Positions 1 to 60,471 of a stretch of 60,471 nt of DNA are shown piece after piece. The notes beneath the pieces are model-generated. The model worked only from the letters and a program-made list of their open reading frames with translations, was not told where the DNA came from and ran no database searches. The position numbers were made by a program, and so were the translations under genes. Location: NCBI GenBank assembly GCA_030652215.1, contig JAUSBC010000031.1, forward strand, positions 1 to 60,471, given 5' to 3'. The first letter of the stretch is position 1. The number at the start of each line of letters is the position of its first letter. This DNA is from Sideroxyarcus sp. (GTDB taxonomy: Bacteria; Pseudomonadota; Gammaproteobacteria; Burkholderiales; Gallionellaceae).

Positions 1-817
1 TACCTGCCTGAGTTAAGGCTTGGTTGATGGCAGCGGAAAGTCCTTCGGTCGCTTCAATATCCGCATCGCGAGCATGCGGTTCGGGAGCGACACCCAGCCC
101 AAGCAAATAACCCAGCACGGGGGCGGTGTTCTTGGCTGCGGCTTCTTTGCTTTGCAGCACCACGAATGCAGCCCCTTCGCCGGGTACGATGCCTGCCATT
201 TTGCCTACGGCGTTAAGGCGATCAGCTTCATGCAAGTCCTGACAGGTAAATATCGAGATAAGCGAATCGGCGCCGCCGAAAACCACGGCTTGCCATTTAC
301 CCTCGTTCAGTTCGGCAATGGCTGTGCGCAGTGCGGCAGTACACGAGCCTGCGCTGTTGGGCAGGATTTGATAGGAGGCCACGGATAGGCGGGGTATATT
401 TTCCGACAGGTGATTCTGCAAATGTTGCGTATCGATCTTATTATAACGAGTGATCAATTCCGGATTGACCGTGATCACTATCAATACGCTTTCCGACTTT
501 ACACTGGTGGGAAGTTGTTTTGCAGCATTGGCAAGTGCAATAGCGGCCAACTGCCGCATGCGTTCGCGGTCTGACATGTCGCCATACTCCTCTACCGGCG
601 CCATTCTTGGCACGACATTCGTGCCATCGCTCGACATGAATTTGTACTCATCGCTGAGTTGCACTCCGTTTACCTGCCCCAGAATCGAACTGATCAGTTC
701 ATAGGTCTGGTCGCCTGCATGGCATGCGACCCCCAATCCTGTGATGGCGATGGGGGCGGGCGGAGGCGCGGCTTTGGCTCGGGGTGCTACTGCTGGTTTC
801 TTGCTGAAAAATCCCAT
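1..817 (-). CDS. Ketosynthase-fold (beta-ketoacyl synthase-like) protein, 3'-truncated by window edge
   Basis: The 272 visible codons begin at an ATG (MGFFSKKP) and run off the left edge. Residues from about 20 read PIAITGLGV, the usual start of KAS I/II enzymes. A later GSCTAAL segment sits where the nucleophilic Cys of TACATG-type motifs lies, followed by FGGADS and GEGAAFVVLQ, which also match the ketosynthase fold. The active-site His residues would lie beyond the edge, so activity cannot be judged. No acyl carrier protein or other fatty-acid gene is nearby. The gene ends a T6SS cargo module containing DUF4150 and DUF3540/6484-like proteins, and ketosynthase-like genes are known companions of DUF2169/DUF4150/DUF3540 modules. 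A T6SS accessory role is inferred; its reaction is unknown. The ribosome site before the ATG is weak. Confidence 0.75.
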   Translation of the reverse strand, partial: MGFFSKKPAVAPRAKAAPPPAPIAITGLGVACHAGDQTYELISSILGQVNGVQLSDEYKFMSSDGTNVVPRMAPVEEYGDMSDRERMRQLAAIALANAAKQLPTSVKSESVLIVITVNPELITRYNKIDTQHLQNHLSENIPRLSVASYQILPNSAGSCTAALRTAIAELNEGKWQAVVFGGADSLISIFTCQDLHEADRLNAVGKMAGIVPGEGAAFVVLQSKEAAAKNTAPVLGYLLGLGVAPEPHARDADIEATEGLSAAINQALTQAG

Positions 818-897
818 TGGGTGGTCTTTCTGTGTTCGGTGATTCAGTCGTTGTTCATCGCATTGAGGCGGTTTTAGATAAACCAAGGATAATATTG

Positions 898-1662
898 CTA
901 TGGCTTCGCTTCTGCATCTTCAATGCGGGTCAAAGTTACGAATGGATTGGGTTCAGGCTCGTTGCCCATCGGCCCTCCCATTTCAAATATCTGGAGTTTA
1001 TTGTTGAAGAGTTTAAATCCATATTGAGTGCCTGCAAACGGGTACTGTGGCAGGACTTCAAAGAATGTATCGAAACTGATCATCCCGAAATCAGCATCGA
1101 CTTCATATCGAAAACTATGGTCTGGAAACGTAGCTATCCCCTCTTCTGTAAACGTATAGAGTCCGCCTTTCTTGTCCTTATATTGACCAGCAATCGTATT
1201 TCGAGCGATAAATTGTTTGTAATTCCCAACGTAGTGATAGACGAGTGTTTTGCCATCCACCTCAACGATAAACTCAAAACGGGACATCACTTTCAGTTTC
1301 GCAGGTGTTTCACCAAAGTCTTCCTCGATAACTAATAATGAAGTATCTGCGATTATCCCCCCAAGCCCTTCATGAAAATTCCCCATCAAGGTAAAGTCGA
1401 TCAATCTCTCGTTAGTATCAAAATCAGTCTTGATGTATTGACGATGATCAGAATTTGAACCTGCGGCTATTGGTGATCGCGTCTGACGCAGTAAATCGAT
1501 ATATTCAACGGAGAGGTAATCGCCGAGTAGCAGCGGCAAGCCAGGCTCAACATCATCTTTAGAGTGTGAGAACCCGGCAAATGCGAATGCACATAGAAAT
1601 AGCGTAGCGCGTATCAAGCGTGTAAGTGCAGAAGAATCTTTGCTATTTTCCATCAATGCCAC
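898..1662 (-). CDS. Exported hypothetical protein in T6SS cargo module
   Basis: About 254 residues from a GTG at 1662, or 251 from an ATG at 1653. The GTG has an AGGA 11 bases upstream and the ATG has no clear ribosome site, so the GTG is slightly preferred. A hydrophobic stretch (LFLCAFAFAGFSHS, about residues 18-31) looks like a signal peptide, so the mature protein is probably periplasmic. The rest is acidic and beta-rich with many aromatic residues, and has no recognised catalytic motif. It lies between the immunity candidate of the M15-like effector and the ketosynthase-like gene. It could be a second immunity protein or an unrelated exported factor. I do not recognise the family. Confidence 0.6.
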   Translation of the reverse strand: MALMENSKDSSALTRLIRATLFLCAFAFAGFSHSKDDVEPGLPLLLGDYLSVEYIDLLRQTRSPIAAGSNSDHRQYIKTDFDTNERLIDFTLMGNFHEGLGGIIADTSLLVIEEDFGETPAKLKVMSRFEFIVEVDGKTLVYHYVGNYKQFIARNTIAGQYKDKKGGLYTFTEEGIATFPDHSFRYEVDADFGMISFDTFFEVLPQYPFAGTQYGFKLFNNKLQIFEMGGPMGNEPEPNPFVTLTRIEDAEAKP

Positions 1663-1895
1663 GCTGTACCAAATCCTTTGAATCCAGTGTAATCATGCAG
1701 ACCTGTTGGCGGCCAAGAGGCAAGCATTCAATTTGCCATGCTTGCTCCTTGCCAATTGAACTAGCTATTGCATACCCGCTTCGGAAACTCCTTCAACGCC
1801 TTCCTTTTCAACGTGAATTCGAGTTCACGTCACCCTTGGGAGAATACTAATTTGGGAAGGCAAATATTCACACTTGGCGCTAGAAGTTGCCGCAC

Positions 1896-2384
1896 TTAAG
1901 AAAAACTAAACACTATTGAAATAGTCCGCATATCGTTCACATCGGTAAGCTCAACATAGAATTCTGAGTAAGTCCCATGCGGTATCCTCAAAACGTATCC
2001 ATTAGCGCGATCCTCGCGGTCAAATGATTTTTTCAGAATTGAACTCTCTAGCACTTTGAAGTCGCTTTTATTCAGAACCTGCGAAGCAAACCAAATAATT
2101 CGTTGATACGAAATGTCGCTTTTTCCTGTCTCCTCTTCAGAGTAAAAATCCATGAGGCGCGCATCCATAGCAACATGCTGACACGCCCACTTCTTGACGA
2201 ACAAAAGAGAGCCGTCTTTAAAGATTGCCCTCGCCTCTTTAGCCTTATCGTCCCAAACAAGGTATTTGATATTTTCGTTTTTGGCCAAGAAACTATCGTT
2301 AGCAGAAGATGGGTCGAAAACACAATCCTCCGCGAATAGTTGCCCTGCACAAAGCAATAGAACTGTAAAAATGATCTTTTTCAT
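1896..2384 (-). CDS. Putative periplasmic T6SS immunity protein
   Basis: 162 residues with a clear Sec signal peptide (MKKIIFTVLLLCAGQLFAE, cleavage after AFA at about residue 18). The mature part is small, with only two cysteines (in DCVF and WACQ), and belongs to no family I know. The ATG lies only three bases after the effector stop codon and its ribosome site (CAGGTGA) lies inside the effector 3' end, so the two are translationally coupled. An exported protein directly after a candidate peptidoglycan-targeting effector is the classical arrangement for a periplasmic immunity protein. The DNA is AT-rich like the effector and unlike the tss genes, which suggests joint acquisition. The immunity role is inferred from context. 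Confidence 0.55.
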   Translation of the reverse strand: MKKIIFTVLLLCAGQLFAEDCVFDPSSANDSFLAKNENIKYLVWDDKAKEARAIFKDGSLLFVKKWACQHVAMDARLMDFYSEEETGKSDISYQRIIWFASQVLNKSDFKVLESSILKKSFDREDRANGYVLRIPHGTYSEFYVELTDVNDMRTISIVFSFS

Positions 2385-2387
2385 AAT

Positions 2388-3440
2388 TTATTTCACCTGA
2401 GGTATTGCAAGGTGGTATCCAGGGTCTTTGGGTGGTTTCAGAAATATTGAGACCCTAGAATCTGCATCGACTTGCTTGATAAATTCAGCTTTCTTATTGG
2501 CCTCAACTGAACTCGGCGCCACATCAAAAACATTTATTTTGCTTTGATCGCCACCATGTTTTGAAAGCTTCTCAACGCCAATCTCATCAATTTTAGTTTT
2601 CATTGCTGCTTTAATCTGATCTGAGCTCTTATCTGCCTTCTTGCTCGTAACATAGACATCAATCACTTTATCTCCTTCTTTTCCATAGAGGTCTTTTTGG
2701 TGCTCTACACCGTTAGCTTCGATATTATCGAACATCACCCGAGCCTGACTGGTTGCATCTCTCGCAGTGCTTGAAATCATAACGCTTTTCACTTCAGCTT
2801 TCTTCATGATGTCCTTTAGCACAGTCAGCGAATAGCTCGATACATCTGAAGATTTTGCATTTGAACCGAAGGTTACGATTGGCTCTGCCTTTTCCTCTTT
2901 TGCGCCATTAGTCACAAGCGCTACTGGTTGCCCTTTGGTATTATTTTCGATTGCAACTGTATGCGGTTTGATTGAATTGGTTGATTCATCACTCTGCTTT
3001 TTGGCTTCAGTTCCCTTTTTCTTATGTGCCTCGGCATTGCCAGGCTTGCTATTAAGATAGGTAACGACAGTGAACTTTGTTTTTGAGCTACTTAAACATG
3101 CGGCGCATGCTTCGGTTTTAGTGTTTCCTATCGCGACCTTCTTAAATGTCCCTTTGTCAGTCTTGACATGCACTTCAAAAATGCTGCCAATTCTAATACC
3201 CTCAATGGTTTTACCGCTTCCTTTTGCATCTGTTTTGCCGCTAAACACGGTCTTACCATCGATAATTATCTGAAATTCAAAATCGGCAATAGGAATGTTC
3301 TTGGGGTCTTTAATTACAATATCCAGCGTGCCAACACCAGGTGTGTTGGCAGATTTTCCTTGGTCTGCGTTTGGACTCTGCGGTGGGGTACTCGCCATCT
3401 TGCCTGAACCTTTTGTGGTTTCTACATTGATCTCATTCAT
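2388..3440 (-). CDS. Putative T6SS effector, adaptor domain plus M15-like peptidase domain
   Basis: 350 residues; ribosome site GAGGTGG lies 7 bases before the ATG. Residues about 36-105 form a beta-sandwich (transthyretin/Ig-like) domain with the signature DGKTVFSGKTDAKG. A low-complexity Lys/Ser/Glu linker follows (about 135-185). The C-terminal part resembles the M15/VanY D,D-peptidase fold: SSTARD with Arg227, then SKHGGD with His295, NVFDVAPS with Asp306, and the C-terminal GYHLAIP with His343. These would be the zinc ligands, although the His-Asp spacing (11) is longer than the usual HxxGxxxD. A peptidoglycan-cleaving effector delivered on the PAAR-like protein just upstream is inferred. 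No signal peptide is present, as expected for T6SS delivery. The gene is AT-rich against its neighbours. Confidence 0.55.
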   Translation of the reverse strand: MNEINVETTKGSGKMASTPPQSPNADQGKSANTPGVGTLDIVIKDPKNIPIADFEFQIIIDGKTVFSGKTDAKGSGKTIEGIRIGSIFEVHVKTDKGTFKKVAIGNTKTEACAACLSSSKTKFTVVTYLNSKPGNAEAHKKKGTEAKKQSDESTNSIKPHTVAIENNTKGQPVALVTNGAKEEKAEPIVTFGSNAKSSDVSSYSLTVLKDIMKKAEVKSVMISSTARDATSQARVMFDNIEANGVEHQKDLYGKEGDKVIDVYVTSKKADKSSDQIKAAMKTKIDEIGVEKLSKHGGDQSKINVFDVAPSSVEANKKAEFIKQVDADSRVSIFLKPPKDPGYHLAIPQVK

Positions 3441-3467
3441 TTTCGGTCCACCTCAAACATTGTGTTT

Positions 3468-4127
3468 TCAATCTACTAAAAGATTCCAGTCGCCGCTACC
3501 AACATACAGGATGAGTTCCTCTTCTTTGACGGTCTCCACCCGTTGCGTGTCGCCATGTCTATTTGTCTGCCCCGTTTGCAGAACTTTTCCATCCTTGTCT
3601 TTGAACACGTAGGGCAACGATTGAAGTGCTTGCCCGGATTCCGGGTTCATACCAACAAAATCGCTTAAATCAACCTGCTGGCTATAGTCGCCTTTTATTG
3701 CCTCAGGCGCTTTTGCCTTGCCCGCCTTTGCCTCTCCCGCAGGTGGCTGCTGCAGCGGCTGCGGCGGTGTGTTCTTCAGATTGGAAACCATTTTGTCGCT
3801 ATTGCGCACGGCCGGCTTGCCTTCGATCATAACGTCGTTGGAGAAGGTGATGAATTCGGCCATTTGCTGGGTCGTGCCGGAGCCGGTGCCGCCGCAGCAT
3901 CCGGGGGCGTCGCCTTTGGATATTTTGAAGTTGGATTTGTTGTTGCAGGCGGGGCTGCCCTGGATTTTGACTGAGGAGGCGCCCATGTCCGTCATTTTGG
4001 ATTCGGCAATGTTGGTGTAGTTGATGGGGACGCAGTAAGGCGGCGTCATGCAGGTGTCGACGGTGGTGAGGATGCCATCCGATTTTGCATGTACCGCAGT
4101 TTTGCCGTTGATGTTGATGTTGCCCAT
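3468..4127 (-). CDS. PAAR-like DUF4150 protein with C-terminal adaptor domain
   Basis: 219 residues with an AAGGAG-type ribosome site. The N-terminal 125 residues (MGNININGK, DTCMTPPYCVPINYTN, GSPACNNKSNF, SKGDAPGCCGG, FITFSNDVMIEGKPAVRNSD) match DUF4150, a PAAR-like family that caps the VgrG spike and carries effectors. After a Pro/Ala-rich linker (PPQPLQQPPAGEAKAGKAK) comes a C-terminal domain of about 70 residues with PYVFKDKDGKVLQTGQTN, similar to the adaptor domains on VgrG2 and on the neighbouring effector. The fusion suggests that this protein docks the M15-like effector encoded 27 bases downstream. Confidence is high for the PAAR-like part and moderate for the adaptor role. Confidence 0.85.
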   Translation of the reverse strand: MGNININGKTAVHAKSDGILTTVDTCMTPPYCVPINYTNIAESKMTDMGASSVKIQGSPACNNKSNFKISKGDAPGCCGGTGSGTTQQMAEFITFSNDVMIEGKPAVRNSDKMVSNLKNTPPQPLQQPPAGEAKAGKAKAPEAIKGDYSQQVDLSDFVGMNPESGQALQSLPYVFKDKDGKVLQTGQTNRHGDTQRVETVKEEELILYVGSGDWNLLVD

Positions 4128-4186
4128 ATTTGTCTCCTTGGCTGCGCCGTATCCCGATTTCAGATGACGGATACGGTGTTCATGCT

Positions 4187-4642
4187 TTAGTTCAGGCTCA
4201 CTTGCCCACCCTGCAGGGTCAGCGTCTTTTTGGCTTTGGTACGCACGTTCTTGCCATCTATGCGAATTTCTCCAGCTTCGCTCAGTTCTACGGTTGCGCT
4301 TCCACTCTTAAGCACCACTGCCCCCTGCGCCTCAATGACCAGTTTTCCTTCAACAAAACCGAAGCTGGCGCGGGCCGGGGTGCCGGTTGGCATTACTACG
4401 CCGTGGATGAGCACGCCATCCTGTACCGGGCTGATGAGGACTTTGTCGCCAAGGCGCGCGCCGGATACGATGCCGGGCATAAGGCTGAGGAAGCCGACCA
4501 CGTTGTAGCTGAGCCCGTTCAGCGTGACGCTTGCGGGCATGTTGTCATGCATTTCCGTTACCACGGCGACGCTGAGCAGCGTATCGGGCGCATCGGCTTC
4601 GCTGGGCTGCGGGGGTAGATAGGTCAGGACGTTTTTGTTCAT
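4187..4642 (-). CDS. DUF3540/DUF6484-like T6SS spike accessory protein
   Basis: 151 residues. The start at MNKNVLTYLPP is chosen because AAGGAG lies eight bases upstream; an in-frame upstream ATG at 4729 has no such site. A small beta-barrel segment (GARLGDKVLISPVQDGVLIHGVV) precedes repeating beta-strands (GAVVLKSGSATVELSEAGE, GKNVRTKAKKTLTLQGG) that resemble the gp27/gp5-type needle of VgrG. This fits DUF3540/DUF6484, small proteins found beside DUF4150 in T6SS cargo modules. It probably helps load or cap the spike. It lies 60 bases before the DUF4150 gene and downstream of the hcp terminator. The exact Pfam family cannot be settled by eye. Confidence 0.7.
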   Translation of the reverse strand: MNKNVLTYLPPQPSEADAPDTLLSVAVVTEMHDNMPASVTLNGLSYNVVGFLSLMPGIVSGARLGDKVLISPVQDGVLIHGVVMPTGTPARASFGFVEGKLVIEAQGAVVLKSGSATVELSEAGEIRIDGKNVRTKAKKTLTLQGGQVSLN

Positions 4643-4831
4643 GGTTAACTCCTTATTCATGTGCATCCAACAATCAAGCCATCGCCATGCAAAGCGGGCC
4701 GGATGATTGGAGACACTCGGTATGTTCATTTTCTTGCTTGCGATGTTTTATGCGGGCGCAGGACATCCCTACCCGGCAGCAACAGGCATTTTCAGTTTGG
4801 ATTCTGAATTCGTGCATGGGTGACATCAGGC

Positions 4832-4866
4832 AAAAAAAGCGTGCACCGTAAAAAAGTGCACGCTTT
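4832..4866 (-). terminator. Rho-independent terminator after hcp
   Basis: A perfect 11-bp stem (AAAGCGTGCAC / GTGCACGCTTT) with a 9-base loop is followed on the minus strand by a run of seven T. It lies 10 bases past the hcp stop and separates hcp transcription from the cargo module, which would need readthrough or its own promoter. Confidence 0.9.
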
Positions 4867-4876
4867 GATCAGCAAA

Positions 4877-5368
4877 TTACGCTGCTTTGTCGCCGGTCCA
4901 AGAGTCGGTGTACTCGAGGCCGCCTTCGTTAAACAGCCATTTGATCTTGGCGTAACGCAGGGAGACTTCTTCCAGATGTGGATAACGCTCGTATTCCATA
5001 TCTTTCACGTTGTACATGATCGGCTTGACGGAGGTGATCTTCACGTCATTCAGCTCATGCTGGAAGTACTCGGTCTCGGCACCCTTGTCATTGATTTCGT
5101 ACCAGTGAATCACCACCTTCTTGAATGTCTGGCCTTTGCAGCATGCCTTGTACATATAGGGTGAAGATTTGTCGAACTTCTTGGTAAAAGTCAGAGGTTC
5201 GTGCTTGCGGGTACCGGTCAATGCACCGGATTGCGCGTCGGTTGGGATGCGGATTTCATGATTGAAAGAAAGCGCTTCAACCGTGCCTTCACGTCCGGAG
5301 ATTTTTACGCCCCCGTCGATCTTTGCGCCCTGGTCATCATAAAACTCGATGTATGCTGCATTTGCCAT
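4877..5368 (-). CDS. hcp: Hcp (TssD) T6SS tube protein
   Basis: 163 residues, the usual Hcp length. Hexamers stack to form the inner tube propelled by sheath contraction and chaperone small cargo. The sequence has the Hcp pattern: AYIEFYDD, SFNHEI, TGTRKHEPLTFTKKFDKSSP, the lysine-rich first sheet region, FQHELNDVKITSVKP and the C-terminal EVSLRYAKIKWLF. A very strong ribosome site (AAAGGAGG, 6 bases before ATG) fits high expression. It has its own terminator at the 3' side and a repeat-rich spacer at the 5' side, so it may be transcribed alone at a high level as well as from the tss operon. Confidence 0.95.
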   Translation of the reverse strand: MANAAYIEFYDDQGAKIDGGVKISGREGTVEALSFNHEIRIPTDAQSGALTGTRKHEPLTFTKKFDKSSPYMYKACCKGQTFKKVVIHWYEINDKGAETEYFQHELNDVKITSVKPIMYNVKDMEYERYPHLEEVSLRYAKIKWLFNEGGLEYTDSWTGDKAA

Positions 5369-5403
5369 GTGAAACCTCCTTTGTGGTTACTGCTTACTAA
5401 ATT

Positions 5404-5418
5404 AACCCAACATGGGTT
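5404..5418. promoter_or_regulatory. Short inverted repeat upstream of hcp
   Basis: AACCCA and TGGGTT arms with a 3-base spacer, centred about 43 bases before the hcp start. It could be an operator or part of a 5' leader hairpin. It resembles but does not equal the TAACCC-N4-GGGTTA operators of the sulfur genes: the spacer is different and the flanking box is missing. Confidence 0.35.
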
Positions 5419-5715
5419 GATTCATACCTACACAAAAACCAATCAGTACATTGCTGCCCGGTCCATCGTTAATGCTGATATTCCGTATATGCACTGCCTG
5501 GCCTTATCCAAGGATCACACTCGCCTCCATACATCCAACTGCTTGTTTTTCGCCATCCACCGCTGGTGGCGAATTTATTATTATTTAATCAAGTTGCATT
5601 TTCGGAACCTGCATCTTGTTCCATTTGTGCTTCAAGAACCGTTCGTCACACCGGCCCTTCGTCATGCTCAGGACAGGCTGACCTTCGGTCAGGCCGGTGT
5701 CCAGTTGAAAAAAAT

Positions 5716-5745
5716 CACTGGATTCCGGCCTGCGCCGGAATGACG
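5716..5745. repeat. Dispersed palindromic extragenic repeat, copy A
   Basis: A 30-base element with a TTCCGGC...GCCGGAA hairpin flanked by CTGGA and TGACG. The same element appears inverted at 36783 and as a variant at 36881. Such REP-like sequences are common between genes and often act as transcription attenuators or mRNA stabilisers. Confidence 0.75.
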
Positions 5746-5761
5746 AATGATTAACGATTTC

Positions 5762-7297
5762 TTACGACTTCCCTTTCGGCATTTGCGCCACCAGCGACAG
5801 GCGTACATCAATGCCTTCGATCTGGAAGTGCGGCATGACGGTCAGCCCAACGCGGTAGAAGCCGGGGTTTTCCGGGATATCTTTAACCGTGACTTCGGCT
5901 TTGCGCAGCGGGTGCGTGGAGATCAATTCCGGATCGGGATCTTTCATCTCGGTGACCAGGGTGTTGATCCAGGTGTTGAGCTCGTCCTCAAGCGCTTTGC
6001 GGGTCTTGTTGGAGCCGATGTTTTCGCGCTGCAGCACTTTGAGGTAGTGCGAAATCTTGGACACCAGGAAGATGTACGGCAGGCGCGAGTTGATGCGGCT
6101 GTTGGCCGTCGCTTCTTTGCTGTCGTACTCAACAGGTTTTTGCGTTGAATTGGCCGAGAAGAAGCAGGCGAAGTCGCTGTTTTTGTAGTAGCTCAGCGGG
6201 ATGAAGCCGAGTTCGGCGAATTCGAATTCGCGCGTTTCCGGGATCAACACTTCGGTCGGGATCTTCATCTGCTTGCCGCGGCCCACGTCGTAGCTGTGGA
6301 TGGGCAGATTTTCTACCTTGCCGCCGGACTGCGGGCCGCGCACTTGTACGCACCAGCCATTTTCCTTGTGGCTGCGCGCCATGTTGGCGGCAAAGGAGAA
6401 GGTGGCATTGCCCCACAGGTAATGTTCGCTCTCTTCGCTGCGCACGCCTTCTTCGTAGTTGAATTCGCGCGTCGGGTTGCTTTCGCTGCCGTAGGGCATG
6501 CGCAGCAGGAAGCGCGGCAGGACGAGGCCGATGTAGCGCGAATCTTCGGATTCGCGGAAAGACTTCCAACGCAGGAATTCAGAACGATCCATGTAGCTGG
6601 ACAGGTCGTGAATACCGACCACTTCGGACATGTCATTTTTGCCGAAGAAGGCCGCATCCACCCCGCCCAGGAACGGGCAGTGTGCGGCGGCCGACACTTT
6701 GGATATTTCGCTCAGCATGCCGATATCCTGGGCAGAACGGCCGAACGTGAAGTTGGAGATCATGGTCGTCACCGGCTCGCCGCCGGGGGTGTCGTATTCC
6801 TGGATGTAGACGTGTTTGAAAAGGCCGGACTGGGTGGTGTCAGGCGCTTCTTCGAAGTCGTCCATGAGCTCTTCCTTGGAAATATCCAATAGCTCGATTT
6901 TGGAATTCGCCTTGAAATCGGTGCGGTCAACGAGGAATTTGAGGCTGCGCCAGGTGGATTCGATGGCCTGGAATTGTTCGTTGTGCAGAATCTCGTCCAG
7001 CTGGCTGCTGATGGTGACGTCGATCTGGGAGATGTAATGGTCCAGCAAGCCGCGGTCGATGCGGTCAATGGCTGTGCCCGATTTGCCCGCCATTTCCAGG
7101 AACACGCTGATCGCTGCGGTCAGGCGTTCGTCGAACGGTGACTCGGCCATGCGCTTTGAATCGCTGAAGCCGCTGATGTCGACAGAGCCGCTCATGGGGG
7201 CGATGTCGATTTTGCCGCAAAGGCGCTCGTATACGCTGGCTGCAGACTCTTCAGCTACGACCGATTTTTTAACTGCTGTTTTGATTGCTTCTGCCAT
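5762..7297 (-). CDS. tssC: TssC (VipB) contractile sheath large subunit
   Basis: 511 residues, the expected length. With TssB it forms the sheath around the Hcp tube; TssH recycles it after contraction. Recognisable stretches are the N-terminal hinge/handshake region, TWRSLKFLVDRTDF, GLFKHVYIQEYDTPGG, SNFTFGRSAQDIGML, SAAAHCPFLGGVDAAFFG, FLRMPYG and the C-terminal PEEN-like PENPGFYRVGLTVMPHFQIEGIDVRLSLVAQMPKGK. The ribosome site is GGAG six bases before the ATG. It follows tssB by 74 bases in the same direction. Confidence 0.97.
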   Translation of the reverse strand: MAEAIKTAVKKSVVAEESAASVYERLCGKIDIAPMSGSVDISGFSDSKRMAESPFDERLTAAISVFLEMAGKSGTAIDRIDRGLLDHYISQIDVTISSQLDEILHNEQFQAIESTWRSLKFLVDRTDFKANSKIELLDISKEELMDDFEEAPDTTQSGLFKHVYIQEYDTPGGEPVTTMISNFTFGRSAQDIGMLSEISKVSAAAHCPFLGGVDAAFFGKNDMSEVVGIHDLSSYMDRSEFLRWKSFRESEDSRYIGLVLPRFLLRMPYGSESNPTREFNYEEGVRSEESEHYLWGNATFSFAANMARSHKENGWCVQVRGPQSGGKVENLPIHSYDVGRGKQMKIPTEVLIPETREFEFAELGFIPLSYYKNSDFACFFSANSTQKPVEYDSKEATANSRINSRLPYIFLVSKISHYLKVLQRENIGSNKTRKALEDELNTWINTLVTEMKDPDPELISTHPLRKAEVTVKDIPENPGFYRVGLTVMPHFQIEGIDVRLSLVAQMPKGKS

Positions 7298-7371
7298 CTT
7301 GTTCTCCTATTGAACTTGTCTTTCCGTAGCAACCTGATCCGGTCACCACCTCTTGCTTGATGAACCGACTC

Positions 7372-7878
7372 TTACTGGCTTTTTGCTGCAATTGGAGCAA
7401 TGCCTTCCAGTTCCTTGCGCAGGCTTGCCAGTTCCGGCTGGCTCTTGACGATGTTTTCCAGTTCCTTGCGGAAGGCAGTGTTGTCGAGCAAGTTGGATTT
7501 CAGGTCTTTCAGCAGATTGCGCATTGCCAACAGGCCGGCCAGTTCCGGAACTTGTCTTGCCACCTGTTCGGGATGGAACGATTTAAAGTTCTTGAAGTTG
7601 ATATCAATACGGATTTCGCTGCCGTCGTTGGTGATTTTGTTGGGTACCGCAAAATTCACGGCCGGTGCCAGATCGGTCATCACCTGGTCGATGTTGTTGG
7701 CATCGATGTTGATGCGCTCTTGCTCGCCGACACGGCGCTGCGATTTGCTCATGCTGAAATCGCCAATAACCAGCGCTTTGTGCGGGAGCTCGACCTTTCT
7801 CTTTGCGCCGTAAGTTTCCACATCAAGTGAAATATTGACGCGTGCCTTCGGGATTTCATTCTGGAAACTATCAGCCAT
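7372..7878 (-). CDS. tssB: TssB (VipA) contractile sheath small subunit
   Basis: 168 residues. It begins with the family signature SFQNEIPKARVNISLDV and continues with KRKVELPHKALVIGDFS, RINIDANNIDQVM and INFKNFKSFHPEQVARQVPELAGLLAMRNLLKDLKS split across the body of the protein. It partners with TssC; its C-terminal helix forms the TssH-binding region in homologues. AGGAG lies upstream of the ATG. It starts 11 bases after tssA ends, so tssA-tssB-tssC form one unit. Confidence 0.97.
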   Translation of the reverse strand: MADSFQNEIPKARVNISLDVETYGAKRKVELPHKALVIGDFSMSKSQRRVGEQERINIDANNIDQVMTDLAPAVNFAVPNKITNDGSEIRIDINFKNFKSFHPEQVARQVPELAGLLAMRNLLKDLKSNLLDNTAFRKELENIVKSQPELASLRKELEGIAPIAAKSQ

Positions 7879-7889
7879 GGTTTGCTCCT

Positions 7890-9488
7890 TTATTTAACAG
7901 TTGTTCGGTTTATACGTGCGGCCTCATACGGATCAGCGATGCATATCGATGCATTGATCTCCTGTATTCGGGTCTTGAGTTCTTGCTGCTGAGTTGAATT
8001 TGCTTTGGGAAGGTCGATAGCGATCTGCTTGAGTTGCAGGCGCCATACAGATATGGCGATGGCGGGTTCCCATGCAGAAAGATCCGACCGTACAATTTCC
8101 CGGTCGAGCGCTTCCAGCATTGACTTCGCCATCTCTGTTTGTTTTGTCTTGATGCATAACCTTGCTTCTTCAATGCGCCTGATGAAACGTTGCCGACCGG
8201 TGTTGCCCGGAAGTTCTTTAAGAACATCCAGTCCGGCTACCAAATTTCCTCCAGTGCACGCTTTTGAAGCAGCAATCGTTATATTTTTGACTTCAGTGTC
8301 TGCGGTACTTCCCGCCGGTTCTTCGCTCTCGGCAGGCGCTTCCGTCGCCAAACTATTCAACCACTCTTTGGTGATCTCGTTGGCAAAAACCACATTGCCA
8401 GCGTAGCATAAATCCGCAAGCCCAACGCAACGTTTCAATAAACTTTTTATCTCTGCTTCCAGCACATGCGTGCTGGCGGTGTCGTTCAGTGCGACGAGTG
8501 CTTTATGGGCGATGTATTGCAGATCCAAATTCCACTGAGCACCGGGCTCCATCAGCAAATTTTCACAAAGCGTAAAAACCTGATCCGGCCCTGCCCCGCT
8601 TGCCTGTAGCGCAGCCAACTCGTTCAGCGCACTTTCCCTGAGCGGAGGTATGCGCGTCACACCCGCTTCATTCGGGGGCATCGCCAGCCCTCCCCAGCGA
8701 ATAGCGCGCGACAGCGCAACGGCTTGCGCCCGTTCGCCGCGCTCACGATAAAAAGTAACAATTTTGCCAATTTGCTGCTCCGCTCTGCTTTCGGTAAGCG
8801 GCGCATCGCTGCCTGCCGTTTGCGTTTGGGAGAGTTTCTGCGCCTGAGTGTTTTGCTCCTGCTCCAAAGCGGACGCTTGATTCGTCTTTTCTCTAAGATA
8901 ATTGTCGACCCAGGCGTTGATACGCGTCCACTGCGGCGCCTCATCTCCCATGCGCAGGCGAGCCATCTTGTTAAGCTGATCGATTTCGCTGCGCAAATGC
9001 TGCAGATCTTCAAGGCTCGCCGAATCGCCATTCTGTTGCTGGATGAAGGTATCCATACGGTCGCTGTTGAGCCAGGCAAAAGCCTGCTTGCGAGCACTCT
9101 CCTTAACCGGAAAGCAACCGTCCCATAACTTGTCCATGATCATGCGGTAAACGGTGATGGCATTAGGCAGTTCGGCTATACCTTTGCAGTACAGCGTGCT
9201 CATAATCAAATATCCCGCCACGCGCAGATCCTTGCCGACGGTGGTCAGCACTTCGCGCGACAGCTTCATGACCAACTCGAAGTTGGCATCGCTGAGCCGG
9301 TCGATCTCCTGCTTGATTTGGGTAAACTGCTCGGAGTATCGCGGGTCTTCGCCCGTGCCGTTGCTGCCAACGGGCTGAATTAATTCCAGCACCTGTTTGG
9401 GCAATGCAGGGGCAGCCGTCGGCATTGCTTCCGGTGCGCCCGCTTCTGCTTCAGCCAATCCAATCTCTGCAACTGCTGTCATGTCCAT
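7890..9488 (-). CDS. tssA: TssA, long form with ImpA_N and VasJ-like C-terminal domain
   Basis: 532 residues. TssA organises baseplate and tail polymerisation. The ImpA N-terminal domain (about 45-165) is clear from PRYSEQFTQIKQEIDRL, DLRVAGYLIMSTLY and MIMDKLWDGCFPVKE. A variable Gln/Ser-rich linker follows (about 215-240), and then a helical VasJ-type C-terminal half (IGKIVTFYRERGERAQAVAL, PPLRESALNELA, LQYIAHKALVAL). The start ATG overlaps the tagF stop by one base (TAATG), so translation is coupled. A Glu/Ala-rich insertion near 385-395 (EAPAESEEPAGSTADTE) is unusual but not disruptive. Confidence 0.92.
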   Translation of the reverse strand: MDMTAVAEIGLAEAEAGAPEAMPTAAPALPKQVLELIQPVGSNGTGEDPRYSEQFTQIKQEIDRLSDANFELVMKLSREVLTTVGKDLRVAGYLIMSTLYCKGIAELPNAITVYRMIMDKLWDGCFPVKESARKQAFAWLNSDRMDTFIQQQNGDSASLEDLQHLRSEIDQLNKMARLRMGDEAPQWTRINAWVDNYLREKTNQASALEQEQNTQAQKLSQTQTAGSDAPLTESRAEQQIGKIVTFYRERGERAQAVALSRAIRWGGLAMPPNEAGVTRIPPLRESALNELAALQASGAGPDQVFTLCENLLMEPGAQWNLDLQYIAHKALVALNDTASTHVLEAEIKSLLKRCVGLADLCYAGNVVFANEITKEWLNSLATEAPAESEEPAGSTADTEVKNITIAASKACTGGNLVAGLDVLKELPGNTGRQRFIRRIEEARLCIKTKQTEMAKSMLEALDREIVRSDLSAWEPAIAISVWRLQLKQIAIDLPKANSTQQQELKTRIQEINASICIADPYEAARINRTTVK

Positions 9489-10501
9489 TATCCCTTCACC
9501 CAGTTGTCCAGCATTTCCGGCCAGGTTGATGCTTCCAGCTCAGTCACTTTTCTCAAACGTTCGCTGGTAATTCCGGGCAGGTTTTCCAAAGGCCTCCGTA
9601 CCACATCCACGACGCCGCCTTCGTCCGATTCCGGACTGATGAGTTGGGCAAAACTCGATGCATTGGGCGAACGAAAATACACCGTCAGCGATGATGCATC
9701 CTTGCTTTGCGGATTCCAGAATGCATAGGGGCGCCACTTCTGATTCCCCAGCACGCCGACAAACAGGCTCAACCAGAACGACACGATTGCGTCACCGGCG
9801 ACACCTGCGGGTATTGGCAAACGTACGCCCCATGAAATGCGTTCCGGCCCGCGGCTGACCGCCATTTTTAGCGTTTGCAGAACATCGCGCGCAAAGTTGA
9901 GCCGCACGCTTGCGCTTGTACCCGGCAAGATGGCAGACCAGAAATCCGCACTGCTCTTGCCCACCCAGCTTTCGCTGCGTTGTTGCGCAAAATCGGCCTC
10001 GACAAACCTGGGGATAGAACGGGTCAGCGCATTGCTCTGCTGCGTCAGGCTCTCAATGTCCAGATCGCTGCCATCTGGCGCCTTCAGCTTGCCGCATTGC
10101 GCATAGAACTCTGCGAAACGGTATGAGATATAGGGCAGCGACTGCATAGCCTGTGCGTTTGCACAGGTGGCGAACTCGATAAAGGGATGCTGGCGTCCGC
10201 TCTTGTCGCGACTGGCGCTGATTACTCCGCACAAGGAAGGGCTTGAATTTTCCCCTCCTATATACAAACGAATCGGGGCGAAACCTTCCAGGCGCTCTTT
10301 CCAGTCCATCGGGAAACGCCGGGCGAGATAAGCCGCACCTTCATGTATCCATTGGTCCAGTTGCTTGATTTCCGGAGAGCCGGCCTGATGACGGACAAAA
10401 TCAGGCCGCGCCGGAATCTTGCCCATGAATCCGCTCCGGACATCCAGTGGAATGTCGGTTTTCCTGGTGCCGGATGACGAGAATAATGACAGTAGGCTCA
10501 T
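9488..10501 (-). CDS. tagF: TagF-type T6SS accessory protein
   Basis: 337 residues. The N-terminal part is DUF2094/TagF: GFMGKIPARPDFVRHQ, LDQWIHEGAAYLA, PIRLYIGGENSSPSLCGVI, DKSGRQHPF and later GVRLPIPAGV. TagF proteins repress T6SS assembly post-translationally where the threonine phosphorylation pathway exists. No PpkA, PppA or Fha gene occurs in this window. The protein is longer than the minimal TagF domain, with an extra C-terminal part (WRPYAFWNPQ to WPEMLDNW). It sits between tssM (26-base gap) and tssA (1-base overlap) in the structural operon. Confidence 0.88.
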   Translation of the reverse strand: MSLLSLFSSSGTRKTDIPLDVRSGFMGKIPARPDFVRHQAGSPEIKQLDQWIHEGAAYLARRFPMDWKERLEGFAPIRLYIGGENSSPSLCGVISASRDKSGRQHPFIEFATCANAQAMQSLPYISYRFAEFYAQCGKLKAPDGSDLDIESLTQQSNALTRSIPRFVEADFAQQRSESWVGKSSADFWSAILPGTSASVRLNFARDVLQTLKMAVSRGPERISWGVRLPIPAGVAGDAIVSFWLSLFVGVLGNQKWRPYAFWNPQSKDASSLTVYFRSPNASSFAQLISPESDEGGVVDVVRRPLENLPGITSERLRKVTELEASTWPEMLDNWVKG

Positions 10502-10526
10502 CGGCTATATTCCGCGTGCTTGGCGA

Positions 10527-13500
10527 TTAGTCATTTGGTTTATCACCAACGGCCGGACGCAAGAACAACTCGGTGGGCAAGCGATAGGCCTGCAGTGCAT
10601 AAGGATGCAACAGTGCCGCGCTGCGCTCCGGCCTGATCTTGAAACTGACATTCAGGCGCTGCCCGTTGCTATCGGGCATTGACCAGGTTGCCACGAAGGT
10701 GTCACCCGTATTGGACGATACCTGAGCCTTCTCCAGCAGGCGGAACAAGGCCCAGGTTCCATCCGTCACCAATTCCGCACCGGCCATGTTGCCCACCCTT
10801 ACCCCGCGCACTCGCGCGCTCGGATTTTGTCCAGGCCAGGAGAAATTCAGCCATTCCTGCGGACCATTGCGGTATCGATATTCCGTTCCGTCAATGCCGA
10901 CTACGGACTCGGCCAATGCCATATTGGGGAATGGGTAGGCCGAGAAATTGATGCTGGGGTCGGACTCGCCGCGCTTGAACATGCCATTGCTGATTACATA
11001 TGACTTTTCAAGCGCGCGCAAAAACTCCGGATTGAAATCCAGGCCGATACCGAGCCATTTGCGCGCTTCCCAGGTATTGCCCTTGCGCTCAACAAACGGC
11101 CCCATTTCATCATTCACAAACGACCAGAAGGTTCCGCCGGTAAGCTTGAAGAAATCCACCATGTCGCTCATCGAAGCATCACGGCCATCGGGGGAGAAAG
11201 GATAGCGATTGCGCAAGGTTTCATTGAAGGCAAATACAGTCTTGTCCTTCCAGGTAATCTCAAGATTCTTCTGCGACACCCCGATAATGGTGCCCCATAC
11301 ATTTCGAATCGGCGCGCGCAGCAGGTTTGCAACAGACTGGGATGTCCTCGCATCGGCATTCTCCAGAACCTGGTTGGTGGTCAGCCAGCTTCTGTACAGT
11401 TCGGAGTCCACGTCGCCATTCAGCAATTTGACTGCAAACAATCGCGTATCGCGCGGCACATCGCTCGATGACGATAGCCGTGCAATATCTTTCTGAACTG
11501 CCATCAATGACTTTTTGTAACCTTCGAACCAGCTGTTTTCCTTGCCGCTGATTGCCTCTTGCGTGATTTGATTCAGGTTTTTGAATGGCAGCTTCAGCTC
11601 TTCAATCTCTGTCATCGCCACGTTGTTATTGATCGACTTCAACAGTTCCAGAATGGCACTGCTGTCGCTGGTGAAACTCTGCAACTGCGCGGAAGCGTCG
11701 TGCAGCGAATCGAATCTGCGCGCAGAGATGCTGGCCACCATCGAGAACCATTGATTGGCATAGTCGGCAAAATACAATTGGCGGATCTGGTGCACGAGCT
11801 GCGCACGCATTTCGCCGGTTGGTACTTCACTGTTTTCTGCCGTATTGCCCAATACCCAGTCCGTGCGCAAAGACTCATCAATGGTTTTTTGCAGATAGGG
11901 CCACACGAACGTTTCCCAGCCATTGCGGGTATAAATACCGGGAATGCTATTTTTGCTTACCAGGGCGCCGCGCGGGGCACCGTTGACCAGACTCAACAGA
12001 TCAAGCGGCTCCAGCTTGCGCGAACCCACATCGCGCATCTCCGCGTAGAGACGTTCAGAACTGGGCTGCTGGTTAATGACTGTGCGCACATTGGCGATCA
12101 ATCCTTTGTCGGCAACCCACGCCTTGGCATGCAGCGGAGACCTTTCTGCATCGCGCATATGCTTGACGTAGTAAGTCAGCATGCTGGACAGCATCCCTCT
12201 ATCCAGTTCTTTTATTTTGACGCCATTCTTCCTTAAGGCGGCAATCCAGATGTTGGTAAAGGTGTCTATAAATGCAGAGGGCTCCACAATATCCGGCGAA
12301 CTCAGGTATAGATAAAGCTTCAGTTCGTCATAAGCGGTCGCAGTCCTGCGGCTGTGCTGGCTTGAAAGATCAACCACTTCTTCGCCCGATGCATCCGTCC
12401 CGGCGGGAACCACCTCGGCTGGCGGTATGATATTGCGCGAATAGTTGCTCAGATTCTCTTCCAGCATTTCAGCAACAGGATTCAGGAATACGGTCTGCAT
12501 CCCGAGCAGGAAGTTCTGCCCCAGAGGTTCCTGCAGTCCGCTCGGGGTCATGAAGCCGCTTCCGTCTTCTTTCCCCCATAAATCCCCGGTGGTCGTGTAA
12601 TACGCGTACACACTCTTCATGGCCGCTTCCACATTGGCCTTGTTGCCGGTTACGTTGCGCGCAAGATCCTTGCTGCTGTCCTTGACATCGGCAATGAGCA
12701 ACAATTGATTCTGGTACGCCGAACTCAGCAGCATGATTCCAACGATGGCAATGACGATTGCCATGACGATACTGAAGCGTTTCAGGAATATGGCCCTAAG
12801 GGTCATCCGTTTGTTGCGTGCCACCTGCTTGCTGTTCGGCAGCACAACCTCGCGCAACAGGCTGTGGATGAAATACGGCCGCTGTCCGCTCTCGCCGCCC
12901 TGGGGCGCGGCATTGGGTACAGCGCCAAACGTTTGCATTTCAGATCCGGCCAACAGTTGTATTGGCGTACCTTCCTGTGCGGCACTGGTGAAAAAGAATC
13001 CGCCGAAAATCGGGGTTTCCTTGTAGGGACTCTTCTTGAAAACCTGATGCACAAATTCAGCCAGACGCGGGCCTGCCGCCCTGAACTGGTTGGGCATATC
13101 CATGATCTCGGTTTTGAGATCGATGTTTCTTTGCAGCGACATTTTGAGTATTCGATGCGCGCACAAACGTGCGTGCAGCGCGTCGAATTCCTCTTCAAAT
13201 ATATCGCCCACTTCGCGCGTGTCATTCTGGTCGATCGCCAGCATGGTGGCGCCCCATACCTGATCGCGTTCTTTTTCGCTCAAATCGTCAAAATAGCTGG
13301 CAAAGCCCTTGATCAGATCGCTTTTGGTGAAAATCAGATACACGGGGAAAACAATGCCCAGCTTGATGACCAGTTCATCGATACGGTCACGCACGATTTT
13401 TGCATTTTCGAGAATGGCCGCACTGTCGCTGGTCAGAAGATCGGCGATATTGACCGCCACGATCACGCCATTGATAGGCTGCTTGCTGCGGTTGGTACGC

Positions 13501-14351
13501 AGCATTTCAAGGAAAGCAAACCACTCTTCATGGTCATCTTCCTCGGTGGTATAGCGCCCGGCCGTGTCGAGGAAAATTGCCTGATCGGAGAACCACCAGT
13601 CGCAGTTACGCGTTCCGCCAACGCCCTGAATGCCACGCGGGTCATGCTTGGAATAGGGGAAATTCAGATTGGAATTGCGCAGGATAGAACTCTTGCCAAC
13701 CGCGGACGGGCCAATGACCATATACCAGGGAAGCGCATAGAGTGCTGCGCTGCCGCTGCGCGACGAGACCAGTTCGGAGGATTTCAATGCACTGATTGCA
13801 TCGTGCATTTGATTGCGCAGGATGGCAATCTCGCTTTCCCGGTCCGGTCGGGTACCCAGAAACGCCGACTCCTCGATATCCTGCTCCAGTTGTTTGCCGC
13901 GACGCCGGTCGATCCACCATTTAACCAGCATAGTGATCACCAGCAAGGATGCAAGGATAGCCAGAACCCAGACACGGGCACTGACCGACTTCAGGCCCAG
14001 CAAGGGACCGGCAAACCAGATCAGCAATACAACCAGCACAAGGCCGAGAATGATGATGCCGCCTCGGGATAGGAGGAAGTTGCGCACGCCATCAATCATT
14101 CGGTTAAGACGAGGATCGCCCCACCACTTGATCAGCGCAGCGATCAACAGCGCCGCAGCCAGGATTGCCAAGAACCAGATTCGCGAACTGACCGATTTCA
14201 GGCCTAGCATCGGGCTTATAAACCAGATCAGCATGACAGCCAGCAGAATGCCGGTAAACACTACGCCACCGCGCGATACAAAAAAGCTGCGCACTCCTCC
14301 GATCATCCGGGAAAGCAGTATGGACATGAGGCCTTGTGGTGAACCGATCAT
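10527..14351 (-). CDS. tssM: TssM (IcmF-like) membrane-complex protein with duplicated N-terminal membrane hairpin
   Basis: 1274 residues; TssM spans the inner membrane and forms the TssJLM channel. A Walker A motif (GPSAVGKSS, about residue 215) starts the cytoplasmic NTPase-like domain, and a single later membrane helix (about 530-550, FSIVMAIVIAIVGIMLL) leads to the periplasmic IcmF-related and C-terminal TssJ-binding domains. The usual two N-terminal helices are present twice: residues 15-83 (RMIGGVRSFFVSRGG to IKWWGDPRLN) and 84-152 (RMIDGVRNFLLSRGG to VKWWIDRRRG) are about two-thirds identical with a period of 69 residues. That gives four N-terminal helices. AAAGGA precedes the start ATG. 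Confidence 0.95.
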   Translation of the reverse strand: MIGSPQGLMSILLSRMIGGVRSFFVSRGGVVFTGILLAVMLIWFISPMLGLKSVSSRIWFLAILAAALLIAALIKWWGDPRLNRMIDGVRNFLLSRGGIIILGLVLVVLLIWFAGPLLGLKSVSARVWVLAILASLLVITMLVKWWIDRRRGKQLEQDIEESAFLGTRPDRESEIAILRNQMHDAISALKSSELVSSRSGSAALYALPWYMVIGPSAVGKSSILRNSNLNFPYSKHDPRGIQGVGGTRNCDWWFSDQAIFLDTAGRYTTEEDDHEEWFAFLEMLRTNRSKQPINGVIVAVNIADLLTSDSAAILENAKIVRDRIDELVIKLGIVFPVYLIFTKSDLIKGFASYFDDLSEKERDQVWGATMLAIDQNDTREVGDIFEEEFDALHARLCAHRILKMSLQRNIDLKTEIMDMPNQFRAAGPRLAEFVHQVFKKSPYKETPIFGGFFFTSAAQEGTPIQLLAGSEMQTFGAVPNAAPQGGESGQRPYFIHSLLREVVLPNSKQVARNKRMTLRAIFLKRFSIVMAIVIAIVGIMLLSSAYQNQLLLIADVKDSSKDLARNVTGNKANVEAAMKSVYAYYTTTGDLWGKEDGSGFMTPSGLQEPLGQNFLLGMQTVFLNPVAEMLEENLSNYSRNIIPPAEVVPAGTDASGEEVVDLSSQHSRRTATAYDELKLYLYLSSPDIVEPSAFIDTFTNIWIAALRKNGVKIKELDRGMLSSMLTYYVKHMRDAERSPLHAKAWVADKGLIANVRTVINQQPSSERLYAEMRDVGSRKLEPLDLLSLVNGAPRGALVSKNSIPGIYTRNGWETFVWPYLQKTIDESLRTDWVLGNTAENSEVPTGEMRAQLVHQIRQLYFADYANQWFSMVASISARRFDSLHDASAQLQSFTSDSSAILELLKSINNNVAMTEIEELKLPFKNLNQITQEAISGKENSWFEGYKKSLMAVQKDIARLSSSSDVPRDTRLFAVKLLNGDVDSELYRSWLTTNQVLENADARTSQSVANLLRAPIRNVWGTIIGVSQKNLEITWKDKTVFAFNETLRNRYPFSPDGRDASMSDMVDFFKLTGGTFWSFVNDEMGPFVERKGNTWEARKWLGIGLDFNPEFLRALEKSYVISNGMFKRGESDPSINFSAYPFPNMALAESVVGIDGTEYRYRNGPQEWLNFSWPGQNPSARVRGVRVGNMAGAELVTDGTWALFRLLEKAQVSSNTGDTFVATWSMPDSNGQRLNVSFKIRPERSAALLHPYALQAYRLPTELFLRPAVGDKPND
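13896..14309 (-). repeat. Direct in-frame duplication inside tssM (2 x 207 bp)
   Basis: Two adjacent 69-codon modules encode the same two-helix membrane hairpin. Copies share short exact stretches such as the segment coding GLKSVSxR but have diverged elsewhere, so the duplication is not recent and the reading frame has been kept. Confidence 0.85.
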
Positions 14352-14523
14352 TTATCTAAATCCTTTGTTGGGTGTACTGAAAATCACTTCGTAAGCGGCA
14401 TGCAAGCAACAAACAAGTTTCCCGCGCAATGCGCTGCCGGTGCGGCAACTCCCCCGCGTGCATTTCATCGTGACTTTCATGTCGGAATCCGCTTTCATTG
14501 CGGTAAACACGGTTGATATCATT

Positions 14524-15483
14524 TCAATAAGTCGAATCGTTCAACATAACTGGAATCCTCTTCTTGGGTTCCGGTTTGGGTGCCGCTTTGGGCTTCTGTT
14601 TTGGCTTCGGTTTGACTTTTGGTTGAGCCGACGTTGTCTCGCCCTTGGGCATTGCAGCGACTCTTGCGTCATTGGCATTGCGCACTGCGGGAGGATTGAC
14701 GACGGGGGGTGGTTCTATAACCGGTGTTTGAGTTCTGTTTTGCATCATCTGGCTCGTTTCCCTGTCCAGATTTGCTTGAATCCGCTGTCCGTCATCCAGC
14801 AATATCTCACTCACGCTATCCGCCTTGCTGCCAAGCAAAAAGACGAACAACAAATAGGTAAAGAATATTATCGACAGGGAAACCACGGCGATTACCCAAT
14901 AGGGCACTTCGCGCTGCACCTTGTCCATAAAACTGCCGGCGGCAACGCCATGCGGCGACAAAGTGCGCGGGACGCGATTGCGGCAATCCGCGATTTGCGT
15001 GCGCAAATCCACCTGCAAAGCCTGCAATTGTTCAAGTCCGCGCAAACGGTACATGCCCTCGAAGCCTAACTGCATGCAGAGGTAATACACCTCAAGTGCA
15101 TCCACATTGCGGTTGCCGCTTTGCCGCAACTTGGTCAACTTCTGGAAGAATCCTTCGCCGCCGAGATTGTCGCCGAAGTACTCGAGTTGCAGCGGCTTGC
15201 CCATCCAGGACAGCCTGTGCGGCCAGGCCGAACTCATTACCTTCTCGTCCACAAAGGCAGCCAGTGCGTATTTCACATCGCTGACCGAACCCGTATCGAG
15301 TTGCGATTCAAAGCAGCGTTTTTCAAAAACATCAAAGCCATTGATCAGTCTGTTACGCAATTCCTGATCCAGGCTGGCCCCTCGGTCTTCGCTGATCAAA
15401 GGCATGACCAGATGAAGAATGTTCATGCTGTTTTCAAGCAGCAAATTATCCGGCTTGATGGCGCTATCTTTAATTGCGGTCAT
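14524..15483 (-). CDS. tssL: TssL (IcmH/DotU family) membrane-complex protein
   Basis: 319 residues. The DotU-type cytoplasmic domain (about 15-195) shows DVKYALAAFVDEKVMSS, LQLEYFGDNLGGEGFF, EVYYLCMQLGFEGMYR and LSPHGVA. One membrane helix follows (about 205-230). The periplasmic tail of about 85 residues is Pro/Lys-rich (PVIEPPPVVNPP, KPKPKQKPKAAPKPEPKKR) and has no OmpA-like peptidoglycan-binding domain, so anchoring to the cell wall must come from another protein or from the basic tail. The start lies 4 bases after the tssK stop; the 172-base gap to tssM holds no gene. Confidence 0.95.
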   Translation of the reverse strand: MTAIKDSAIKPDNLLLENSMNILHLVMPLISEDRGASLDQELRNRLINGFDVFEKRCFESQLDTGSVSDVKYALAAFVDEKVMSSAWPHRLSWMGKPLQLEYFGDNLGGEGFFQKLTKLRQSGNRNVDALEVYYLCMQLGFEGMYRLRGLEQLQALQVDLRTQIADCRNRVPRTLSPHGVAAGSFMDKVQREVPYWVIAVVSLSIIFFTYLLFVFLLGSKADSVSEILLDDGQRIQANLDRETSQMMQNRTQTPVIEPPPVVNPPAVRNANDARVAAMPKGETTSAQPKVKPKPKQKPKAAPKPEPKKRIPVMLNDSTY

Positions 15484-15487
15484 TGTT

Positions 15488-16822
15488 TCATTCCTGTGTG
15501 CATAACAGTTCGATCATGGCGCCGTCGAACATTTGTGGTACGTACACGGCAATTGATCGTGCACTGATGACCGCATCCCAGAACTCTCCGCGTCCATCGA
15601 TACGGAAATACTCATAGTGGCTGCGGATAGGCACCTGGGCAGGCGGCCTGTGCTGGTGGCGAATCTGTATGCCCGGCATGGCCGATCCGACGATCATTTC
15701 GATGGAATCTCGGGAGCCCAACTTGGCCAATTTCTCGAACCGTTCCATCCAGTTCGTATCCTTGCTTTCCAGCTTGACGCCAAGATAGAAGACGCCCGAA
15801 TCGAGCACTTGCATATCGAACTGGGTTGCCGAGTACAAAGACTCGGCTTCGCGCTTCAGCTGTATGGTGGAGAAGTTGGATGGAATTACGGTGTCGATCA
15901 GGTCGCGCAGAGTCGATTCCAGCGAACCGAATACCGTCCCCAGCTCTGCGTGCGAATAGCGGGGCAAACTCTCAACGCTGCATGTGAGCGAGAACGTGGA
16001 TAAAGCGCCGGCCAAGCGGCTCAAAGTCAGGAACAAACGTTCCGGGTGCTGCAGCGGCTGGGCGCGCAAAAAATTCAGTTCGGGCACGGCCATATTGAGA
16101 TTGTTCAACAGCCAGAAATGGGCCACGTCGGCATTGCTGAATTCCGCAACATTCTCGCTACGCTGGCGGCGGCGTTCGGTCAATGCACGTATCTTTGCCC
16201 GTATGACGTCAAGCAGCCGGTCGAGGATGGAGAGTATCGCGGGCGATGCCTTGATATGCACTACAGGCGGAATGTATTCCGTGGAGATGCGGAATTTTTC
16301 GTTCCCCTCGGAAACCAGATCTGCCAGCTTGAAAGAAACAAAGGCATCACGCGAACTGTCGTCGGTCAGCAAATGCAGGTTGGGCGTGGATAGCAAAACC
16401 TCGCGCGAGCGTGTGGAATCGAAACGATCATTGGCCTGGGTATACCGGCCGATTTTTCCCGGCAATTGTGTGTTATCGCGATAGCCGGAAATACCCGATA
16501 CCGCCTGGTTTGAAGGTACACCCAAATACACACTGGCTTGGCCATGAACATCTGCCTTCAGTTTGCAACTCAGCGCTGCCTGATCCGAATCATATTGAAC
16601 GAACGTTCCATCCGGAAAAACGATTGCATAGTCATTCAGCTGAAATTGGCCATTCTGCAACGAATCCTCGTCAATAACGGCCCTGACCACTCCCCAGCCC
16701 AGCGGCGCGTATATCTCGCGCTGAAAGTCCTGGTGTGCATGAATATAATCATCCCAAAGCTGAAAATGCTGTTGCCCGAGCAACATCCCCTCGGACCAAA
16801 CGACTTGTTTCAATGACTTCAT
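15488..16822 (-). CDS. tssK: TssK baseplate-membrane complex linker
   Basis: 444 residues, the normal length. TssK trimers connect the TssFG baseplate wedge to TssLM. The start VVWSEGMLLGQQHFQLWD is diagnostic (phage receptor-binding-protein-like shoulder), followed by GWGVVRAVIDED, FPDGTFVQYDS and the C-terminal PAQVPIRSHYEYFRIDGRGEFWDAV domain. A GGGGCGG ribosome site precedes the ATG. It is part of the vgrG-tssJ-tssK-tssL-tssM run. Confidence 0.96.
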   Translation of the reverse strand: MKSLKQVVWSEGMLLGQQHFQLWDDYIHAHQDFQREIYAPLGWGVVRAVIDEDSLQNGQFQLNDYAIVFPDGTFVQYDSDQAALSCKLKADVHGQASVYLGVPSNQAVSGISGYRDNTQLPGKIGRYTQANDRFDSTRSREVLLSTPNLHLLTDDSSRDAFVSFKLADLVSEGNEKFRISTEYIPPVVHIKASPAILSILDRLLDVIRAKIRALTERRRQRSENVAEFSNADVAHFWLLNNLNMAVPELNFLRAQPLQHPERLFLTLSRLAGALSTFSLTCSVESLPRYSHAELGTVFGSLESTLRDLIDTVIPSNFSTIQLKREAESLYSATQFDMQVLDSGVFYLGVKLESKDTNWMERFEKLAKLGSRDSIEMIVGSAMPGIQIRHQHRPPAQVPIRSHYEYFRIDGRGEFWDAVISARSIAVYVPQMFDGAMIELLCTQE

Positions 16823-16853
16823 AGCGTACCGCCCCTAGACTCAGTTTACGATT

Positions 16854-17330
16854 TCAGTTTTGTTCGATTTTGCTCTGGCCCAAGCGCAGCGAGATACTTA
16901 CCGGAAACAATTTGTGCCAAGCATTGGCGATGAAGTTGGTCGATACGGGCTCGATGAAACGCCACTTCACTGCATCGGGATTTCTGTAGAGTGCAAAACC
17001 TGCAACAAACTTTGTATTTTCATCCAGCGGAACGGAAATCTTTTCTGTTGAGTCCGGCCGCATGAGAATTTCCTTGCTCGACAGCATCGCGCTGCCGAGC
17101 ACTTCGGCATCGCGTTTCCACAAGTCGCGGAAGGCCGCGCTCTTGAAGGCTGCGTCATCGCTCAACTGGTAAACGCGCACCACCACAGGCAAAGCCGATT
17201 CCGTGCCGGAATTGTTCAGACGCCTGTCGGACGTTGCGCTCACCTTCACCATGTTTCCGCAACCGGACAAGACCAGTAACAGCAAAGCACCAGCCAACAC
17301 ATTCAAATTATTCTGCAAAAACCTGTTCAT
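16854..17330 (-). CDS. tssJ: TssJ outer-membrane lipoprotein
   Basis: 158 residues from the ATG of MNRFLQNN. This start is chosen because AGGAG lies seven bases upstream, whereas an in-frame ATG 15 bases earlier has no spacing from its purine-rich site. The lipobox LSGC (ALLLLVLSGCGN) predicts acylation; the residue after Cys is Gly, which does not retain proteins in the inner membrane. The mature domain shows the TssJ transthyretin-like pattern (LPVVVRVYQLSDDAAFKSAAF, LWKRDAEVLG, SVPLDENTKFVAGFALYRN, FPVSISLRLG). It anchors the TssLM complex to the outer membrane. Confidence 0.95.
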   Translation of the reverse strand: MNRFLQNNLNVLAGALLLLVLSGCGNMVKVSATSDRRLNNSGTESALPVVVRVYQLSDDAAFKSAAFRDLWKRDAEVLGSAMLSSKEILMRPDSTEKISVPLDENTKFVAGFALYRNPDAVKWRFIEPVSTNFIANAWHKLFPVSISLRLGQSKIEQN

Positions 17331-17427
17331 TCGTTCGCTCCTCATTCCTTCAAGTGTTCAACGCCCTCAAAACCAAACCGCTTCCTGCAACAGCCAGGCT
17401 ATTCGCTTCCATAAAAAACTCCTGCGA

Positions 17428-19548
17428 TCAAGCGACCCCAATCTGCTGCCCTTGAATACTCACGCTGGAACCGCTGATTTCCACCGAGGAAGCATTGATG
17501 GTCAGATCGCCCCCCGTGGAAATCTCAATAGTCCCGCCGCCCTGACTGATCTGGATAGCGCCCCCGCCCTGACCGAGTATTGTGATGTCTTGCGCAGCCT
17601 CAATCGATAACTGGCCCTGATCTACGGTCATCGTGCTGTCGCCGTCCATCACCCGCACGGACATGGTCTTGCCGGCCTCGATGATCAAATCCTGGCCCGA
17701 GGTCAAAGAGATATCCTTGTCCTCGGCACTGAGCTTGATGTTCTCCTTCGCGGTCAACGCAATGTCGGTGGCTGCCGAAAATGCAATGTCTTTTTTATTC
17801 GTCTGCAAGCTGTGCTTGTTTTCCACGGTAATCGTCTGGTCATTGCCGCTAAGCAAAGTAAACGTGTCGCCGGACTCGAAGCTCATGGTTTTTTTGGCGT
17901 AAAACTCGGCGCGTCCCTCTTCGGTGCGCAGCGCCACCAGATTGCCGTCGCTGTTGGCGTCCAGCGTGAGGAAGTTTTTCTGGTCTTTGGTGTGAAGATT
18001 GATTCTCTCGCTGTTCTCCAGGTCGTCCATCAGCAATTCATTGCCGGCAAAGGTTCGCACCGTATGCTGGCTGGCGTTGGCGCTGGTAACCGGGCTTTGT
18101 GTGGCGGGGTTGGCGACCGAGCCCAGAATGATGGGACGGTCCGGATCGCCGTTCATGCAGGCAACGAGTACCTCGGTGCCCGCATGCAGCGGGAAATGCA
18201 CTCCGTAGTTGGAACCGGCCGAGGGCTGCATCATGCGCACCGGATGGCTGGATTCGCCTGCCTTGGCCTCCGATACATCAAACAGATTTTTCAGGCGATA
18301 GCGGCCCTGATCATCGAGATAGGCGTAGTCGCCGCCGGTGGTTTCGATTTTTGCAGTGAGGACACCGTGTACTTGCGGAATGCGGCTGGTATCAACCGGT
18401 GTGCGGTATGGGATGTCTTTCTTGATCAGGTTCAGTTCGTTCCGGTATGTCTTCGCGGTTGCGGCTGCTGTCTGGGAGCCGCCAAATGCAAAGGCTTGCG
18501 ATTGATCGCCCTGGTGCAGCACGGACAGCACCAGAAAGTCGCCGTTATTGTCATCCAGCGGATGGTCGCAGATTGTGAGGGTCGTACCCGCCGTTATCCC
18601 CCGGCAATTCGTTTCGGCAACAAAAACACCGCGTTGCCAGTCGAGTACTTCCTGACGACGACGGGCAAGCTGCTCGCCTTCTTCCAGCGTTACCGCGCGC
18701 TCGCCATAGGCGTAGTCGGTTCCCGCAGCGGGAGTCTTGCTGCAGCATGTGGTTTCGCTCAGCAAAGTAGTTTCAGGCGTGCGGTAGTTGTGATCCTTGC
18801 GCTTTACGTTTTTGGTCAAATAGAAATGACCTTGTTGCAAAACCTGCACCGCCTCGGCCTCCTCTACCTGTCCGGTAGTTGGCTTGTAGGAAAGCGCGCC
18901 ACCACCGGCCATTTTGGGCAATGCGGAGGAATCATCCTGTATGACCAGCAAGGGCTGCTTTTCCTGCTGTACAAAGTTATAGAAAAGACCGGCGTGCTCC
19001 AGCAGGCGCTGGAAGAAATTGAAGTCGGTTTCGTTGTACTGCGCGATGTATTCGCGCACGGGATAACTGCTTTTCAGATCAAACTTGAAACTGTCCGCAG
19101 TCAAACCAGCGCTCAGCAGCACTTGTTCCAGCACACCTTTGATATCCAGATTCAGGAACACCCGGTTCTGGCGCGTCAGGTTCAGTTTTGACAGCGGCGA
19201 TTCGATTACCACCTGGTACTCTTCGGCATTGTCTGAAACGAGCGCGCCAAGGTGCGATATTTCGCTCACATAACCATGAATCTGGCGAACTTCACCGTCC
19301 CAGTCGATACTCAGCGTGGCATCCTTGCCGAGAATTTTTGCTTCCTCCACTCCGCCGCTGGCAGAGAGACTCAGGGTGTAGCGGTAGCTGCTGGAAATTC
19401 CCTCATTTCCTTGCCAGTGGATGACCTTGAAGGTGTTCCTGGGTTGATCGGCTACCTCAAACAGAAAATGTGTGCTCGAAACAAGACTGGCAATGACAGA
19501 CCCTGCCTGCTTGTAGACGGAGCTTATGGCTTCAGCAATTTGTGTCAT
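17428..19548 (-). CDS. vgrG: VgrG1 (TssI) spike protein
   Basis: 706 residues. A gp27-like base domain (SSYRYTLSLSASGGVEEAKILGKDATLSI, YNETDFNFFQRLLEHAGLFYNF), the gp5 OB-fold (GSNYGVHFPLHAGTEVLVACMNGDPDRPIILGSV in two parts) and the beta-helical needle (QTITVENKHSLQTNKKDI, GGGAIQISQGGGTIEISTGG) are all present. It ends at the needle with no effector domain and no adaptor extension, so it is a structural or PAAR-binding spike. It is the first gene after the tssH terminator and leads the tssJKLM run. GGGAA precedes the ATG. Confidence 0.96.
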   Translation of the reverse strand: MTQIAEAISSVYKQAGSVIASLVSSTHFLFEVADQPRNTFKVIHWQGNEGISSSYRYTLSLSASGGVEEAKILGKDATLSIDWDGEVRQIHGYVSEISHLGALVSDNAEEYQVVIESPLSKLNLTRQNRVFLNLDIKGVLEQVLLSAGLTADSFKFDLKSSYPVREYIAQYNETDFNFFQRLLEHAGLFYNFVQQEKQPLLVIQDDSSALPKMAGGGALSYKPTTGQVEEAEAVQVLQQGHFYLTKNVKRKDHNYRTPETTLLSETTCCSKTPAAGTDYAYGERAVTLEEGEQLARRRQEVLDWQRGVFVAETNCRGITAGTTLTICDHPLDDNNGDFLVLSVLHQGDQSQAFAFGGSQTAAATAKTYRNELNLIKKDIPYRTPVDTSRIPQVHGVLTAKIETTGGDYAYLDDQGRYRLKNLFDVSEAKAGESSHPVRMMQPSAGSNYGVHFPLHAGTEVLVACMNGDPDRPIILGSVANPATQSPVTSANASQHTVRTFAGNELLMDDLENSERINLHTKDQKNFLTLDANSDGNLVALRTEEGRAEFYAKKTMSFESGDTFTLLSGNDQTITVENKHSLQTNKKDIAFSAATDIALTAKENIKLSAEDKDISLTSGQDLIIEAGKTMSVRVMDGDSTMTVDQGQLSIEAAQDITILGQGGGAIQISQGGGTIEISTGGDLTINASSVEISGSSVSIQGQQIGVA

Positions 19549-19651
19549 GGTCTATTCCCAAGTTTGGATTTCAAAAACAATCCTGAAAAGTGCAGGAATT
19601 AATCTCGTACAGCGGTCTCGCTTAATAAAACCAGTCGTACCGCAATTCTTT

Positions 19652-19690
19652 CAAATAAAAAAAGGGCCAAATCCGATTTTCCATGGCCCT
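19652..19690 (-). terminator. Rho-independent terminator of the tssEFGH unit
   Basis: Stem AGGGCCA/TGGCCCT with a 14-base loop, followed on the minus strand by TTTTTTTATTTG. It lies about 200 bases past the tssH stop and separates tssEFGH from vgrG1-tssJKLM. Confidence 0.85.
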
Positions 19691-19844
19691 GTATTTTTGT
19701 TTTGAAAATATAAAACGCGCCGGATAGTCTCATGATCAAACCCCCATGCCTATATGCCATTTGGCCTATACCTTTTTGCCTGCGACATATATCTTTGTTC
19801 TTCTCAAAATTACAATTTCCATACGAATCAACATCAACACTAAT

Positions 19845-19876
19845 CTCTCAACGAAAATGACAATTGCCGTTGAGAG
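19845..19876. repeat. Inverted repeat just past tssH
   Basis: Perfect 9-bp arms CTCTCAACG/CGTTGAGAG around a 14-base loop, ending 12 bases after the tssH stop. No long T-run follows it on the minus strand, so it may stabilise the 3' end instead of terminating. Confidence 0.6.
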
Positions 19877-19888
19877 CGATATTTTTCA

Positions 19889-22738
19889 TCATGCAGTAGC
19901 CACCTGTCCCGATTGCGCAGTGGCTTCACTTCCCATAGCACCATCGGCGAGGTCGATAAAATCGCAGGCGATCTGCTTGTTCTCATCCATTACCAGACTG
20001 AGTATGTCGGGAACGTTATCTTCGACCATGAAGCCCAACAACGTACGTGCGACATTGGGCAGGAGCTGACGATCTATTAGTGCATCAACGTGGCGCGCAC
20101 CCAGTTCCGGGCGCTGGCAAAGATCGGCCAGGTGTTCGATCACGGCGGGCTGGCAGCGCATTTGCATTTTGTGCGTCTCCAGCAGACGTTGTGCAACCTT
20201 ATCCAGCTTGAGCGAGACGATCAGTTTGAGCGCTTGCCGATCCAGGGGAAGGAAAGGAATGACCTGCATACGGGCGAGCAATGCCTGCGGGAAGAATTGC
20301 AGTAACTCCGGTTGAATTTCGGCCTCGATTTTATCGATGGAAAGCGCCGGTTTTTCATTTGCAACAACAACCGATTCCTGCGCGGCTTTTTCCGCTTCGG
20401 CGGCCTTGGCTTTGGCACCTTTTTTGGCCTTGGCAGGCGCTTCCGCTGCCGGTGCCACCACATCCGCGTCTGCAGGCGTCATATGGCTCTGCCACAGATC
20501 CATGATGCGGTCTGCCCCCAGATTGCTGGTCATGATGATCACGGAATTGGTAAAGTCGATTTCGCGGCCTTCACCATCGCGCATGAAGCCGCGGTCAAAC
20601 ACCTGGTAGAACATGGCAGCCACATCCGGATGCGCTTTTTCTATCTCATCCAGCAGGACGACAGAGTAAGGACGTTGGCGCACCGCTTCGGTCAGCACGC
20701 CGCCTTCACCGTAGCCCACATAACCCGGCGGCGAGCCTTTCAGTTGTGAGACGGTATGTGCCTCCTGGTATTCGCTCATGTTGATGCTGATAAGGAAACG
20801 TTCGCCGCCGAAGAGATACTCGGCGATGGCGCGGGCGGTTTCTGTTTTACCGACCCCGCTCGGGCCTGCCAGCAGAAACACACCCAAAGGCGAATCGCTG
20901 CGTGTCAGTCCTGCAGCGCGTGCGCGCAGGGTCTTGCCGATCTTGGCAACCGCCTGATCTTGCCCGACAACGCGGCCGGTCAATTTGTCGTCGAACTCCA
21001 GCAATGCGATGGCGAGATCGCTGACCATGCTGCCTACCGGCACGCCGGTCCAGTCCGAAACCACCGATGCGACCACGGCGGCATCCACTTCGCTGTACAC
21101 ATACGGCGACTTGCCCTGGTTGGCCTTGAGCTCACCGCGCGCCGCAGCCAGGTTGTTGCGCATTTCCGGAGTCACTTCCCGACGCTGGGCAATATTGTCC
21201 GCATCGCCATTCTGAAAAGCGGGACGCTGCTCCTGCAACTTCTGCACCAGTGCAAGTTCGATCTGCCACTGCAAACGCGCCTCGACCAGCTCTGTTTGCC
21301 GGCGAGCCATCTCGGCATTCAATTCTTCGATGAGCGAGTCCGGCGTCGCCAATCCCTGCTCGCCCTCTTCCTCAAGATGTGTCAAACGCCTTGCGATATG
21401 GGCCAGTTCGGCCTCGGCAATTTCGACAACTGCCGGTGGCGTGGCCTGCCCCATGCGTACGCGGGCTGCTGCCGTGTCGAGCAGATCAATCGCCTTGTCC
21501 GGCAGTTGCCGCCCGGTAATGTAGCGGCTGGAAAGCTCCACTGCGGCTTTGATGGCTTCATCGGTGATCAACACCCGGTGATGATTCTGGTAAAAAGCTT
21601 TAAGACCGGACAGCATGGTGATTGCGGTAGCGATATCCGGCTCTTCCACCTTGACGAGCTGGAAGCGTCGCGCCAAGGCGGCATCGCGCTCAAAATATTT
21701 TTTGTATTCCGACCAGGTGGTCGCGGCAATGGTGCGCAACTCGCCGCGGGCAAGTGCGGGTTTGAGCAAATTGGCGGCATCGCTGCCACCCGCATCGCCG
21801 CCTGCTCCGATCAGGGTGTGAGCCTCGTCGATAAACAGAATGATGGGCACAGGCGACATTTTTACTTCGTCGATCACCTGCTTGAGCCGCTTTTCAAATT
21901 CTCCCTTAACGCCTGCACCAGCCTGTAGAAGGCCCAGATCGAGAATATTCAGGCTTACATTCAGCAGTTCTTCAGGGACTTTGCCTTCCACCATGCGCAG
22001 GGCCAGGCCCTCGACCAGAGCCGTTTTCCCTACACCGGGTTCACCCACCAGGATGGGATTGTTTTTGCGACGGCGGCTGAGGATATCGACCATTTGTCGA
22101 ATCTCGTTGTCACGCCCGAATACCGGATCAATTTCTCCGGCGCGTGCCCGTGCCGTAACGTCGATGGTGAATTGCGCCAGAGCGCCGCCATCCGGTGTGG
22201 CGGAAATTGCAGCGCCGGGCCGCCCTGTGCTTTCATTGGCGGCGGCCGGTTTCGCGGATGCAATGCTCTCAACCGAACCTTCGGTAATCGCCTTGAATTC
22301 CTGGCGCAGTATTTCCTGGGAAATACCGTCCAGTTGCGAGAAATGTCCGCCGGGCAGGCGGTCTTTTATCTCCAGCAAGGCATCGAACAGCACGCCGGAG
22401 CGGATATGATCATGGCCGTAATACAGACTGGCATTGATCCACGCCTGCTCGAACCATTGCACCATGAAAGGCGAAAAGCTGGGTTTGCCGGCGTTGCCCG
22501 AGCGATTCTTTGCCAGATGCTGCAACATGCCCTGCCACAGCGCATCCGAGTCAATATCGAAGGCCCGGAAAATCCGCGCCAGATCGCCGCTACCATCTTC
22601 CAGAAATTTGATCAGCATATGCTCGATCGAAACCTCGTAGTGCGTGCGGCCGCTGGCAAATCCGGCTGCCGCGTCCAGCGTATTGGCACAATGATCGTTC
22701 AGCCTGTCCAGCAATGACTTGATTCGCTTAATGCTCAT
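19889..22738 (-). CDS. clpV: TssH (ClpV) AAA+ sheath-recycling ATPase
   Basis: 949 residues. The protein has a Clp N domain (1-150, HYEVSIEHMLIKFLED), first AAA+ domain with Walker A GEPGVGKTALVEG (about 232) and Walker B ILFIDEAHTLIGAGG, the middle coiled coil, and second AAA+ domain with GPSGVGKTETARA and VVLLDEIEKAHPDV. It unfolds contracted TssBC sheath. The second AAA+ domain contains a low-complexity Ala/Lys/Glu insertion (about 770-815; APAKAKKGAKAKAAEAEKAA) after TSNLGADRIMDLW that is longer than in standard ClpV. The C-terminal tail is also extended (SEATAQSGQVATA). AGGGAA precedes the ATG. Confidence 0.97.
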   Translation of the reverse strand: MSIKRIKSLLDRLNDHCANTLDAAAGFASGRTHYEVSIEHMLIKFLEDGSGDLARIFRAFDIDSDALWQGMLQHLAKNRSGNAGKPSFSPFMVQWFEQAWINASLYYGHDHIRSGVLFDALLEIKDRLPGGHFSQLDGISQEILRQEFKAITEGSVESIASAKPAAANESTGRPGAAISATPDGGALAQFTIDVTARARAGEIDPVFGRDNEIRQMVDILSRRRKNNPILVGEPGVGKTALVEGLALRMVEGKVPEELLNVSLNILDLGLLQAGAGVKGEFEKRLKQVIDEVKMSPVPIILFIDEAHTLIGAGGDAGGSDAANLLKPALARGELRTIAATTWSEYKKYFERDAALARRFQLVKVEEPDIATAITMLSGLKAFYQNHHRVLITDEAIKAAVELSSRYITGRQLPDKAIDLLDTAAARVRMGQATPPAVVEIAEAELAHIARRLTHLEEEGEQGLATPDSLIEELNAEMARRQTELVEARLQWQIELALVQKLQEQRPAFQNGDADNIAQRREVTPEMRNNLAAARGELKANQGKSPYVYSEVDAAVVASVVSDWTGVPVGSMVSDLAIALLEFDDKLTGRVVGQDQAVAKIGKTLRARAAGLTRSDSPLGVFLLAGPSGVGKTETARAIAEYLFGGERFLISINMSEYQEAHTVSQLKGSPPGYVGYGEGGVLTEAVRQRPYSVVLLDEIEKAHPDVAAMFYQVFDRGFMRDGEGREIDFTNSVIIMTSNLGADRIMDLWQSHMTPADADVVAPAAEAPAKAKKGAKAKAAEAEKAAQESVVVANEKPALSIDKIEAEIQPELLQFFPQALLARMQVIPFLPLDRQALKLIVSLKLDKVAQRLLETHKMQMRCQPAVIEHLADLCQRPELGARHVDALIDRQLLPNVARTLLGFMVEDNVPDILSLVMDENKQIACDFIDLADGAMGSEATAQSGQVATA

Positions 22739-22813
22739 AATATTTCCCTGTCGCTTGATTCCATAATTTGGCTATTGCTGCCGGCACTTGAGCATTGGTT
22801 TCTTCTGCTCCGC

Positions 22814-23806
22814 TTAACTTGCTGCCCGCATCGTTTTGTACTCGGCGCCCGAAACCCGTATTGAGTACGGTTCACCCGTCGCGTCACCCAGCCATATGCG
22901 CCAACCCAATCTGAGTCCCTCCGAACCGAGCGCGGGCGCCGGGCCTGTTGCGCCCTCTACCAGCAGCGTCGTATCAAACTCCATCGCATCGCCCAGATAC
23001 TGGCTCAGCACATTCCCCAGTGCGACCGCACTTTCTGTACCAGGCAACAAGGCAAAAGCGCGATCAATGCTGAGCGGACCGAGATTGATTTGAACATTCC
23101 CGCCGACATCCAGCACTTGCGTTCCCAACACCATATTGTCGCCAAGCGCCATTGCCTGCTCGCCGATTCCTCCGACTGTGATCTTGGCGCTCACTGTTTT
23201 CCAGCGCGGAATGTACTGTTCGATTTCAACCGGCGCACCGACCATATCCTCCAGCAGACCGTTGAGTGCCGTTGCACTGCGATTGTGCTGTCCGTTCAAT
23301 CCCGCGTAGCCCAACGTATCCAGGCTGGAAACATCCGAATCCAAGCCCGACAGTGCACTGAGATACCGGTAGTATTTGGATGTCTTGTTCTCCAGCGAAA
23401 TTGCCGGGTGGTATTTTTTCCACGCCTGGTACAACAGCACATAAAAGCGGTGGTTGAAAATATCCAGGAACGCCTTGGTTGCCTCGCCCGCTTCATCCTC
23501 ATGCAATGCAGTAGTAACGATGTACTGCGGCACTGCCGCATCCACCCCGTACAGCCCCATAAAGTTCAGTTCGACGCTCAGCTTTCCTTTGGCGGTTTGA
23601 CGTGCACGGCGAACGTCCGCAGCCGGGAAATTGATTTCCTTGGCCGGACGAAAGCCGACCTTGGCATCCAGCGGATTCTTGTTTGCCTGATACGGCCCCC
23701 AGACCGATTCCAGAATGCGCACAATCTGGAAATAGTCATATTGCGAGGCTTCCCCCGCAATATTCTTGACTAGCTCCGGGAGGCTTCGCCGAACATTGGT
23801 TGCCAT
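22814..23806 (-). CDS. tssG: TssG baseplate protein
   Basis: 330 residues. Family features are YDYFQIVRILESVW, VGFRPAKEINFPAADV, ELNFMGLYGVDAAVPQYIV, FLDIFNHRFYVLLYQAW and the C-terminal LGWRIWLGD. TssG forms the core of the baseplate wedge with two copies of TssF. The start overlaps the tssF 3' end by 37 bases, which indicates coupled translation. A 75-base gap separates it from tssH. Confidence 0.95.
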   Translation of the reverse strand: MATNVRRSLPELVKNIAGEASQYDYFQIVRILESVWGPYQANKNPLDAKVGFRPAKEINFPAADVRRARQTAKGKLSVELNFMGLYGVDAAVPQYIVTTALHEDEAGEATKAFLDIFNHRFYVLLYQAWKKYHPAISLENKTSKYYRYLSALSGLDSDVSSLDTLGYAGLNGQHNRSATALNGLLEDMVGAPVEIEQYIPRWKTVSAKITVGGIGEQAMALGDNMVLGTQVLDVGGNVQINLGPLSIDRAFALLPGTESAVALGNVLSQYLGDAMEFDTTLLVEGATGPAPALGSEGLRLGWRIWLGDATGEPYSIRVSGAEYKTMRAAS

Positions 23807-25518
23807 TGAAACTCCAGGTTGCTGGGATGAGTGTGAACGCGGGTGCGTGTGAATGAATTGATGCTGGCATAACTGCTGAAAAACCGGTGCAGCACCATGC
23901 CGAACAAATAACTGTCCGCGATGGAACCGTAGGACGCGTCATTCATGGAAAGCTTGAATTCGGTGCCGCGCATCAACGCGCCGTGGCGCACCATCTCGGC
24001 GGGCTTGCACGACTCGACCTCCAAGCCCTTGATGCGGCGTTTGTTCGATTCATCCTGCGTCCATTCATACAAGCTCAACAAGCGGCGCAACACATCCGTG
24101 TCCGCCAGCGAGGCGAAATTCATGGCGAGGTGAGAGATCAGCGACCACTGGTAAGCATCGCGCTCCGGCGGGACCAGCATGCGCGTGGGCCGCGTGATAT
24201 TGCGCAGCGACACATAACCGGGGCAATCCGAACCCGGCGTAGTGATGCTGCCGATCTGCAAGTGGGCACGCGGAATATGGCCGTTGCTGGCGGTGATTTC
24301 GCACGACAGGGACTGCTCGCGGAATTTTCCGTTGTCGCTCACCGTGATGTAGGTTTCGGGTCTGCCGGAACCCAACACCCGGCGCGAGGAAGAATAGCTC
24401 CTGCCGGTCTTCTCATGCTTGAACGAATACAAAGGCAAATACTCGTTGCGCTCGCCGGTCTTCGCATCCATGCCGGTAATCGCATCGACAGAATAGACTT
24501 CCGTGCTATAGCGATAATGCACATCCGCAACCACCGGATACTCGTAGCGCTTCTGAGTGAGCCTCACGGGTTCGGCATTCCGCTTGAACAGATTGATTGC
24601 AGGGCAGCAATAGAGCTTGAACATCTCCGCACTGACGCTCACCTCGGCCGGAAAAATATCGGCCGTATGAACCTCGATTTCAAACTCGCGAACCTTACCC
24701 GGCCAGGAAATGATGTCCAGCCCTTCCAGCGCCACGAACAAATACTTTTCGCGGAACGCAAAATACTCATGCAGCAGATGAAAACCGAAAAAGCTGCGGC
24801 CGCTCAGTGGAATCAGCGCTTCGTCCGGAGCGAGGTTGCAGGGTTGCACGCACGCCTGTCCGCCCAGCCGATGCGGCTCTTTTAGCGGCAACTCCGGAAA
24901 CCTGACCTGCACCAGATGCGTGCTGCCAGCCAACGCTTTATAGACAAGCGCGGCCACGCTGGGATCGGCATGGATATAAAGCGGCAAGCGTTTCAGGTCC
25001 AGTGATTCCAGTTTCACGCCCGGATCGGCCTCGAACTTGAATTTTATCAACGTGCCGCCCGCACTGCGCTGCTCGGCGGTCACCTTGGCCAGGCGAATGG
25101 GATGCAGCATCAACGGATAAGTGGTACGGAAACGGCAGGTCACCGTTTCCTTGCCTACCAGCGTGTCGGCCGTTACCGGCGTTGCCAGCGCGGTGGTGTG
25201 CTTGGCCAGCACTTGCGTTTGCTGCAACTGCCCCAAACGCGGCGTGAATTCGAGAATCGTCAGCGATGGCAAAGGTCGCAGAAAATGCGGCCAGAGCAAA
25301 TTCAACAGCCCCTCGCTGACTTCCGGCAAATCATCATCTATACGCTGGCGAATCTGCGCGGAAAGAAATGCCATCCCTTCGAGCAAACGCTCGACGTAAG
25401 GATCCCTGTCTTTCAAGTTTTCGAGGTTGAGCATATGCGCCTGCTCGGGAAAGGCCAGCGCGAATTCCTGCGCGACCTCGTGCAATAAACGCATCTCCGC
25501 TTCAAAATATTCAAGCAT
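23770..25518 (-). CDS. tssF: TssF baseplate protein
   Basis: 582 residues from the ATG of MLEYFEAEMRLLHEVAQEFA, which matches where the family normally starts and has AAGGG upstream. In-frame GTG (25566) and ATG (25557) codons would add 13-16 residues and overlap tssE further. Diagnostic parts are PYVERLLEGMAFLSAQIRQR, LLNLLWPHFLRPLPSL, LRFP-like VQVRFPELPLKEP and LHEYFAFREKYLFVAL. TssF forms the gp6-like wedge with TssG. The gene overlaps tssE by 8 bases at its start and tssG by 37 at its end. Confidence 0.94.
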   Translation of the reverse strand: MLEYFEAEMRLLHEVAQEFALAFPEQAHMLNLENLKDRDPYVERLLEGMAFLSAQIRQRIDDDLPEVSEGLLNLLWPHFLRPLPSLTILEFTPRLGQLQQTQVLAKHTTALATPVTADTLVGKETVTCRFRTTYPLMLHPIRLAKVTAEQRSAGGTLIKFKFEADPGVKLESLDLKRLPLYIHADPSVAALVYKALAGSTHLVQVRFPELPLKEPHRLGGQACVQPCNLAPDEALIPLSGRSFFGFHLLHEYFAFREKYLFVALEGLDIISWPGKVREFEIEVHTADIFPAEVSVSAEMFKLYCCPAINLFKRNAEPVRLTQKRYEYPVVADVHYRYSTEVYSVDAITGMDAKTGERNEYLPLYSFKHEKTGRSYSSSRRVLGSGRPETYITVSDNGKFREQSLSCEITASNGHIPRAHLQIGSITTPGSDCPGYVSLRNITRPTRMLVPPERDAYQWSLISHLAMNFASLADTDVLRRLLSLYEWTQDESNKRRIKGLEVESCKPAEMVRHGALMRGTEFKLSMNDASYGSIADSYLFGMVLHRFFSSYASINSFTRTRVHTHPSNLEFQWQPMFGEASRS

Positions 25519-25945
25519 CTGCAGTTGCCCTTGCGCCACCGATTGCGACCGTGGCATATCCGCCACTCAAAAAGTAAGTCTGAAAGCGCAGATGCTCGCC
25601 GCTCATCATTTGCCCGCTAATCTGAAAATGCAGCACGAAATCCCCCCTTGCCACCGGGTACGGTGTGACCTTGATGTTTTTTAAGCGCGGTTCATAGCGA
25701 ACCAGAGTGGATTTGACAGACTCCGCCAGAGAATTAACCGAATACGGCATTTCCTGATAAACCGCCGTCAGATCGGGCAAACCATAATCCGGCAGATGCG
25801 GCATAACACCCTGTCTGGCGTTCAGCAGTTGTACCAAATGATCCTGGATGCTTTTTTTCAATGCGGTTGGAGCGTCAACTGAAGCAACACGACTACCGTC
25901 CATGAAGTGGCCCTTCAACACATCAAACAAGGCATAAGACGGCAT
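25511..25945 (-). CDS. tssE: TssE (gp25-like) baseplate protein
   Basis: 144 residues, the normal size. It has the gp25 pattern: SIQDHLVQLLNARQGVMPHLPDYGLPDL, then VKSTLVRYEPRLKNIKVTPYP and a C-terminal strand pair. TssE initiates sheath assembly on the baseplate. It is the first gene of the minus-strand tss operon; the 334-base divergent region to the right must hold its promoter. Confidence 0.95.
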   Translation of the reverse strand: MPSYALFDVLKGHFMDGSRVASVDAPTALKKSIQDHLVQLLNARQGVMPHLPDYGLPDLTAVYQEMPYSVNSLAESVKSTLVRYEPRLKNIKVTPYPVARGDFVLHFQISGQMMSGEHLRFQTYFLSGGYATVAIGGARATADA

Positions 25946-26279
25946 AAATGGAACCTGAAATATTCTTTACTAAATTCTAAGTGACACTACTCGGAGCGCA
26001 GGATTGTACATGAGCAAGAACGCGACGCTAGCGGCAAAACTATCTAGATACTTTTACAAAAGGTATAGATAGTTTTTAATAAGTACTAGTACTTTGCCTA
26101 GTTCTTTCCATAGTCCCTTATGAAAATTTCGGCTAAATAATCCCATGCTATATTGCGCCACCAATTTGAGGGAGCTTTGCATCACCATTGATTGCTGCTT
26201 CCGTTTTCGACTTTCACAATCGCTAAGATGTTGGTTTCCATTCGATACCAGCCCTACCTAGCTCAAAGCGAGACACACC
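25946..26279. other. Divergent promoter region between tssE and vgrG2 (334 bp)
   Basis: An AT-rich region between diverging genes with no coding sequence. It must carry promoters for tssE (left) and vgrG2 (right). The most visible element is a long imperfect inverted repeat at 26039-26073. A TATATT at about 26150 and a TAGAAT on the minus strand near 25980 are possible -10 boxes, but neither has a good -35. Confidence 0.55.
26039..26073. repeat. Long inverted repeat in the tssE-vgrG2 divergent region
   Basis: Arms ACTATCTAGATACTTTT and AAAAGGTATAGATAGT form a hairpin or dyad with one bulge and a short ACA loop, followed on the plus strand by TTTTT. It could be a terminator, an attenuator upstream of vgrG2, or a binding site for a dimeric regulator shared by both operons. 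Confidence 0.6.
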
Positions 26280-28643
26280 ATGTCCCTACCTCTGCCCACA
26301 GTAGCTAGCGCCTCCGCCGACGCAATCACCGCCTTAAAATCCATCGCCGCCAACTCCGCCCACCTGCGTTTCGCCATCGCCGGCAAAAGCTACGATGCGA
26401 TTTCATTCGACGGCGGCGAAGCGCTCTCCACTCCGTTCAGTGCCACGCTATATGTATTGGCCGATCTGGATTCGGCCTGGCTGGGGCAACCCGGTGTCGT
26501 GACGCTCACCGATTCTTCCAACCACGAACGCACCCTCGCCGGTATCGTCGCCCGTCAATTCGACCGCGGCCTGAATGCAAAAAAACAATCGCGCGTCGAG
26601 ATCCAGTTGCGTCCGCGTTTATGGGTGCTGACGCAAACCACCGACAACCGCGTATTCCAGGGCTTGTCCATTCCCGACATCGTCACTACTGTGCTGAAGC
26701 GGCACGGCATCGACAGCAATAGTGCGTTGTGGCACTTGAATCGGACCTACTCTCCTCTGCCCTATACCGTGCAGTTCGCGGAAAACGACCTTGCCTTCAT
26801 CGAGCGCCTGCTGTCGGGCATCGGTGTCAGCTACTGGTTCACTGTTCAAGACGGCCGCGACATCGTTCACTTCACGGACGACAACGCGAAGTTCACCCAA
26901 CTGCAACTGGGCAACATCCCCTTCATCGCCGATGCCGGGCTGGACAAGCCGCAGGCGTGTTTCAACAAGTTCATCAAAGGCATGCGCACTGCGCCCGCCA
27001 AGGTGCAGGTGGTGGATTTCAATCCCATGACTCCGGACAATGCGGTGAAGGCCGGTAACGGCCCCGCCGCCAATGATCCCGCCCAGGTGCATTACGGTCT
27101 GGGCACGTCCGGGCCGGATGAGGCGGAGCAGCGCGCCCGCATCATCAACGAGCGCCACGCCGTGGAAAGTTTGCGCATCGAGATCACCGGTTCCGTGGCG
27201 GGTTTGTATCCGGGGGCGGTGTTCAGTTTCGAGCATCCGGGACAATCCCGCTATTCGGGGGACTATGTGGTGGTGAGCCTGAGCCACACGCTGACCCAAC
27301 AAGCACTGGTCGAGCATGAGAGCGATCTGGGCAATCTGGCCTATACGCAACATGCGCATCTGGTTCCGCGCACCGTGCCTTACCGTCCGGAGTTGAAGCC
27401 TGCGCAGGTGTTGCCTACTATATATAGTGCACATATCGAGTCGAATGGCACGTATGCGTTGCTGGACGAGCATGGCCGCTTCAGGATGCGCAAGCTGTTT
27501 GACACGCGCGACACTGATGAAGCCAGCCACACCGAGGCGAGCATTCCTCTGCGCAGTTTGAGTTTCCACGGCGGCCCGGGCAGCGCCAATACGGTGGGAG
27601 CGGCGTTTCCTCACCGTGACGGGGTGGAGGTGGTGTGGGCCAGTGTGGACGGCGATCCCAGCCGCCCGGTCATCCTCGGCACCCTGCCCGACCCCAGCAC
27701 CCAATCGCCTGTGACCAGCAGAAACTTCGGCGACAACATCATGCGCACCAAAGGCAAGAACGAATTGCTGATGCACGACATCAAGGGCGAAGAACATATC
27801 GAGCTGAAACAGGGCGACTACGACCGGCCCTTCAACCTGATGCGCCTAGATGCGAACAGTGCCGGACACCTGATCAAGTTTGCCACCACCTTGGGTGCGA
27901 TGGAGGTCTACGCCAAGAAAACCAGCAAAACCGAAGCCGGCGATTCCATCACCCAGACCCACGGCAACGACCGCAACGAAACCGTGGAGAACAGCCACAA
28001 GCTCACCACAAATAAAAAGGACATTCATTACCAGGCCGCCACCGACCAGACCCACAGCGCCCAGGACAACATCACCCACAAGGCCGACAAGAATATCGAG
28101 CACAAATCCGGCGCAGCCACCCAATGGCGCGTGAGCCGCGATTCCATCGTCACCATCAAGCAAGGCGACCAGATCGTGAAGATCGACAACGGCAGCCTCA
28201 GAATCCAGGCCACCAACGGCATCAGCATCAAGGGCACAGGCATGGGCAGCATCAAGATCGGCCAGAGCGGCGCGGGTATCGAGATTGATGCGGGCGGGAA
28301 TGTGAAGATGTACGGCAAGGCGGTGACGATCAGCGGCGGGAACGGGGTGAAACTCAAGGGGCAGGTTAGTTATGCGATTGGAGCGGGGGGAAGTTTGAGT
28401 CCTAAGGCGTTGGCACCGTTGACGCTGGAGTCCGTTCCCTATGTCGCGCAAGACATGAAGTTCGATGAAGAATTTGTGCTGATGCTCCCGAGCGGCAAGC
28501 CTGCACCCAATCGCAATTTCGAGATCACCCGCGAGAACGGCAAGAAGATCACGGGGACCAGCGATGCCCAAGGGCGCACCGGGGTGCGCAAAGGATTCAA
28601 TCACGAAATCCTCAAAGTTAAACTCTTACCTCAAACCGCCTAA
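26280..28643 (+). CDS. vgrG: VgrG2 spike protein with C-terminal adaptor domain
   Basis: 787 residues. The gp27/gp5 core is clear (SRVEIQLRPRLWVLTQT, FAENDLAFIERLLSGIGVSYWF, VVWASVDGDPSRPVILGTL), followed by the needle (HGNDRNETVENSHKLTTNKK, GSIKIGQSGAGIEIDAGG). Unlike VgrG1 it continues with about 85 residues whose last part (FDEEFVLMLPSGKPAPNRNF, GKKITGTSDAQGRTGVR) looks like a transthyretin-type beta-sandwich. In other bacteria such VgrG extensions bind lipase effectors, and a lipase gene starts three bases after this stop codon. It heads the plus-strand island, so VgrG2, lipase and immunity are co-transcribed. Confidence 0.95.
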   Translation: MSLPLPTVASASADAITALKSIAANSAHLRFAIAGKSYDAISFDGGEALSTPFSATLYVLADLDSAWLGQPGVVTLTDSSNHERTLAGIVARQFDRGLNAKKQSRVEIQLRPRLWVLTQTTDNRVFQGLSIPDIVTTVLKRHGIDSNSALWHLNRTYSPLPYTVQFAENDLAFIERLLSGIGVSYWFTVQDGRDIVHFTDDNAKFTQLQLGNIPFIADAGLDKPQACFNKFIKGMRTAPAKVQVVDFNPMTPDNAVKAGNGPAANDPAQVHYGLGTSGPDEAEQRARIINERHAVESLRIEITGSVAGLYPGAVFSFEHPGQSRYSGDYVVVSLSHTLTQQALVEHESDLGNLAYTQHAHLVPRTVPYRPELKPAQVLPTIYSAHIESNGTYALLDEHGRFRMRKLFDTRDTDEASHTEASIPLRSLSFHGGPGSANTVGAAFPHRDGVEVVWASVDGDPSRPVILGTLPDPSTQSPVTSRNFGDNIMRTKGKNELLMHDIKGEEHIELKQGDYDRPFNLMRLDANSAGHLIKFATTLGAMEVYAKKTSKTEAGDSITQTHGNDRNETVENSHKLTTNKKDIHYQAATDQTHSAQDNITHKADKNIEHKSGAATQWRVSRDSIVTIKQGDQIVKIDNGSLRIQATNGISIKGTGMGSIKIGQSGAGIEIDAGGNVKMYGKAVTISGGNGVKLKGQVSYAIGAGGSLSPKALAPLTLESVPYVAQDMKFDEEFVLMLPSGKPAPNRNFEITRENGKKITGTSDAQGRTGVRKGFNHEILKVKLLPQTA

Positions 28644-28646
28644 ACC

Positions 28647-30305
28647 ATGATCGAAGAAAAAAACATAGTACACATGATGTACGACGAGAAAGGCCACCCA
28701 ACGTGGCACTCTGAATTGTCGCCGGAAGAAAACACAACACGTGCAACATGCATCGTCCCACCCGATCATGTAATGCCGGTAATCTTCGTGCCGGGAATCA
28801 TGGGTTCCAATCTCAAATTCAAAACGCCGCTTGAGGATTTCAATGGGGGCAAGGATATTGCGTGGCGTCCCGATAACAGCAAGTACACTGCCTTCAAGTT
28901 TGGGAATTTGAAACCCGAAATGCGGCGCAAGGTTCTCAATCCTGAAAATACCGAATTGGATGATCGTGGCGAAATTCCCAACAACATCCTGCGCGTGTTC
29001 AACAATTTAACGCCGAACGGACAATCGAACTGGAAAGCCGAATTCACGCGGCGCGGCTGGGGTACGGTGATGCTCTCCAGCTATGGGGCAATCTTGTGCA
29101 ATCTGGAAATGAAGCTGAACGGCATATACGACAGCAAATACGAGGTGTCGGCCTATTGGCAAAATGACATTGTTGCCGCAGGTAGCAAAGACGCCAAGAA
29201 ACATCCCTGGGGTGAAATAAGCGGCTATGAGGCCTTGAACATCGACGACCTGAAAGAAAAAGTCGGCGACAAGTACTGGTTCCCGGTACATGCGGCAGGC
29301 TACAACTGGTTACGTTCGAACGAAGAAGCGGGCAAAGCGCTCGCGGAACGAATCAAAACAATCAAACAGCACTATGTCGATCTCGGGATGATTTGCGAGA
29401 AAGTGATCGTCGTCACCCATTCCATGGGCGGGCTTGCAACACGGGCAGCCTGCCATGCAGACATGGGAAATATCGCTGACAAAGTGGCAGGTGTGGTGCA
29501 TGGCGAGCAACCCGCAATCGGTGCAGCGGCGGCCTATAAGCGTATGCATGCGGGGTTTGAAGCCGATTTCAGTTTCAACCCGCTAACGCTGCTCACGAAT
29601 ATCTTTACCGCGCGTGCACTGGGATGGTCCGGCAAGGAAGTCACGACTGTGCTCGCCAATGCGCAAGGCGGCCTGGAACTGCTGCCCACCAAACGCTATC
29701 CAAAAGGCTGGTTGCGGGTAATCGCCGATGGCAGAGATACGATGAACCCGCTCCCCGAATCCGACCCCTACGCCGAGATTTATGCGGAAAGAGACAAGTG
29801 GTGGCGCTTGATCAATCCGGAATGGATCGAGCCGCAGAAAGGTGACCCGTTGGCGTCAGATGAACTAGATGATGTTTGGAGGAATTATATAAAACGGCTA
29901 AATCTCGTTGAAACATTTCACGACAAACTCGGCGACTATTACCACGACGTAACCCACGCCCATTACGGGGCGGACGAAGACCACAAAGCCTGGACCAATT
30001 TTGTCTGGAATATGGATCGATTTGGGCAAAACGAAGATTCATCAATAGCATCGTTTGCACCGCCCGGCGACAATGCCTTGGGGAGAATCAATACCCAATC
30101 CGGTACCGGGATCACAGCTTATAAAATGTCGCGACCCGACCTGCCCGGCGATGGCACAGTGCCGGAATGTTCTGGGGCGGATTCGGCTTCAAAAGCAAAG
30201 TTCGCCGCCAAAATGACCGGCTACGACCACCAAGGCAGTTACATCAACAAAGCAGTGCAAGACGTCACCGCCTACAGCGTGGCTCGCATCGCCAAAGACG
30301 CCTGA
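28647..30305 (+). CDS. T6SS lipase effector (Tle-like alpha/beta hydrolase)
   Basis: 552 residues, no signal peptide. VIFVPGIMGSNL (about 45-56) is the oxyanion-region motif of LCAT/PGAP1-like lipases. The nucleophile elbow is VTHSMGG with Ser259 (Thr replaces the first Gly of GxSxG). Near the C-terminus GDGTVP gives Asp502 and GYDHQGSY gives His528, completing a plausible triad. The position directly after a VgrG with an adaptor domain and before a Tli4-like immunity gene marks it as an antibacterial phospholipase effector. The Tle class is uncertain: the immunity neighbour points to Tle4-like. The stop overlaps the immunity ATG by one base (TGATG). Confidence 0.85.
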   Translation: MIEEKNIVHMMYDEKGHPTWHSELSPEENTTRATCIVPPDHVMPVIFVPGIMGSNLKFKTPLEDFNGGKDIAWRPDNSKYTAFKFGNLKPEMRRKVLNPENTELDDRGEIPNNILRVFNNLTPNGQSNWKAEFTRRGWGTVMLSSYGAILCNLEMKLNGIYDSKYEVSAYWQNDIVAAGSKDAKKHPWGEISGYEALNIDDLKEKVGDKYWFPVHAAGYNWLRSNEEAGKALAERIKTIKQHYVDLGMICEKVIVVTHSMGGLATRAACHADMGNIADKVAGVVHGEQPAIGAAAAYKRMHAGFEADFSFNPLTLLTNIFTARALGWSGKEVTTVLANAQGGLELLPTKRYPKGWLRVIADGRDTMNPLPESDPYAEIYAERDKWWRLINPEWIEPQKGDPLASDELDDVWRNYIKRLNLVETFHDKLGDYYHDVTHAHYGADEDHKAWTNFVWNMDRFGQNEDSSIASFAPPGDNALGRINTQSGTGITAYKMSRPDLPGDGTVPECSGADSASKAKFAAKMTGYDHQGSYINKAVQDVTAYSVARIAKDA

Positions 30306-31381
30306 TGAACATCGCGCATATCAAGCGCTATCTGGCGATTGCCCTGCTGGCAACAACGCTCTGCGGTAGCGAGTTGTTTGCCGCCACCATCAACCAAGGT
30401 AAGAACAACATGACTGAATTGACCAAAACCATGAAGACCGTTTGCGTAGGAAGGCTGGTAATCGAAATACCTGAGGTAGCCCATATCAAAGGCTGGGATC
30501 AGGAAGTTGAGCGCTTAACAATTGAGTCCATTTCCCCCCCCAGCATTAGTCGAAAAGCCTTCGATGCCAAAGTACACCATCGTGAAATAGTCTTAAAAAC
30601 TTCGCCGCATAAAACCGAAGGTCATCTGCTCAAAAGCAAAGTCCAGCCATCTCCTGACAGTGTGCTGTTCGTTTACCGGGAGGATGGAGCCGATACAACC
30701 GGATACGGTTTTGATGCCTTTTTTTGGCGGCCTGGTGTTGAATATCAGCTCAAGTCGAGTGCCGCAAACTCATCCTTGGATGTAAAAACTGCTCGCATTT
30801 CAAAAGTGGTACAAGACATTATCGCCACCCCCACCACCAACTTGGCAACCCTACCTCCCGGCCTGTGTATCGAACATGGTGTCATTACCGGCGCAGACAA
30901 TGAATACCGCAGAGAACACGTCGCCGTATCTGGTCGTATCGATGCTTATCCGGGTTTGACTTTCTCGTTCTCAACTCAATCCGCCAGCCAGCCTTCGGAT
31001 GACCTCACGCTGATCCAGCGGACTGACCGGTCTTTGGGGATGGGCGATGCGATGGGCAAGGAAGTATCAGCCGCGACCAAGTTCCTGAGAAAAGGAAAAC
31101 GAAAGCTCAACGGGCAGAATGGCGAAGAAATGGTCGCCGTTATCACGATAAATGGCGAGACTTCCATAGAAGCCAGCGCCGAGTTTTACGCGGAGCCAAA
31201 AGTGCTGGATAAACCAAATATCGAAGTATCGCTGTCCGACCAAACACACGACGACAACAACCATAAGCCCTACGGCAAAAACCTGACAGAGAAAGAGTTC
31301 CTTGCCCTGTGGGATACGATGCTCAACAGCATCAAACCCCGTCCGAAAAATCAATGGGGGTCGGTTTCAATCAAGAAGTAA
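30305..31381 (+). CDS. Tli4-like T6SS immunity protein
   Basis: 358 residues starting at the ATG overlapping the lipase stop. An N-terminal hydrophobic segment (LAIALLATTLCGSELFAA) is a signal peptide ending in AFA-like LFA-A, so the mature protein is periplasmic, where an incoming lipase would act. Features of the Tli4 family are VCVGRLVIEIPEVAHI, PDSVLFVYREDGADTTGYGFDAFFW, the LPPGLCIEHGVITG start of the second domain and TFSFSTQS. The two domains probably clamp the lipase active site. Translational coupling to the effector supports the pairing. Confidence 0.82.
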   Translation: MNIAHIKRYLAIALLATTLCGSELFAATINQGKNNMTELTKTMKTVCVGRLVIEIPEVAHIKGWDQEVERLTIESISPPSISRKAFDAKVHHREIVLKTSPHKTEGHLLKSKVQPSPDSVLFVYREDGADTTGYGFDAFFWRPGVEYQLKSSAANSSLDVKTARISKVVQDIIATPTTNLATLPPGLCIEHGVITGADNEYRREHVAVSGRIDAYPGLTFSFSTQSASQPSDDLTLIQRTDRSLGMGDAMGKEVSAATKFLRKGKRKLNGQNGEEMVAVITINGETSIEASAEFYAEPKVLDKPNIEVSLSDQTHDDNNHKPYGKNLTEKEFLALWDTMLNSIKPRPKNQWGSVSIKK

Positions 31382-31497
31382 TGCTAAATAATTTTGCAAA
31401 TGGTTCATCAACACGCAAATTTGCTCGTGAACTGCGCATGCAGTTATTGAAAAAACATTTGGGGACGGAAGTCGATCAAACGACGACTGGGATATAA
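31381..31497 (+). CDS. Possible 38-residue peptide after the immunity gene
   Basis: A short frame opens with an ATG overlapping the immunity stop by one base (TAATG), an arrangement that favours translational coupling. The product would be basic (KFARELRMQLLKKHLG) with no membrane segment. It could be a real coupled peptide or the remnant of a longer gene; no family is recognised. Confidence 0.3.
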   Translation: MLNNFANGSSTRKFARELRMQLLKKHLGTEVDQTTTGI

Positions 31498-31521
31498 AAG
31501 CAAGGCTTGCCCGCAGGCATC

Positions 31522-31914
31522 ATGATTGAACAACCTCTCGATACCGAGACAATAAGAAGCATCAAGAAATTGTCTGCCGACAACCGGGCCGCATACAACA
31601 AGGTATTTAACCACACCCCCCGAAACGAATTCACAACACTGACTCAAGGCCGTCGCGCCTACTATACAGGCAAGGATGATACAAAACCGACGCTATCTAT
31701 ATTACCTGCTTTACAAACCACTTATATGAAAGCAGGCAAACACGATGTATCCGGTGCGACTTCACATCTTAAGTCCACGGTAATTGGTTTTTGGGTGGAA
31801 ATACCGCTACTGTGGGGCACAGATCAGAAAAACACCCCCACTCCACCAGCTGATGATCCGAGCGTGATCGCAAGTAACAGTAACGCCAATGATTTGGAAA
31901 CTGCGAATACATAA
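31522..31914 (+). CDS. Hypothetical protein in T6SS effector island
   Basis: 130 residues from ATG 31522; a TTG at 31507 would add five. The sequence is soluble, with TPRNEFTTLTQGRRAYYTGKDD and GFWVEIPLLWGTD as distinctive parts and a Pro/Asn-rich tail. No signal peptide, membrane helix or known motif is seen. It could be the shortened end of an effector or an accessory protein. Two bases separate its stop from the first of four small membrane-protein genes. Confidence 0.5.
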   Translation: MIEQPLDTETIRSIKKLSADNRAAYNKVFNHTPRNEFTTLTQGRRAYYTGKDDTKPTLSILPALQTTYMKAGKHDVSGATSHLKSTVIGFWVEIPLLWGTDQKNTPTPPADDPSVIASNSNANDLETANT

Positions 31915-31916
31915 AT

Positions 31917-32246
31917 ATGACAACTACTGATTTGCTTTTATACATTCTAAAGCCAATTGATTTCATGGAAGAATGGCGATACGTCACTTGGTCAGTAGCT
32001 TGGTCTACGGTGATTTTTCTAATATCTCGCCGGCTTTTTTCAGTACATGCTTTCACTTCAATATCAATTGCCTTATGGTATATATTGATTATTGCTGGTT
32101 CAGTACTAGCGTTATGCTTATTAGCATGGATTTTTCTCATTCCTAAAGACCATCAAGGTCTTTCGTTAGTTGCCGGCCTTATGTCCTCATTGCCTATCTT
32201 ACTACCCACCATCGTTGCTGCCTTTTTATATCCTACAGTCAAATAA
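31917..32246 (+). CDS. Small three-helix membrane protein, array member 1
   Basis: 109 residues with three predicted membrane helices (about 22-38, 48-75, 85-106). The second helix contains IALWYILII and ends with FLIPKDHQ, a pattern shared with array members 3 and 4 and, more loosely, member 2. The gene is AT-rich. No family is recognised. Its place behind a VgrG/lipase/immunity set suggests that it could be an inner-membrane immunity protein. Confidence 0.6.
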   Translation: MTTTDLLLYILKPIDFMEEWRYVTWSVAWSTVIFLISRRLFSVHAFTSISIALWYILIIAGSVLALCLLAWIFLIPKDHQGLSLVAGLMSSLPILLPTIVAAFLYPTVK

Positions 32247-32350
32247 CTTATATGAAGATGGTTCACATCTTGCGCAGTATTGGTCAGCGATACGGTTTCT
32301 AATGCCAAATAGCTAGTTGTTTTTGAATTCTGACGAAAAGAGAAGATATT

Positions 32351-32710
32351 TTGCAGACGGATTGGATATGGAATTATTTAGTTGAACCATTCACAACCAT
32401 ACTCGGCTACAACAAATTCCAAATTGATTATTTGCAAGTTTATTATGGTTACTTAATTGTCGCGCTAATACTTGCCATTAACCGAGTATGGGGCAATCTA
32501 TTTATTCCACCAGCAACAGCAAATGCGGTCGTTTTATCTGCGATTATTTGGGGTGGTGTGCATACTTTTTTAGTGATGCTCTACTATTTACACTATCCAT
32601 CGCAAAGATCAGGCTCGACTTTAATCATATATCTTTCATCGCCTAGTTTTATTATTTTGGCCATTCTAATTTCTTTATTCTTGCTAAATGCGCGCTTTAA
32701 AAACACCTAA
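32351..32710 (+). CDS. Small three-helix membrane protein, array member 2
   Basis: 119 residues from a TTG start (the frame has a stop at 32324 and no ATG); AGAGAAG lies upstream. Helices at about 30-46, 58-80 and 92-112. VLSAIIWGG followed by YYLHYPSQRSG corresponds in position to the LWY...P pattern of its neighbours, but this is the most divergent copy. A 104-base gap precedes it. AT-rich, function unknown. Confidence 0.5.
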   Translation: MQTDWIWNYLVEPFTTILGYNKFQIDYLQVYYGYLIVALILAINRVWGNLFIPPATANAVVLSAIIWGGVHTFLVMLYYLHYPSQRSGSTLIIYLSSPSFIILAILISLFLLNARFKNT

Positions 32711-32750
32711 ATTAGCCCCAGCAAATGGAGTTAGATACAAAGGAATTCGT

Positions 32751-33110
32751 ATGAACTTGAGAGTTACAAATGAAATTCTTATGCGCATTTTCTTGGACAA
32801 TTTTTTAATTACAACATCATTACTTGCTTTGCTGACTGCAACAGTTGCTTTATTCCGATTTTCAATAATTAAATTGCCTAGAATATCAATACTGGCAATC
32901 TGGTATGCGATTGTTATTCCTTCTGTTTTGCTTCTCACATGCCTAATCGTTGATTTTTTTTCACCAGACAAAGGCTTAGACCGTGTAGCAAGAATTCCAT
33001 TATTTATAGGTGTCTCCCCTCTTTTCCTGTGTTCTTGTATCTTGATCTTTGTGTTTCCCGGAACGGAGAAAACTAGATTGAAAGGCCAACGAAATAAGGA
33101 AACGGCATGA
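32751..33110 (+). CDS. Small three-helix membrane protein, array member 3
   Basis: 119 residues. The ATG at 32751 is chosen over an upstream one at 32688 because AAGGA stands seven bases before it. Helices at about 18-36, 45-68 and 80-102. LAIWYAIVI then FFSPDKGLDR mirrors array members 1 and 4. The stop overlaps the next ATG by four bases (ATGA), so members 3 and 4 are coupled. Confidence 0.55.
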   Translation: MNLRVTNEILMRIFLDNFLITTSLLALLTATVALFRFSIIKLPRISILAIWYAIVIPSVLLLTCLIVDFFSPDKGLDRVARIPLFIGVSPLFLCSCILIFVFPGTEKTRLKGQRNKETA

Positions 33111-33448
33111 CGGCTGACGATTTGCTTTTTAGAGAATCTCTTTTGTTAATTGGATTCCTATCGTCAACACCTTATGCCACTTGGCCTTTGTTTATTACCT
33201 TGGCTTTGATATTTTTATACAATAAATTTAGACCCATGGCGCTATGGCAACCAACCTTGAAAACAATTTGGTGGGCAATAACCATCTTTACAATTGCGCT
33301 TGTGGCAAGTTTAGTGATTGCATATTTTGCTGTGCCAGATAATGACCAAGTTGCGCACACCGTCATGTACCTTTCGCTTATCGCGTCGATCCCCATCATT
33401 ACCCCATGTGTAATAGTCATTTTTTGTAAGCCTGTGCATATTGAATGA
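33107..33448 (+). CDS. Small three-helix membrane protein, array member 4
   Basis: 113 residues. Its start MTADDLLFRESLLLIGFLSSTPYAT (in two parts) resembles the MTTTDLLLYILKPIDFM start of member 1, and KTIWWAITI then YFAVPDNDQ matches the shared helix-2 pattern. Three membrane helices. This is the closest relative of member 1 in the array and supports origin by tandem duplication. Function unknown. Confidence 0.6.
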   Translation: MTADDLLFRESLLLIGFLSSTPYATWPLFITLALIFLYNKFRPMALWQPTLKTIWWAITIFTIALVASLVIAYFAVPDNDQVAHTVMYLSLIASIPIITPCVIVIFCKPVHIE

Positions 33449-33500
33449 TTAGCGGAAGCATCATTCCAGCGTGTTAAGGCCCACCGGAACAGGAAAAAGC

Positions 33501-34181
33501 ATGGATCACATCAAGTTCTACATCAAAATCGCCAGTACTTCATTGTTGCGTTGGCTGGCATTGTCTGGCATCGGTCTTGTGTTATCGATCATCGGCATTG
33601 CCGTCGGATTAATGCTGCTCGGCAACAATACAGAGGTGGGTTACCACGGTGTCCGAGCCGGCAATATGGCTGGCGTGTTTCTTGGCATTCTAACGTTGTT
33701 TCAGGATGATCCATGGCCAGCCCTGTTGCTTGTTTGCAGCTTCATGCTGGTCGCCATTTATATCCTGCTAGCCAGCAGAATTTCGTTGGGCTTTGTTCTT
33801 TTTCAATTATCAAAAAATAGCATTTTCCCGATCATCGGCGATAAGGTCTCAAGCTTGTTGAACGCAATCATCGTCAAGCAACCCGGCTTGGCTCAGACGC
33901 TCAATAGTGTTTCGTCTCTCAGGGATAGACTCATCAATTCTGCCAATATGGACAGCACACTGAACAAAGTTCAGCGCAAGGTAATTTTCTTTGGACTTAA
34001 GAAGTGCCGTCTTGACGACATTGATTTTCAGCAACCGAACCTGGATCTGCCAGCACTAATTTCGAACAAGGTGGTTCAAGCGCTACAAGAGGCTGCCCGA
34101 CCGAGCTATTGGCCGCTCTTGGTAGTGGTCGTTGCTCATACTACGCTTTTGGTGCTCGCCTTAGCTTTTGAACGCGGCTAA
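33501..34181 (+). CDS. Hypothetical membrane protein
   Basis: 226 residues from the ATG preceded by AGGAAAA. Hydrophobic segments lie at about 14-40, 70-100 and near the C-terminus (about 203-222); a soluble loop of about 100 residues lies between the second and third (SLRDRLINSANMDSTLNKVQRK). It is not related to the four small array proteins and its GC content is closer to the chromosome average. It is the last plus-strand gene of the island. No family recognised. Confidence 0.6.
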   Translation: MDHIKFYIKIASTSLLRWLALSGIGLVLSIIGIAVGLMLLGNNTEVGYHGVRAGNMAGVFLGILTLFQDDPWPALLLVCSFMLVAIYILLASRISLGFVLFQLSKNSIFPIIGDKVSSLLNAIIVKQPGLAQTLNSVSSLRDRLINSANMDSTLNKVQRKVIFFGLKKCRLDDIDFQQPNLDLPALISNKVVQALQEAARPSYWPLLVVVVAHTTLLVLALAFERG

Positions 34182-34344
34182 CACTGTCGACAAGGACGGG
34201 ATACAGCCCTTACCATGGCGCGATATAACGGTGATCGAAGAGATAGAACGGCACATGCATGCATCTGCCACCAATCACCAGAAATGCCCTCATGACGGCG
34301 CGTTGAACATTATTTGGGTATGTGCTTTGCAACGGGCACGATCG

Positions 34345-35622
34345 TTATCTGCTATTCCGCAACCCAAATAAAAACCCGCACGCATCCTTATACGCCGCAA
34401 CAGCGATATCGTTGGCAGACGCGGGCAGTGCTTCGGCGAAGTTGAGCAGGTTCTTGCTTCTTTCCTGCAGAATATGCTGATGGATAATGGTGTTCAGTCG
34501 CTTCTTGGCATCCTTCGCGACGACTATGTAATCGTTGCTCTCCTGCTTAACTTTGTCTTCGCCAATTCCGTGGGCCAGCAGCGCTTGAATGAGCCTCGTT
34601 TGTTCATTTCGCGGAACGCATGATTTGATCGTGCCGCCTGCGGCAGGTAGCCAATTCCATTTTCCGATCAGCGCCGGATCGGCGTGGAACTTTATCTTCT
34701 CTATGGGCACGGCGATTTTTCCGTCATGCGGAATGATCGCGTGGGCATCAATTCCCATATATCTCATCCGGTCCGGATTGGCCCCTTCCGAAATTTTGTA
34801 GCAGTTGACCGCCCCGGTCGCATCGCGTGTGCGGCCGTGGATGGCATCTATGTAAATCCCGGTTTGTTTCAGGCGCGACATGAAATCGATGTCGCGCTGG
34901 GTTTGCTGCGGCAACCTGTGTGCCGGAATAAGAATCCGGTCGTATTTGTCGTCAACCTTTGTACGCACTAAGTCTTGCGCGTTTTGCACGCCGGCCTTGG
35001 TGAGATTTTCTCTTGAGAAGCCGCGCGTCACCACAACTGAATAGTAGATGACTCCCGTGGGTGCCTGATGGCGGATGACGCAGGCGATGCCGTCGCCAGA
35101 AACGACCCTGAGGTCTCCTTCGACAACCGATTCTTCAAGCCGGGGCTGATCTTTCGGCGTCCGCATCTTGAAATAAGCGGGATCTTTCTGTTCCGTTTCT
35201 TTGTGCTTTGCCAGTGCGGAGACCGGACTCGATGCTGGCGACTCTTGCAGCGCCAACTGGTACGCCTCGATACGTTCTGCCGGGGTGGGCAGTGACTCGG
35301 CCAGCTCGATCAGGCCGGTGACAGAAAGCTTGTTGAGATCTTCGTCCCTGCCGGTGGAATAGAAAGCCGCATCCCCGTAGGCCGCGATTGCGTCGCGCAG
35401 GTACTTGCCGTCCGTAGCCAGGATGTCCGCGACGACGATCAAGGGTTTAACCAGTGCGGAAACGGACTTGTCTTTTGCGGGCGGGTGTTGCGCCCCGATC
35501 CGAGCTGATAGTTCTTTCGCCGCCGCTGCGAGATCGTCATACCCCCCTTCCAGGATGGCGGACCTGGTCTTGGCGAGGACGTCTGTTTCTTCGGTCTTGT
35601 TTGTGCTTTGAATGGTTTTCAA
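34345..35622 (-). CDS. Large hypothetical cytoplasmic protein
   Basis: 425 residues from a TTG that has a near-ideal GGGGAG six bases upstream; an ATG at 35646 in the same frame has no ribosome site but would also be possible. No signal peptide or membrane helix. The N-terminal half is helical (LAAAAKELSARIG, VTGLIELAESLPTPAERIEAYQLAL); the C-terminal half is mixed, with RHQAPTGVIYYSVVVTRG, IHGRTRDATGAVNCYKI and a helical end. No catalytic motif known to me is present. It lies convergent with the T6SS island and could be an orphan effector-like protein. Function unknown. Confidence 0.65.
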   Translation of the reverse strand: MKTIQSTNKTEETDVLAKTRSAILEGGYDDLAAAAKELSARIGAQHPPAKDKSVSALVKPLIVVADILATDGKYLRDAIAAYGDAAFYSTGRDEDLNKLSVTGLIELAESLPTPAERIEAYQLALQESPASSPVSALAKHKETEQKDPAYFKMRTPKDQPRLEESVVEGDLRVVSGDGIACVIRHQAPTGVIYYSVVVTRGFSRENLTKAGVQNAQDLVRTKVDDKYDRILIPAHRLPQQTQRDIDFMSRLKQTGIYIDAIHGRTRDATGAVNCYKISEGANPDRMRYMGIDAHAIIPHDGKIAVPIEKIKFHADPALIGKWNWLPAAGGTIKSCVPRNEQTRLIQALLAHGIGEDKVKQESNDYIVVAKDAKKRLNTIIHQHILQERSKNLLNFAEALPASANDIAVAAYKDACGFLFGLRNSR

Positions 35623-35820
35623 ATGAAACTCCCCAAGTCCCGACATCCACCAGAATGAAGGGACCCGAATAATACCCCTGTAATGAAAAGGTATCAGAAA
35701 ATTGCCGTGCGCTCAAAATCGCCGCACGTTGCGTCGCGGCACGCATGATGGAGGAGGAATGATTGTGGAGCAAGTGCCGAATCCAAAACAGGGCACAAGC
35801 CCTGTTTCGCAAACGCACCG

Positions 35821-36744
35821 TCAGCGGCTTTCCATCTCCAGATATGTACGGCTGGCGTTGACGCCCCTGAGCAGGTCGTAATTGCTCAGGCGCTTGAACG
35901 CACTCTGGTCCAGGCTGTCCATGGCTACTTGCAGTTCGATTCCGTTTTCCACAGCCTGCTGCATGTATGTGGTCAGAAGACGCAAATAGTCTGCGGTATC
36001 GCGCCTGGCCTGCGCTAGATCGCAGACCTTGCCGTGCCCCGGAATGATCGTCTCCGGCTCCAGTTTTTCCATCGCCGCAAAAGACGCCAGCCAGTCGCTG
36101 GTGTTGCTAAACGGCAAGACCCCAAGCAACCTGTCGACATATACCAGGTCACCGGAAAACAGCACCTTCTGTTTCGGCAACCACACCACGCAATCCCCCG
36201 GCGTGTGTCCGCCCTGGAAATACAGCAACCGGATTTCCTGTCCACCCATAGTCAGCGTTTCGGACTGGTCGAAGTAGCGGTCGGGGTAAACCGGTTGCGT
36301 GCCCTCGGTCTTGTCGCGCAATACTTTTTGCAGCGCTTCCAGATGCATCCTGCCGCGCGCTTGCATGTCGGCCTGTGCGGGCCGCGCGGCGATGATTTCG
36401 GCGCCTATGGATTTGAAATAGCCGTTGCCCAGCCAGCGGTGATCCTGTCCACCGGTATTGACGACGACTTTCACCGCCTGCCGGGTCACCGTGCGGATGA
36501 CGCGATGAATTTCCTGCGCGACCTTCCAGGTCGAACCGCTGTCGATCACCACCACACCAGCGTCGGTAACAATAAACCCAGTGTTGGCGTTCATGCCCTC
36601 GTTCGCTTCGGTGCGCATGCCCGTGTCGCCGATGAAGGCGTACACCCCGGGCACCACTTCTTGCGGATTGAGGGTCAGCGCCTGCGCGGCTCCCAGATGG
36701 AACAGACAGAGTAATGCCGACAGCCAGCGCATCGAATTTTTCAT
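35821..36744 (-). CDS. Periplasmic MBL-fold (SoxH/quinoprotein-relay-like) protein with degenerate metal motif
   Basis: 307 residues with a signal peptide (LLCLFHLGAAQA). The metallo-beta-lactamase fold is evident: GVYAFIGDTG, NANTGFIVTDAGVVVIDSGST, His180 in FQGGHTPGD, Asp199 in LFSGDLVY and His237 in IPGHGK. Where HxHxDH should be, the sequence is NTGGQDH (96-102): only the final Asp-His survives and the loop is one residue shorter. The protein probably binds metal differently or has lost hydrolase activity. Related proteins occur in sox and methanol or quinoprotein gene clusters. It lies left of the sox genes, separated from them by a repeat-rich gap. Confidence 0.8.
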   Translation of the reverse strand: MKNSMRWLSALLCLFHLGAAQALTLNPQEVVPGVYAFIGDTGMRTEANEGMNANTGFIVTDAGVVVIDSGSTWKVAQEIHRVIRTVTRQAVKVVVNTGGQDHRWLGNGYFKSIGAEIIAARPAQADMQARGRMHLEALQKVLRDKTEGTQPVYPDRYFDQSETLTMGGQEIRLLYFQGGHTPGDCVVWLPKQKVLFSGDLVYVDRLLGVLPFSNTSDWLASFAAMEKLEPETIIPGHGKVCDLAQARRDTADYLRLLTTYMQQAVENGIELQVAMDSLDQSAFKRLSNYDLLRGVNASRTYLEMESR

Positions 36745-36782
36745 TCTGAAAACCTTAATTCAAGCCGTATTGTTTATTAGGC

Positions 36783-36810
36783 CGTCATACCGGCGCAGGC
36801 CGGTATCCAG
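36783..36810. repeat. Dispersed palindromic extragenic repeat, copy B
   Basis: CGTCATACCGGCGCAGGCCGGTATCCAG is carried here in two halves around a TACCGGC/GCCGGTA stem. It is the reverse complement of copy A at 5716 apart from a compensated base-pair change in the stem (A-T pair swapped), which supports selection for the hairpin. Confidence 0.75.
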
Positions 36811-36850
36811 ATTAAAAAATAACCGCGAAGCGGACAAAACCACGATGTCG

Positions 36851-36903
36851 TCCCACCTGCGTGGGAAATATTTGATCATCTGGATTCCGGCTTTCGCCGG
36901 ATA
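36851..36903. repeat. Hairpin repeats, copy C and companion
   Basis: TCCCAC-CTGC-GTGGGA (36851-36866) is followed by a copy of the dispersed repeat (CTGGATTCCGGC...GCCGG, 36880-36903) in the orientation of copy A. Together with copy B these fill the 272-base gap between the MBL and DUF302 genes and probably separate their transcripts. Confidence 0.65.
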
Positions 36904-37016
36904 ACCAGCCACTTGCCAGCTTGCTGGCTTAGTGAATTGGCTAGTAGTTCCATCAATGACGTGGTATTTTCTAATGATCTAACTGATTGGCCATCAAGCT
37001 GTCGCAGCGCATCCAC

Positions 37017-37523
37017 TCAGAGATCGCCCTTACTAGCCGCGACCATCATGTCTTTCATGGCGGCCATCACTCGCTCGGCACTGCTGCGGGTATCGGCCGG
37101 CAGGGACTTGATCAGCTTGAGATCCATCATCATCGAAATCACCCAGCGCTTGCCTTGCATATCCTCAATCAAGGCGATGCGGCAAGGCATGAATGAGATC
37201 ATCATCGGATCGGCATTGATCATTTTTCCGGCGGTGACGCCGTCGCAGAAATTGAAAATTTCCATGCGCTTCGACGGTTTGCCCGTCAGCGCTTCGATTT
37301 CCTTGTAAAGCTGGCTGACGCCGGCCAACTTGAGGTTGTGCTGGTTGGCGCGCAGCTTGAGCGATTCCACCGCATCGTCGAAACTCACGCTGTCCTGGAT
37401 CTGGATTTTTGCGATCTGCAGTTTGACATCGGTATAGCTGAGGCCCGTTGCAGGCTCTGCAGCGAACGCCAATTGCATGAGGGATGCCAGCAGCAAAACA
37501 ACAAGAATGCGGATTGTGTTCAT
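37017..37523 (-). CDS. Exported DUF302 protein
   Basis: 168 residues with a signal peptide (ILVVLLLASLMQLAFAAE). The mature part fits DUF302: IEIFNF-like RMEIFNFCDGVTAGKMINADPMMISFMPCRIALIEDMQGKRWV (given in pieces) and the MMMDLKLIKSLP end. DUF302 proteins are common next to sox and other sulfur or redox operons; their role is not established. AAAGGA precedes the ATG. It starts 21 bases after soxB ends and is thus the last gene of the soxYZAXB unit. Confidence 0.8.
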   Translation of the reverse strand: MNTIRILVVLLLASLMQLAFAAEPATGLSYTDVKLQIAKIQIQDSVSFDDAVESLKLRANQHNLKLAGVSQLYKEIEALTGKPSKRMEIFNFCDGVTAGKMINADPMMISFMPCRIALIEDMQGKRWVISMMMDLKLIKSLPADTRSSAERVMAAMKDMMVAASKGDL

Positions 37524-37544
37524 AACGATTCCTTTCTATTGATT

Positions 37545-39269
37545 TCAGACCATGCCCGGATTGCCGGCAACCCCTTTGAGTTTGGGCACGTTGGGCGCGG
37601 TCGCCTTGACCACTTTTTCGGCACGCAAATGCCGGGCAACCAGATCCCAGATCGGCTCGCCGCCTTTATCCCTGGCCGCTTCCGAAACGGGCGCCCAGCC
37701 CGCCACTTTGTAAGTCTTGGCTGCATCCAGCGGCTTGCCGTTCAGGCGCATATCCTGAATCCGCTTGCCGTTGGCCGCATTCGGCTCGCAGGTGTATTCC
37801 AGCCCGCCCACGCGCACCATGTCCCCGCCCTGCTGGTAATACGGATCGGGATTGAACAGGTTGTCGCACACGTCTTCCAGCACCATCTTGATCTGCTCGC
37901 CTTTCATTTCGGTGAGCGTCGTATACGGATAAGTGATGGCCGTCTGGTTGAGCACGTCTTCCATGGTGATCGCGGAGCCCGGCAACAGCGACGTGCCCCA
38001 GCGGAAGCCGGGCGAGAACGCAATGGGTGCGTCTTTTTCTTTCATCAGCGCATCGAGTATCACCTGGTCGAAGCTGCCGTTGAAATTGCCACGGCGATAC
38101 AGCAGGCCGTCGGTGGTCGCCAGTTTTTCGGAGAGCTTGTCTGCATAGGGGGCGCGATGCTTCTGCATGAGCGCGGCCATGCTCTGGTCTGCCGCCAGCA
38201 GATTGGAGAACACCGGCAACAGCTTATAGCGGAAGTCCGTCACTTTGCCGGCTTTGACTTCAAAATCCAGCACGCCGAGGAACTTGCCGTTGGAACCCGC
38301 ATTCGTCACCAGCGTCGTGCCGCCGCGGTTCTTCACGGGGATGGGCGCCGGTATGCCGTCGTGAGTGTGGCCGCCCAGGATGGCATCCAGACCGCTGACG
38401 CGCGAGGCCAGCTTGAGGTCGACATCCATGCCGTTGTGCGACAGCAGCACCACGACCTGCGCGCCTTTCTTGCGCGCCTCGTCGATGGTGAGCTGCAGAT
38501 TCTCTTCCTGTATGCCGTACGACCATTCCGGCACGAAATAACGCGGATTGGCGATACTGCTGTACGGAAACGCCTGGCCGATGATCGCGACTGGAATCGT
38601 GTTGATTTCGCGGATGACGTAAGGTTTGAAAACGGGATCGCCGAAGTCGGTGGTCTTGACGTTCTGGGCGACGACGTCCATCTTGCCTTTCAGCGCGCCC
38701 TCTTCCGCGTCCTTGATGCGTTGGGCGCCATACGTGCATTCCCAGTGCATGGTCATCACATCCACGCCCAGCTCCAGGCAGGCATCAATCATGTCCTGAC
38801 CGTTGCTCCACAGCGCCTGTCCGGTACCCTGCCAGGTGTCTCCGCCGTCCAGCAGCAACGAGCCTGAGCGCGAAGCGCGTATCTGTTTGACCAGCGTGGC
38901 CAGGTGTGCAAAACCGCCGACCTTGCCATAAGTGCGCGCCGCGTCGACATAGTTGAGGCTGGTGTAGGCATGTGCCTCCGCCGTGCCCGGCTTGACGCCG
39001 AAACGTTTGAGCAGCGCGTTGCCCACCAGATGTGGCGGCAAACCTTTCATTTGCCCCACGCCCAGATTGATCTCCGGTTCGCGGAAGAACATGGGATTGA
39101 GTTGTGCGTGCGTATCAGTGATATGCATCAGGCTGACATTGCCGAACTTCGGCAAGTCGTACATGCGCGCGGCATCGCTGGCGGCATAGCTCTCGCTGTG
39201 CTTCAGCAGAAAGCCGCCAGCCGACGCGATAGCCAGCATTTGGAGAAACTCGCGGCGATTCATGTCCAT
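37545..39269 (-). CDS. soxB: SoxB thiosulfohydrolase
   Basis: 574 residues. A Tat signal (NRREFLQMLAIASAGG) exports it folded. The di-manganese calcineurin-like site is intact: MHITDTHAQLNP, LDGGDTWQGTG, LLSHNGMDVDL and GGHTHDG. The C-terminal 5'-nucleotidase-type domain has FSPGFRWGTSLLPG and the substrate-pocket region TYPYTTLTEMKGE. SoxB releases sulfate from the SoxY-bound S-sulfonate intermediate by hydrolysis in the periplasm. AAGGA lies before the ATG. It is the fifth gene of the soxYZAXB operon. Confidence 0.97.
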   Translation of the reverse strand: MDMNRREFLQMLAIASAGGFLLKHSESYAASDAARMYDLPKFGNVSLMHITDTHAQLNPMFFREPEINLGVGQMKGLPPHLVGNALLKRFGVKPGTAEAHAYTSLNYVDAARTYGKVGGFAHLATLVKQIRASRSGSLLLDGGDTWQGTGQALWSNGQDMIDACLELGVDVMTMHWECTYGAQRIKDAEEGALKGKMDVVAQNVKTTDFGDPVFKPYVIREINTIPVAIIGQAFPYSSIANPRYFVPEWSYGIQEENLQLTIDEARKKGAQVVVLLSHNGMDVDLKLASRVSGLDAILGGHTHDGIPAPIPVKNRGGTTLVTNAGSNGKFLGVLDFEVKAGKVTDFRYKLLPVFSNLLAADQSMAALMQKHRAPYADKLSEKLATTDGLLYRRGNFNGSFDQVILDALMKEKDAPIAFSPGFRWGTSLLPGSAITMEDVLNQTAITYPYTTLTEMKGEQIKMVLEDVCDNLFNPDPYYQQGGDMVRVGGLEYTCEPNAANGKRIQDMRLNGKPLDAAKTYKVAGWAPVSEAARDKGGEPIWDLVARHLRAEKVVKATAPNVPKLKGVAGNPGMV

Positions 39270-39371
39270 GGGATATCCTTAAAAACCTGCTCGGGTTTTT
39301 GAACGTGTTCGGGAATGGAGCTCGCGATGTTCTGCTCCCCGCCGGTCGGCGAAGAGCAGTTCAGCGCAAGC

Positions 39372-40001
39372 TTATTTATTGACGGGCGACTCGGGGTCCA
39401 CCAGCAATGCGACCAAATCCTTGATCTGGGCTTCGGACAAAATGCCCATGTGTCCAAATCGCGGCATGTTGGCGCAGGCAGCGTAGGCTTTGGCGTTATA
39501 GATACGGCCATAGGCGCGGCGCTGGGCTTTCTCCGGCGTACCGTGTTTCTTGCCGTAGTTCAGCAGGCTGGGGCCGATGGTGCCGTAGGCGATTTCCTTG
39601 GAGGACAGTTGGTGGCAGTTGTAGCAATTGCCGCCGGCAGGATCTTCCGCCTTGTCGCTCCAGGTCATTCCCCTGCCGCTCTGCGCCAGCTTCTCGCCGG
39701 CTTTCCAGTCGCCCATCAAATTGCCGTCGGCCGGCCATTTGATGTGCTTAGCCTGCTCGTCTTCCAGCTTGATCTTCAAGTCGACCGGCACGTCGTCCAG
39801 GTACTTGCTGCATGCCGCCTGCAGTTCGTCCTGGTTCACACGATCAGCCTTGGCGATGCCCTTGTCGCGGAAATCGCTCTTGATGATTGCCGCCGCTTTT
39901 GCATCCAGCATCTTTTCTTCCTTGGAGCCGGCCTGCGCAGACACGGTTGCAGTTGCCAGGCACACAGTCACGGCTATTCCAACAAATTGTTTTGCGTTCA
40001 T
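39372..40001 (-). CDS. soxX: SoxX monoheme cytochrome c
   Basis: 209 residues from the ATG nine bases after AGGAG; an ATG nine bases earlier abuts the ribosome site. A signal peptide ends at SAQA-G. One heme motif CYNCH (126-130) lies in DPAGGNCYNCHQL, and MPRFGHMGIL supplies the distal Met. The extended N-terminal region of about 90 residues is typical of the longer betaproteobacterial SoxX. With SoxA it forms the enzyme that couples thiosulfate to the SoxY cysteine and passes two electrons to cytochromes. Confidence 0.95.
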   Translation of the reverse strand: MNAKQFVGIAVTVCLATATVSAQAGSKEEKMLDAKAAAIIKSDFRDKGIAKADRVNQDELQAACSKYLDDVPVDLKIKLEDEQAKHIKWPADGNLMGDWKAGEKLAQSGRGMTWSDKAEDPAGGNCYNCHQLSSKEIAYGTIGPSLLNYGKKHGTPEKAQRRAYGRIYNAKAYAACANMPRFGHMGILSEAQIKDLVALLVDPESPVNK

Positions 40002-40126
40002 GTTTGTCATCTCCTAACGGGCATGGCTCGCGCCATCCCCTGATAATAAAACTCGCCCCGCTCTCCCGCCTCTACCCTCGCCCGCTTGCGCGCGGGGAGG
40101 CGAACGAACGCCACGCGAGCCCTACG

Positions 40127-40945
40127 TTAACGTTTCAGGCCGGGACCCGCATACTCGGCACCGTTTGCACTGACCGCCAAGAACATGGTCAGGTCGACGG
40201 TCACCTCGGAAGCGAACTTGGGCTCTGGGAAACGTTGTTGGCGGAAGCAATCATTCAGACGCCACTGGAAAGAACGCGTCAAACCCTGCGACACGCGATA
40301 TGCCGGCCAGCTGGTAAAAGCCGCTTGTGCGTCTTTCTGGACATGGAAGTTCGGCAAATCCTGCATGCGGATACGCACGTCGCTGGTTGCATGGCAGGTC
40401 GAGCAGGCAAAGTCGTACGGGCCGGCGCGATAGTTGAAAATGCGCTTGCCGATTTCATATGCCTCTTTTTCCTTGGGATGCTTGAGCGAGACAGCCATCT
40501 TGATGCCCTTGGACTGACCCACCACGTACGTGGCCAGAGAAGAGATGTCCGATGCCTTTTTCTCGCTAGCGAAAGGCTTGGCGGTGATATCGGCTTCCGG
40601 TATTCCTTGCAGCGTGGTCATGCAGGTCAACAAGCGCGATTCCAGATCCTGCACTTTTTTGGTGTCTTTGAAATAGCGCGGCAGCTCGGCATACGCGCCC
40701 TTCACGACGCCAGGACCTTTGCCCAGATTGCATTTTTCCAGCGACACATTTTTCGGGCCGCCGGGTTTTTTCCACAACTCTTCGCCGCGCATTTCATCAA
40801 AATCGGCCGGATTGCCATCGCTGATCATTTCGCGGTACTGCTCAATGCGGTCCGAATCCGAAATTGCAGCATCGGCTGCCACTGCGGCATAGCTGGCCGT
40901 CAACGACAGCACCAGAATTACCTTCTTTACGTTGCTGATGTTCAT
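40127..40945 (-). CDS. soxA: SoxA cytochrome c, single-heme type
   Basis: 272 residues with a signal peptide (VILVLSLTASYAAVAA). Only one CxxCH (CSTCH, 181-185) is present, so this is the monoheme SoxA class. The catalytic cysteine that ligates the heme and becomes persulfidated is in LNDCFRQQRFPEP (Cys233). Cys72 and Cys108 would form the structural disulfide left where the second heme is lost. Other signatures are SLKHPKEKEAYEIGKRIF and ASEVTVDLTMFLA. It forms SoxAX with the next gene. Confidence 0.96.
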   Translation of the reverse strand: MNISNVKKVILVLSLTASYAAVAADAAISDSDRIEQYREMISDGNPADFDEMRGEELWKKPGGPKNVSLEKCNLGKGPGVVKGAYAELPRYFKDTKKVQDLESRLLTCMTTLQGIPEADITAKPFASEKKASDISSLATYVVGQSKGIKMAVSLKHPKEKEAYEIGKRIFNYRAGPYDFACSTCHATSDVRIRMQDLPNFHVQKDAQAAFTSWPAYRVSQGLTRSFQWRLNDCFRQQRFPEPKFASEVTVDLTMFLAVSANGAEYAGPGLKR

Positions 40946-41005
40946 CTGTATCCCCCAAAGAATGGATGGCCGAATCGTTCGGCCAATTTTTAGAGCAGCC
41001 GGGTA

Positions 41006-41320
41006 CTAAGCGGAGATTGCCACCTCGTCGGTGCGCGAATCGCCCTTGTTGTCCACCCAGCTAACGGTGACCTTCTCGCCGGCTGCACCGCCCTTGAAGC
41101 GGAACAGCAAGTAGGGATTCTTGGATACTGATTGGCCGAATTGCGCTTCCAGCACGGTGCGGCCCTGATACTGCGCTTTGACTTCCGTGATGAACCAGGC
41201 GGGGACCAGCGAGCCGTCCCCATCCTTGCGCATCCCGGTTTCCATTTCGTGTTGCATCAGAATCTTGACTTCGGTTACGCCGTCTTTGACAGCGGCGCGA
41301 ATCTTCATTGGATTTCCCAT
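41006..41320 (-). CDS. soxZ: SoxZ (copy 1)
   Basis: 104 residues. The Ig-like SoxZ pattern is complete: MKIRAAVKDGVTEVKILMQHEMETG, PAWFITEVKAQYQGRTVLEAQFG, SVSKNPYLLFRFKGG and VSWVDNKGDSRTDE. It pairs with SoxY to form the substrate carrier of the Sox pathway. No signal peptide; it is exported with the Tat-targeted SoxY. GAGGGG precedes the ATG. Confidence 0.96.
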   Translation of the reverse strand: MGNPMKIRAAVKDGVTEVKILMQHEMETGMRKDGDGSLVPAWFITEVKAQYQGRTVLEAQFGQSVSKNPYLLFRFKGGAAGEKVTVSWVDNKGDSRTDEVAISA

Positions 41321-41366
41321 TGCTTTCCCCTCTAATTATGTGAGCTGTATCCGTTGCCAGTCGCAA

Positions 41367-41849
41367 TCAACCGCCGCAGCCGCCGGCAGTCACTTTGACT
41401 TCCTTGGCCGTGCGATAAAACTTGCCGTCCGCCTTCACCAGTGCAACCACATTCGCGGTTTGCCCCATCTTGACGCGCGTGGTCACCATGCTTTCGGTTC
41501 CCGCCGGGAAGATGAAGTTGGCGGCCATCACGTTCTGGTTCTTGTCCACAAAAATGGTGATCTGTTCCACATTGGCAAGCGTGCTGGAGACGGTGACCGG
41601 GACGATCGCACCGTTTTCGGCGATTTCCGGCACGCTCAACTGGATAGCGGTCGCGTTGACCTCGGGGTTCGCAGCACCCATTGCGGCAAACGCCTCGTCC
41701 ATAGCCTTGGAAGAGAATGCCGCCTTGTTCCATTCAGCCATTGCGGCCGTAGAATTCAACAAACCATATGCACCCAGCACGGCCATAAGCCCGATGCCGC
41801 CACCTGCTTTGAGTGCCTCGCGGCGTCCCAGATTGATTTCCTTGTTCAT
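41367..41849 (-). CDS. soxY: SoxY sulfur carrier (copy 1, canonical tail)
   Basis: 160 residues with a Tat signal (GRREALKAGGGIGLMAVLG). The C-terminus is TAGGCGG, the swinging arm whose Cys carries the sulfur chain between SoxAX, SoxB and downstream partners. The body matches SoxY (ATAIQLSVPEIAENGAIVPVTV, ITIFVDKNQNVMAANF, KMGQTANVVALVKADGKFY). A very strong AAGGAGG ribosome site. It is the first gene of soxYZAXB; only about 43 bases separate it from the hairpin behind the porin gene. Confidence 0.97.
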   Translation of the reverse strand: MNKEINLGRREALKAGGGIGLMAVLGAYGLLNSTAAMAEWNKAAFSSKAMDEAFAAMGAANPEVNATAIQLSVPEIAENGAIVPVTVSSTLANVEQITIFVDKNQNVMAANFIFPAGTESMVTTRVKMGQTANVVALVKADGKFYRTAKEVKVTAGGCGG

Positions 41850-41892
41850 CAGGTAATTCCTCCTTAAATGGTCAATTACTTTACTGCGGGGG

Positions 41893-41930
41893 AAAAAAAG
41901 CCAGCGAACATCGCTGGCTTTTTTTTATGC
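41893..41930 (-). terminator. Rho-independent terminator between porin and soxY
   Basis: Stem AGCCAGCGA/TCGCTGGCT with a 3-base loop, A-rich on one side and T-rich on the other, so it can work in either direction. It lies just past the FadL-type gene and immediately before soxY. The sox promoter would have to overlap it, or it acts as a partial attenuator between porin and sox genes. Confidence 0.85.
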
Positions 41931-41934
41931 TACT

Positions 41935-43386
41935 TTAGAAGCGATAGCTGTACAGCAATTGGTAGTTGGTCTGAGACATCTTCGAAGTCACGCCGGTGTT
42001 GGGATTTGTCGCCGATACTTCCGGCACAATCGTCACAGACATATCGAAGCTGGATGCAGCGTTGAACATATATCCGCCACCGAGGGTGTACTGATCCTTC
42101 ACGATAGCCGGGAACAACGCATTAAGGTAAGCATCCGGAACCGGGTTGCCTGAAGTCTGCAGACCAGCACGCAAAGTCAACTCTTGGGTTGCCTTGTACG
42201 CCGCCCCCAGCATGATTACATCTTGGTCCTTCCAGTTTTGATACAACGTCGCATCCAATGTTGTACCAGCAAAGCCGGCTGCAAGCGGGTTGGCTTGTGT
42301 GCCATCAGCAACGAAGGTCATCTTAAAATCCTTCATCACGGCCTTCCAGCCGATTCGCTTGTAATCGGCAACGACCAGCAACTGGTCATTCGCCTGGTAC
42401 GCGACGCCCATACCGTAGGTTTCCGGCCATTGGAAGTTTTTGACAGATATCTTGCCAGTCACCGGAATAGTCATCGCAGTGTATGTGCCGCTTGCAGCAC
42501 CTCCACCAAGCATGCCGTCATCCAAATTCGCATTGAAACTGACCTTCGCACCGTCGGCTTCCAGGTCACTCAAGGAAGTTTTTGAATGGTATGTACCGCC
42601 GATGGTTACCTGAGAATTGAGTTTATAGGTGAAGCCAATCTTTGCCGCAAAGCCGTTGCCTTTTGCTTTTCCTGAGAATTTATCGCCATTCGAAAAATCG
42701 AAATAGCCCCAATTCACCGGGTTGGCACCGTTGATGAACCCAGTACCGACCGCACCTCCAAATGCCGTCATCATCGTATTGCCTACGCTACCTAGAGTTT
42801 GAGAGCCGCCAAAGCTTCCGGCCATATCAAGAAACTGGGCTCCAGGCATCACCATCTTCAAATCCATGCTGGCCCAAACGAAATCGACCGAGCCCCCAAC
42901 CGCCAGTTGCTCATTCACATCGTATGCCAATGGAACGAGTGCACGTCCTACGCCAACCTCGGAGCGAACTTCGTTTCCGCTTCCCGCGCTCATGAAAGAG
43001 TTGCTTCCGTATTCTGTACCCATACCGCCTTGGGCAAACACACCAAAGCCGTAGGCCATCGGTCCATCCTTGCGCAAGTAACCCAAGGCTGGCATGTAAT
43101 ACGCGTCGCCGCTGGAGTCGGCAGTAGCGCCACCTGCCTCCGACTTCACTTTCGGCCCCATCACGCCAACAGCCACATCCAGGCGGCTGCCATTTGGCAT
43201 CAGTCCAATCGTCGCGGGGTTGTTCATCATGGCGGCAGAGCCATTGTCATACGCCATGGACGCTCCGCCCATCGCTGTGGAGACTGGGCCGTAGCCCTCC
43301 ATGTTCATGCCATTTGTAGCATAGGCGAATGGCGATGCCGCCATGCCCAGTGTAATTATCGAAGCTGCGATCTTATTGATTCTCAT
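41935..43386 (-). CDS. FadL/OmpP1-type outer-membrane transport protein
   Basis: 483 residues with a signal peptide (IITLGMAASPFAYA). The mature start NGMNMEGYGPVSTAMGGASMAYD and the MNNPATIG motif are typical of the FadL hatch; the C-terminus YSYRF ends in Phe, as for beta-barrel proteins. FadL-type channels admit hydrophobic compounds. Its position between dsrE/tusA and soxYZ suggests import of a hydrophobic sulfur substrate (elemental sulfur, polysulfane), but this is inference. A GGGAGAG ribosome site lies before the ATG. Confidence 0.88.
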   Translation of the reverse strand: MRINKIAASIITLGMAASPFAYATNGMNMEGYGPVSTAMGGASMAYDNGSAAMMNNPATIGLMPNGSRLDVAVGVMGPKVKSEAGGATADSSGDAYYMPALGYLRKDGPMAYGFGVFAQGGMGTEYGSNSFMSAGSGNEVRSEVGVGRALVPLAYDVNEQLAVGGSVDFVWASMDLKMVMPGAQFLDMAGSFGGSQTLGSVGNTMMTAFGGAVGTGFINGANPVNWGYFDFSNGDKFSGKAKGNGFAAKIGFTYKLNSQVTIGGTYHSKTSLSDLEADGAKVSFNANLDDGMLGGGAASGTYTAMTIPVTGKISVKNFQWPETYGMGVAYQANDQLLVVADYKRIGWKAVMKDFKMTFVADGTQANPLAAGFAGTTLDATLYQNWKDQDVIMLGAAYKATQELTLRAGLQTSGNPVPDAYLNALFPAIVKDQYTLGGGYMFNAASSFDMSVTIVPEVSATNPNTGVTSKMSQTNYQLLYSYRF

Positions 43387-43407
43387 TGCTTCTCTCTCCC
43401 GAATTGT

Positions 43408-43432
43408 GCGGGACGCCCCAATGGCATCCCGC
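43408..43432. repeat. Hairpin between dsrE-like and porin genes
   Basis: GCGGGACGCC/GGCATCCCGC arms with one mismatch around CCAAT. No T-run follows on the minus strand, so it is more likely an mRNA-stability or partial attenuation element than a terminator. Confidence 0.5.
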
Positions 43433-43469
43433 TGTGAAACATCCTCTTGATCCTGCTGCGACCTCCGCT

Positions 43470-43940
43470 TTATACGAACAGACAGATGTCGGTGTCCCCG
43501 GCGAAGCCCATGAATGTTGCGGCGCCACCGTATTCAACCTGGTCGATGAACTCGCTCTTGTCGAACTCGAACAGATCGACAGTCATCTGGCAGGCGACGA
43601 ATTTCACGTCGGCTTCCAGGCACAGGTCGCGCAACTCTTCCAGAGAGGCGACGCCGTGTTTTTTGAGTTTCTGCTTCATCATCATGGTTGCCATGGATTC
43701 CATGCCGGGCAACATCTGCACCATGACCGGCATGGGAATCGGCATCGGCATCGCGGGGTTGGCCAACGGGCTGATCATCACGTTGGACAGATCCTTGCGC
43801 AGCAGTTGCAGGCCGTAGAAGGTGAAGAACACTTGAACGTCGTAGCCCAGCGCAGCAGCGGTGGATGCCAGAATGAACGGCGGATACGCCATATCCAGCG
43901 TTCCCTTGGTGGCGATGATCGCCATTTTCTTGTTAGCCAT
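43470..43940 (-). CDS. DsrE/DsrF-like (DsrE2-type) sulfur carrier protein
   Basis: 156 residues. MAIIATKGTLDMAYPPFILASTAAALGYDVQVFFTFYGL (shown in pieces here: start, AAALGYDVQVFF) is the DsrE/F fold; the middle carries MPMPIPMPVMVQMLPGM, a Met/Pro-rich segment of the DsrE2 type. Conserved Cys residues are in LRDLCLEA and FVACQMTVDLF; the second is the probable persulfide carrier. DsrE2 proteins exchange sulfane sulfur with TusA, which is encoded 37 bases upstream. AAGGGG precedes the ATG. Confidence 0.88.
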   Translation of the reverse strand: MANKKMAIIATKGTLDMAYPPFILASTAAALGYDVQVFFTFYGLQLLRKDLSNVMISPLANPAMPMPIPMPVMVQMLPGMESMATMMMKQKLKKHGVASLEELRDLCLEADVKFVACQMTVDLFEFDKSEFIDQVEYGGAATFMGFAGDTDICLFV

Positions 43941-43977
43941 ACTTACCCCTTGATTTGATCGGTTGAAGGAACTCTGA

Positions 43978-44205
43978 TTACTTCTTCTTCATGTAGAACA
44001 CGAATTCGCCATTGACTTCTTCCTGGGCCAGCAGCGGGTTACCAGTCTGCTCGGCGAAAGCGGCCATATCCTTTACGGAGCCGGTGTCGGTCGAAATGAC
44101 CTTGAGTACCTGGCCGCTGGTCATGTCGTTCAAAGACTTTTTGGTCTTCACGATAGGCAGGGGGCAGGACAGGCCGCGAGCGTTCAATTCTTTATCGAAA
44201 TTCAT
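43978..44205 (-). CDS. tusA: TusA-like sulfur carrier
   Basis: 75 residues. The CPxP motif (GLSCPLPIVKTKKSL) with the persulfide Cys14 is intact, followed by VLKVISTDTGSVKDMAAFA and the FVFYMKKK end. In sulfur oxidisers TusA passes sulfane sulfur from DsrE-type proteins to Dsr or Hdr-like oxidation systems in the cytoplasm. GTAGGAG lies upstream. It is first in the tusA-dsrE unit, under the composite operator at 44302-44346. Confidence 0.94.
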   Translation of the reverse strand: MNFDKELNARGLSCPLPIVKTKKSLNDMTSGQVLKVISTDTGSVKDMAAFAEQTGNPLLAQEEVNGEFVFYMKKK

Positions 44206-44277
44206 TGTTTTCTTCTCCTACGAGTTAGTTAGAACTGTTTCTGAAAAAAGTGCGTTACCGCACAAAACTTGAGTAGC

Positions 44278-44283
44278 ATTATA
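44278..44283 (-). promoter_or_regulatory. Candidate -10 box of tusA
   Basis: A perfect TATAAT on the minus strand, about 73 bases before the tusA ATG. The sequence 17 bases further upstream (GACGCT) is a poor -35, as expected for an activator-dependent promoter. It lies 48 bases from the TAACCC dyad. Confidence 0.6.
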
Positions 44284-44301
44284 GGATTAATCTCGCCATC
44301 A

Positions 44302-44346
44302 GCGTCCATAGCCACGAAGGGGTAATAAACTAACCCATTGGGGTTA
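44302..44346 (-). promoter_or_regulatory. Composite operator of tusA (dyad plus 14-bp box)
   Basis: The dyad TAACCC-N4-GGGTTA (44331-44346) stands 15 bases upstream of the box GTGGCTATGGACGC (44302-44315, read on the minus strand). An almost identical pair lies before soxY2 at 49107-49152. The box partly overlaps the expected -35 region and the dyad is at about -60, a position usual for an activator site. Confidence 0.7.
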
Positions 44347-44400
44347 TGTGACGAAACGGGTTCATATATCCCTACTGCACCCATACGTATCATATCCTTA

Positions 44401-44435
44401 AATAAAAAAACAAACCCGGCCGAAGCAGGGTTTGT
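44401..44435 (-). terminator. Rho-independent terminator after fccB
   Basis: Stem ACAAACCC/GGGTTTGT with a 10-base loop followed on the minus strand by TTTTTTTATT, 23 bases past the fccB stop. It isolates the fccAB transcript from the tusA promoter. Confidence 0.9.
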
Positions 44436-44457
44436 TTTTCGTTTCATACTGCCTGAA

Positions 44458-45726
44458 TCAGGAAGACATCTCGGTGAGAATGTTCTTGACCCAGCTTTGG
44501 GCATACACCGCTTCCAGTTCGGACAGGTCCGGAGAGACCCCGACAGAGCCGGCTACCGGCACGATCGCGTTCTTCTCCTTGTCCACCGTATAGACGCCGG
44601 TCACGCTGACCGCTTCCTTGGCCGACAGGAAGCTGTAGCAGGTGTTGACGCCGGACATCTCGGTGAGCTCCCTGCCGTTCATCCGGGCCACGATGTTGGT
44701 GGCGCAGACCTTGGCTTCGGAGTTGGCCGAGTAGCCGGACTTGGGCATGGCACCCGCGATGGAGGAGTCGCCGATGACATGGATGTCCTTCTTCAGGGTG
44801 GATTCGAAAGTCATCGGATTGACCGGGCACCACTTGCCATCGGGACCGACCAGACCGGCCACATGGGCGATATGCCCTGCCTTCTGCGGCGGGATAATGT
44901 TGATGACGTCGCCCTTGACCTCTTCGATGCCCTCGATCAGCACGGTCATGTTCTTGTTGTCCACTTCGGTGACCTTCTTGGCCGGACGGTAGTCGATGAG
45001 ACCGTCGTAGTGCTTCTTCCAACCCTTCAGGAACAGACCCTTCTTGGAGACGATGTCCGGATTCGCATCCAGCACGATGATCTTGGAACCGGGCTTGTTC
45101 TGCTTGAGGTACATGGCGATCATGCTGGTACGCTCGTAAGGTCCGGGCGGGCAGCGGAACGGTGCCAGGGGGATGGACAGCACAACGGTGCCGCCCGGCT
45201 TCATGGCTTCGAGCTGCTTGCGCAGCAACACGGTCTGCGGACCGGCCTTCCAGGCGTGCGGCATGATTTCCGCGTCATAGCCCTTGATCTCGTCAGTACG
45301 GAACTCGATGCCGGGCGAGACGATGAGGCTGTCGTAGTTGAACACGCCCTTGCTGGTCGTCACGCTGTGCGCTGCGGCATTGATGCCGGTGACTTCCGCC
45401 TGCACCATTTTGATGCCGTGGTTGGCCGCCAGCTTGTCGTACTTGATGGTCAGCGAGGACAGGTCGGGCAGGATGCCGCCCAGATAGAGGTTGCTGAACG
45501 GGCAGGAGATGTAATGGTCGTTGCGCTCGATCAGGGTTACTTCGATGGTGGAATCCATCATGCGGATGTACTTGGCCGCAATCGTGCCGCCGTAGCCGCC
45601 GCCGATTACCACCACTTTGCGTCCGCCCTTGGGCTTGGACGTCGAGGCACAGCCTGCGAGGCCGAGCGTTGCAGCACCCGCTCCAGCGCCGAGGAGTTTC
45701 AGGAAATTTCTGCGTTCCATAGTCAT
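44458..45726 (-). CDS. fccB: FccB-like flavoprotein, sulfide dehydrogenase subunit
   Basis: 422 residues from the ATG of MTMERRNF with GGGAGAA upstream. A Tat signal (ERRNFLKLLGAGAGAATLG) ends in LAGC, which is also a possible lipobox. The FAD fold starts at KVVVIGGGYGGTIAAKYI; the redox cysteines are in HYISCPFSNLY and GVNTCYSFLS, and the C-terminal half has DIHVIGDSSIAGAMPKSGYSA (pieces). It oxidises sulfide to sulfur and passes electrons to the diheme FccA encoded directly upstream (16-base gap). Sulfide:quinone reductase is the alternative, but the leader and FccA partner favour FccB. Confidence 0.93.
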   Translation of the reverse strand: MTMERRNFLKLLGAGAGAATLGLAGCASTSKPKGGRKVVVIGGGYGGTIAAKYIRMMDSTIEVTLIERNDHYISCPFSNLYLGGILPDLSSLTIKYDKLAANHGIKMVQAEVTGINAAAHSVTTSKGVFNYDSLIVSPGIEFRTDEIKGYDAEIMPHAWKAGPQTVLLRKQLEAMKPGGTVVLSIPLAPFRCPPGPYERTSMIAMYLKQNKPGSKIIVLDANPDIVSKKGLFLKGWKKHYDGLIDYRPAKKVTEVDNKNMTVLIEGIEEVKGDVINIIPPQKAGHIAHVAGLVGPDGKWCPVNPMTFESTLKKDIHVIGDSSIAGAMPKSGYSANSEAKVCATNIVARMNGRELTEMSGVNTCYSFLSAKEAVSVTGVYTVDKEKNAIVPVAGSVGVSPDLSELEAVYAQSWVKNILTEMSS

Positions 45727-45742
45727 ATCGTTATTCTCCCTG

Positions 45743-46321
45743 TTATTTCTGGCTGGCATAGAAATGTGCAACGGCTTCCCAGTCGGCATCAGTCAGCGGC
45801 TTCACCTTCTCCGCTTTTTTGTCCGACATTTTGCGTGCGCCGCTCTGGAACTCGTTCATCTGGATTTGCAGGTACGTGAGCCACTGTCCGGCGACGATAG
45901 GAGTGTCTTCCTCGAACTCCTTGCCGTTTTCCAGATGGCAACGCTTGCAGGCGTTGTCATAGACGGTCTTGCCCTTGGCAACCAGAACAGGATCTACCGC
46001 TGTGTTCTGGGCTTGCGGCTTCTGCTTGGCAAAGAAGTCAGCCATCGCGACGATCTGTTCGTCGGAATAGCCCTTGGCCAGACGTCCCATTACGGTTGCA
46101 GGACGCTCGCCGCTCTTGAACTTCTTCATGGCGTCGATGAAAAACACCTTCGACTGGCCGGCCAGGCTGGGCATGCTCGGTCCGGCACTTGCGCCGTGAG
46201 TACCGTGGCAACCCGCACAGGCGTTGGACAGCATTGCCGCGCTGGGCGGCATCGCATACGCCACTGTCGACACGACCAGTGCACTGAGTGCCAAGGCCAT
46301 CTCACTCCATTTTATTCTCAT
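45743..46321 (-). CDS. fccA: FccA-like diheme cytochrome c
   Basis: 192 residues with a signal peptide (LSALVVSTVAYA). Two class I cytochrome domains carry CAGCH (35-39) in NACAGCHGTHGASAGPSMP and CKRCH (125-129) in YDNACKRCHLENG; distal Met residues are probably in the MPSLAGQ/VMGRLAKGYSD and MSDKKAEK segments. It accepts electrons from FccB. A GAGGAG ribosome site lies 6 bases before the ATG. It is preceded by a short tract rich in TACTRCTGTA-like words (46380-46425) of no known function. Confidence 0.92.
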   Translation of the reverse strand: MRIKWSEMALALSALVVSTVAYAMPPSAAMLSNACAGCHGTHGASAGPSMPSLAGQSKVFFIDAMKKFKSGERPATVMGRLAKGYSDEQIVAMADFFAKQKPQAQNTAVDPVLVAKGKTVYDNACKRCHLENGKEFEEDTPIVAGQWLTYLQIQMNEFQSGARKMSDKKAEKVKPLTDADWEAVAHFYASQK

Positions 46322-46436
46322 GTTTTGCTCCTCTCTCTGTGAAAAACGCTCCCTAAGCGGGCCTGTATGATCCCGCTGCTTGTACTACTGTATTGCTCTA
46401 CTGCCGTACTGCTGTACTACTTATTGTTGTCTTGTT

Positions 46437-47447
46437 TTACGGCTTAACCGCATTGAAATCGGCAGCGGCGTTATCCAGTCCGAGCGTGTAACCCAAGGAC
46501 ACTTGGTGGAAACGTCCGTCGGCATTGTCGTCGTGGATGGCAAAGCCGATGTTGTAGAGCTTGCCTGCCGCAATGGCATGGTCGCCCTTGCCGCCGGCCG
46601 CCAGCGTGCGTTCGAAAATGACCGTCCAGTGCTTGCCGCTCTTCTTGCCTTCGGCCTTGATCAGGCTCTTGCCGCCGCCCATGTGGCGCGAATCGAGCAC
46701 GTAGCCGTCGACTGCCTTGTCCTTGCTGTTGAACTGGATCAGGTCCATGAACTTGCCTTCTTTGAGCGCAGCCTCGATTTCGGCGTCGGACTTGAGCTTG
46801 TCCCATCCGCCTCGGGTATTGCCGGTCACGCTGAGCCCGGTGCGCGATTCCTTGAGGTACTTGGTGACGCCGTCGCCCCAGCCCAGTTCCTTGGCCTTGG
46901 CGTGCCCCTTGGCGCCCGCATCGTTCGCATCCGACATGCCGCGCAAGTCCTGGTGGCAGGTTGCCCAGCAACCGCCGCGATCGGCATATTCAACCTTGTT
47001 TTCATCGAACATCACGGTCAGCTTGGTATCGTTCTTGGGGTCCATCTTCTTGCCGCTGCCGGCCTTGGGCGTATCCCACTCGAAGCGCAGGTAAAGCTTG
47101 TCGCCGTCATGCGCGGCCTGCACGGTGACCGGGATGGAACCGGCCTTGCCCTTGGGCACCTCGTTGTCCAGCGGCTTGCGCTCGTTGCCCACCGGCTTGC
47201 CGGCGACGATCTTGTCGCCGATCTCCACCGCATCGGTGTCGTGGCATTTCACGCAGGCGCGCTTCTTTTCCAGGATCTGGTTGGCAGCAGAATGGTCCTT
47301 CTTGATCAGCACCCATTCCAGGCCGGACTGGCCGGGATAGAACAGCGGCACTTTGACGGCAGGCACCTTGCTCCAGTCGGGGGCCGCCAGCACGGGACCG
47401 GCGATCAGGGCGCTCATCAGGGTAACAGCGATTTTCTTCATCTTCAT
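46437..47447 (-). CDS. Periplasmic cytochrome with CxxCH and CX3CH, ethylbenzene-dehydrogenase-related heme domain
   Basis: 336 residues with a signal peptide (MSALIAGPVLAA). Heme motif 1 is CVKCH (65-69). Motif 2 is CWATCH (160-165), a CX3CH spacing, in RGGCWATCHQDLRGM. The C-terminal part (WTVIFERTLAAGG, NIGFAIHDDNADGRFHQVSLGYTLGLD) belongs to the ethylbenzene dehydrogenase-type heme-binding fold. It lies next to a NapC/NirT-type tetraheme protein, suggesting that the two pass electrons between the quinone pool and periplasmic cytochromes. The partner enzyme is unknown. Start choice: GGAG is 3 bases before the first ATG and 9 before the second. Confidence 0.82.
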   Translation of the reverse strand: MKMKKIAVTLMSALIAGPVLAAPDWSKVPAVKVPLFYPGQSGLEWVLIKKDHSAANQILEKKRACVKCHDTDAVEIGDKIVAGKPVGNERKPLDNEVPKGKAGSIPVTVQAAHDGDKLYLRFEWDTPKAGSGKKMDPKNDTKLTVMFDENKVEYADRGGCWATCHQDLRGMSDANDAGAKGHAKAKELGWGDGVTKYLKESRTGLSVTGNTRGGWDKLKSDAEIEAALKEGKFMDLIQFNSKDKAVDGYVLDSRHMGGGKSLIKAEGKKSGKHWTVIFERTLAAGGKGDHAIAAGKLYNIGFAIHDDNADGRFHQVSLGYTLGLDNAAADFNAVKP

Positions 47448-47506
47448 TGACTCCGTGTAGGTGTATTGACTGCGGAGCGGCGTGGCAGCCGCCCCGCCAT
47501 GCCGCC

Positions 47507-48148
47507 TCAGATTGCGGCCGGCGCTTCCTCTTCTTTTGGCTCCAGTTGCTGATGGACCGGCTTGTGCGCGATGCCTTTATGGCAAACGATACAAGTTATC
47601 TTGTCTTCCTGCGCTTCCTCGTGCTTGATCTGGGAACGTGATTTCTGCTTGGTCGGATCCATGGTGGCAAAATTGTGGCAGTTGCGGCATTCCTTGGAAT
47701 CCCGGCTCTCCATCCGCTCCCACACACGCTTGGCCATGGTCAGCCGGTGTGCCTCGAACTTCTCCGGCGTATCCACGATGCCGGTGATGTGGCCGATGAT
47801 GTCGCGGGCTGCAATCAGTTTCTGCAGGGACTTGTACATGTAATCGACGGGAGTTTTGCTGCTGGCCACGTGACAGTCGGCGCAATTTACGGTGGTGCCG
47901 CTGCGGTTCTTGTAGTGAACCGTCTGCTTGAGCTCTTCGTAAGGGATTGTCATTTCATGACAGGAGGTGCAGAACTCGGAGCGGTTGGTCCACTCCATGC
48001 CCATGTTTAGACCGCCCCACATGACGATGCCCAGTGCCATACCAACAACGAGCAGGAATAAAAACGAGCACTTCGGCGGGCGCTTCAGTCTCGCCCAGAT
48101 GCCTTCCTTAGGGGCGTGTTTAGCCCCGTTCTTCGATTCTTCGACCAT
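47507..48148 (-). CDS. NapC/NirT-type tetraheme cytochrome c
   Basis: 213 residues. One N-terminal membrane helix (about 30-50, CSFLFLLVVGMALGIVMWGG) anchors a periplasmic domain with four CxxCH motifs: CTSCHEM, CADCHVA, CRNCHNF and CIVCHKG. These proteins oxidise menaquinol or ubiquinol and hand electrons to periplasmic reductases, or run in reverse. A charged acidic/basic tail (QQLEPKEEEAPAA) ends the protein. A strong GAGGAAGGG precedes the ATG. It lies 59 bases upstream of the CX3CH cytochrome and begins the cytochrome-fccAB run. Confidence 0.93.
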   Translation of the reverse strand: MVEESKNGAKHAPKEGIWARLKRPPKCSFLFLLVVGMALGIVMWGGLNMGMEWTNRSEFCTSCHEMTIPYEELKQTVHYKNRSGTTVNCADCHVASSKTPVDYMYKSLQKLIAARDIIGHITGIVDTPEKFEAHRLTMAKRVWERMESRDSKECRNCHNFATMDPTKQKSRSQIKHEEAQEDKITCIVCHKGIAHKPVHQQLEPKEEEAPAAI

Positions 48149-48196
48149 CTCTTCCCTTCCTCTATATATTTATTATGTACAGCTTATTTTTGCAGC

Positions 48197-48232
48197 CAGG
48201 TAAAACTAAAGCCCGTCCTTTTCAGAGGCGGG
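48197..48232 (-). terminator. Terminator after soxZ2
   Basis: GCCCGTC/GGCGGGC stem (one G-U pair) with a 9-base loop, followed on the minus strand by TTTAGTTTTA. It lies about 20 bases past the soxZ2 stop and ends the second soxYZ unit. Confidence 0.7.
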
Positions 48233-48252
48233 CCCAGTACTGAAGTGTAAGG

Positions 48253-48564
48253 TCAGCCAACCTCCACTTCGTCAAACCTCTTGTCGCCGCGGTTATCCAC
48301 CCACGAGAGCGAAACCTTGTCTCCGGCCTTGCCTCCCTTGATGCGAAATACAAGATAGGGATTCTTGGACACGGATGTGCCGAATTCTCCATCCAGCACG
48401 ACTTTTCCGTTGTGTTCCACCTTGAATTCGGTGATGTACCAGGCCGGCACGATATTGCCCGTCTCGTCTTTGCGGCGGCCGTTTTCCATTTCGTGCTGCA
48501 TCAGTGCGCGGACTTCGGTAACCCCGTCCTTGAGGGATGCGCGCATCTTGGTCGGATTAGCCAT
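48253..48564 (-). CDS. soxZ: SoxZ (copy 2)
   Basis: 103 residues, clearly SoxZ (MRASLKDGVTEVRALMQHEMENG, PAWYITEFKVEHNGKVVLDGEFG, SVSKNPYLVFRIKGG, VSLSWVDNRGDKRFDEVE). It differs from copy 1 at many positions, so the duplication is old or one copy was acquired. Its ATG overlaps the soxY2 stop (TGATG), which ensures a balanced heterodimer. Confidence 0.95.
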   Translation of the reverse strand: MANPTKMRASLKDGVTEVRALMQHEMENGRRKDETGNIVPAWYITEFKVEHNGKVVLDGEFGTSVSKNPYLVFRIKGGKAGDKVSLSWVDNRGDKRFDEVEVG

Positions 48565-49046
48565 CAGCAGCCTCCCGCAGTAACTTTGACTTCGGTGGAT
48601 GCGCGGTAAAACTTGCCGTCGGCCTTGACCAGAACGATCACGGCAGAGGTCTGCGCCATCTTGATGCGTGCAGTAATGAAACCTTCCAGCCCTTCGGAAA
48701 TGTTAAAACTGGCCGCGAGAATGGTTGGATTCTTTTCCACGAGTATGGAAATCTGCTGCGTGCGCGGAAGCGAGCTTTCGACCGTGACCGGCACCGTTGC
48801 GCCGTTTTCGGCGATGTCCGGCGCGGTTAGTTTGATGAGCGCGCTATCGACAGGGGTGATTCCGCCAAGCGCGTCCAATGCTTCGCTCAGTGTCTTGGCC
48901 TCGAATGCCGCCTTGTTCGTGGCAGCCCAGGCAGCGCCCGGAACCAGGCCCAGTAGAGTGAAAAGGGCCAACAAACCGAGGCTGCCACTCTCTTTGAGCG
49001 CCTGGCGGCGTCCCATATCTACCGAACTGAAATTGCGTCCATGCAT
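48564..49046 (-). CDS. soxY: SoxY (copy 2) ending in GGC
   Basis: 160 residues with a Tat signal (GRRQALKESGSLGLLALFTLLG). The body follows copy 1 (DSALIKLTAPDIAENGATVPVTV, ISILVEKNPTILAASFN, KMAQTSAVIVLVKADGKFY), but the C-terminus is KVTAGGC and stops there, without the two Gly that follow the carrier Cys in canonical SoxY. The Cys itself is kept. The stop is read directly in the sequence (GGC TGC TGA). GGAAGGG precedes the ATG. It is controlled by the composite operator at 49107-49152. Confidence 0.94.
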   Translation of the reverse strand: MHGRNFSSVDMGRRQALKESGSLGLLALFTLLGLVPGAAWAATNKAAFEAKTLSEALDALGGITPVDSALIKLTAPDIAENGATVPVTVESSLPRTQQISILVEKNPTILAASFNISEGLEGFITARIKMAQTSAVIVLVKADGKFYRASTEVKVTAGGC

Positions 49047-49075
49047 CTAATACCCTTCCAAAAATGGATACTACA

Positions 49076-49081
49076 TTTGTA
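49076..49081 (-). promoter_or_regulatory. Candidate -10 box of soxY2
   Basis: TACAAA on the minus strand about 30 bases before the ATG, preceded by GAGATCAAATCC, which resembles the GAGATTAATCC before the tusA -10. It matches the consensus less well than the tusA box. Confidence 0.4.
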
Positions 49082-49106
49082 GGGATTTGATCTCACGCTC
49101 CGTCTC

Positions 49107-49152
49107 GCGTCCATAACCACCAAGAGTGGACCGAAATAACCCTAAAGGGTTA
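49107..49152 (-). promoter_or_regulatory. Composite operator of soxY2 (dyad plus 14-bp box)
   Basis: The dyad TAACCC-N4-GGGTTA (49137-49152) is followed 16 bases downstream by GTGGTTATGGACGC (49107-49120, minus strand), 13 of 14 bases identical to the tusA box. It is the only other place in the window where both parts occur together. Confidence 0.7.
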
Positions 49153-49203
49153 GCCAAATACTCCAGCATTCACCCGCTTTATGCAAGCAGCCCTAACCAT
49201 ATA

Positions 49204-50787
49204 TTAAGTCACCACGCGCACGAGACCTTTTTGCGCTCCGGTGCGCCGCCGATGGAATCTGGAAGACAGCTCTTCCCACTCGATAATCAGCGTACCGCCC
49301 GTAATTTCGTGCTGTTTCTCCCAATTGGACAACAGGTCGAGGCAAGCATGGTCGATATAGTCCAGATGCTCGAAGTGGATATGCACCTCAGCACCGGGCC
49401 GGATTTCTTCCAGCGCAGCCGCAAGCTTCGGCAAGCGGATCAGCGTGGCTGCGCCTTTAAGATGGAGCTCGACCCGATTACGCACGAAATCCTCGTTCCA
49501 GTGAATTTCCAGATGCGAAAAAGCCTGCAACAGCTTGAGTATCGACAACCCCAATCCGATCAGCACGCCTTCCAACAAGTTGGTGGCGACAACCATAACG
49601 ATGGTGATCAGATAGATCGCCACTTCGCTCTTGCCGAATTTGAGCAAACCGGGAAGGGCCTTGGGATAAGCCAGCTTGTAGCCGGTAAACACCAGCACCG
49701 CCGCCAGGCTGGCCACGGGAATGTAACTCAGCGTGAACGGCAGCACGGCCGCGAACAACAGCAGCCAGGCACCGTGCAGCACGGTGGAAGCCCGCGTCAC
49801 CCCGCCCGCTTCCACGTTGGCTGTAGAACGCACGATGACGCCGGTCATCGGCAGCGCACCCAGTATTCCGCACAGCATGTTGCCCACGCCCTGCGCTGCC
49901 AGTTCGTTGTCGTATTTGGTGCGCGGCCCCTGGTGCAACTGGTCCACCGCACTCGCGCTCAGTAGCGTCTCTGCACTGGCGATAAAGGCCACGGAAACCG
50001 CGGAGGTCAGGATGGCCGGATCGAATGCGCCGCGCAGATTTTCCAGTGTGGGATATTGAATGGCTTTCCAGATGTTGTTGATGTCGTCCGGGTTGGCCAG
50101 CAGATCTGGAATGTATTTGATCTTCAATTCCATGACGGCCGCAACGATCACCGCCACGACCACGCCCAGCAATGGCCCCGGCAGCATTTTCAGACGTTTG
50201 GGGGCAAACATGCTCCACAGCACGATGATGGCGATGGTCAGCAGACCGATGAAAAATGCCTGCAGCGAGGTTCCGCCCGAGGTGAACGTATCCAGCAGTG
50301 CCGGCTCCATGCCGAGGAAGTTCTGAATGCCGGAACCGATCGGTTTCTTGTCGATCATGACGTGGAACTGCGATGCCAGGATCAGCACTCCGATACCCGC
50401 CAGCATGCCGTGAATGACGGCAGGCGATACGGCGCGGAACCATTGCCCCAGTTTCATCAGCCCCGCCGCCAGTTGCATCAGACCCGCCAGCAGCACGATC
50501 ACGCCCAGCATCCCTACACCGTAATGCTGCACCAGTTGCCACACCAGCACGGTAAGACCTGCGGCAGGACCGCTTACCTGCAACGGCGAGCCGGCGATCA
50601 GTCCGACCACCAGACCGCCGACAATGCCGGTGATCAGCCCCGCCATCGGCGACACACCCGAGGCGATCGCGACGCCCATGCACAGCGGTAATGCCACCAG
50701 AAACACAACTACAGAAGCCAGTGCGTCCTTGCCTATCGTTGCCCGAAACCCTTGTGCTGCCCTGCTGCCCTCAACCTTGCGCATCAT
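49204..50787 (-). CDS. SulP-family anion permease with STAS domain (1)
   Basis: 527 residues. The SulP core starts with ASVVVFLVALPLCMGVAIASGVSP and has GLITGIVGGLVVGLIAGSP, the SASAVDQLHQG amphipathic region and about 10-12 helices. The C-terminal STAS domain (about 430-510) contains EVHIHFEHLDYIDHACLDLL. The LPLCMGVAIASG start resembles bicarbonate- or sulfate-type SulP proteins more than the other two SulP proteins here do. The substrate is not determined. GAAGG precedes the ATG. It is the last gene of the soe-transporter run. Confidence 0.92.
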   Translation of the reverse strand: MMRKVEGSRAAQGFRATIGKDALASVVVFLVALPLCMGVAIASGVSPMAGLITGIVGGLVVGLIAGSPLQVSGPAAGLTVLVWQLVQHYGVGMLGVIVLLAGLMQLAAGLMKLGQWFRAVSPAVIHGMLAGIGVLILASQFHVMIDKKPIGSGIQNFLGMEPALLDTFTSGGTSLQAFFIGLLTIAIIVLWSMFAPKRLKMLPGPLLGVVVAVIVAAVMELKIKYIPDLLANPDDINNIWKAIQYPTLENLRGAFDPAILTSAVSVAFIASAETLLSASAVDQLHQGPRTKYDNELAAQGVGNMLCGILGALPMTGVIVRSTANVEAGGVTRASTVLHGAWLLLFAAVLPFTLSYIPVASLAAVLVFTGYKLAYPKALPGLLKFGKSEVAIYLITIVMVVATNLLEGVLIGLGLSILKLLQAFSHLEIHWNEDFVRNRVELHLKGAATLIRLPKLAAALEEIRPGAEVHIHFEHLDYIDHACLDLLSNWEKQHEITGGTLIIEWEELSSRFHRRRTGAQKGLVRVVT

Positions 50788-50811
50788 GTATTTGCCTTCA
50801 ATAGTTCGTTC

Positions 50812-52962
50812 TTATAACCAGATCCTGACCCCGTCGTCGTCGCCGATGCTTGGTTTCAGCAGACGGCGTTTTGCGTCCGGTTTCACCTTGAGCACCTCGG
50901 CGTAAATCTCTTCCAGCGCCTTTTCCTCATCCATGAAGAAATTCTCTTCGCCGATGTATTTCAGCAGTCCGGAATGTCGCATGACATCCAACACCTGCTT
51001 CTTCAACCCGCTGAACACCACGCGGATTCCGCTGGAACGCAAGCGTTCCACCACGTGATGGATAACCTCGTCGCCTGATGCATCGAGCTGGTTGATGCCG
51101 TCCGCCACGATCAGCAAGTGTTTGGCCTGCGGATTGTTGGCCACCGCCTCCAGCACAGTGTCCTCGAAGTACGGCACGTTGGCGAAATACAGCGAACCGT
51201 CGTAACGCATGGCAATGATGTTTTCGCTGACCGGCAGGTTGTGCACCTTGACGTCGCGCAGCGAGCCGTCAGGATGACGACCCAGGATGGCGACGCGCGG
51301 TTTCATGGTCCGATACAGGTAAAGAATGATTGCCAGTCCGGCGCCGACCATGATGCCGTTGTCCAGATGCGGCGCGAACGCCAGCGTGGCAACGAAGGTC
51401 ACGATGGAGGCAATACCATCATGCTTGTGCGTATGCCAGGCGTGCGCGATGGCCTTGAAGTTCACCAGGCCGATCACCGCCATCATGATCACCGCGGCCA
51501 GCACCGCTTGCGGCAGGTGGTACAGCAGCGGCGTGAGGAACAGCAGCGTGACCAGCACAATGAGTCCGGCGAACACGTTGGACAAGCCGGTGACTGCGCC
51601 CGAGTTGAGATTCACGGCCGAGCGCGAGAACGAGCCGCTCACCGGAAACGACTGGCTCAGACTGCCGACGATGTTGGAGATGCCCTGGCCAAGCAGTTCC
51701 TGGTTGGGGTCGATGCGCTGCTTGGTCTTCGCGGCCATGGCCTTGGCGATGGAGATCGCCTCCATGAAACCCACCAGCGAGATCACCAGCGCGCTTGTGA
51801 GCAGCGACATCATGGTCTCCCAGCTCATCTTCGGCAGACCGATGCCGGGCAGGCCGGAAGGGATACTGCCCACCACCTCACCGCCGCCGACCAGCTTTAA
51901 TTCACCTTTGTTCACTTTCTTGATGCGCCAGCGATAGCCGTCGGATTGTTCGCCCTGTGGCACCTGACCGGTCAGATAGAGTCTGGCCGGTTGCGTGTCT
52001 TTCGCCGGAACCTGCTCGAAGATAAACTTGCGCAGCGAACGTGCGGCCTTGCGGTTCTCGCCTTCCAAGTGCTCGATCTCCAGCTTGATCAGCTCCATCT
52101 CGTATCTCAGCGCCGCGATATGCTGACCGCTGCCCTCCTGCGCCTTTTGCAGTTGTTTGAGTTCGGCCGATTTGGCGGTGAGCACGCCGTTTAGTTCTTC
52201 TATCCTGACCTCGCCGCGCGAAAAATCGTTGGCGAGATTCTTGACCTCGGCATCCGCAATCTCATCGATCATACCCTTGCTGTTGTGCTCGAAACCGATG
52301 GCAAAACTGGCGACGGTGGTGACCGCGACTGCGATCAGCACGCCGGGCAATTTGGGCGCGAATTTCTTCAACCCCCACATGATGGCAAACGCCGACACGC
52401 CCATGATCAGGGTAGGCAAGTGCGTCTCACCGATCTGTAGCAGCACTCCCCATATATCGTTGATGAAATGCTCGCTGCGCCCCATGGACACACCGAACAG
52501 TTTGTTGAGTTGGGACAGGCCGATGATGATGGCGGCAGCGTTGGTAAAACCGACAATGACCGGGTGCGACAGGAAGTTCACCACCACGCCGAGTTTGAAG
52601 ATACCCAGACCCAACTGGATCAGGCCGACCATCAGCGCCAGCAGAATCGCCAGTGCAACGAATTGTTCGGAACCGGTGGCCGCTAGCGGCGCCAGCGCGG
52701 AAGCGGTCAGCAACGAAGCAACCGCGACCGGGCCGGTGGCAAGCTGTGCCGACGAACCCCACATCGCGGCAATAATGCCCGGCAGGAAAGCCGCATACAA
52801 ACCGTAATAGGCAGGCAGGCCAGCCAGTTGCGCGTAAGCCATGGATTGCGGGATGAGCACCAATGCGACGGTGATGCCCGCGATGAGGTCGGTCCGGACG
52901 TTCGCGCCGTTCAGCGGCCACCAGGACAGGAAAGGGAAAAAACGTGCGAGACGGCTATTCAT
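50812..52962 (-). CDS. SulP-family anion permease with coiled-coil insertion and STAS domain (2)
   Basis: 716 residues, about 130-150 longer than usual. The SulP core is normal up to residue 225 (VALVLIPQSMAYAQLAGLPAYYGLYAAF in pieces, TGPVAVASLLTA) and resumes at about 365 (GLPGIGLPKMSWETM). Between them, residues 226-362 form a hydrophilic insertion: an amphipathic coiled coil (IRIEELNGVLTAKSAELKQ-like, YEMELIKLEIEHLEGENRK) and a small beta unit (RLYLTGQVPQGEQSDGYRW). The C-terminal STAS domain ends at about 690. CGGAG precedes the ATG. It is probably a sulfate or bicarbonate-type transporter with an extra loop domain whose role is unknown. Confidence 0.9.
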   Translation of the reverse strand: MNSRLARFFPFLSWWPLNGANVRTDLIAGITVALVLIPQSMAYAQLAGLPAYYGLYAAFLPGIIAAMWGSSAQLATGPVAVASLLTASALAPLAATGSEQFVALAILLALMVGLIQLGLGIFKLGVVVNFLSHPVIVGFTNAAAIIIGLSQLNKLFGVSMGRSEHFINDIWGVLLQIGETHLPTLIMGVSAFAIMWGLKKFAPKLPGVLIAVAVTTVASFAIGFEHNSKGMIDEIADAEVKNLANDFSRGEVRIEELNGVLTAKSAELKQLQKAQEGSGQHIAALRYEMELIKLEIEHLEGENRKAARSLRKFIFEQVPAKDTQPARLYLTGQVPQGEQSDGYRWRIKKVNKGELKLVGGGEVVGSIPSGLPGIGLPKMSWETMMSLLTSALVISLVGFMEAISIAKAMAAKTKQRIDPNQELLGQGISNIVGSLSQSFPVSGSFSRSAVNLNSGAVTGLSNVFAGLIVLVTLLFLTPLLYHLPQAVLAAVIMMAVIGLVNFKAIAHAWHTHKHDGIASIVTFVATLAFAPHLDNGIMVGAGLAIILYLYRTMKPRVAILGRHPDGSLRDVKVHNLPVSENIIAMRYDGSLYFANVPYFEDTVLEAVANNPQAKHLLIVADGINQLDASGDEVIHHVVERLRSSGIRVVFSGLKKQVLDVMRHSGLLKYIGEENFFMDEEKALEEIYAEVLKVKPDAKRRLLKPSIGDDDGVRIWL

Positions 52963-53000
52963 ACTGGCTCCGATTATAGATTGCAGGAATCATGCGTTCA

Positions 53001-54944
53001 TCAGAAAACCAGGTTCAGCATGATCATGAGCACAGTGATGAACAGTACTGTCATGATCCCGCCGGCCCGCATGTAATCGGACACGCGGTATCCGCCCGGC
53101 CCCATCAGCAGGGCATTGACCTGGTGGGTCGGCAGGAAGAAGGAATTGGAGGTCGCCAGCGCCACCGTCAGCGCGAAAACCGCCGGATTCGCGCCCACGC
53201 CGATGGCGATATTCACCGCCAGCGGCACCAGCAGCACCGTCGCGCCCACGTTCGACATCACCAGTGTAAAGAACGTCGCCAATATCACGATAGTCAATTG
53301 GATCACCCACACCGGTGCCCAGCCCAAGACGGAGAGGGTCTGTTCGGCGATCCATTTCGCCGTGCCGCTGGTCTCGACAGCCAGGCCCAGCGGAATCAGA
53401 CTCGCCAGCAGGAACACCGACTTCCAGCTCACCGCGCGGTAAGCTTCATCGATGCTGAGCACGCGCAGCAACACCATGCCGATGGCACCGGTCATCAAAG
53501 CGATAGACAGCGTGATGTTGGTAAACAGGATCAAGGTGAGAGTGAAGGCAAAACAGCCGAGCGCGGCTGTCACCTTGTGTGGACGCAACTCCTCACGCGG
53601 AAATTCAGTGGTGATGACGACAAAGTCCCGGTCCTTTTGCAGATGCGCCAGCGACTGCCAACTGGTATGCACCACCAGCGCATCGCCGGATTGAAATGGC
53701 AGATCGCGCACACCGTCGCCTTCGCGCAGCGTTTTGCCGCTGCGATGGATGGCCATCAGCGACACACCGTATTTCTTGCGCATCCAGAGGCCGCGCGCGC
53801 TCTTGCCGATTAGCCCGGAACGCGGTGGGATGACGATCTCGGCGATGCCGGATTTCTCCGCCGACAATTGCTCGGCGAACGCTTCAAGTTGCTCGCGCAG
53901 TTGCAAACCTTTGTTCGCCGCGAATTCGCGCAAGCGCTCAGGCGCACCCATGATACCCAGCACGCTGCCTTCGGTGATCAGGATATCGCGTGCCGGTCCG
54001 ATCCGCAGATCGTCGGTGCCGCGCATGATGGCGACCACGCGCAAATGGTTTGGTTGTTCGATATCGTTGATCGCTTGCCCGATCAAGGTACTACCCGACG
54101 GTACCAGCACTTCATAGACTGCGTAGTCAAGACCGTAAAGGTTGCGAAAATATTCCATCGCATCTGCACCGCTGGTAACGTTCTCTACCGATCTGTTCGG
54201 CAACACAAAACGGCCCGCCAATACGAAGTAGGCAATGCCGGAAGCCAGCAGCGCCAGACCGATGGGGGTGACGGTAAACAGGGACCATGTCTGCATCTGC
54301 TGCTCGGGCGGCAAACCTTTGTTGGAGGCCAGGATCAGGTCGTTGAGCAAGATCAGCGGACTGGAGCCGACCATGGTGATGGTGCCGCCGAGGATCGCGC
54401 AGAATCCCATGGGCATCAGCAGGCGCGACATCGGCAGCCCGGTTCGCGCGGAAACGCGACCTACCACCGGCAGGAACAACGCAGCGGCACCGACGTTCTG
54501 CATGAAGCTGGAGATGAAACCGACGGTGCTGGAGATGGCGGGAATGATGCGCGCTTCGGTGCGCCCGGCGATGCGGATGATGAAACTGGCCACCATGTTC
54601 ATCAGGCCGGTCTTGTCCAGCCCCGCCCCAACGATCATCACAGCGATAATGGAGATCACGGCGTTGCCAGAGAAGCCGCGAAACAGATCCCGCCCCACAA
54701 CCAAAGAGTGCGCCAGACCAAGATGCACGCTGAAATAACTGATCAGCCCCAGGAGCACCATGATGCTGATCGCGGCCACATCGACCCCGACCACCTCGAA
54801 GGCGAACAGGAATACGGTCAGCAGCAGCAGGTTGAGGACAACTGCGATCTCACGGTTCGGCGCGAACAGCAGTGCGCTCACGCCGACCAACAGAAAGATG
54901 AATGCAGCAACGATGGTTCTGGCTTGGATGGTTTCGGCACTCAT
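53001..54944 (-). CDS. SLC13/DASS-family permease with two RCK_C domains
   Basis: 647 residues. Two halves of membrane helices (start FIFLLVGVSALLFAPNREIAVVLNLL in part; SSTVGFISSFMQNVGAAALFLPVVGRVSARTG) flank a cytoplasmic pair of RCK_C/TrkA_C domains at about 205-400 (EVLVPSGSTLIGQAINDI, EIVIPPRSGLIGKSARGLWMRK). The C-terminal half has TLVMSNVGATVLLVPLAVNI and SNSFFLPTHQVNALLMGPGGY, typical of sulfate/dicarboxylate carriers. In this operon it is a likely sulfate or sulfite exporter or importer. GAAGGGG precedes the ATG. Confidence 0.93.
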   Translation of the reverse strand: MSAETIQARTIVAAFIFLLVGVSALLFAPNREIAVVLNLLLLTVFLFAFEVVGVDVAAISIMVLLGLISYFSVHLGLAHSLVVGRDLFRGFSGNAVISIIAVMIVGAGLDKTGLMNMVASFIIRIAGRTEARIIPAISSTVGFISSFMQNVGAAALFLPVVGRVSARTGLPMSRLLMPMGFCAILGGTITMVGSSPLILLNDLILASNKGLPPEQQMQTWSLFTVTPIGLALLASGIAYFVLAGRFVLPNRSVENVTSGADAMEYFRNLYGLDYAVYEVLVPSGSTLIGQAINDIEQPNHLRVVAIMRGTDDLRIGPARDILITEGSVLGIMGAPERLREFAANKGLQLREQLEAFAEQLSAEKSGIAEIVIPPRSGLIGKSARGLWMRKKYGVSLMAIHRSGKTLREGDGVRDLPFQSGDALVVHTSWQSLAHLQKDRDFVVITTEFPREELRPHKVTAALGCFAFTLTLILFTNITLSIALMTGAIGMVLLRVLSIDEAYRAVSWKSVFLLASLIPLGLAVETSGTAKWIAEQTLSVLGWAPVWVIQLTIVILATFFTLVMSNVGATVLLVPLAVNIAIGVGANPAVFALTVALATSNSFFLPTHQVNALLMGPGGYRVSDYMRAGGIMTVLFITVLMIMLNLVF

Positions 54945-55000
54945 AAAACCCCTTCTTCATCGATACCGCAGTAAAGAAATGCGCTATTTGAACGAGCCGA

Positions 55001-56788
55001 TCATGAAGTGCGCGGTTCCCCATCCGGTAGTTTGGCATGACATTCCGAAAAAATGCGAGCCGTGCAATTGCGGCATATCTCGCTATCGAGTGTGGCATAG
55101 ATCGGCTTGATCCAGTTCGACATAGTCGGAAAGAAGCCGCCTGCACCGATGTCGTCCAGTTTGTCAGACTTGCGCAGGAATTTGTATATCTCGTCTTTGC
55201 AGCGGTAGAAATACAGCCCCCCACCCATCTTGCGGCGGCGGCGAGCCTCCTGCGCCAGCATTTCGGCCCCGGCCACATCGACGAAGCTGATGCCGCGCGC
55301 GATAATCAGCACGGTTTTCTTTTGCGGCTCGATCTCGTCTATCTTCTGCAGGCTGGTCTGCACATGATCCACCGCGCCGAAGAATATCGCACCGTTGATG
55401 CGCACCATGCTTAATTGCGGGCATTGCGGATGATCTTCAGCACCCACAAAGTGATAGGCGCCCTCCTCCTTCGCCGGCACCACCGGCACGATGCCGGGAC
55501 GCGAGACGCGGAACAGATAGATGGTGAGCGAGAGCAGAATGCCGAAGAAGATGCCCTTCTCCAGATCGACCAGCGTACCCAGCAGGGTTACCCACAGCAC
55601 AACCGTTTCGGAACGGCTGGTTTTCCAGATACTGGCGATATGGTGGAAGTCGATCAGGCCCCATGCCACGAGGAACAAAATGCCCGCCATCGCCGCCGTC
55701 GGCAGGTAGGAAGCCAGCGGCGCAACCAGCAGCAGTACCAGCACCAGGAATAGCGAGGCATACACCGTCGCCATCGGCGTTTTCGCACCCGCAGCGTAAT
55801 TCACTCCGCTGCGGTTGAACGAGCCGCACGAGGCGTAGCTGGAGAAAAAACTGCCAACCAGGTTGGACAGGCCCTGACCGATGAACTCCTGGTTGCCGTC
55901 GATGCGCTGTTCCGACCTCACCGCGATGGAGCGCGAGATGGAGACCGCCTCGGTCAGCGCCAGCATGGTGACGACCAGTGCCGGAAACAATACCTTGTGG
56001 ATGGTTGCGTAGGAAAAATCCGGCAGCGACAGCGGCGGCAGGTGCGCGGGCAAAGCCCCTACGGTTTTGATCAGCGTGGTCTCCACGCCAAGCTGAAGAT
56101 TAAGCAGATAGGCAATCACGCTGCCGATCACCATGGCCACAATCATGTACGGCAGCTTGGGGATGTAGATCTTGGCCAGAATGCCCGTGGCCAACGTGAC
56201 CGCGCCCACCAGCGTGACCCAGGGATTGATGTTGCCGAACTGTTCGATGAAGCGCTCGATCACGATATGAAAGTGTGCGCCGCGTTCGATGGCGATGCCG
56301 AAGAAGTTCTTCACCTGGCTGGCCGCGATGAGCAGCGCCGCGCCCGCCGTGAATCCGATCACCACCGTGTGCGAGATGAAATTGACCAGCACGCCCATGC
56401 GCGCCAAGCCCAGGATCAACTGGAACAAGCCCACCAGAAAAGTCAGCGTAAGCACCATGCTGATGAATTGCGGCGAACCCGGATCGGCCAGCGGGCTCAT
56501 GGCGGCGAATACGGCGATGGAAATGGCGGTGGTCGGACCCGAGACCAGATGCCAGCTCGAACCGAACAGAGCGGCGATGATGGCGGGCACCATGGCCGCA
56601 TACAGGCCGTATTCCGGCGGCATCCCGGCGATGGTGGCGAAAGCCACGCCCTGCGGCAGTACGATCAAGGCACCGGTTATGCCCGCGATCAAATCGGCAC
56701 GTGTGGATTGTTTGTCCACCAGGTGTTTCCACTGCAAGAAAGGAAACAGACGGTTCAGCCAGTAATTACGCGAGTGTGTGGTTTTCAA
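55001..56788 (-). CDS. SulP-family anion permease with STAS domain and Cys-rich tail (3)
   Basis: 595 residues from a TTG start 10 bases after the soeC stop; no ATG or GTG lies nearer in frame. SulP core (ALIVLPQGVAFATIAGMPPEYG, SGPTTAISIAVFAAMSPLA), then a STAS domain at about 460-560 (MVRINGAIFFGAVDHVQ, ISFVDVAGAEMLAQEARRR). After it comes a tail with CRNCTARIFSEC and no similar segment in the other two SulP proteins. The CxxC...C arrangement could bind a metal or sense redox state. Its place directly behind soeABC suggests export of the sulfate produced, or import of sulfite. Confidence 0.9.
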   Translation of the reverse strand: MKTTHSRNYWLNRLFPFLQWKHLVDKQSTRADLIAGITGALIVLPQGVAFATIAGMPPEYGLYAAMVPAIIAALFGSSWHLVSGPTTAISIAVFAAMSPLADPGSPQFISMVLTLTFLVGLFQLILGLARMGVLVNFISHTVVIGFTAGAALLIAASQVKNFFGIAIERGAHFHIVIERFIEQFGNINPWVTLVGAVTLATGILAKIYIPKLPYMIVAMVIGSVIAYLLNLQLGVETTLIKTVGALPAHLPPLSLPDFSYATIHKVLFPALVVTMLALTEAVSISRSIAVRSEQRIDGNQEFIGQGLSNLVGSFFSSYASCGSFNRSGVNYAAGAKTPMATVYASLFLVLVLLLVAPLASYLPTAAMAGILFLVAWGLIDFHHIASIWKTSRSETVVLWVTLLGTLVDLEKGIFFGILLSLTIYLFRVSRPGIVPVVPAKEEGAYHFVGAEDHPQCPQLSMVRINGAIFFGAVDHVQTSLQKIDEIEPQKKTVLIIARGISFVDVAGAEMLAQEARRRRKMGGGLYFYRCKDEIYKFLRKSDKLDDIGAGGFFPTMSNWIKPIYATLDSEICRNCTARIFSECHAKLPDGEPRTS

Positions 56789-56798
56789 GATGTCGTGC

Positions 56799-57770
56799 TC
56801 AACCTATGGTCTGGTAATAAAAATTCTGCGGGTGATTGGCCTGTGCGAAGAAAAACCAGCGCTCCGCCATCAGCCCGAAGTACTGCAGTATAAACGTTGC
56901 GCCCAACAAGGTGGGGCTATGCATCCCGAGCGCCAGCAGGGCCAGCGGAACCGCGAATGCCAGGACAAGGAATGTCGGCTTGATCGCGCGCAGGAACGCC
57001 ACGCTCTTGCCGTGGAAAAACTCGCGCGTGTTGAAATTGCCGCCCATGGAACCCATGGAGCGCTGCGTGATGTAAGGGTGCTTCACGCCGATAGCGGTCT
57101 GTATCGTCGATTTCGGCTTCAGGCGCGCGTTTCGCACCAGCGAAGCGCCGCGCCCGGCAAACGCCAGCAACGTGATGATGATGGCCCAGCCGGCGAAGAA
57201 GTCCGTCTCGGTCGGTGCGTACACAGCCGAGAAGAGCGCCGCCAGGATGAAGCCGGAAGAGCCGCCCATCAGGATGTAGTTGATCACCGTCAGCGGCGAA
57301 TTCCACTCGCGCAGAAAACGCAGGCAGGCGTAGATCATGCCGGTGCAGACGAACAGCGCGAACGCCAGCAAAGTGCCGACGGTGCCGATCACCACGGACA
57401 GGTCGATGACCAGGCCGCTGGGCAGGGTCACGATCTCGGGCAGGAAGCCGAACACATGCACCATGCCGTAGAGAAACACCACGCCCATGAACGCGGGCAG
57501 CACGATAACCTCGCGCGACAACCAGGAAGTGCGCCACTGCGTGGCGGAACGCCAGGCCCGCTCCGGTCTGCCCAAGTGGAAGAACGAGGCAATCAGGCCG
57601 CCGCCCAGGAACAGCATCGCCAGCGCACTGCCAAAACCGTAGTAAGCAGCGGACTGCATCGGCAACAGGCCGAACAGCGCGTACGACTGGTGCGTGAACA
57701 GCGCAAGGAACAGGCCCTGCCCGGCGCCGAGCAGGGTAGTCAAAAAGATCACGGAAAATGCAGGTTTCAT
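56799..57770 (-). CDS. soeC: SoeC-like (DmsC/NrfD-type) membrane anchor
   Basis: 323 residues from the ATG of MKPAFSVIFLTTLLG; eight or so helices. DmsC-type features: ALFTHQSYALFGLLP, LGGGLIASFFHLGRPERAWRSATQWRTSWLSREV (pieces), NFNTREFFHGKS and the C-terminal LMAERWFFFAQANHPQNFYY. It anchors the molybdoenzyme and passes electrons to quinone. The start lies 8 bases after soeB. Sulfite oxidation is the assigned role because the neighbours are sulfur genes; the fold alone would also fit tetrathionate or DMSO reductase. Confidence 0.9.
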   Translation of the reverse strand: MKPAFSVIFLTTLLGAGQGLFLALFTHQSYALFGLLPMQSAAYYGFGSALAMLFLGGGLIASFFHLGRPERAWRSATQWRTSWLSREVIVLPAFMGVVFLYGMVHVFGFLPEIVTLPSGLVIDLSVVIGTVGTLLAFALFVCTGMIYACLRFLREWNSPLTVINYILMGGSSGFILAALFSAVYAPTETDFFAGWAIIITLLAFAGRGASLVRNARLKPKSTIQTAIGVKHPYITQRSMGSMGGNFNTREFFHGKSVAFLRAIKPTFLVLAFAVPLALLALGMHSPTLLGATFILQYFGLMAERWFFFAQANHPQNFYYQTIG

Positions 57771-57778
57771 AGTCAGTC

Positions 57779-58510
57779 TTACCAGGCAGAAACGTCGTCC
57801 ATGGATGGCGCACCCTTTGCCGGTTTGGGCAATTGGCCGTCCACTTTGAGCGGATTGTCCGCGCGTTCCAGCTCGTCCATGTGGATCTTGAGCTTGGTCT
57901 TGCGACGCGGCAGATAATGGTTGGCGGGTTGCGTGCCCCATTCCGGCATGAGCGCATAACCGCCGTCTTCGCGTATCGCCTGCGACACGGCCGATTCGGG
58001 ATCATGGATGTCGCCGAACAGGCGCGCGCTGGTCGGGCAGGCTTTCACACAGGAGGGCTTGCGGTCGATCTCGGGCATGGACATGTCGTAGATGCGGTCG
58101 ACGCACAGGGTGCACTTCTTCATCACCTTGGCTTTTTCGTCGAACTCGCGCACGCCGTACGGACACGCCCAGGTGCAATACTTGCAGCCGATGCACTTGT
58201 CGTAATCCACCAGCACGATGCCGTCTTCCTTGCGCTTGTACGACGCACCCGTCGGGCACACCGGCACGCAGGGAGGATCTTCGCAATGCAGACAGGATTT
58301 GGGGAAATGCAGCGTTTCGCTGTTCGGGTATTGCCCGATCTCGAAGGTCTGCACGCGATTGAAGAACGTGCCGGTAGGATCTGCGCCGTAGGGGTTTTCA
58401 TCACACAGCGGCCCGGCGGAGCCGGAGGTGTTCCATTCCTTGCAACTGGTCACGCAGGCGTGACAGCCGACACAGACATTCAAGTCGATTACTAGCGCAA
58501 GTTGGGTCAT
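57779..58510 (-). CDS. soeB: SoeB-like iron-sulfur subunit
   Basis: 243 residues. Four Cys clusters of the DmsB/NrfC type are visible: CVGCHACVTSCKEWN, CLHCEDPPCVPVCPTGA, CIGCKYCTWACPYGV and CTLCVDRI...CVKACPTSA. These bind four [4Fe-4S] clusters between SoeA and SoeC. The N-terminus LALVIDLNVCVGCHA is cytoplasmic, with no signal peptide, which fits SoeABC facing the cytoplasm. The start overlaps the soeA stop by four bases (ATGA). Confidence 0.94.
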   Translation of the reverse strand: MTQLALVIDLNVCVGCHACVTSCKEWNTSGSAGPLCDENPYGADPTGTFFNRVQTFEIGQYPNSETLHFPKSCLHCEDPPCVPVCPTGASYKRKEDGIVLVDYDKCIGCKYCTWACPYGVREFDEKAKVMKKCTLCVDRIYDMSMPEIDRKPSCVKACPTSARLFGDIHDPESAVSQAIREDGGYALMPEWGTQPANHYLPRRKTKLKIHMDELERADNPLKVDGQLPKPAKGAPSMDDVSAW

Positions 58511-60471
58511 TTCGCACCGCCCTTCTTCTTGCCGCCGCCGAAGTACGCGAGCCAGCTCGGGTGTTCTTTCATACCGGGATATTTCTTCATGGGTGCGAAT
58601 TGCGGCGAGGTCTGTTCGGGCTCTCCCTCTTCCGCCTTGTAAATGCGCACGCGCACGTCGTACCAGGCCGCCTGTCCGGTGACCGGGTCGGAATTGGAGA
58701 AACGCTTGCCGTCCGACTGCGCGGGCAATTCTTCCGAAATCACGTGGTTGAGCAGGAAGCCCTGCTGCGATTCGTTTGCGTCCGGCGTCAGGTTCCATGC
58801 ACCGGCCGCTTTGCCGACCGCGTTCCAGGTCCACACCGTGCCGGGTTCCACCGACTCGCTGTAGCGCGCCATGCAGCGCACTTTGCCCCATTGCGATTCG
58901 CACCAGATCCAGTCGCCGTCGGCGATGCCCGTATCCCTGGCCGTTTTCGCATTGACGTAAAGATAGTTATGCGAGTGAATCTGGCGCAGCCAGGCGTTCT
59001 GCGAATCCCAGGAGTGGTACATCGCCATCGGGCGCTGCGTCAGCGCCGACAACGGGTATTTCAGCTTGTCGGTGGTCTGCGTCTCCAGCGGCTCGAAGTA
59101 GAACGGCAGCGGATCGAAGAAGGTCTCGACGCGCTTCGCCAGATGCGCGGGCGGCTGGCGCGTGATGCTCTTGCCTTGGGCTGCAAGGCGGAACTTCTGC
59201 AGTACTTCGGAATACAGGTGGATCAGGATGGGTTCGGCATAGCGCGTGATACCGCTGCGCTGCGACCATTCGAGGTAGCCCTTGTTCCAGTTGCGCATGA
59301 ACTGGTAGGAACGCGGCAGCACATGATGGTGCACGCAGTCGTTCTTGGCGTACATCTCCCACTGGTTCGGATTCGGTTCGCCGCGCAGCGTTTTCTCGCC
59401 GCCCTTGCCGCGCCATCCCATAAGGAAACCGATGCCGGAGCCCGGCGCGGTTTCCCAGTTGACGATGAAGTCGGGATAGTCGCGATATTTGCGCTTGCCT
59501 TCCTTGTCGACGAAGGCCGGTAGCTTGAGGCGCGTGCCCAGTTCGATCAGTACTTCCTGGAACGGCTTGCATTCGCCGGTCGGCGGCAATACCGGAATTC
59601 GCACCGAGTCCACCGGACCATCGAACTCGGAGATCGGGCGGTCGAGCATGGACATCACGTCGTGGCGTTCGAGATAGGTGGTGTCCGGCAGAATCAGGTC
59701 GGCAAAAGCGGTCGTTTCGGAATGGAATGCATCGCACACCACGATGAACGGGATCTTGTATTCGCCGTCCTCCTCCTTGTCGACCAGCATTTTGCGCACT
59801 TCGCTGGTGTTCATCGAAGAGTTCCAGGCCATGTTGGCCATGAACAGCATCAGCGTGTCGACCTTGTAGGGATCGCCGCGCCAGGCATTGGTGATGGCGT
59901 TGTGCATCATGCCGTGCACCGACAGCGGGTATTCCCAGGAGAAGGCCTTGTCCAGACGCACCGGGCTGCCGTCGGCATTCACGAACAGGTCGTCCGGATC
60001 GGACGGCCAGCCCAGCGCCATGCCGTCCAGCGGCGTATTCGGCTGCACCGCGCGCGGGTCGTTCGGCGTGCGCGCGCAAGGCGGAATCGGGCGCGGGAAC
60101 GGCGTCTTGTGGCGGAAACCGCCCGGGCGGTCGATGGTGCCCAGCAGTGTCATCAGGATCGACAGCGCGCGTATGGTGTGAAAACCGTTGGAGTGCGCTG
60201 CGAGGCCGCGCATGGCGTGGAACGAGACCGGATTGCCGGTGACGGTGTCGTGCTCCTTGCCCCAGGAATCGGTCCAGGCGATGGGTAACTCGATCTTCTG
60301 GTCGCGCGCCGTGATGCCCATCTCGTGCGCAAGGCGCTTGATGGTCTCGGCGGGGATGCCGGTGATCTGCTCCGCCCATTCCGGCGTGTAATCCTTGACG
60401 CGGTCCTGCAGCATCTGGAATGCGGGCTTGACCGGCGTGCCGTCTGACAACTTGAATTCGCCAAGCAGGTA
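58507..60471 (-). CDS. soeA: SoeA-like molybdopterin oxidoreductase, 5'-truncated by window end
   Basis: The 654 visible residues are the C-terminal two-thirds of a DMSO-reductase-family catalytic subunit; the N-terminal [4Fe-4S] part (roughly 300 residues) lies beyond the right edge. Seen: RGLAAHSNGFHTIRALSIL, GTIDRPGGFRHK, LMLFMANMAWNSSMN, CDAFHSETTAFADLILPDTTYLERHD (pieces) and the cofactor-binding C-terminal domain (YVNAKTARDTGIADGDWIW, GQAAWYDVRVRIYKAE). The subunit oxidises sulfite to sulfate in the cytoplasm if the SoeABC assignment is right. It is the first of soeABC and the transporter genes visible here. Confidence 0.9.
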   Translation of the reverse strand, partial: YLLGEFKLSDGTPVKPAFQMLQDRVKDYTPEWAEQITGIPAETIKRLAHEMGITARDQKIELPIAWTDSWGKEHDTVTGNPVSFHAMRGLAAHSNGFHTIRALSILMTLLGTIDRPGGFRHKTPFPRPIPPCARTPNDPRAVQPNTPLDGMALGWPSDPDDLFVNADGSPVRLDKAFSWEYPLSVHGMMHNAITNAWRGDPYKVDTLMLFMANMAWNSSMNTSEVRKMLVDKEEDGEYKIPFIVVCDAFHSETTAFADLILPDTTYLERHDVMSMLDRPISEFDGPVDSVRIPVLPPTGECKPFQEVLIELGTRLKLPAFVDKEGKRKYRDYPDFIVNWETAPGSGIGFLMGWRGKGGEKTLRGEPNPNQWEMYAKNDCVHHHVLPRSYQFMRNWNKGYLEWSQRSGITRYAEPILIHLYSEVLQKFRLAAQGKSITRQPPAHLAKRVETFFDPLPFYFEPLETQTTDKLKYPLSALTQRPMAMYHSWDSQNAWLRQIHSHNYLYVNAKTARDTGIADGDWIWCESQWGKVRCMARYSESVEPGTVWTWNAVGKAAGAWNLTPDANESQQGFLLNHVISEELPAQSDGKRFSNSDPVTGQAAWYDVRVRIYKAEEGEPEQTSPQFAPMKKYPGMKEHPSWLAYFGGGKKKGGAK

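Follow-up and report, generated by a model that had tools for sequence, protein, structure and literature searches.

Tandem operators at two sulfur-oxidation promoters of a Sideroxyarcus genome, and the NarL-type two-component system that probably reads them

The question raised by this locus is why two sulfur promoters of a Sideroxyarcus genome, 4.8 kb apart, carry one and the same two-part element, and which regulator that element serves. The first-pass annotation had described the element before tusA-dsrE2 and soxY2Z2, in the same orientation, as a dyad followed 15-16 bases later by a second motif. Both elements are indeed present in the window (the whole 60,471-nucleotide stretch of DNA that was analysed): read on the minus strand, the dyads lie at 44331-44346 and 49137-49152, followed by GTGGCTATGGACGC at 44302-44315 and GTGGTTATGGACGC at 49107-49120, with spacers of 15 and 16 bp, respectively. 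The shared element is thus confirmed as real. Our preferred reading, held at a probability of roughly 0.83, is that the two elements are operator-promoter units of a sulfur-oxidation regulon under a hitherto undescribed NarL-type two-component system.

Within the own assembly (3.64 Mb in 128 contigs, 89.85% complete), exact matches of each half occur only at these two elements. Either half alone, with up to three mismatches allowed, is found within the window at chance level (10 matches vs. 9.35 expected for the one, 11 vs. 10.96 for the other), so that the evidence lies in the combination of the halves and in their conservation. Scanning the own genome with profile R2, built from 34 sites, gave three full sites (E values of 5.8e-10, 6.6e-8 and 8.7e-8) and then nothing better than E = 0.72; since all three sites belong to the training set of R2, the informative part is solely the gap that follows. 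The third lies on contig C88, beside a kinase-regulator-sqr cluster. Scatter at random positions across the genome, which had been named as grounds for refutation, is seen by neither measure.

Of particular interest is the anatomy of the element, whose dyad and GTGGyTATGGACGC stretch had been taken for different motifs. That there are two parts holds, but they are not distinct: when a profile made from copy 1 only is run over what remains of each of the 34 aligned sites, the top-scoring match always falls at the same fixed position, which makes the second part a degenerate copy of the first. Comparison thus shows a putative operator with the architecture of a tandem direct repeat, its unit being a near-palindromic 15 bp, ACCC-N4-(G/T)GGnTAT, present in two head-to-tail copies per site at a distance of 22, 23 or 25 bp (about two helical turns). 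The near-palindrome ACCC-N4-GGGT would fit the dyad operators bound by dimers of NarL/FixJ (LuxR-type) regulators. At tusA, copy 1 (ACCCCAATGGGTTAG, 44330-44344, minus strand, as for all features given here) is the core of the dyad, and copy 2 (CCCCTTCGTGGCTAT, 44308-44322), 22 bp after it, abuts the -35-like hexamer TGGACG (44303-44308), which overlaps its last base; the -10, TATAAT, lies at 44278-44283, and the copies are centred near -66 and -44 if +1 is placed 7 bp after the -10. At soxY2 the profile and alignment place copy 1, again the core of the dyad, at 49136-49150, copy 2 at 49113-49127, 23 bp after it, and the hexamer TGGACG at 49108-49113; copy 1 is conserved in relatives at both promoters. 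The 34-site alignment has a conserved TrGACr at the -35-like position, and TATAAT stands at the same distance as in tusA in 49 of the 95 sites analysed. The third shared part that had been claimed, GAGATnAATCC, did not survive comparison, as the tusA stretch differs from species to species and soxY2 of several relatives conserves TATCAAAT instead. The latter is probably the -10 of the soxY2 promoter in those relatives, and its counterpart in the window, GATCAAAT (49085-49092), gives a probable -10, TCAAAT, at a 17-bp spacer. Folding of the tusA leader yielded a small GTGCG/CGCAC hairpin with a z-score of only -1.08.

The one-base overlap of copy 2 with the -35-like hexamer could also mean that the same regulator acts mainly as a repressor, a bound copy 2 blocking polymerase at the -35 until sulfur is present, much as the known sulfur-oxidation regulators of Hyphomicrobium are repressors (PMC12423496). 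We regard this as unlikely, in that a -35 poor by comparison with TTGACA, a long spacer and a good -10 appear typical of activator-dependent promoters, and the tandem copies reach to about -73, as they do with activators. Genomes lacking the regulator have lost the sites and kept tusA, which a pure repressor would permit likewise.

As to the genes under this putative control, tusA (43978-44205; a sulfur carrier of 75 aa, Pfam TusA) is the first target and dsrE2 (43470-43940; NCBIfam SulfCarrDsrE2, above cut-off) the second gene of its operon, with soxY2 (48564-49046; thiosulfate-oxidation carrier protein, TIGR04488 above cut-off and Pfam SoxY) and soxZ2 (48253-48564; TIGR04490 above cut-off) forming the other unit. 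Conservation before orthologous genes, the other test proposed, is borne out, the tusA and soxY2 orthologue promoters of other species carrying the element. Model R1, for which seven tusA and soxY2 sites were the sole input, matched 94 of the 158 genomes of the family (E <= 0.1). DNA was read at 104 of the 136 listed R1 matches, four of which run off their contig; at all 100 others a sulfur-cluster gene of the reference set starts at most 450 bp away (tusA 74, soxY 17, cytochrome c 5, sqr 2, soeA 2). The regulon is therefore wider than the carrier-protein branch that had been suggested: sites precede tusA-dsrE2, soxYZ, cytochrome c-fccB, soeABC and sqr, they stand in related families at a DUF6967 gene divergent to dsrA, and in one such family, f37, they precede tusA, soe and DUF6967/dsrA. 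The statement that the canonical soxYZAXB operon lacks the element is right insofar as none of the sites in the window belongs to that operon itself, but it runs co-directionally downstream of tusA-dsrE2, and in one relative (G421) a site lies 260 bp before soxY1, at the soxYZAX genes directly. In S. lithotrophicus ES-1, sox and dsr genes are reported to go up on thiosulfate (PMC8788666).

That the element is regulatory and has one regulator behind it, as had been supposed, is very probable; it is conserved rather than scattered. The candidate is a NarL-type response regulator (Response_reg plus GerE) with a kinase of GAF-like, HisKA_3 and HATPase_c domains; its two copies in the own assembly are on contigs C88 and C126, in keeping with the earlier remark that the regulator gene is not in the window. 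Both the receiver domain PF00072 and the GerE helix-turn-helix PF00196 score above the gathering threshold in regulator P0001 and in its own-genome ortholog, and PF07730 and PF02518 are found in the adjacent HisKA_3-type partner (P0002 and the L193 kinase). The kinase and regulator genes overlap, and the gene order is mostly kinase-regulator-sqr, with like sites directly before the kinase gene, in the interval between regulator and sqr, or in both places; counted against the candidate is that the site preceding the kinase gene points away from it, which leaves autoregulation of the system no more than a possibility. The C126 copy is an orphan, 77% identical, which could share the sites and was likewise counted against the best explanation.

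The system resembles NarX/NarQ-NarL/NarP in that NarQ and NarX are the best-scoring models for the kinase core and NarL and NarP for the regulator, in its GerE-type DNA-binding domain, and in that NarL (1a04) is the closest sequence of solved structure. It differs in scoring below the NCBIfam equivalog cut-offs (regulator: NarL model 179.4 bits vs. 250, NarP 153.2 vs. 343; kinase, of which only the core matches: NarQ 150.5 vs. 553, NarX 115.7 vs. 578), in having sulfur genes as targets, and in the GAF-like domain with its cysteine pair. This N-terminal part of the kinase is akin to GAF_2, below the gathering score of 28.6 at L193 (21.0) and above it at L345 (46.3), and its C104 and C124 are each conserved in 77 of 78 sequences. 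NarL binds heptamers, and its published half-site differs from the ACCC-N4-KGGnTAT tandem operator, which was counted against the assignment. A recognition-helix column, which we take to correspond to NarL V189, was considered as a marker of site-associated regulators and given up as not clean: it is Q in 22 of 24 aligned site-associated regulators but L in two (L313 and L343), L in 17 distant regulators, and Q in the own orphan copy.

Co-occurrence and gene order show that the predicted operator travels with one NarL-type regulator and its kinase. Among the 158 family genomes a site was found by R1 or R2 in 94 of the 95 with the regulator, the exception (G307) being 73% complete, and in eight of the 63 without it, of which only 12 were searched with both models, so that the groups were not searched equally. 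Five of the eight (G334, G340, G358, G382 and G436) have strong sites, counted against the link, but these genomes are only 60-83% complete, so that the assemblies may simply lack the regulator gene; the R1 matches of the other three (G313, G325, G333) are weak. With R1 as such the 158 genomes divide into 86 with both motif and regulator, eight with the motif only, nine with the regulator only and 55 with neither (Fisher 3e-24, a value that overstates independence because the genomes are related). R2, run on 25 chosen genomes, found a site in 12 of 13 regulator-positive and in none of 12 regulator-negative ones. Weak positives are G321 (R1, E = 0.095) and G447 and G448 (R2, E = 0.008-0.0095).

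Position tells the same story. Sixty-three of the 136 listed R1 matches are on a contig that also carries a regulator gene, and the 13 of the 136 that lie within 2 kb of one all fall into one of two bands, 7-22 bp past the gene or 1318-1416 bp ahead of it; for the 42 weak R1 matches that contain all 13, about 0.1 near-regulator matches would be expected. R1 proximity thus links operator to regulator without training bias. Outside those 42 stands an R1 match in G357 (E = 2.3e-4) that is not near a regulator. With R2, 60 of the 67 regulator orthologue loci of named genomes have a match at one of the two fixed positions, though 13 genomes contributed regulator-locus sites, 14 of the 34 in all, to its training set, which shares eight or more loci with the 67; 37 control loci gave one weak match, at a locus of a distant regulator (L231). 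In the wider order (399 genomes), 18 genomes encode a regulator of 59% identity or more; each of the 18 has an R2 site at E <= 0.05, and nine of them belong to other families and are absent from R2 training. Counted against are G197 of family f37, 96% complete, with a strong site and no regulator at E <= 1e-60, and G021 and G485, with weak sites and no regulator.

These data bear on whether another regulator (TtrS/TtrR-like, LysR- or ArsR-type) might own the operator and have been co-inherited with the sulfur genes, leaving the NarL-type system a bystander. In Hyphomicrobium, sox genes are under ArsR-type SoxR and sHdrR (PMC12423496). A TtrS/TtrR-like pair, whose regulator is likewise of GerE type, occurs within part of these gene clusters, between fccB-yeeE-type and soxY1 genes in some same-genus genomes, and both candidates share one common gene neighbourhood. 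The sensor of that pair has a different, phosphonate-binding-type domain, and 9 of 158 genomes encode a close TtrS orthologue (identity of 41% or more) vs. 94 with the motif, too few for a TtrSR-like system to be the general regulator or to explain the motif. The motif sits at fixed distances from the NarL-type gene and tracks it even among the 96 genomes with DsrE2, where R1 at E <= 0.01 finds a site in 76 of the 85 that have the regulator and in 4 of the 11 that do not; in the other seven of those 11 the operator is missing upstream of tusA, TATAAT still being there in three. Ownership by another regulator, among which the genome-wide search covered TtrS, is accordingly quite improbable.

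Still less credit can be given to the idea that the element is the promoter of an alternative sigma factor and not an operator. A conserved TATrGACrC block with a -10 at nearly constant distance does look promoter-like, and G418 has a sigma-factor gene near its sox genes, but the outer copy near -66 is conserved like the inner one and is of identical unit type, the -10 boxes are sigma-70-like, as the TATAAT count shows, and the variable spacing of the copies is unlike a sigma contact. Chance likeness or an ancestral promoter duplication, conceivable for two promoters so close together, is effectively dismissed by phylogenetic footprinting, as dozens of species and other families conserve the element before different genes. 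LysR-type recognition and activation sites, suggested by the layout near -66 and -44, were dropped because both parts are one unit, and tandem identical copies need no such reading; a CRP/FNR-type box, which the 5-4-5 geometry of the element fits, was set aside on its positions and neighbouring gene.

Apart from repressors of the ArsR type and some systems of Acidithiobacillus, the sensing of substrate by sulfur oxidisers is poorly known, to judge from two abstracts. SoxR and sHdrR of Hyphomicrobium denitrificans also control sulfur-oxidation genes, through sulfane-sulfur sensing by a conserved cysteine pair, but are one-component ArsR repressors, whereas the system proposed here is two-component and NarL-type (PMC12423496 for SoxR and sHdrR). 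RsrS-RsrR of Acidithiobacillus caldus is likewise a two-component system for sulfur-compound oxidation that acts through a repeat operator preceding its promoter, but of EnvZ-OmpR type, with a 19-bp operator, AACACCTGTTACACCTGTT, and the tetH cluster as target (PMC5093147). The first-pass annotation knew of no motif of this exact form, and no description of the motif or the two-component system was found in the literature searched, including PMC8788666, PMC10734462, PMC5093147 and PMC12423496, subscription journals and preprints being mostly outside that search.

In the mechanism we propose, reduced sulfur compounds would lead the kinase to phosphorylate the regulator, two dimers of which would occupy the tandem copies and contact RNA polymerase at the -35, turning on tusA-dsrE2, soxYZ, fcc, soe and sqr together. 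The two near-invariant cysteines of the GAF-like domain may sense the signal, conceivably by switching with sulfane sulfur or redox state; this is the weakest step of the scheme. A more ambitious version, which we offer only tentatively, would have a cytoplasmic NarX/NarL-like system whose GAF kinase reads sulfane sulfur or thiol redox via one cysteine pair, the master switch by which the Gallionellaceae add sulfur oxidation to a life based on iron and an ancestral sulfur regulator of the whole order, with tandem operators at tusA-dsrE2, sox, fcc, sqr and soe and next to dsr. What is gained is a predicted regulon, a binding site predicted to the base, and natural cases in which operator and regulator were lost together; how iron-oxidising bacteria control their use of sulfur would become directly testable, with ES-1 as a probable closed, culturable model for the choice between iron and sulfur.

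Further genes follow both units. Four co-directional genes follow soxYZ2 (44458-48148), encoding a NapC/NirT cytochrome, an EB_dh-type cytochrome, a cytochrome c4-like protein (assigned by eye, the other three by Pfam) and fccB, the sulfide dehydrogenase flavoprotein; the gene order is the same in relatives L058, L132 and L136, and the four are probably part of the soxY2 transcript. The third gene after tusA-dsrE2 (41935-43386) encodes a FadL/TodX-type outer-membrane protein (Pfam Toluene_X), and a similar gene lies at the corresponding place in many relatives.

The tusA-dsrE2 and soxY2Z2 promoters probably belong to a NarL-type two-component regulon of sulfur-oxidation genes, whose tandem operator lies over the -35 region of its genes and is itself tied to one two-component system; the literature that we searched contained no description of this operator or two-component system. 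Both elements are present in the window, on the minus strand within positions 44278 to 49152, and TAACCC-N4-GGGTTA and GTGGyTATGGACGC each have exactly two perfect matches, namely these elements, in the whole assembly (3.64 Mb in 128 contigs, 89.85% complete; the window is contig C45, 60,471 bases). Since each half alone, with up to three mismatches, occurs in the window at chance frequency, the evidence lies in their combination and its conservation. The composite also stands upstream of tusA in genomes G071 and G281, and of soxY2 in G024, G071 and G281.

A sequence-only profile of seven tusA/soxY2 sites, with no regulator-locus site included (R1), matched 94 of the 158 family genomes at E <= 0.1, usually one to three times per genome, with 136 matches listed. 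The DNA was inspected at 104 of these (all 98 at E <= 6.5e-4 and six weaker ones). Four reach a contig end; at the other 100 a reference gene begins within 450 bp (the set comprised the sulfur genes of the window together with the regulator, kinase, sqr and soeABC genes, and the test was blind to others): tusA in 74, soxY in 17, a cytochrome c gene in five (fccB next in four), sqr in two and soeA in two. In G421 the operator lies directly before soxYZAX genes. The first-pass annotation had read the element as control of the carrier-protein branch, a restriction that does not hold. Between the soxY2 cluster and soeABC the window carries four transporter genes (49204-56788); domain tests gave a sulfate permease at 49204 and a CitMHS-type transporter with TrkA_C at 53001, the other two being sulfate-permease-like by eye.

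An alignment of 34 diverse sites, comprising 20 sulfur promoters and 14 regulator-locus sites (13 genomes), reveals the dyad and the part that follows it as repeats of a single unit, ACCC-N4-GGGTTAT and ACCC-N4-TGGnTAT. The three-part motif described earlier, with a GAGATnAATCC-like part after these two, has to be given up. A profile of copy 1 only locates copy 2 at one fixed position, right before rGACrC, in all 34 sites, with a mean score of 9.6 vs. -9.6 when shuffled; the correlation between copies is 0.78 in direct orientation and -0.09 reversed. The period is 22, 23 or 25 bp (15, 9 and 10 sites, respectively). Immediately 3' of copy 2 lies TGGACG or TAGACA, a -35-like hexamer. The bases further downstream were analysed for 95 sites: TATAAT stands at one position in 49, TTAAT or CTAAT ends one or two bases closer in 29, such a sequence lies elsewhere in one, and 16 lack them all. 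Assuming a start 7 bp past the -10, the copies at the window's tusA are centred near -66 and -44. The tusA leader also contains a small hairpin (44244-44263; GTGCG-GTAA-CGCAC, then six T) that resembles a short terminator or attenuator; its folding was not significant (z -1.08), this GTGCG/CGCAC stem recurs at 13 of 74 tusA sites, and a comparable leader hairpin is kept in G314, a genome without the operator.

For finding the regulator, the weakest R1 matches proved the informative ones. Among them, in G429 and G420, the operator separates a response-regulator gene from sqr, and in G429 a kinase gene precedes regulator, operator and sqr. The regulator (reference protein P0001) consists of a receiver and a GerE domain; its kinase combines HisKA_3 and HATPase_c domains with a GAF-like N-terminal part, its GAF_2 match being below the gathering score in the Sideroxyarcus assembly and above it at locus L345. 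The curated models that fit the system best are NarL, NarP, NarQ and NarX, with no score reaching the equivalog cut-off, and NarL is the closest sequence of solved structure to the regulator. Contig C88 of the Sideroxyarcus assembly carries kinase, regulator (88% identical to P0001) and sqr in that order, with a third operator upstream of the kinase, oriented toward YfcE-type phosphoesterase and rhodanese genes. An orphan second regulator copy (G000:C126:39450-40094, 77% identical to P0001) is accompanied by neither a kinase gene nor sqr nor an operator within the 14 kb examined.

Because R1 was trained on no regulator-locus site, its matches give an unbiased view of how close operator and regulator lie. 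Sixty-three of the 136 listed R1 matches share a contig with a gene for the regulator; for 13 the distance is less than 2 kb, four standing 7-22 bp after that gene and nine 1318-1416 bp before it. All 13 fall among 42 weak matches, for which about 0.1 would be expected within 2 kb, the weak range having been picked after the matches had been inspected. The remaining 50 lie mostly 8-50 kb from the regulator, and its linkage to target genes is therefore loose. Across the 158 genomes (R1 E <= 0.1, regulator E <= 1e-80), 86 have both motif and regulator, eight the motif only, nine the regulator only and 55 neither. With the profile built from the 34 sites (R2), eight of the nine genomes that had the regulator only (G221 and seven more) also show a site, and 94 of the 95 regulator-positive genomes have a site by R1 or R2, the exception, G307, being 73% complete. 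Eight of the 63 regulator-negative genomes have an R1 match, strong in G334, G340, G358, G382 and G436 (60-83% complete) and weak in G313, G325 and G333; R2, applied to 12 of the 63, found no site in any of these, G325 included. The first-pass annotation was very probably right in proposing a shared operator and an unseen regulator.

To control for the sulfur genes that a genome carries, we considered the genomes matching DsrE2 at E <= 1e-50, 97 in number and 96 after exclusion of G435 (its match being a 60% paralogue). At E <= 0.01, R1 finds a site in 76/85 with the regulator vs. 4/11 without, and at E <= 0.1 in 81/85 vs. 5/11; in those at least 90% complete (the Sideroxyarcus assembly, at 89.85%, taken as 90) the R1 figures are 54/61 vs. 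0/3. Natural loss was looked for upstream of tusA in the seven DsrE2-positive, regulator-negative genomes that have no R1 site at E <= 0.01 (G314, G339, G325, G331, G335, G387 and G396), and neither R2 nor the eye found an operator there. Because these were chosen as R1-negative, what counts is that the gene stays intact, and that G314, G339 and G335 also retain the TATAAT of the -10, in the absence of the operator.

Among named records, those with the closest regulator orthologs mostly carry the labels Sideroxydans, Sideroxyarcus, Gallionella, Ferriphaselus, Gallionellaceae or Nitrosomonadales, which makes Gallionellaceae, iron oxidisers, the very probable family. R2 (E <= 0.5) matches at a fixed place in 60 of 67 named orthologue loci (regulator at least 66% identical), some matches being partial and weak and at least eight of the 67 loci coming from genomes that supplied R2 training sites. 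The match lies 1250-1600 bp upstream of the regulator, just before the kinase, in 56 loci and between regulator and next gene in 20; some loci hold both and seven neither (L284 is truncated). One of 12 more distant regulator loci has a match (L328), before a tusA-dsrE2 pair near soeABC and a kinase-regulator pair, and a control set taken from other families, 25 soxY loci plus 12 loci of distant regulators, yielded a single weak match, at L231.

Among 399 genomes of the order, R2 matches 26 at E <= 0.05, including all 18 with a regulator at least 59% identical. Nine of the 18 belong to this family, and several of them contributed training sites; the other nine, one with a weak match (E 0.027), belong to two families that contributed none. 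The remaining eight are G264, with two strong sites and a regulator 56% identical; G479, G458, G502 and G505, whose regulators are more distant and whose sites are weak or partial; and G197 (strong site), G021 and G485 (weak sites), in which no regulator was found. Where the regulator is more distant (46 genomes), a site is absent in most. In related families, sites stand before tusA-dsrE2, before the soe/kinase interval, and before a DUF6967 gene that diverges from a gene of the sulfite-reductase type, which we take as dsrA; at L345 (6557-6769) and L343 this DUF6967 gene starts a small cluster in dsr-bearing sulfur oxidisers.

The phosphorylated regulator would be expected to occupy the tandem copies as a pair of dimers spaced by about two helical turns, and to recruit polymerase where the -35 is weak. 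More tentatively than binding and recruitment, we propose sulfane sulfur or thiol redox as the kinase input, because C104 and C124 of its GAF-like part are near-invariant (each conserved in 77 of 78 sequences), which suggests such a signal, and by analogy with SoxR and sHdrR, which sense through a cysteine pair but are ArsR-type proteins, and so offer the kinase an analogy only (PMC12423496).

In S. lithotrophicus ES-1, according to the published account, growth on thiosulfate goes with raised expression of the sox and dsr genes, with dsr at Slit_1675-1686 and sox at Slit_1696-1700 (PMC8788666). The closed genome G418 has nine predicted genes between dsrA and soxB, a spacing that agrees with these numbers, so that G418 is probably ES-1. 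Upstream of its sox genes (L341:14231-15535) it carries an ECF-sized gene of the sigma-70 family (Sigma70_r2, r4_2), with a small neighbour that is anti-sigma factor-like by eye; through the sigma gene, sox may receive a second input in that species. A TtrS/TtrR-like two-component system beside sox genes and yeeE-type sulfur-transport genes (Pfam Sulf_transp) (L136:9955-12343, L058, L061, L109 and L132) may add tetrathionate or thiosulfate input in those same-genus species. Elsewhere in the window, a minus-strand gene block (2388-25945) resembles a type VI secretion cluster, and the two of its genes that were tested, for the VipB tail sheath (5762-7297, minus) and IcmF (10527-14351, minus), are of the type VI secretion kind.
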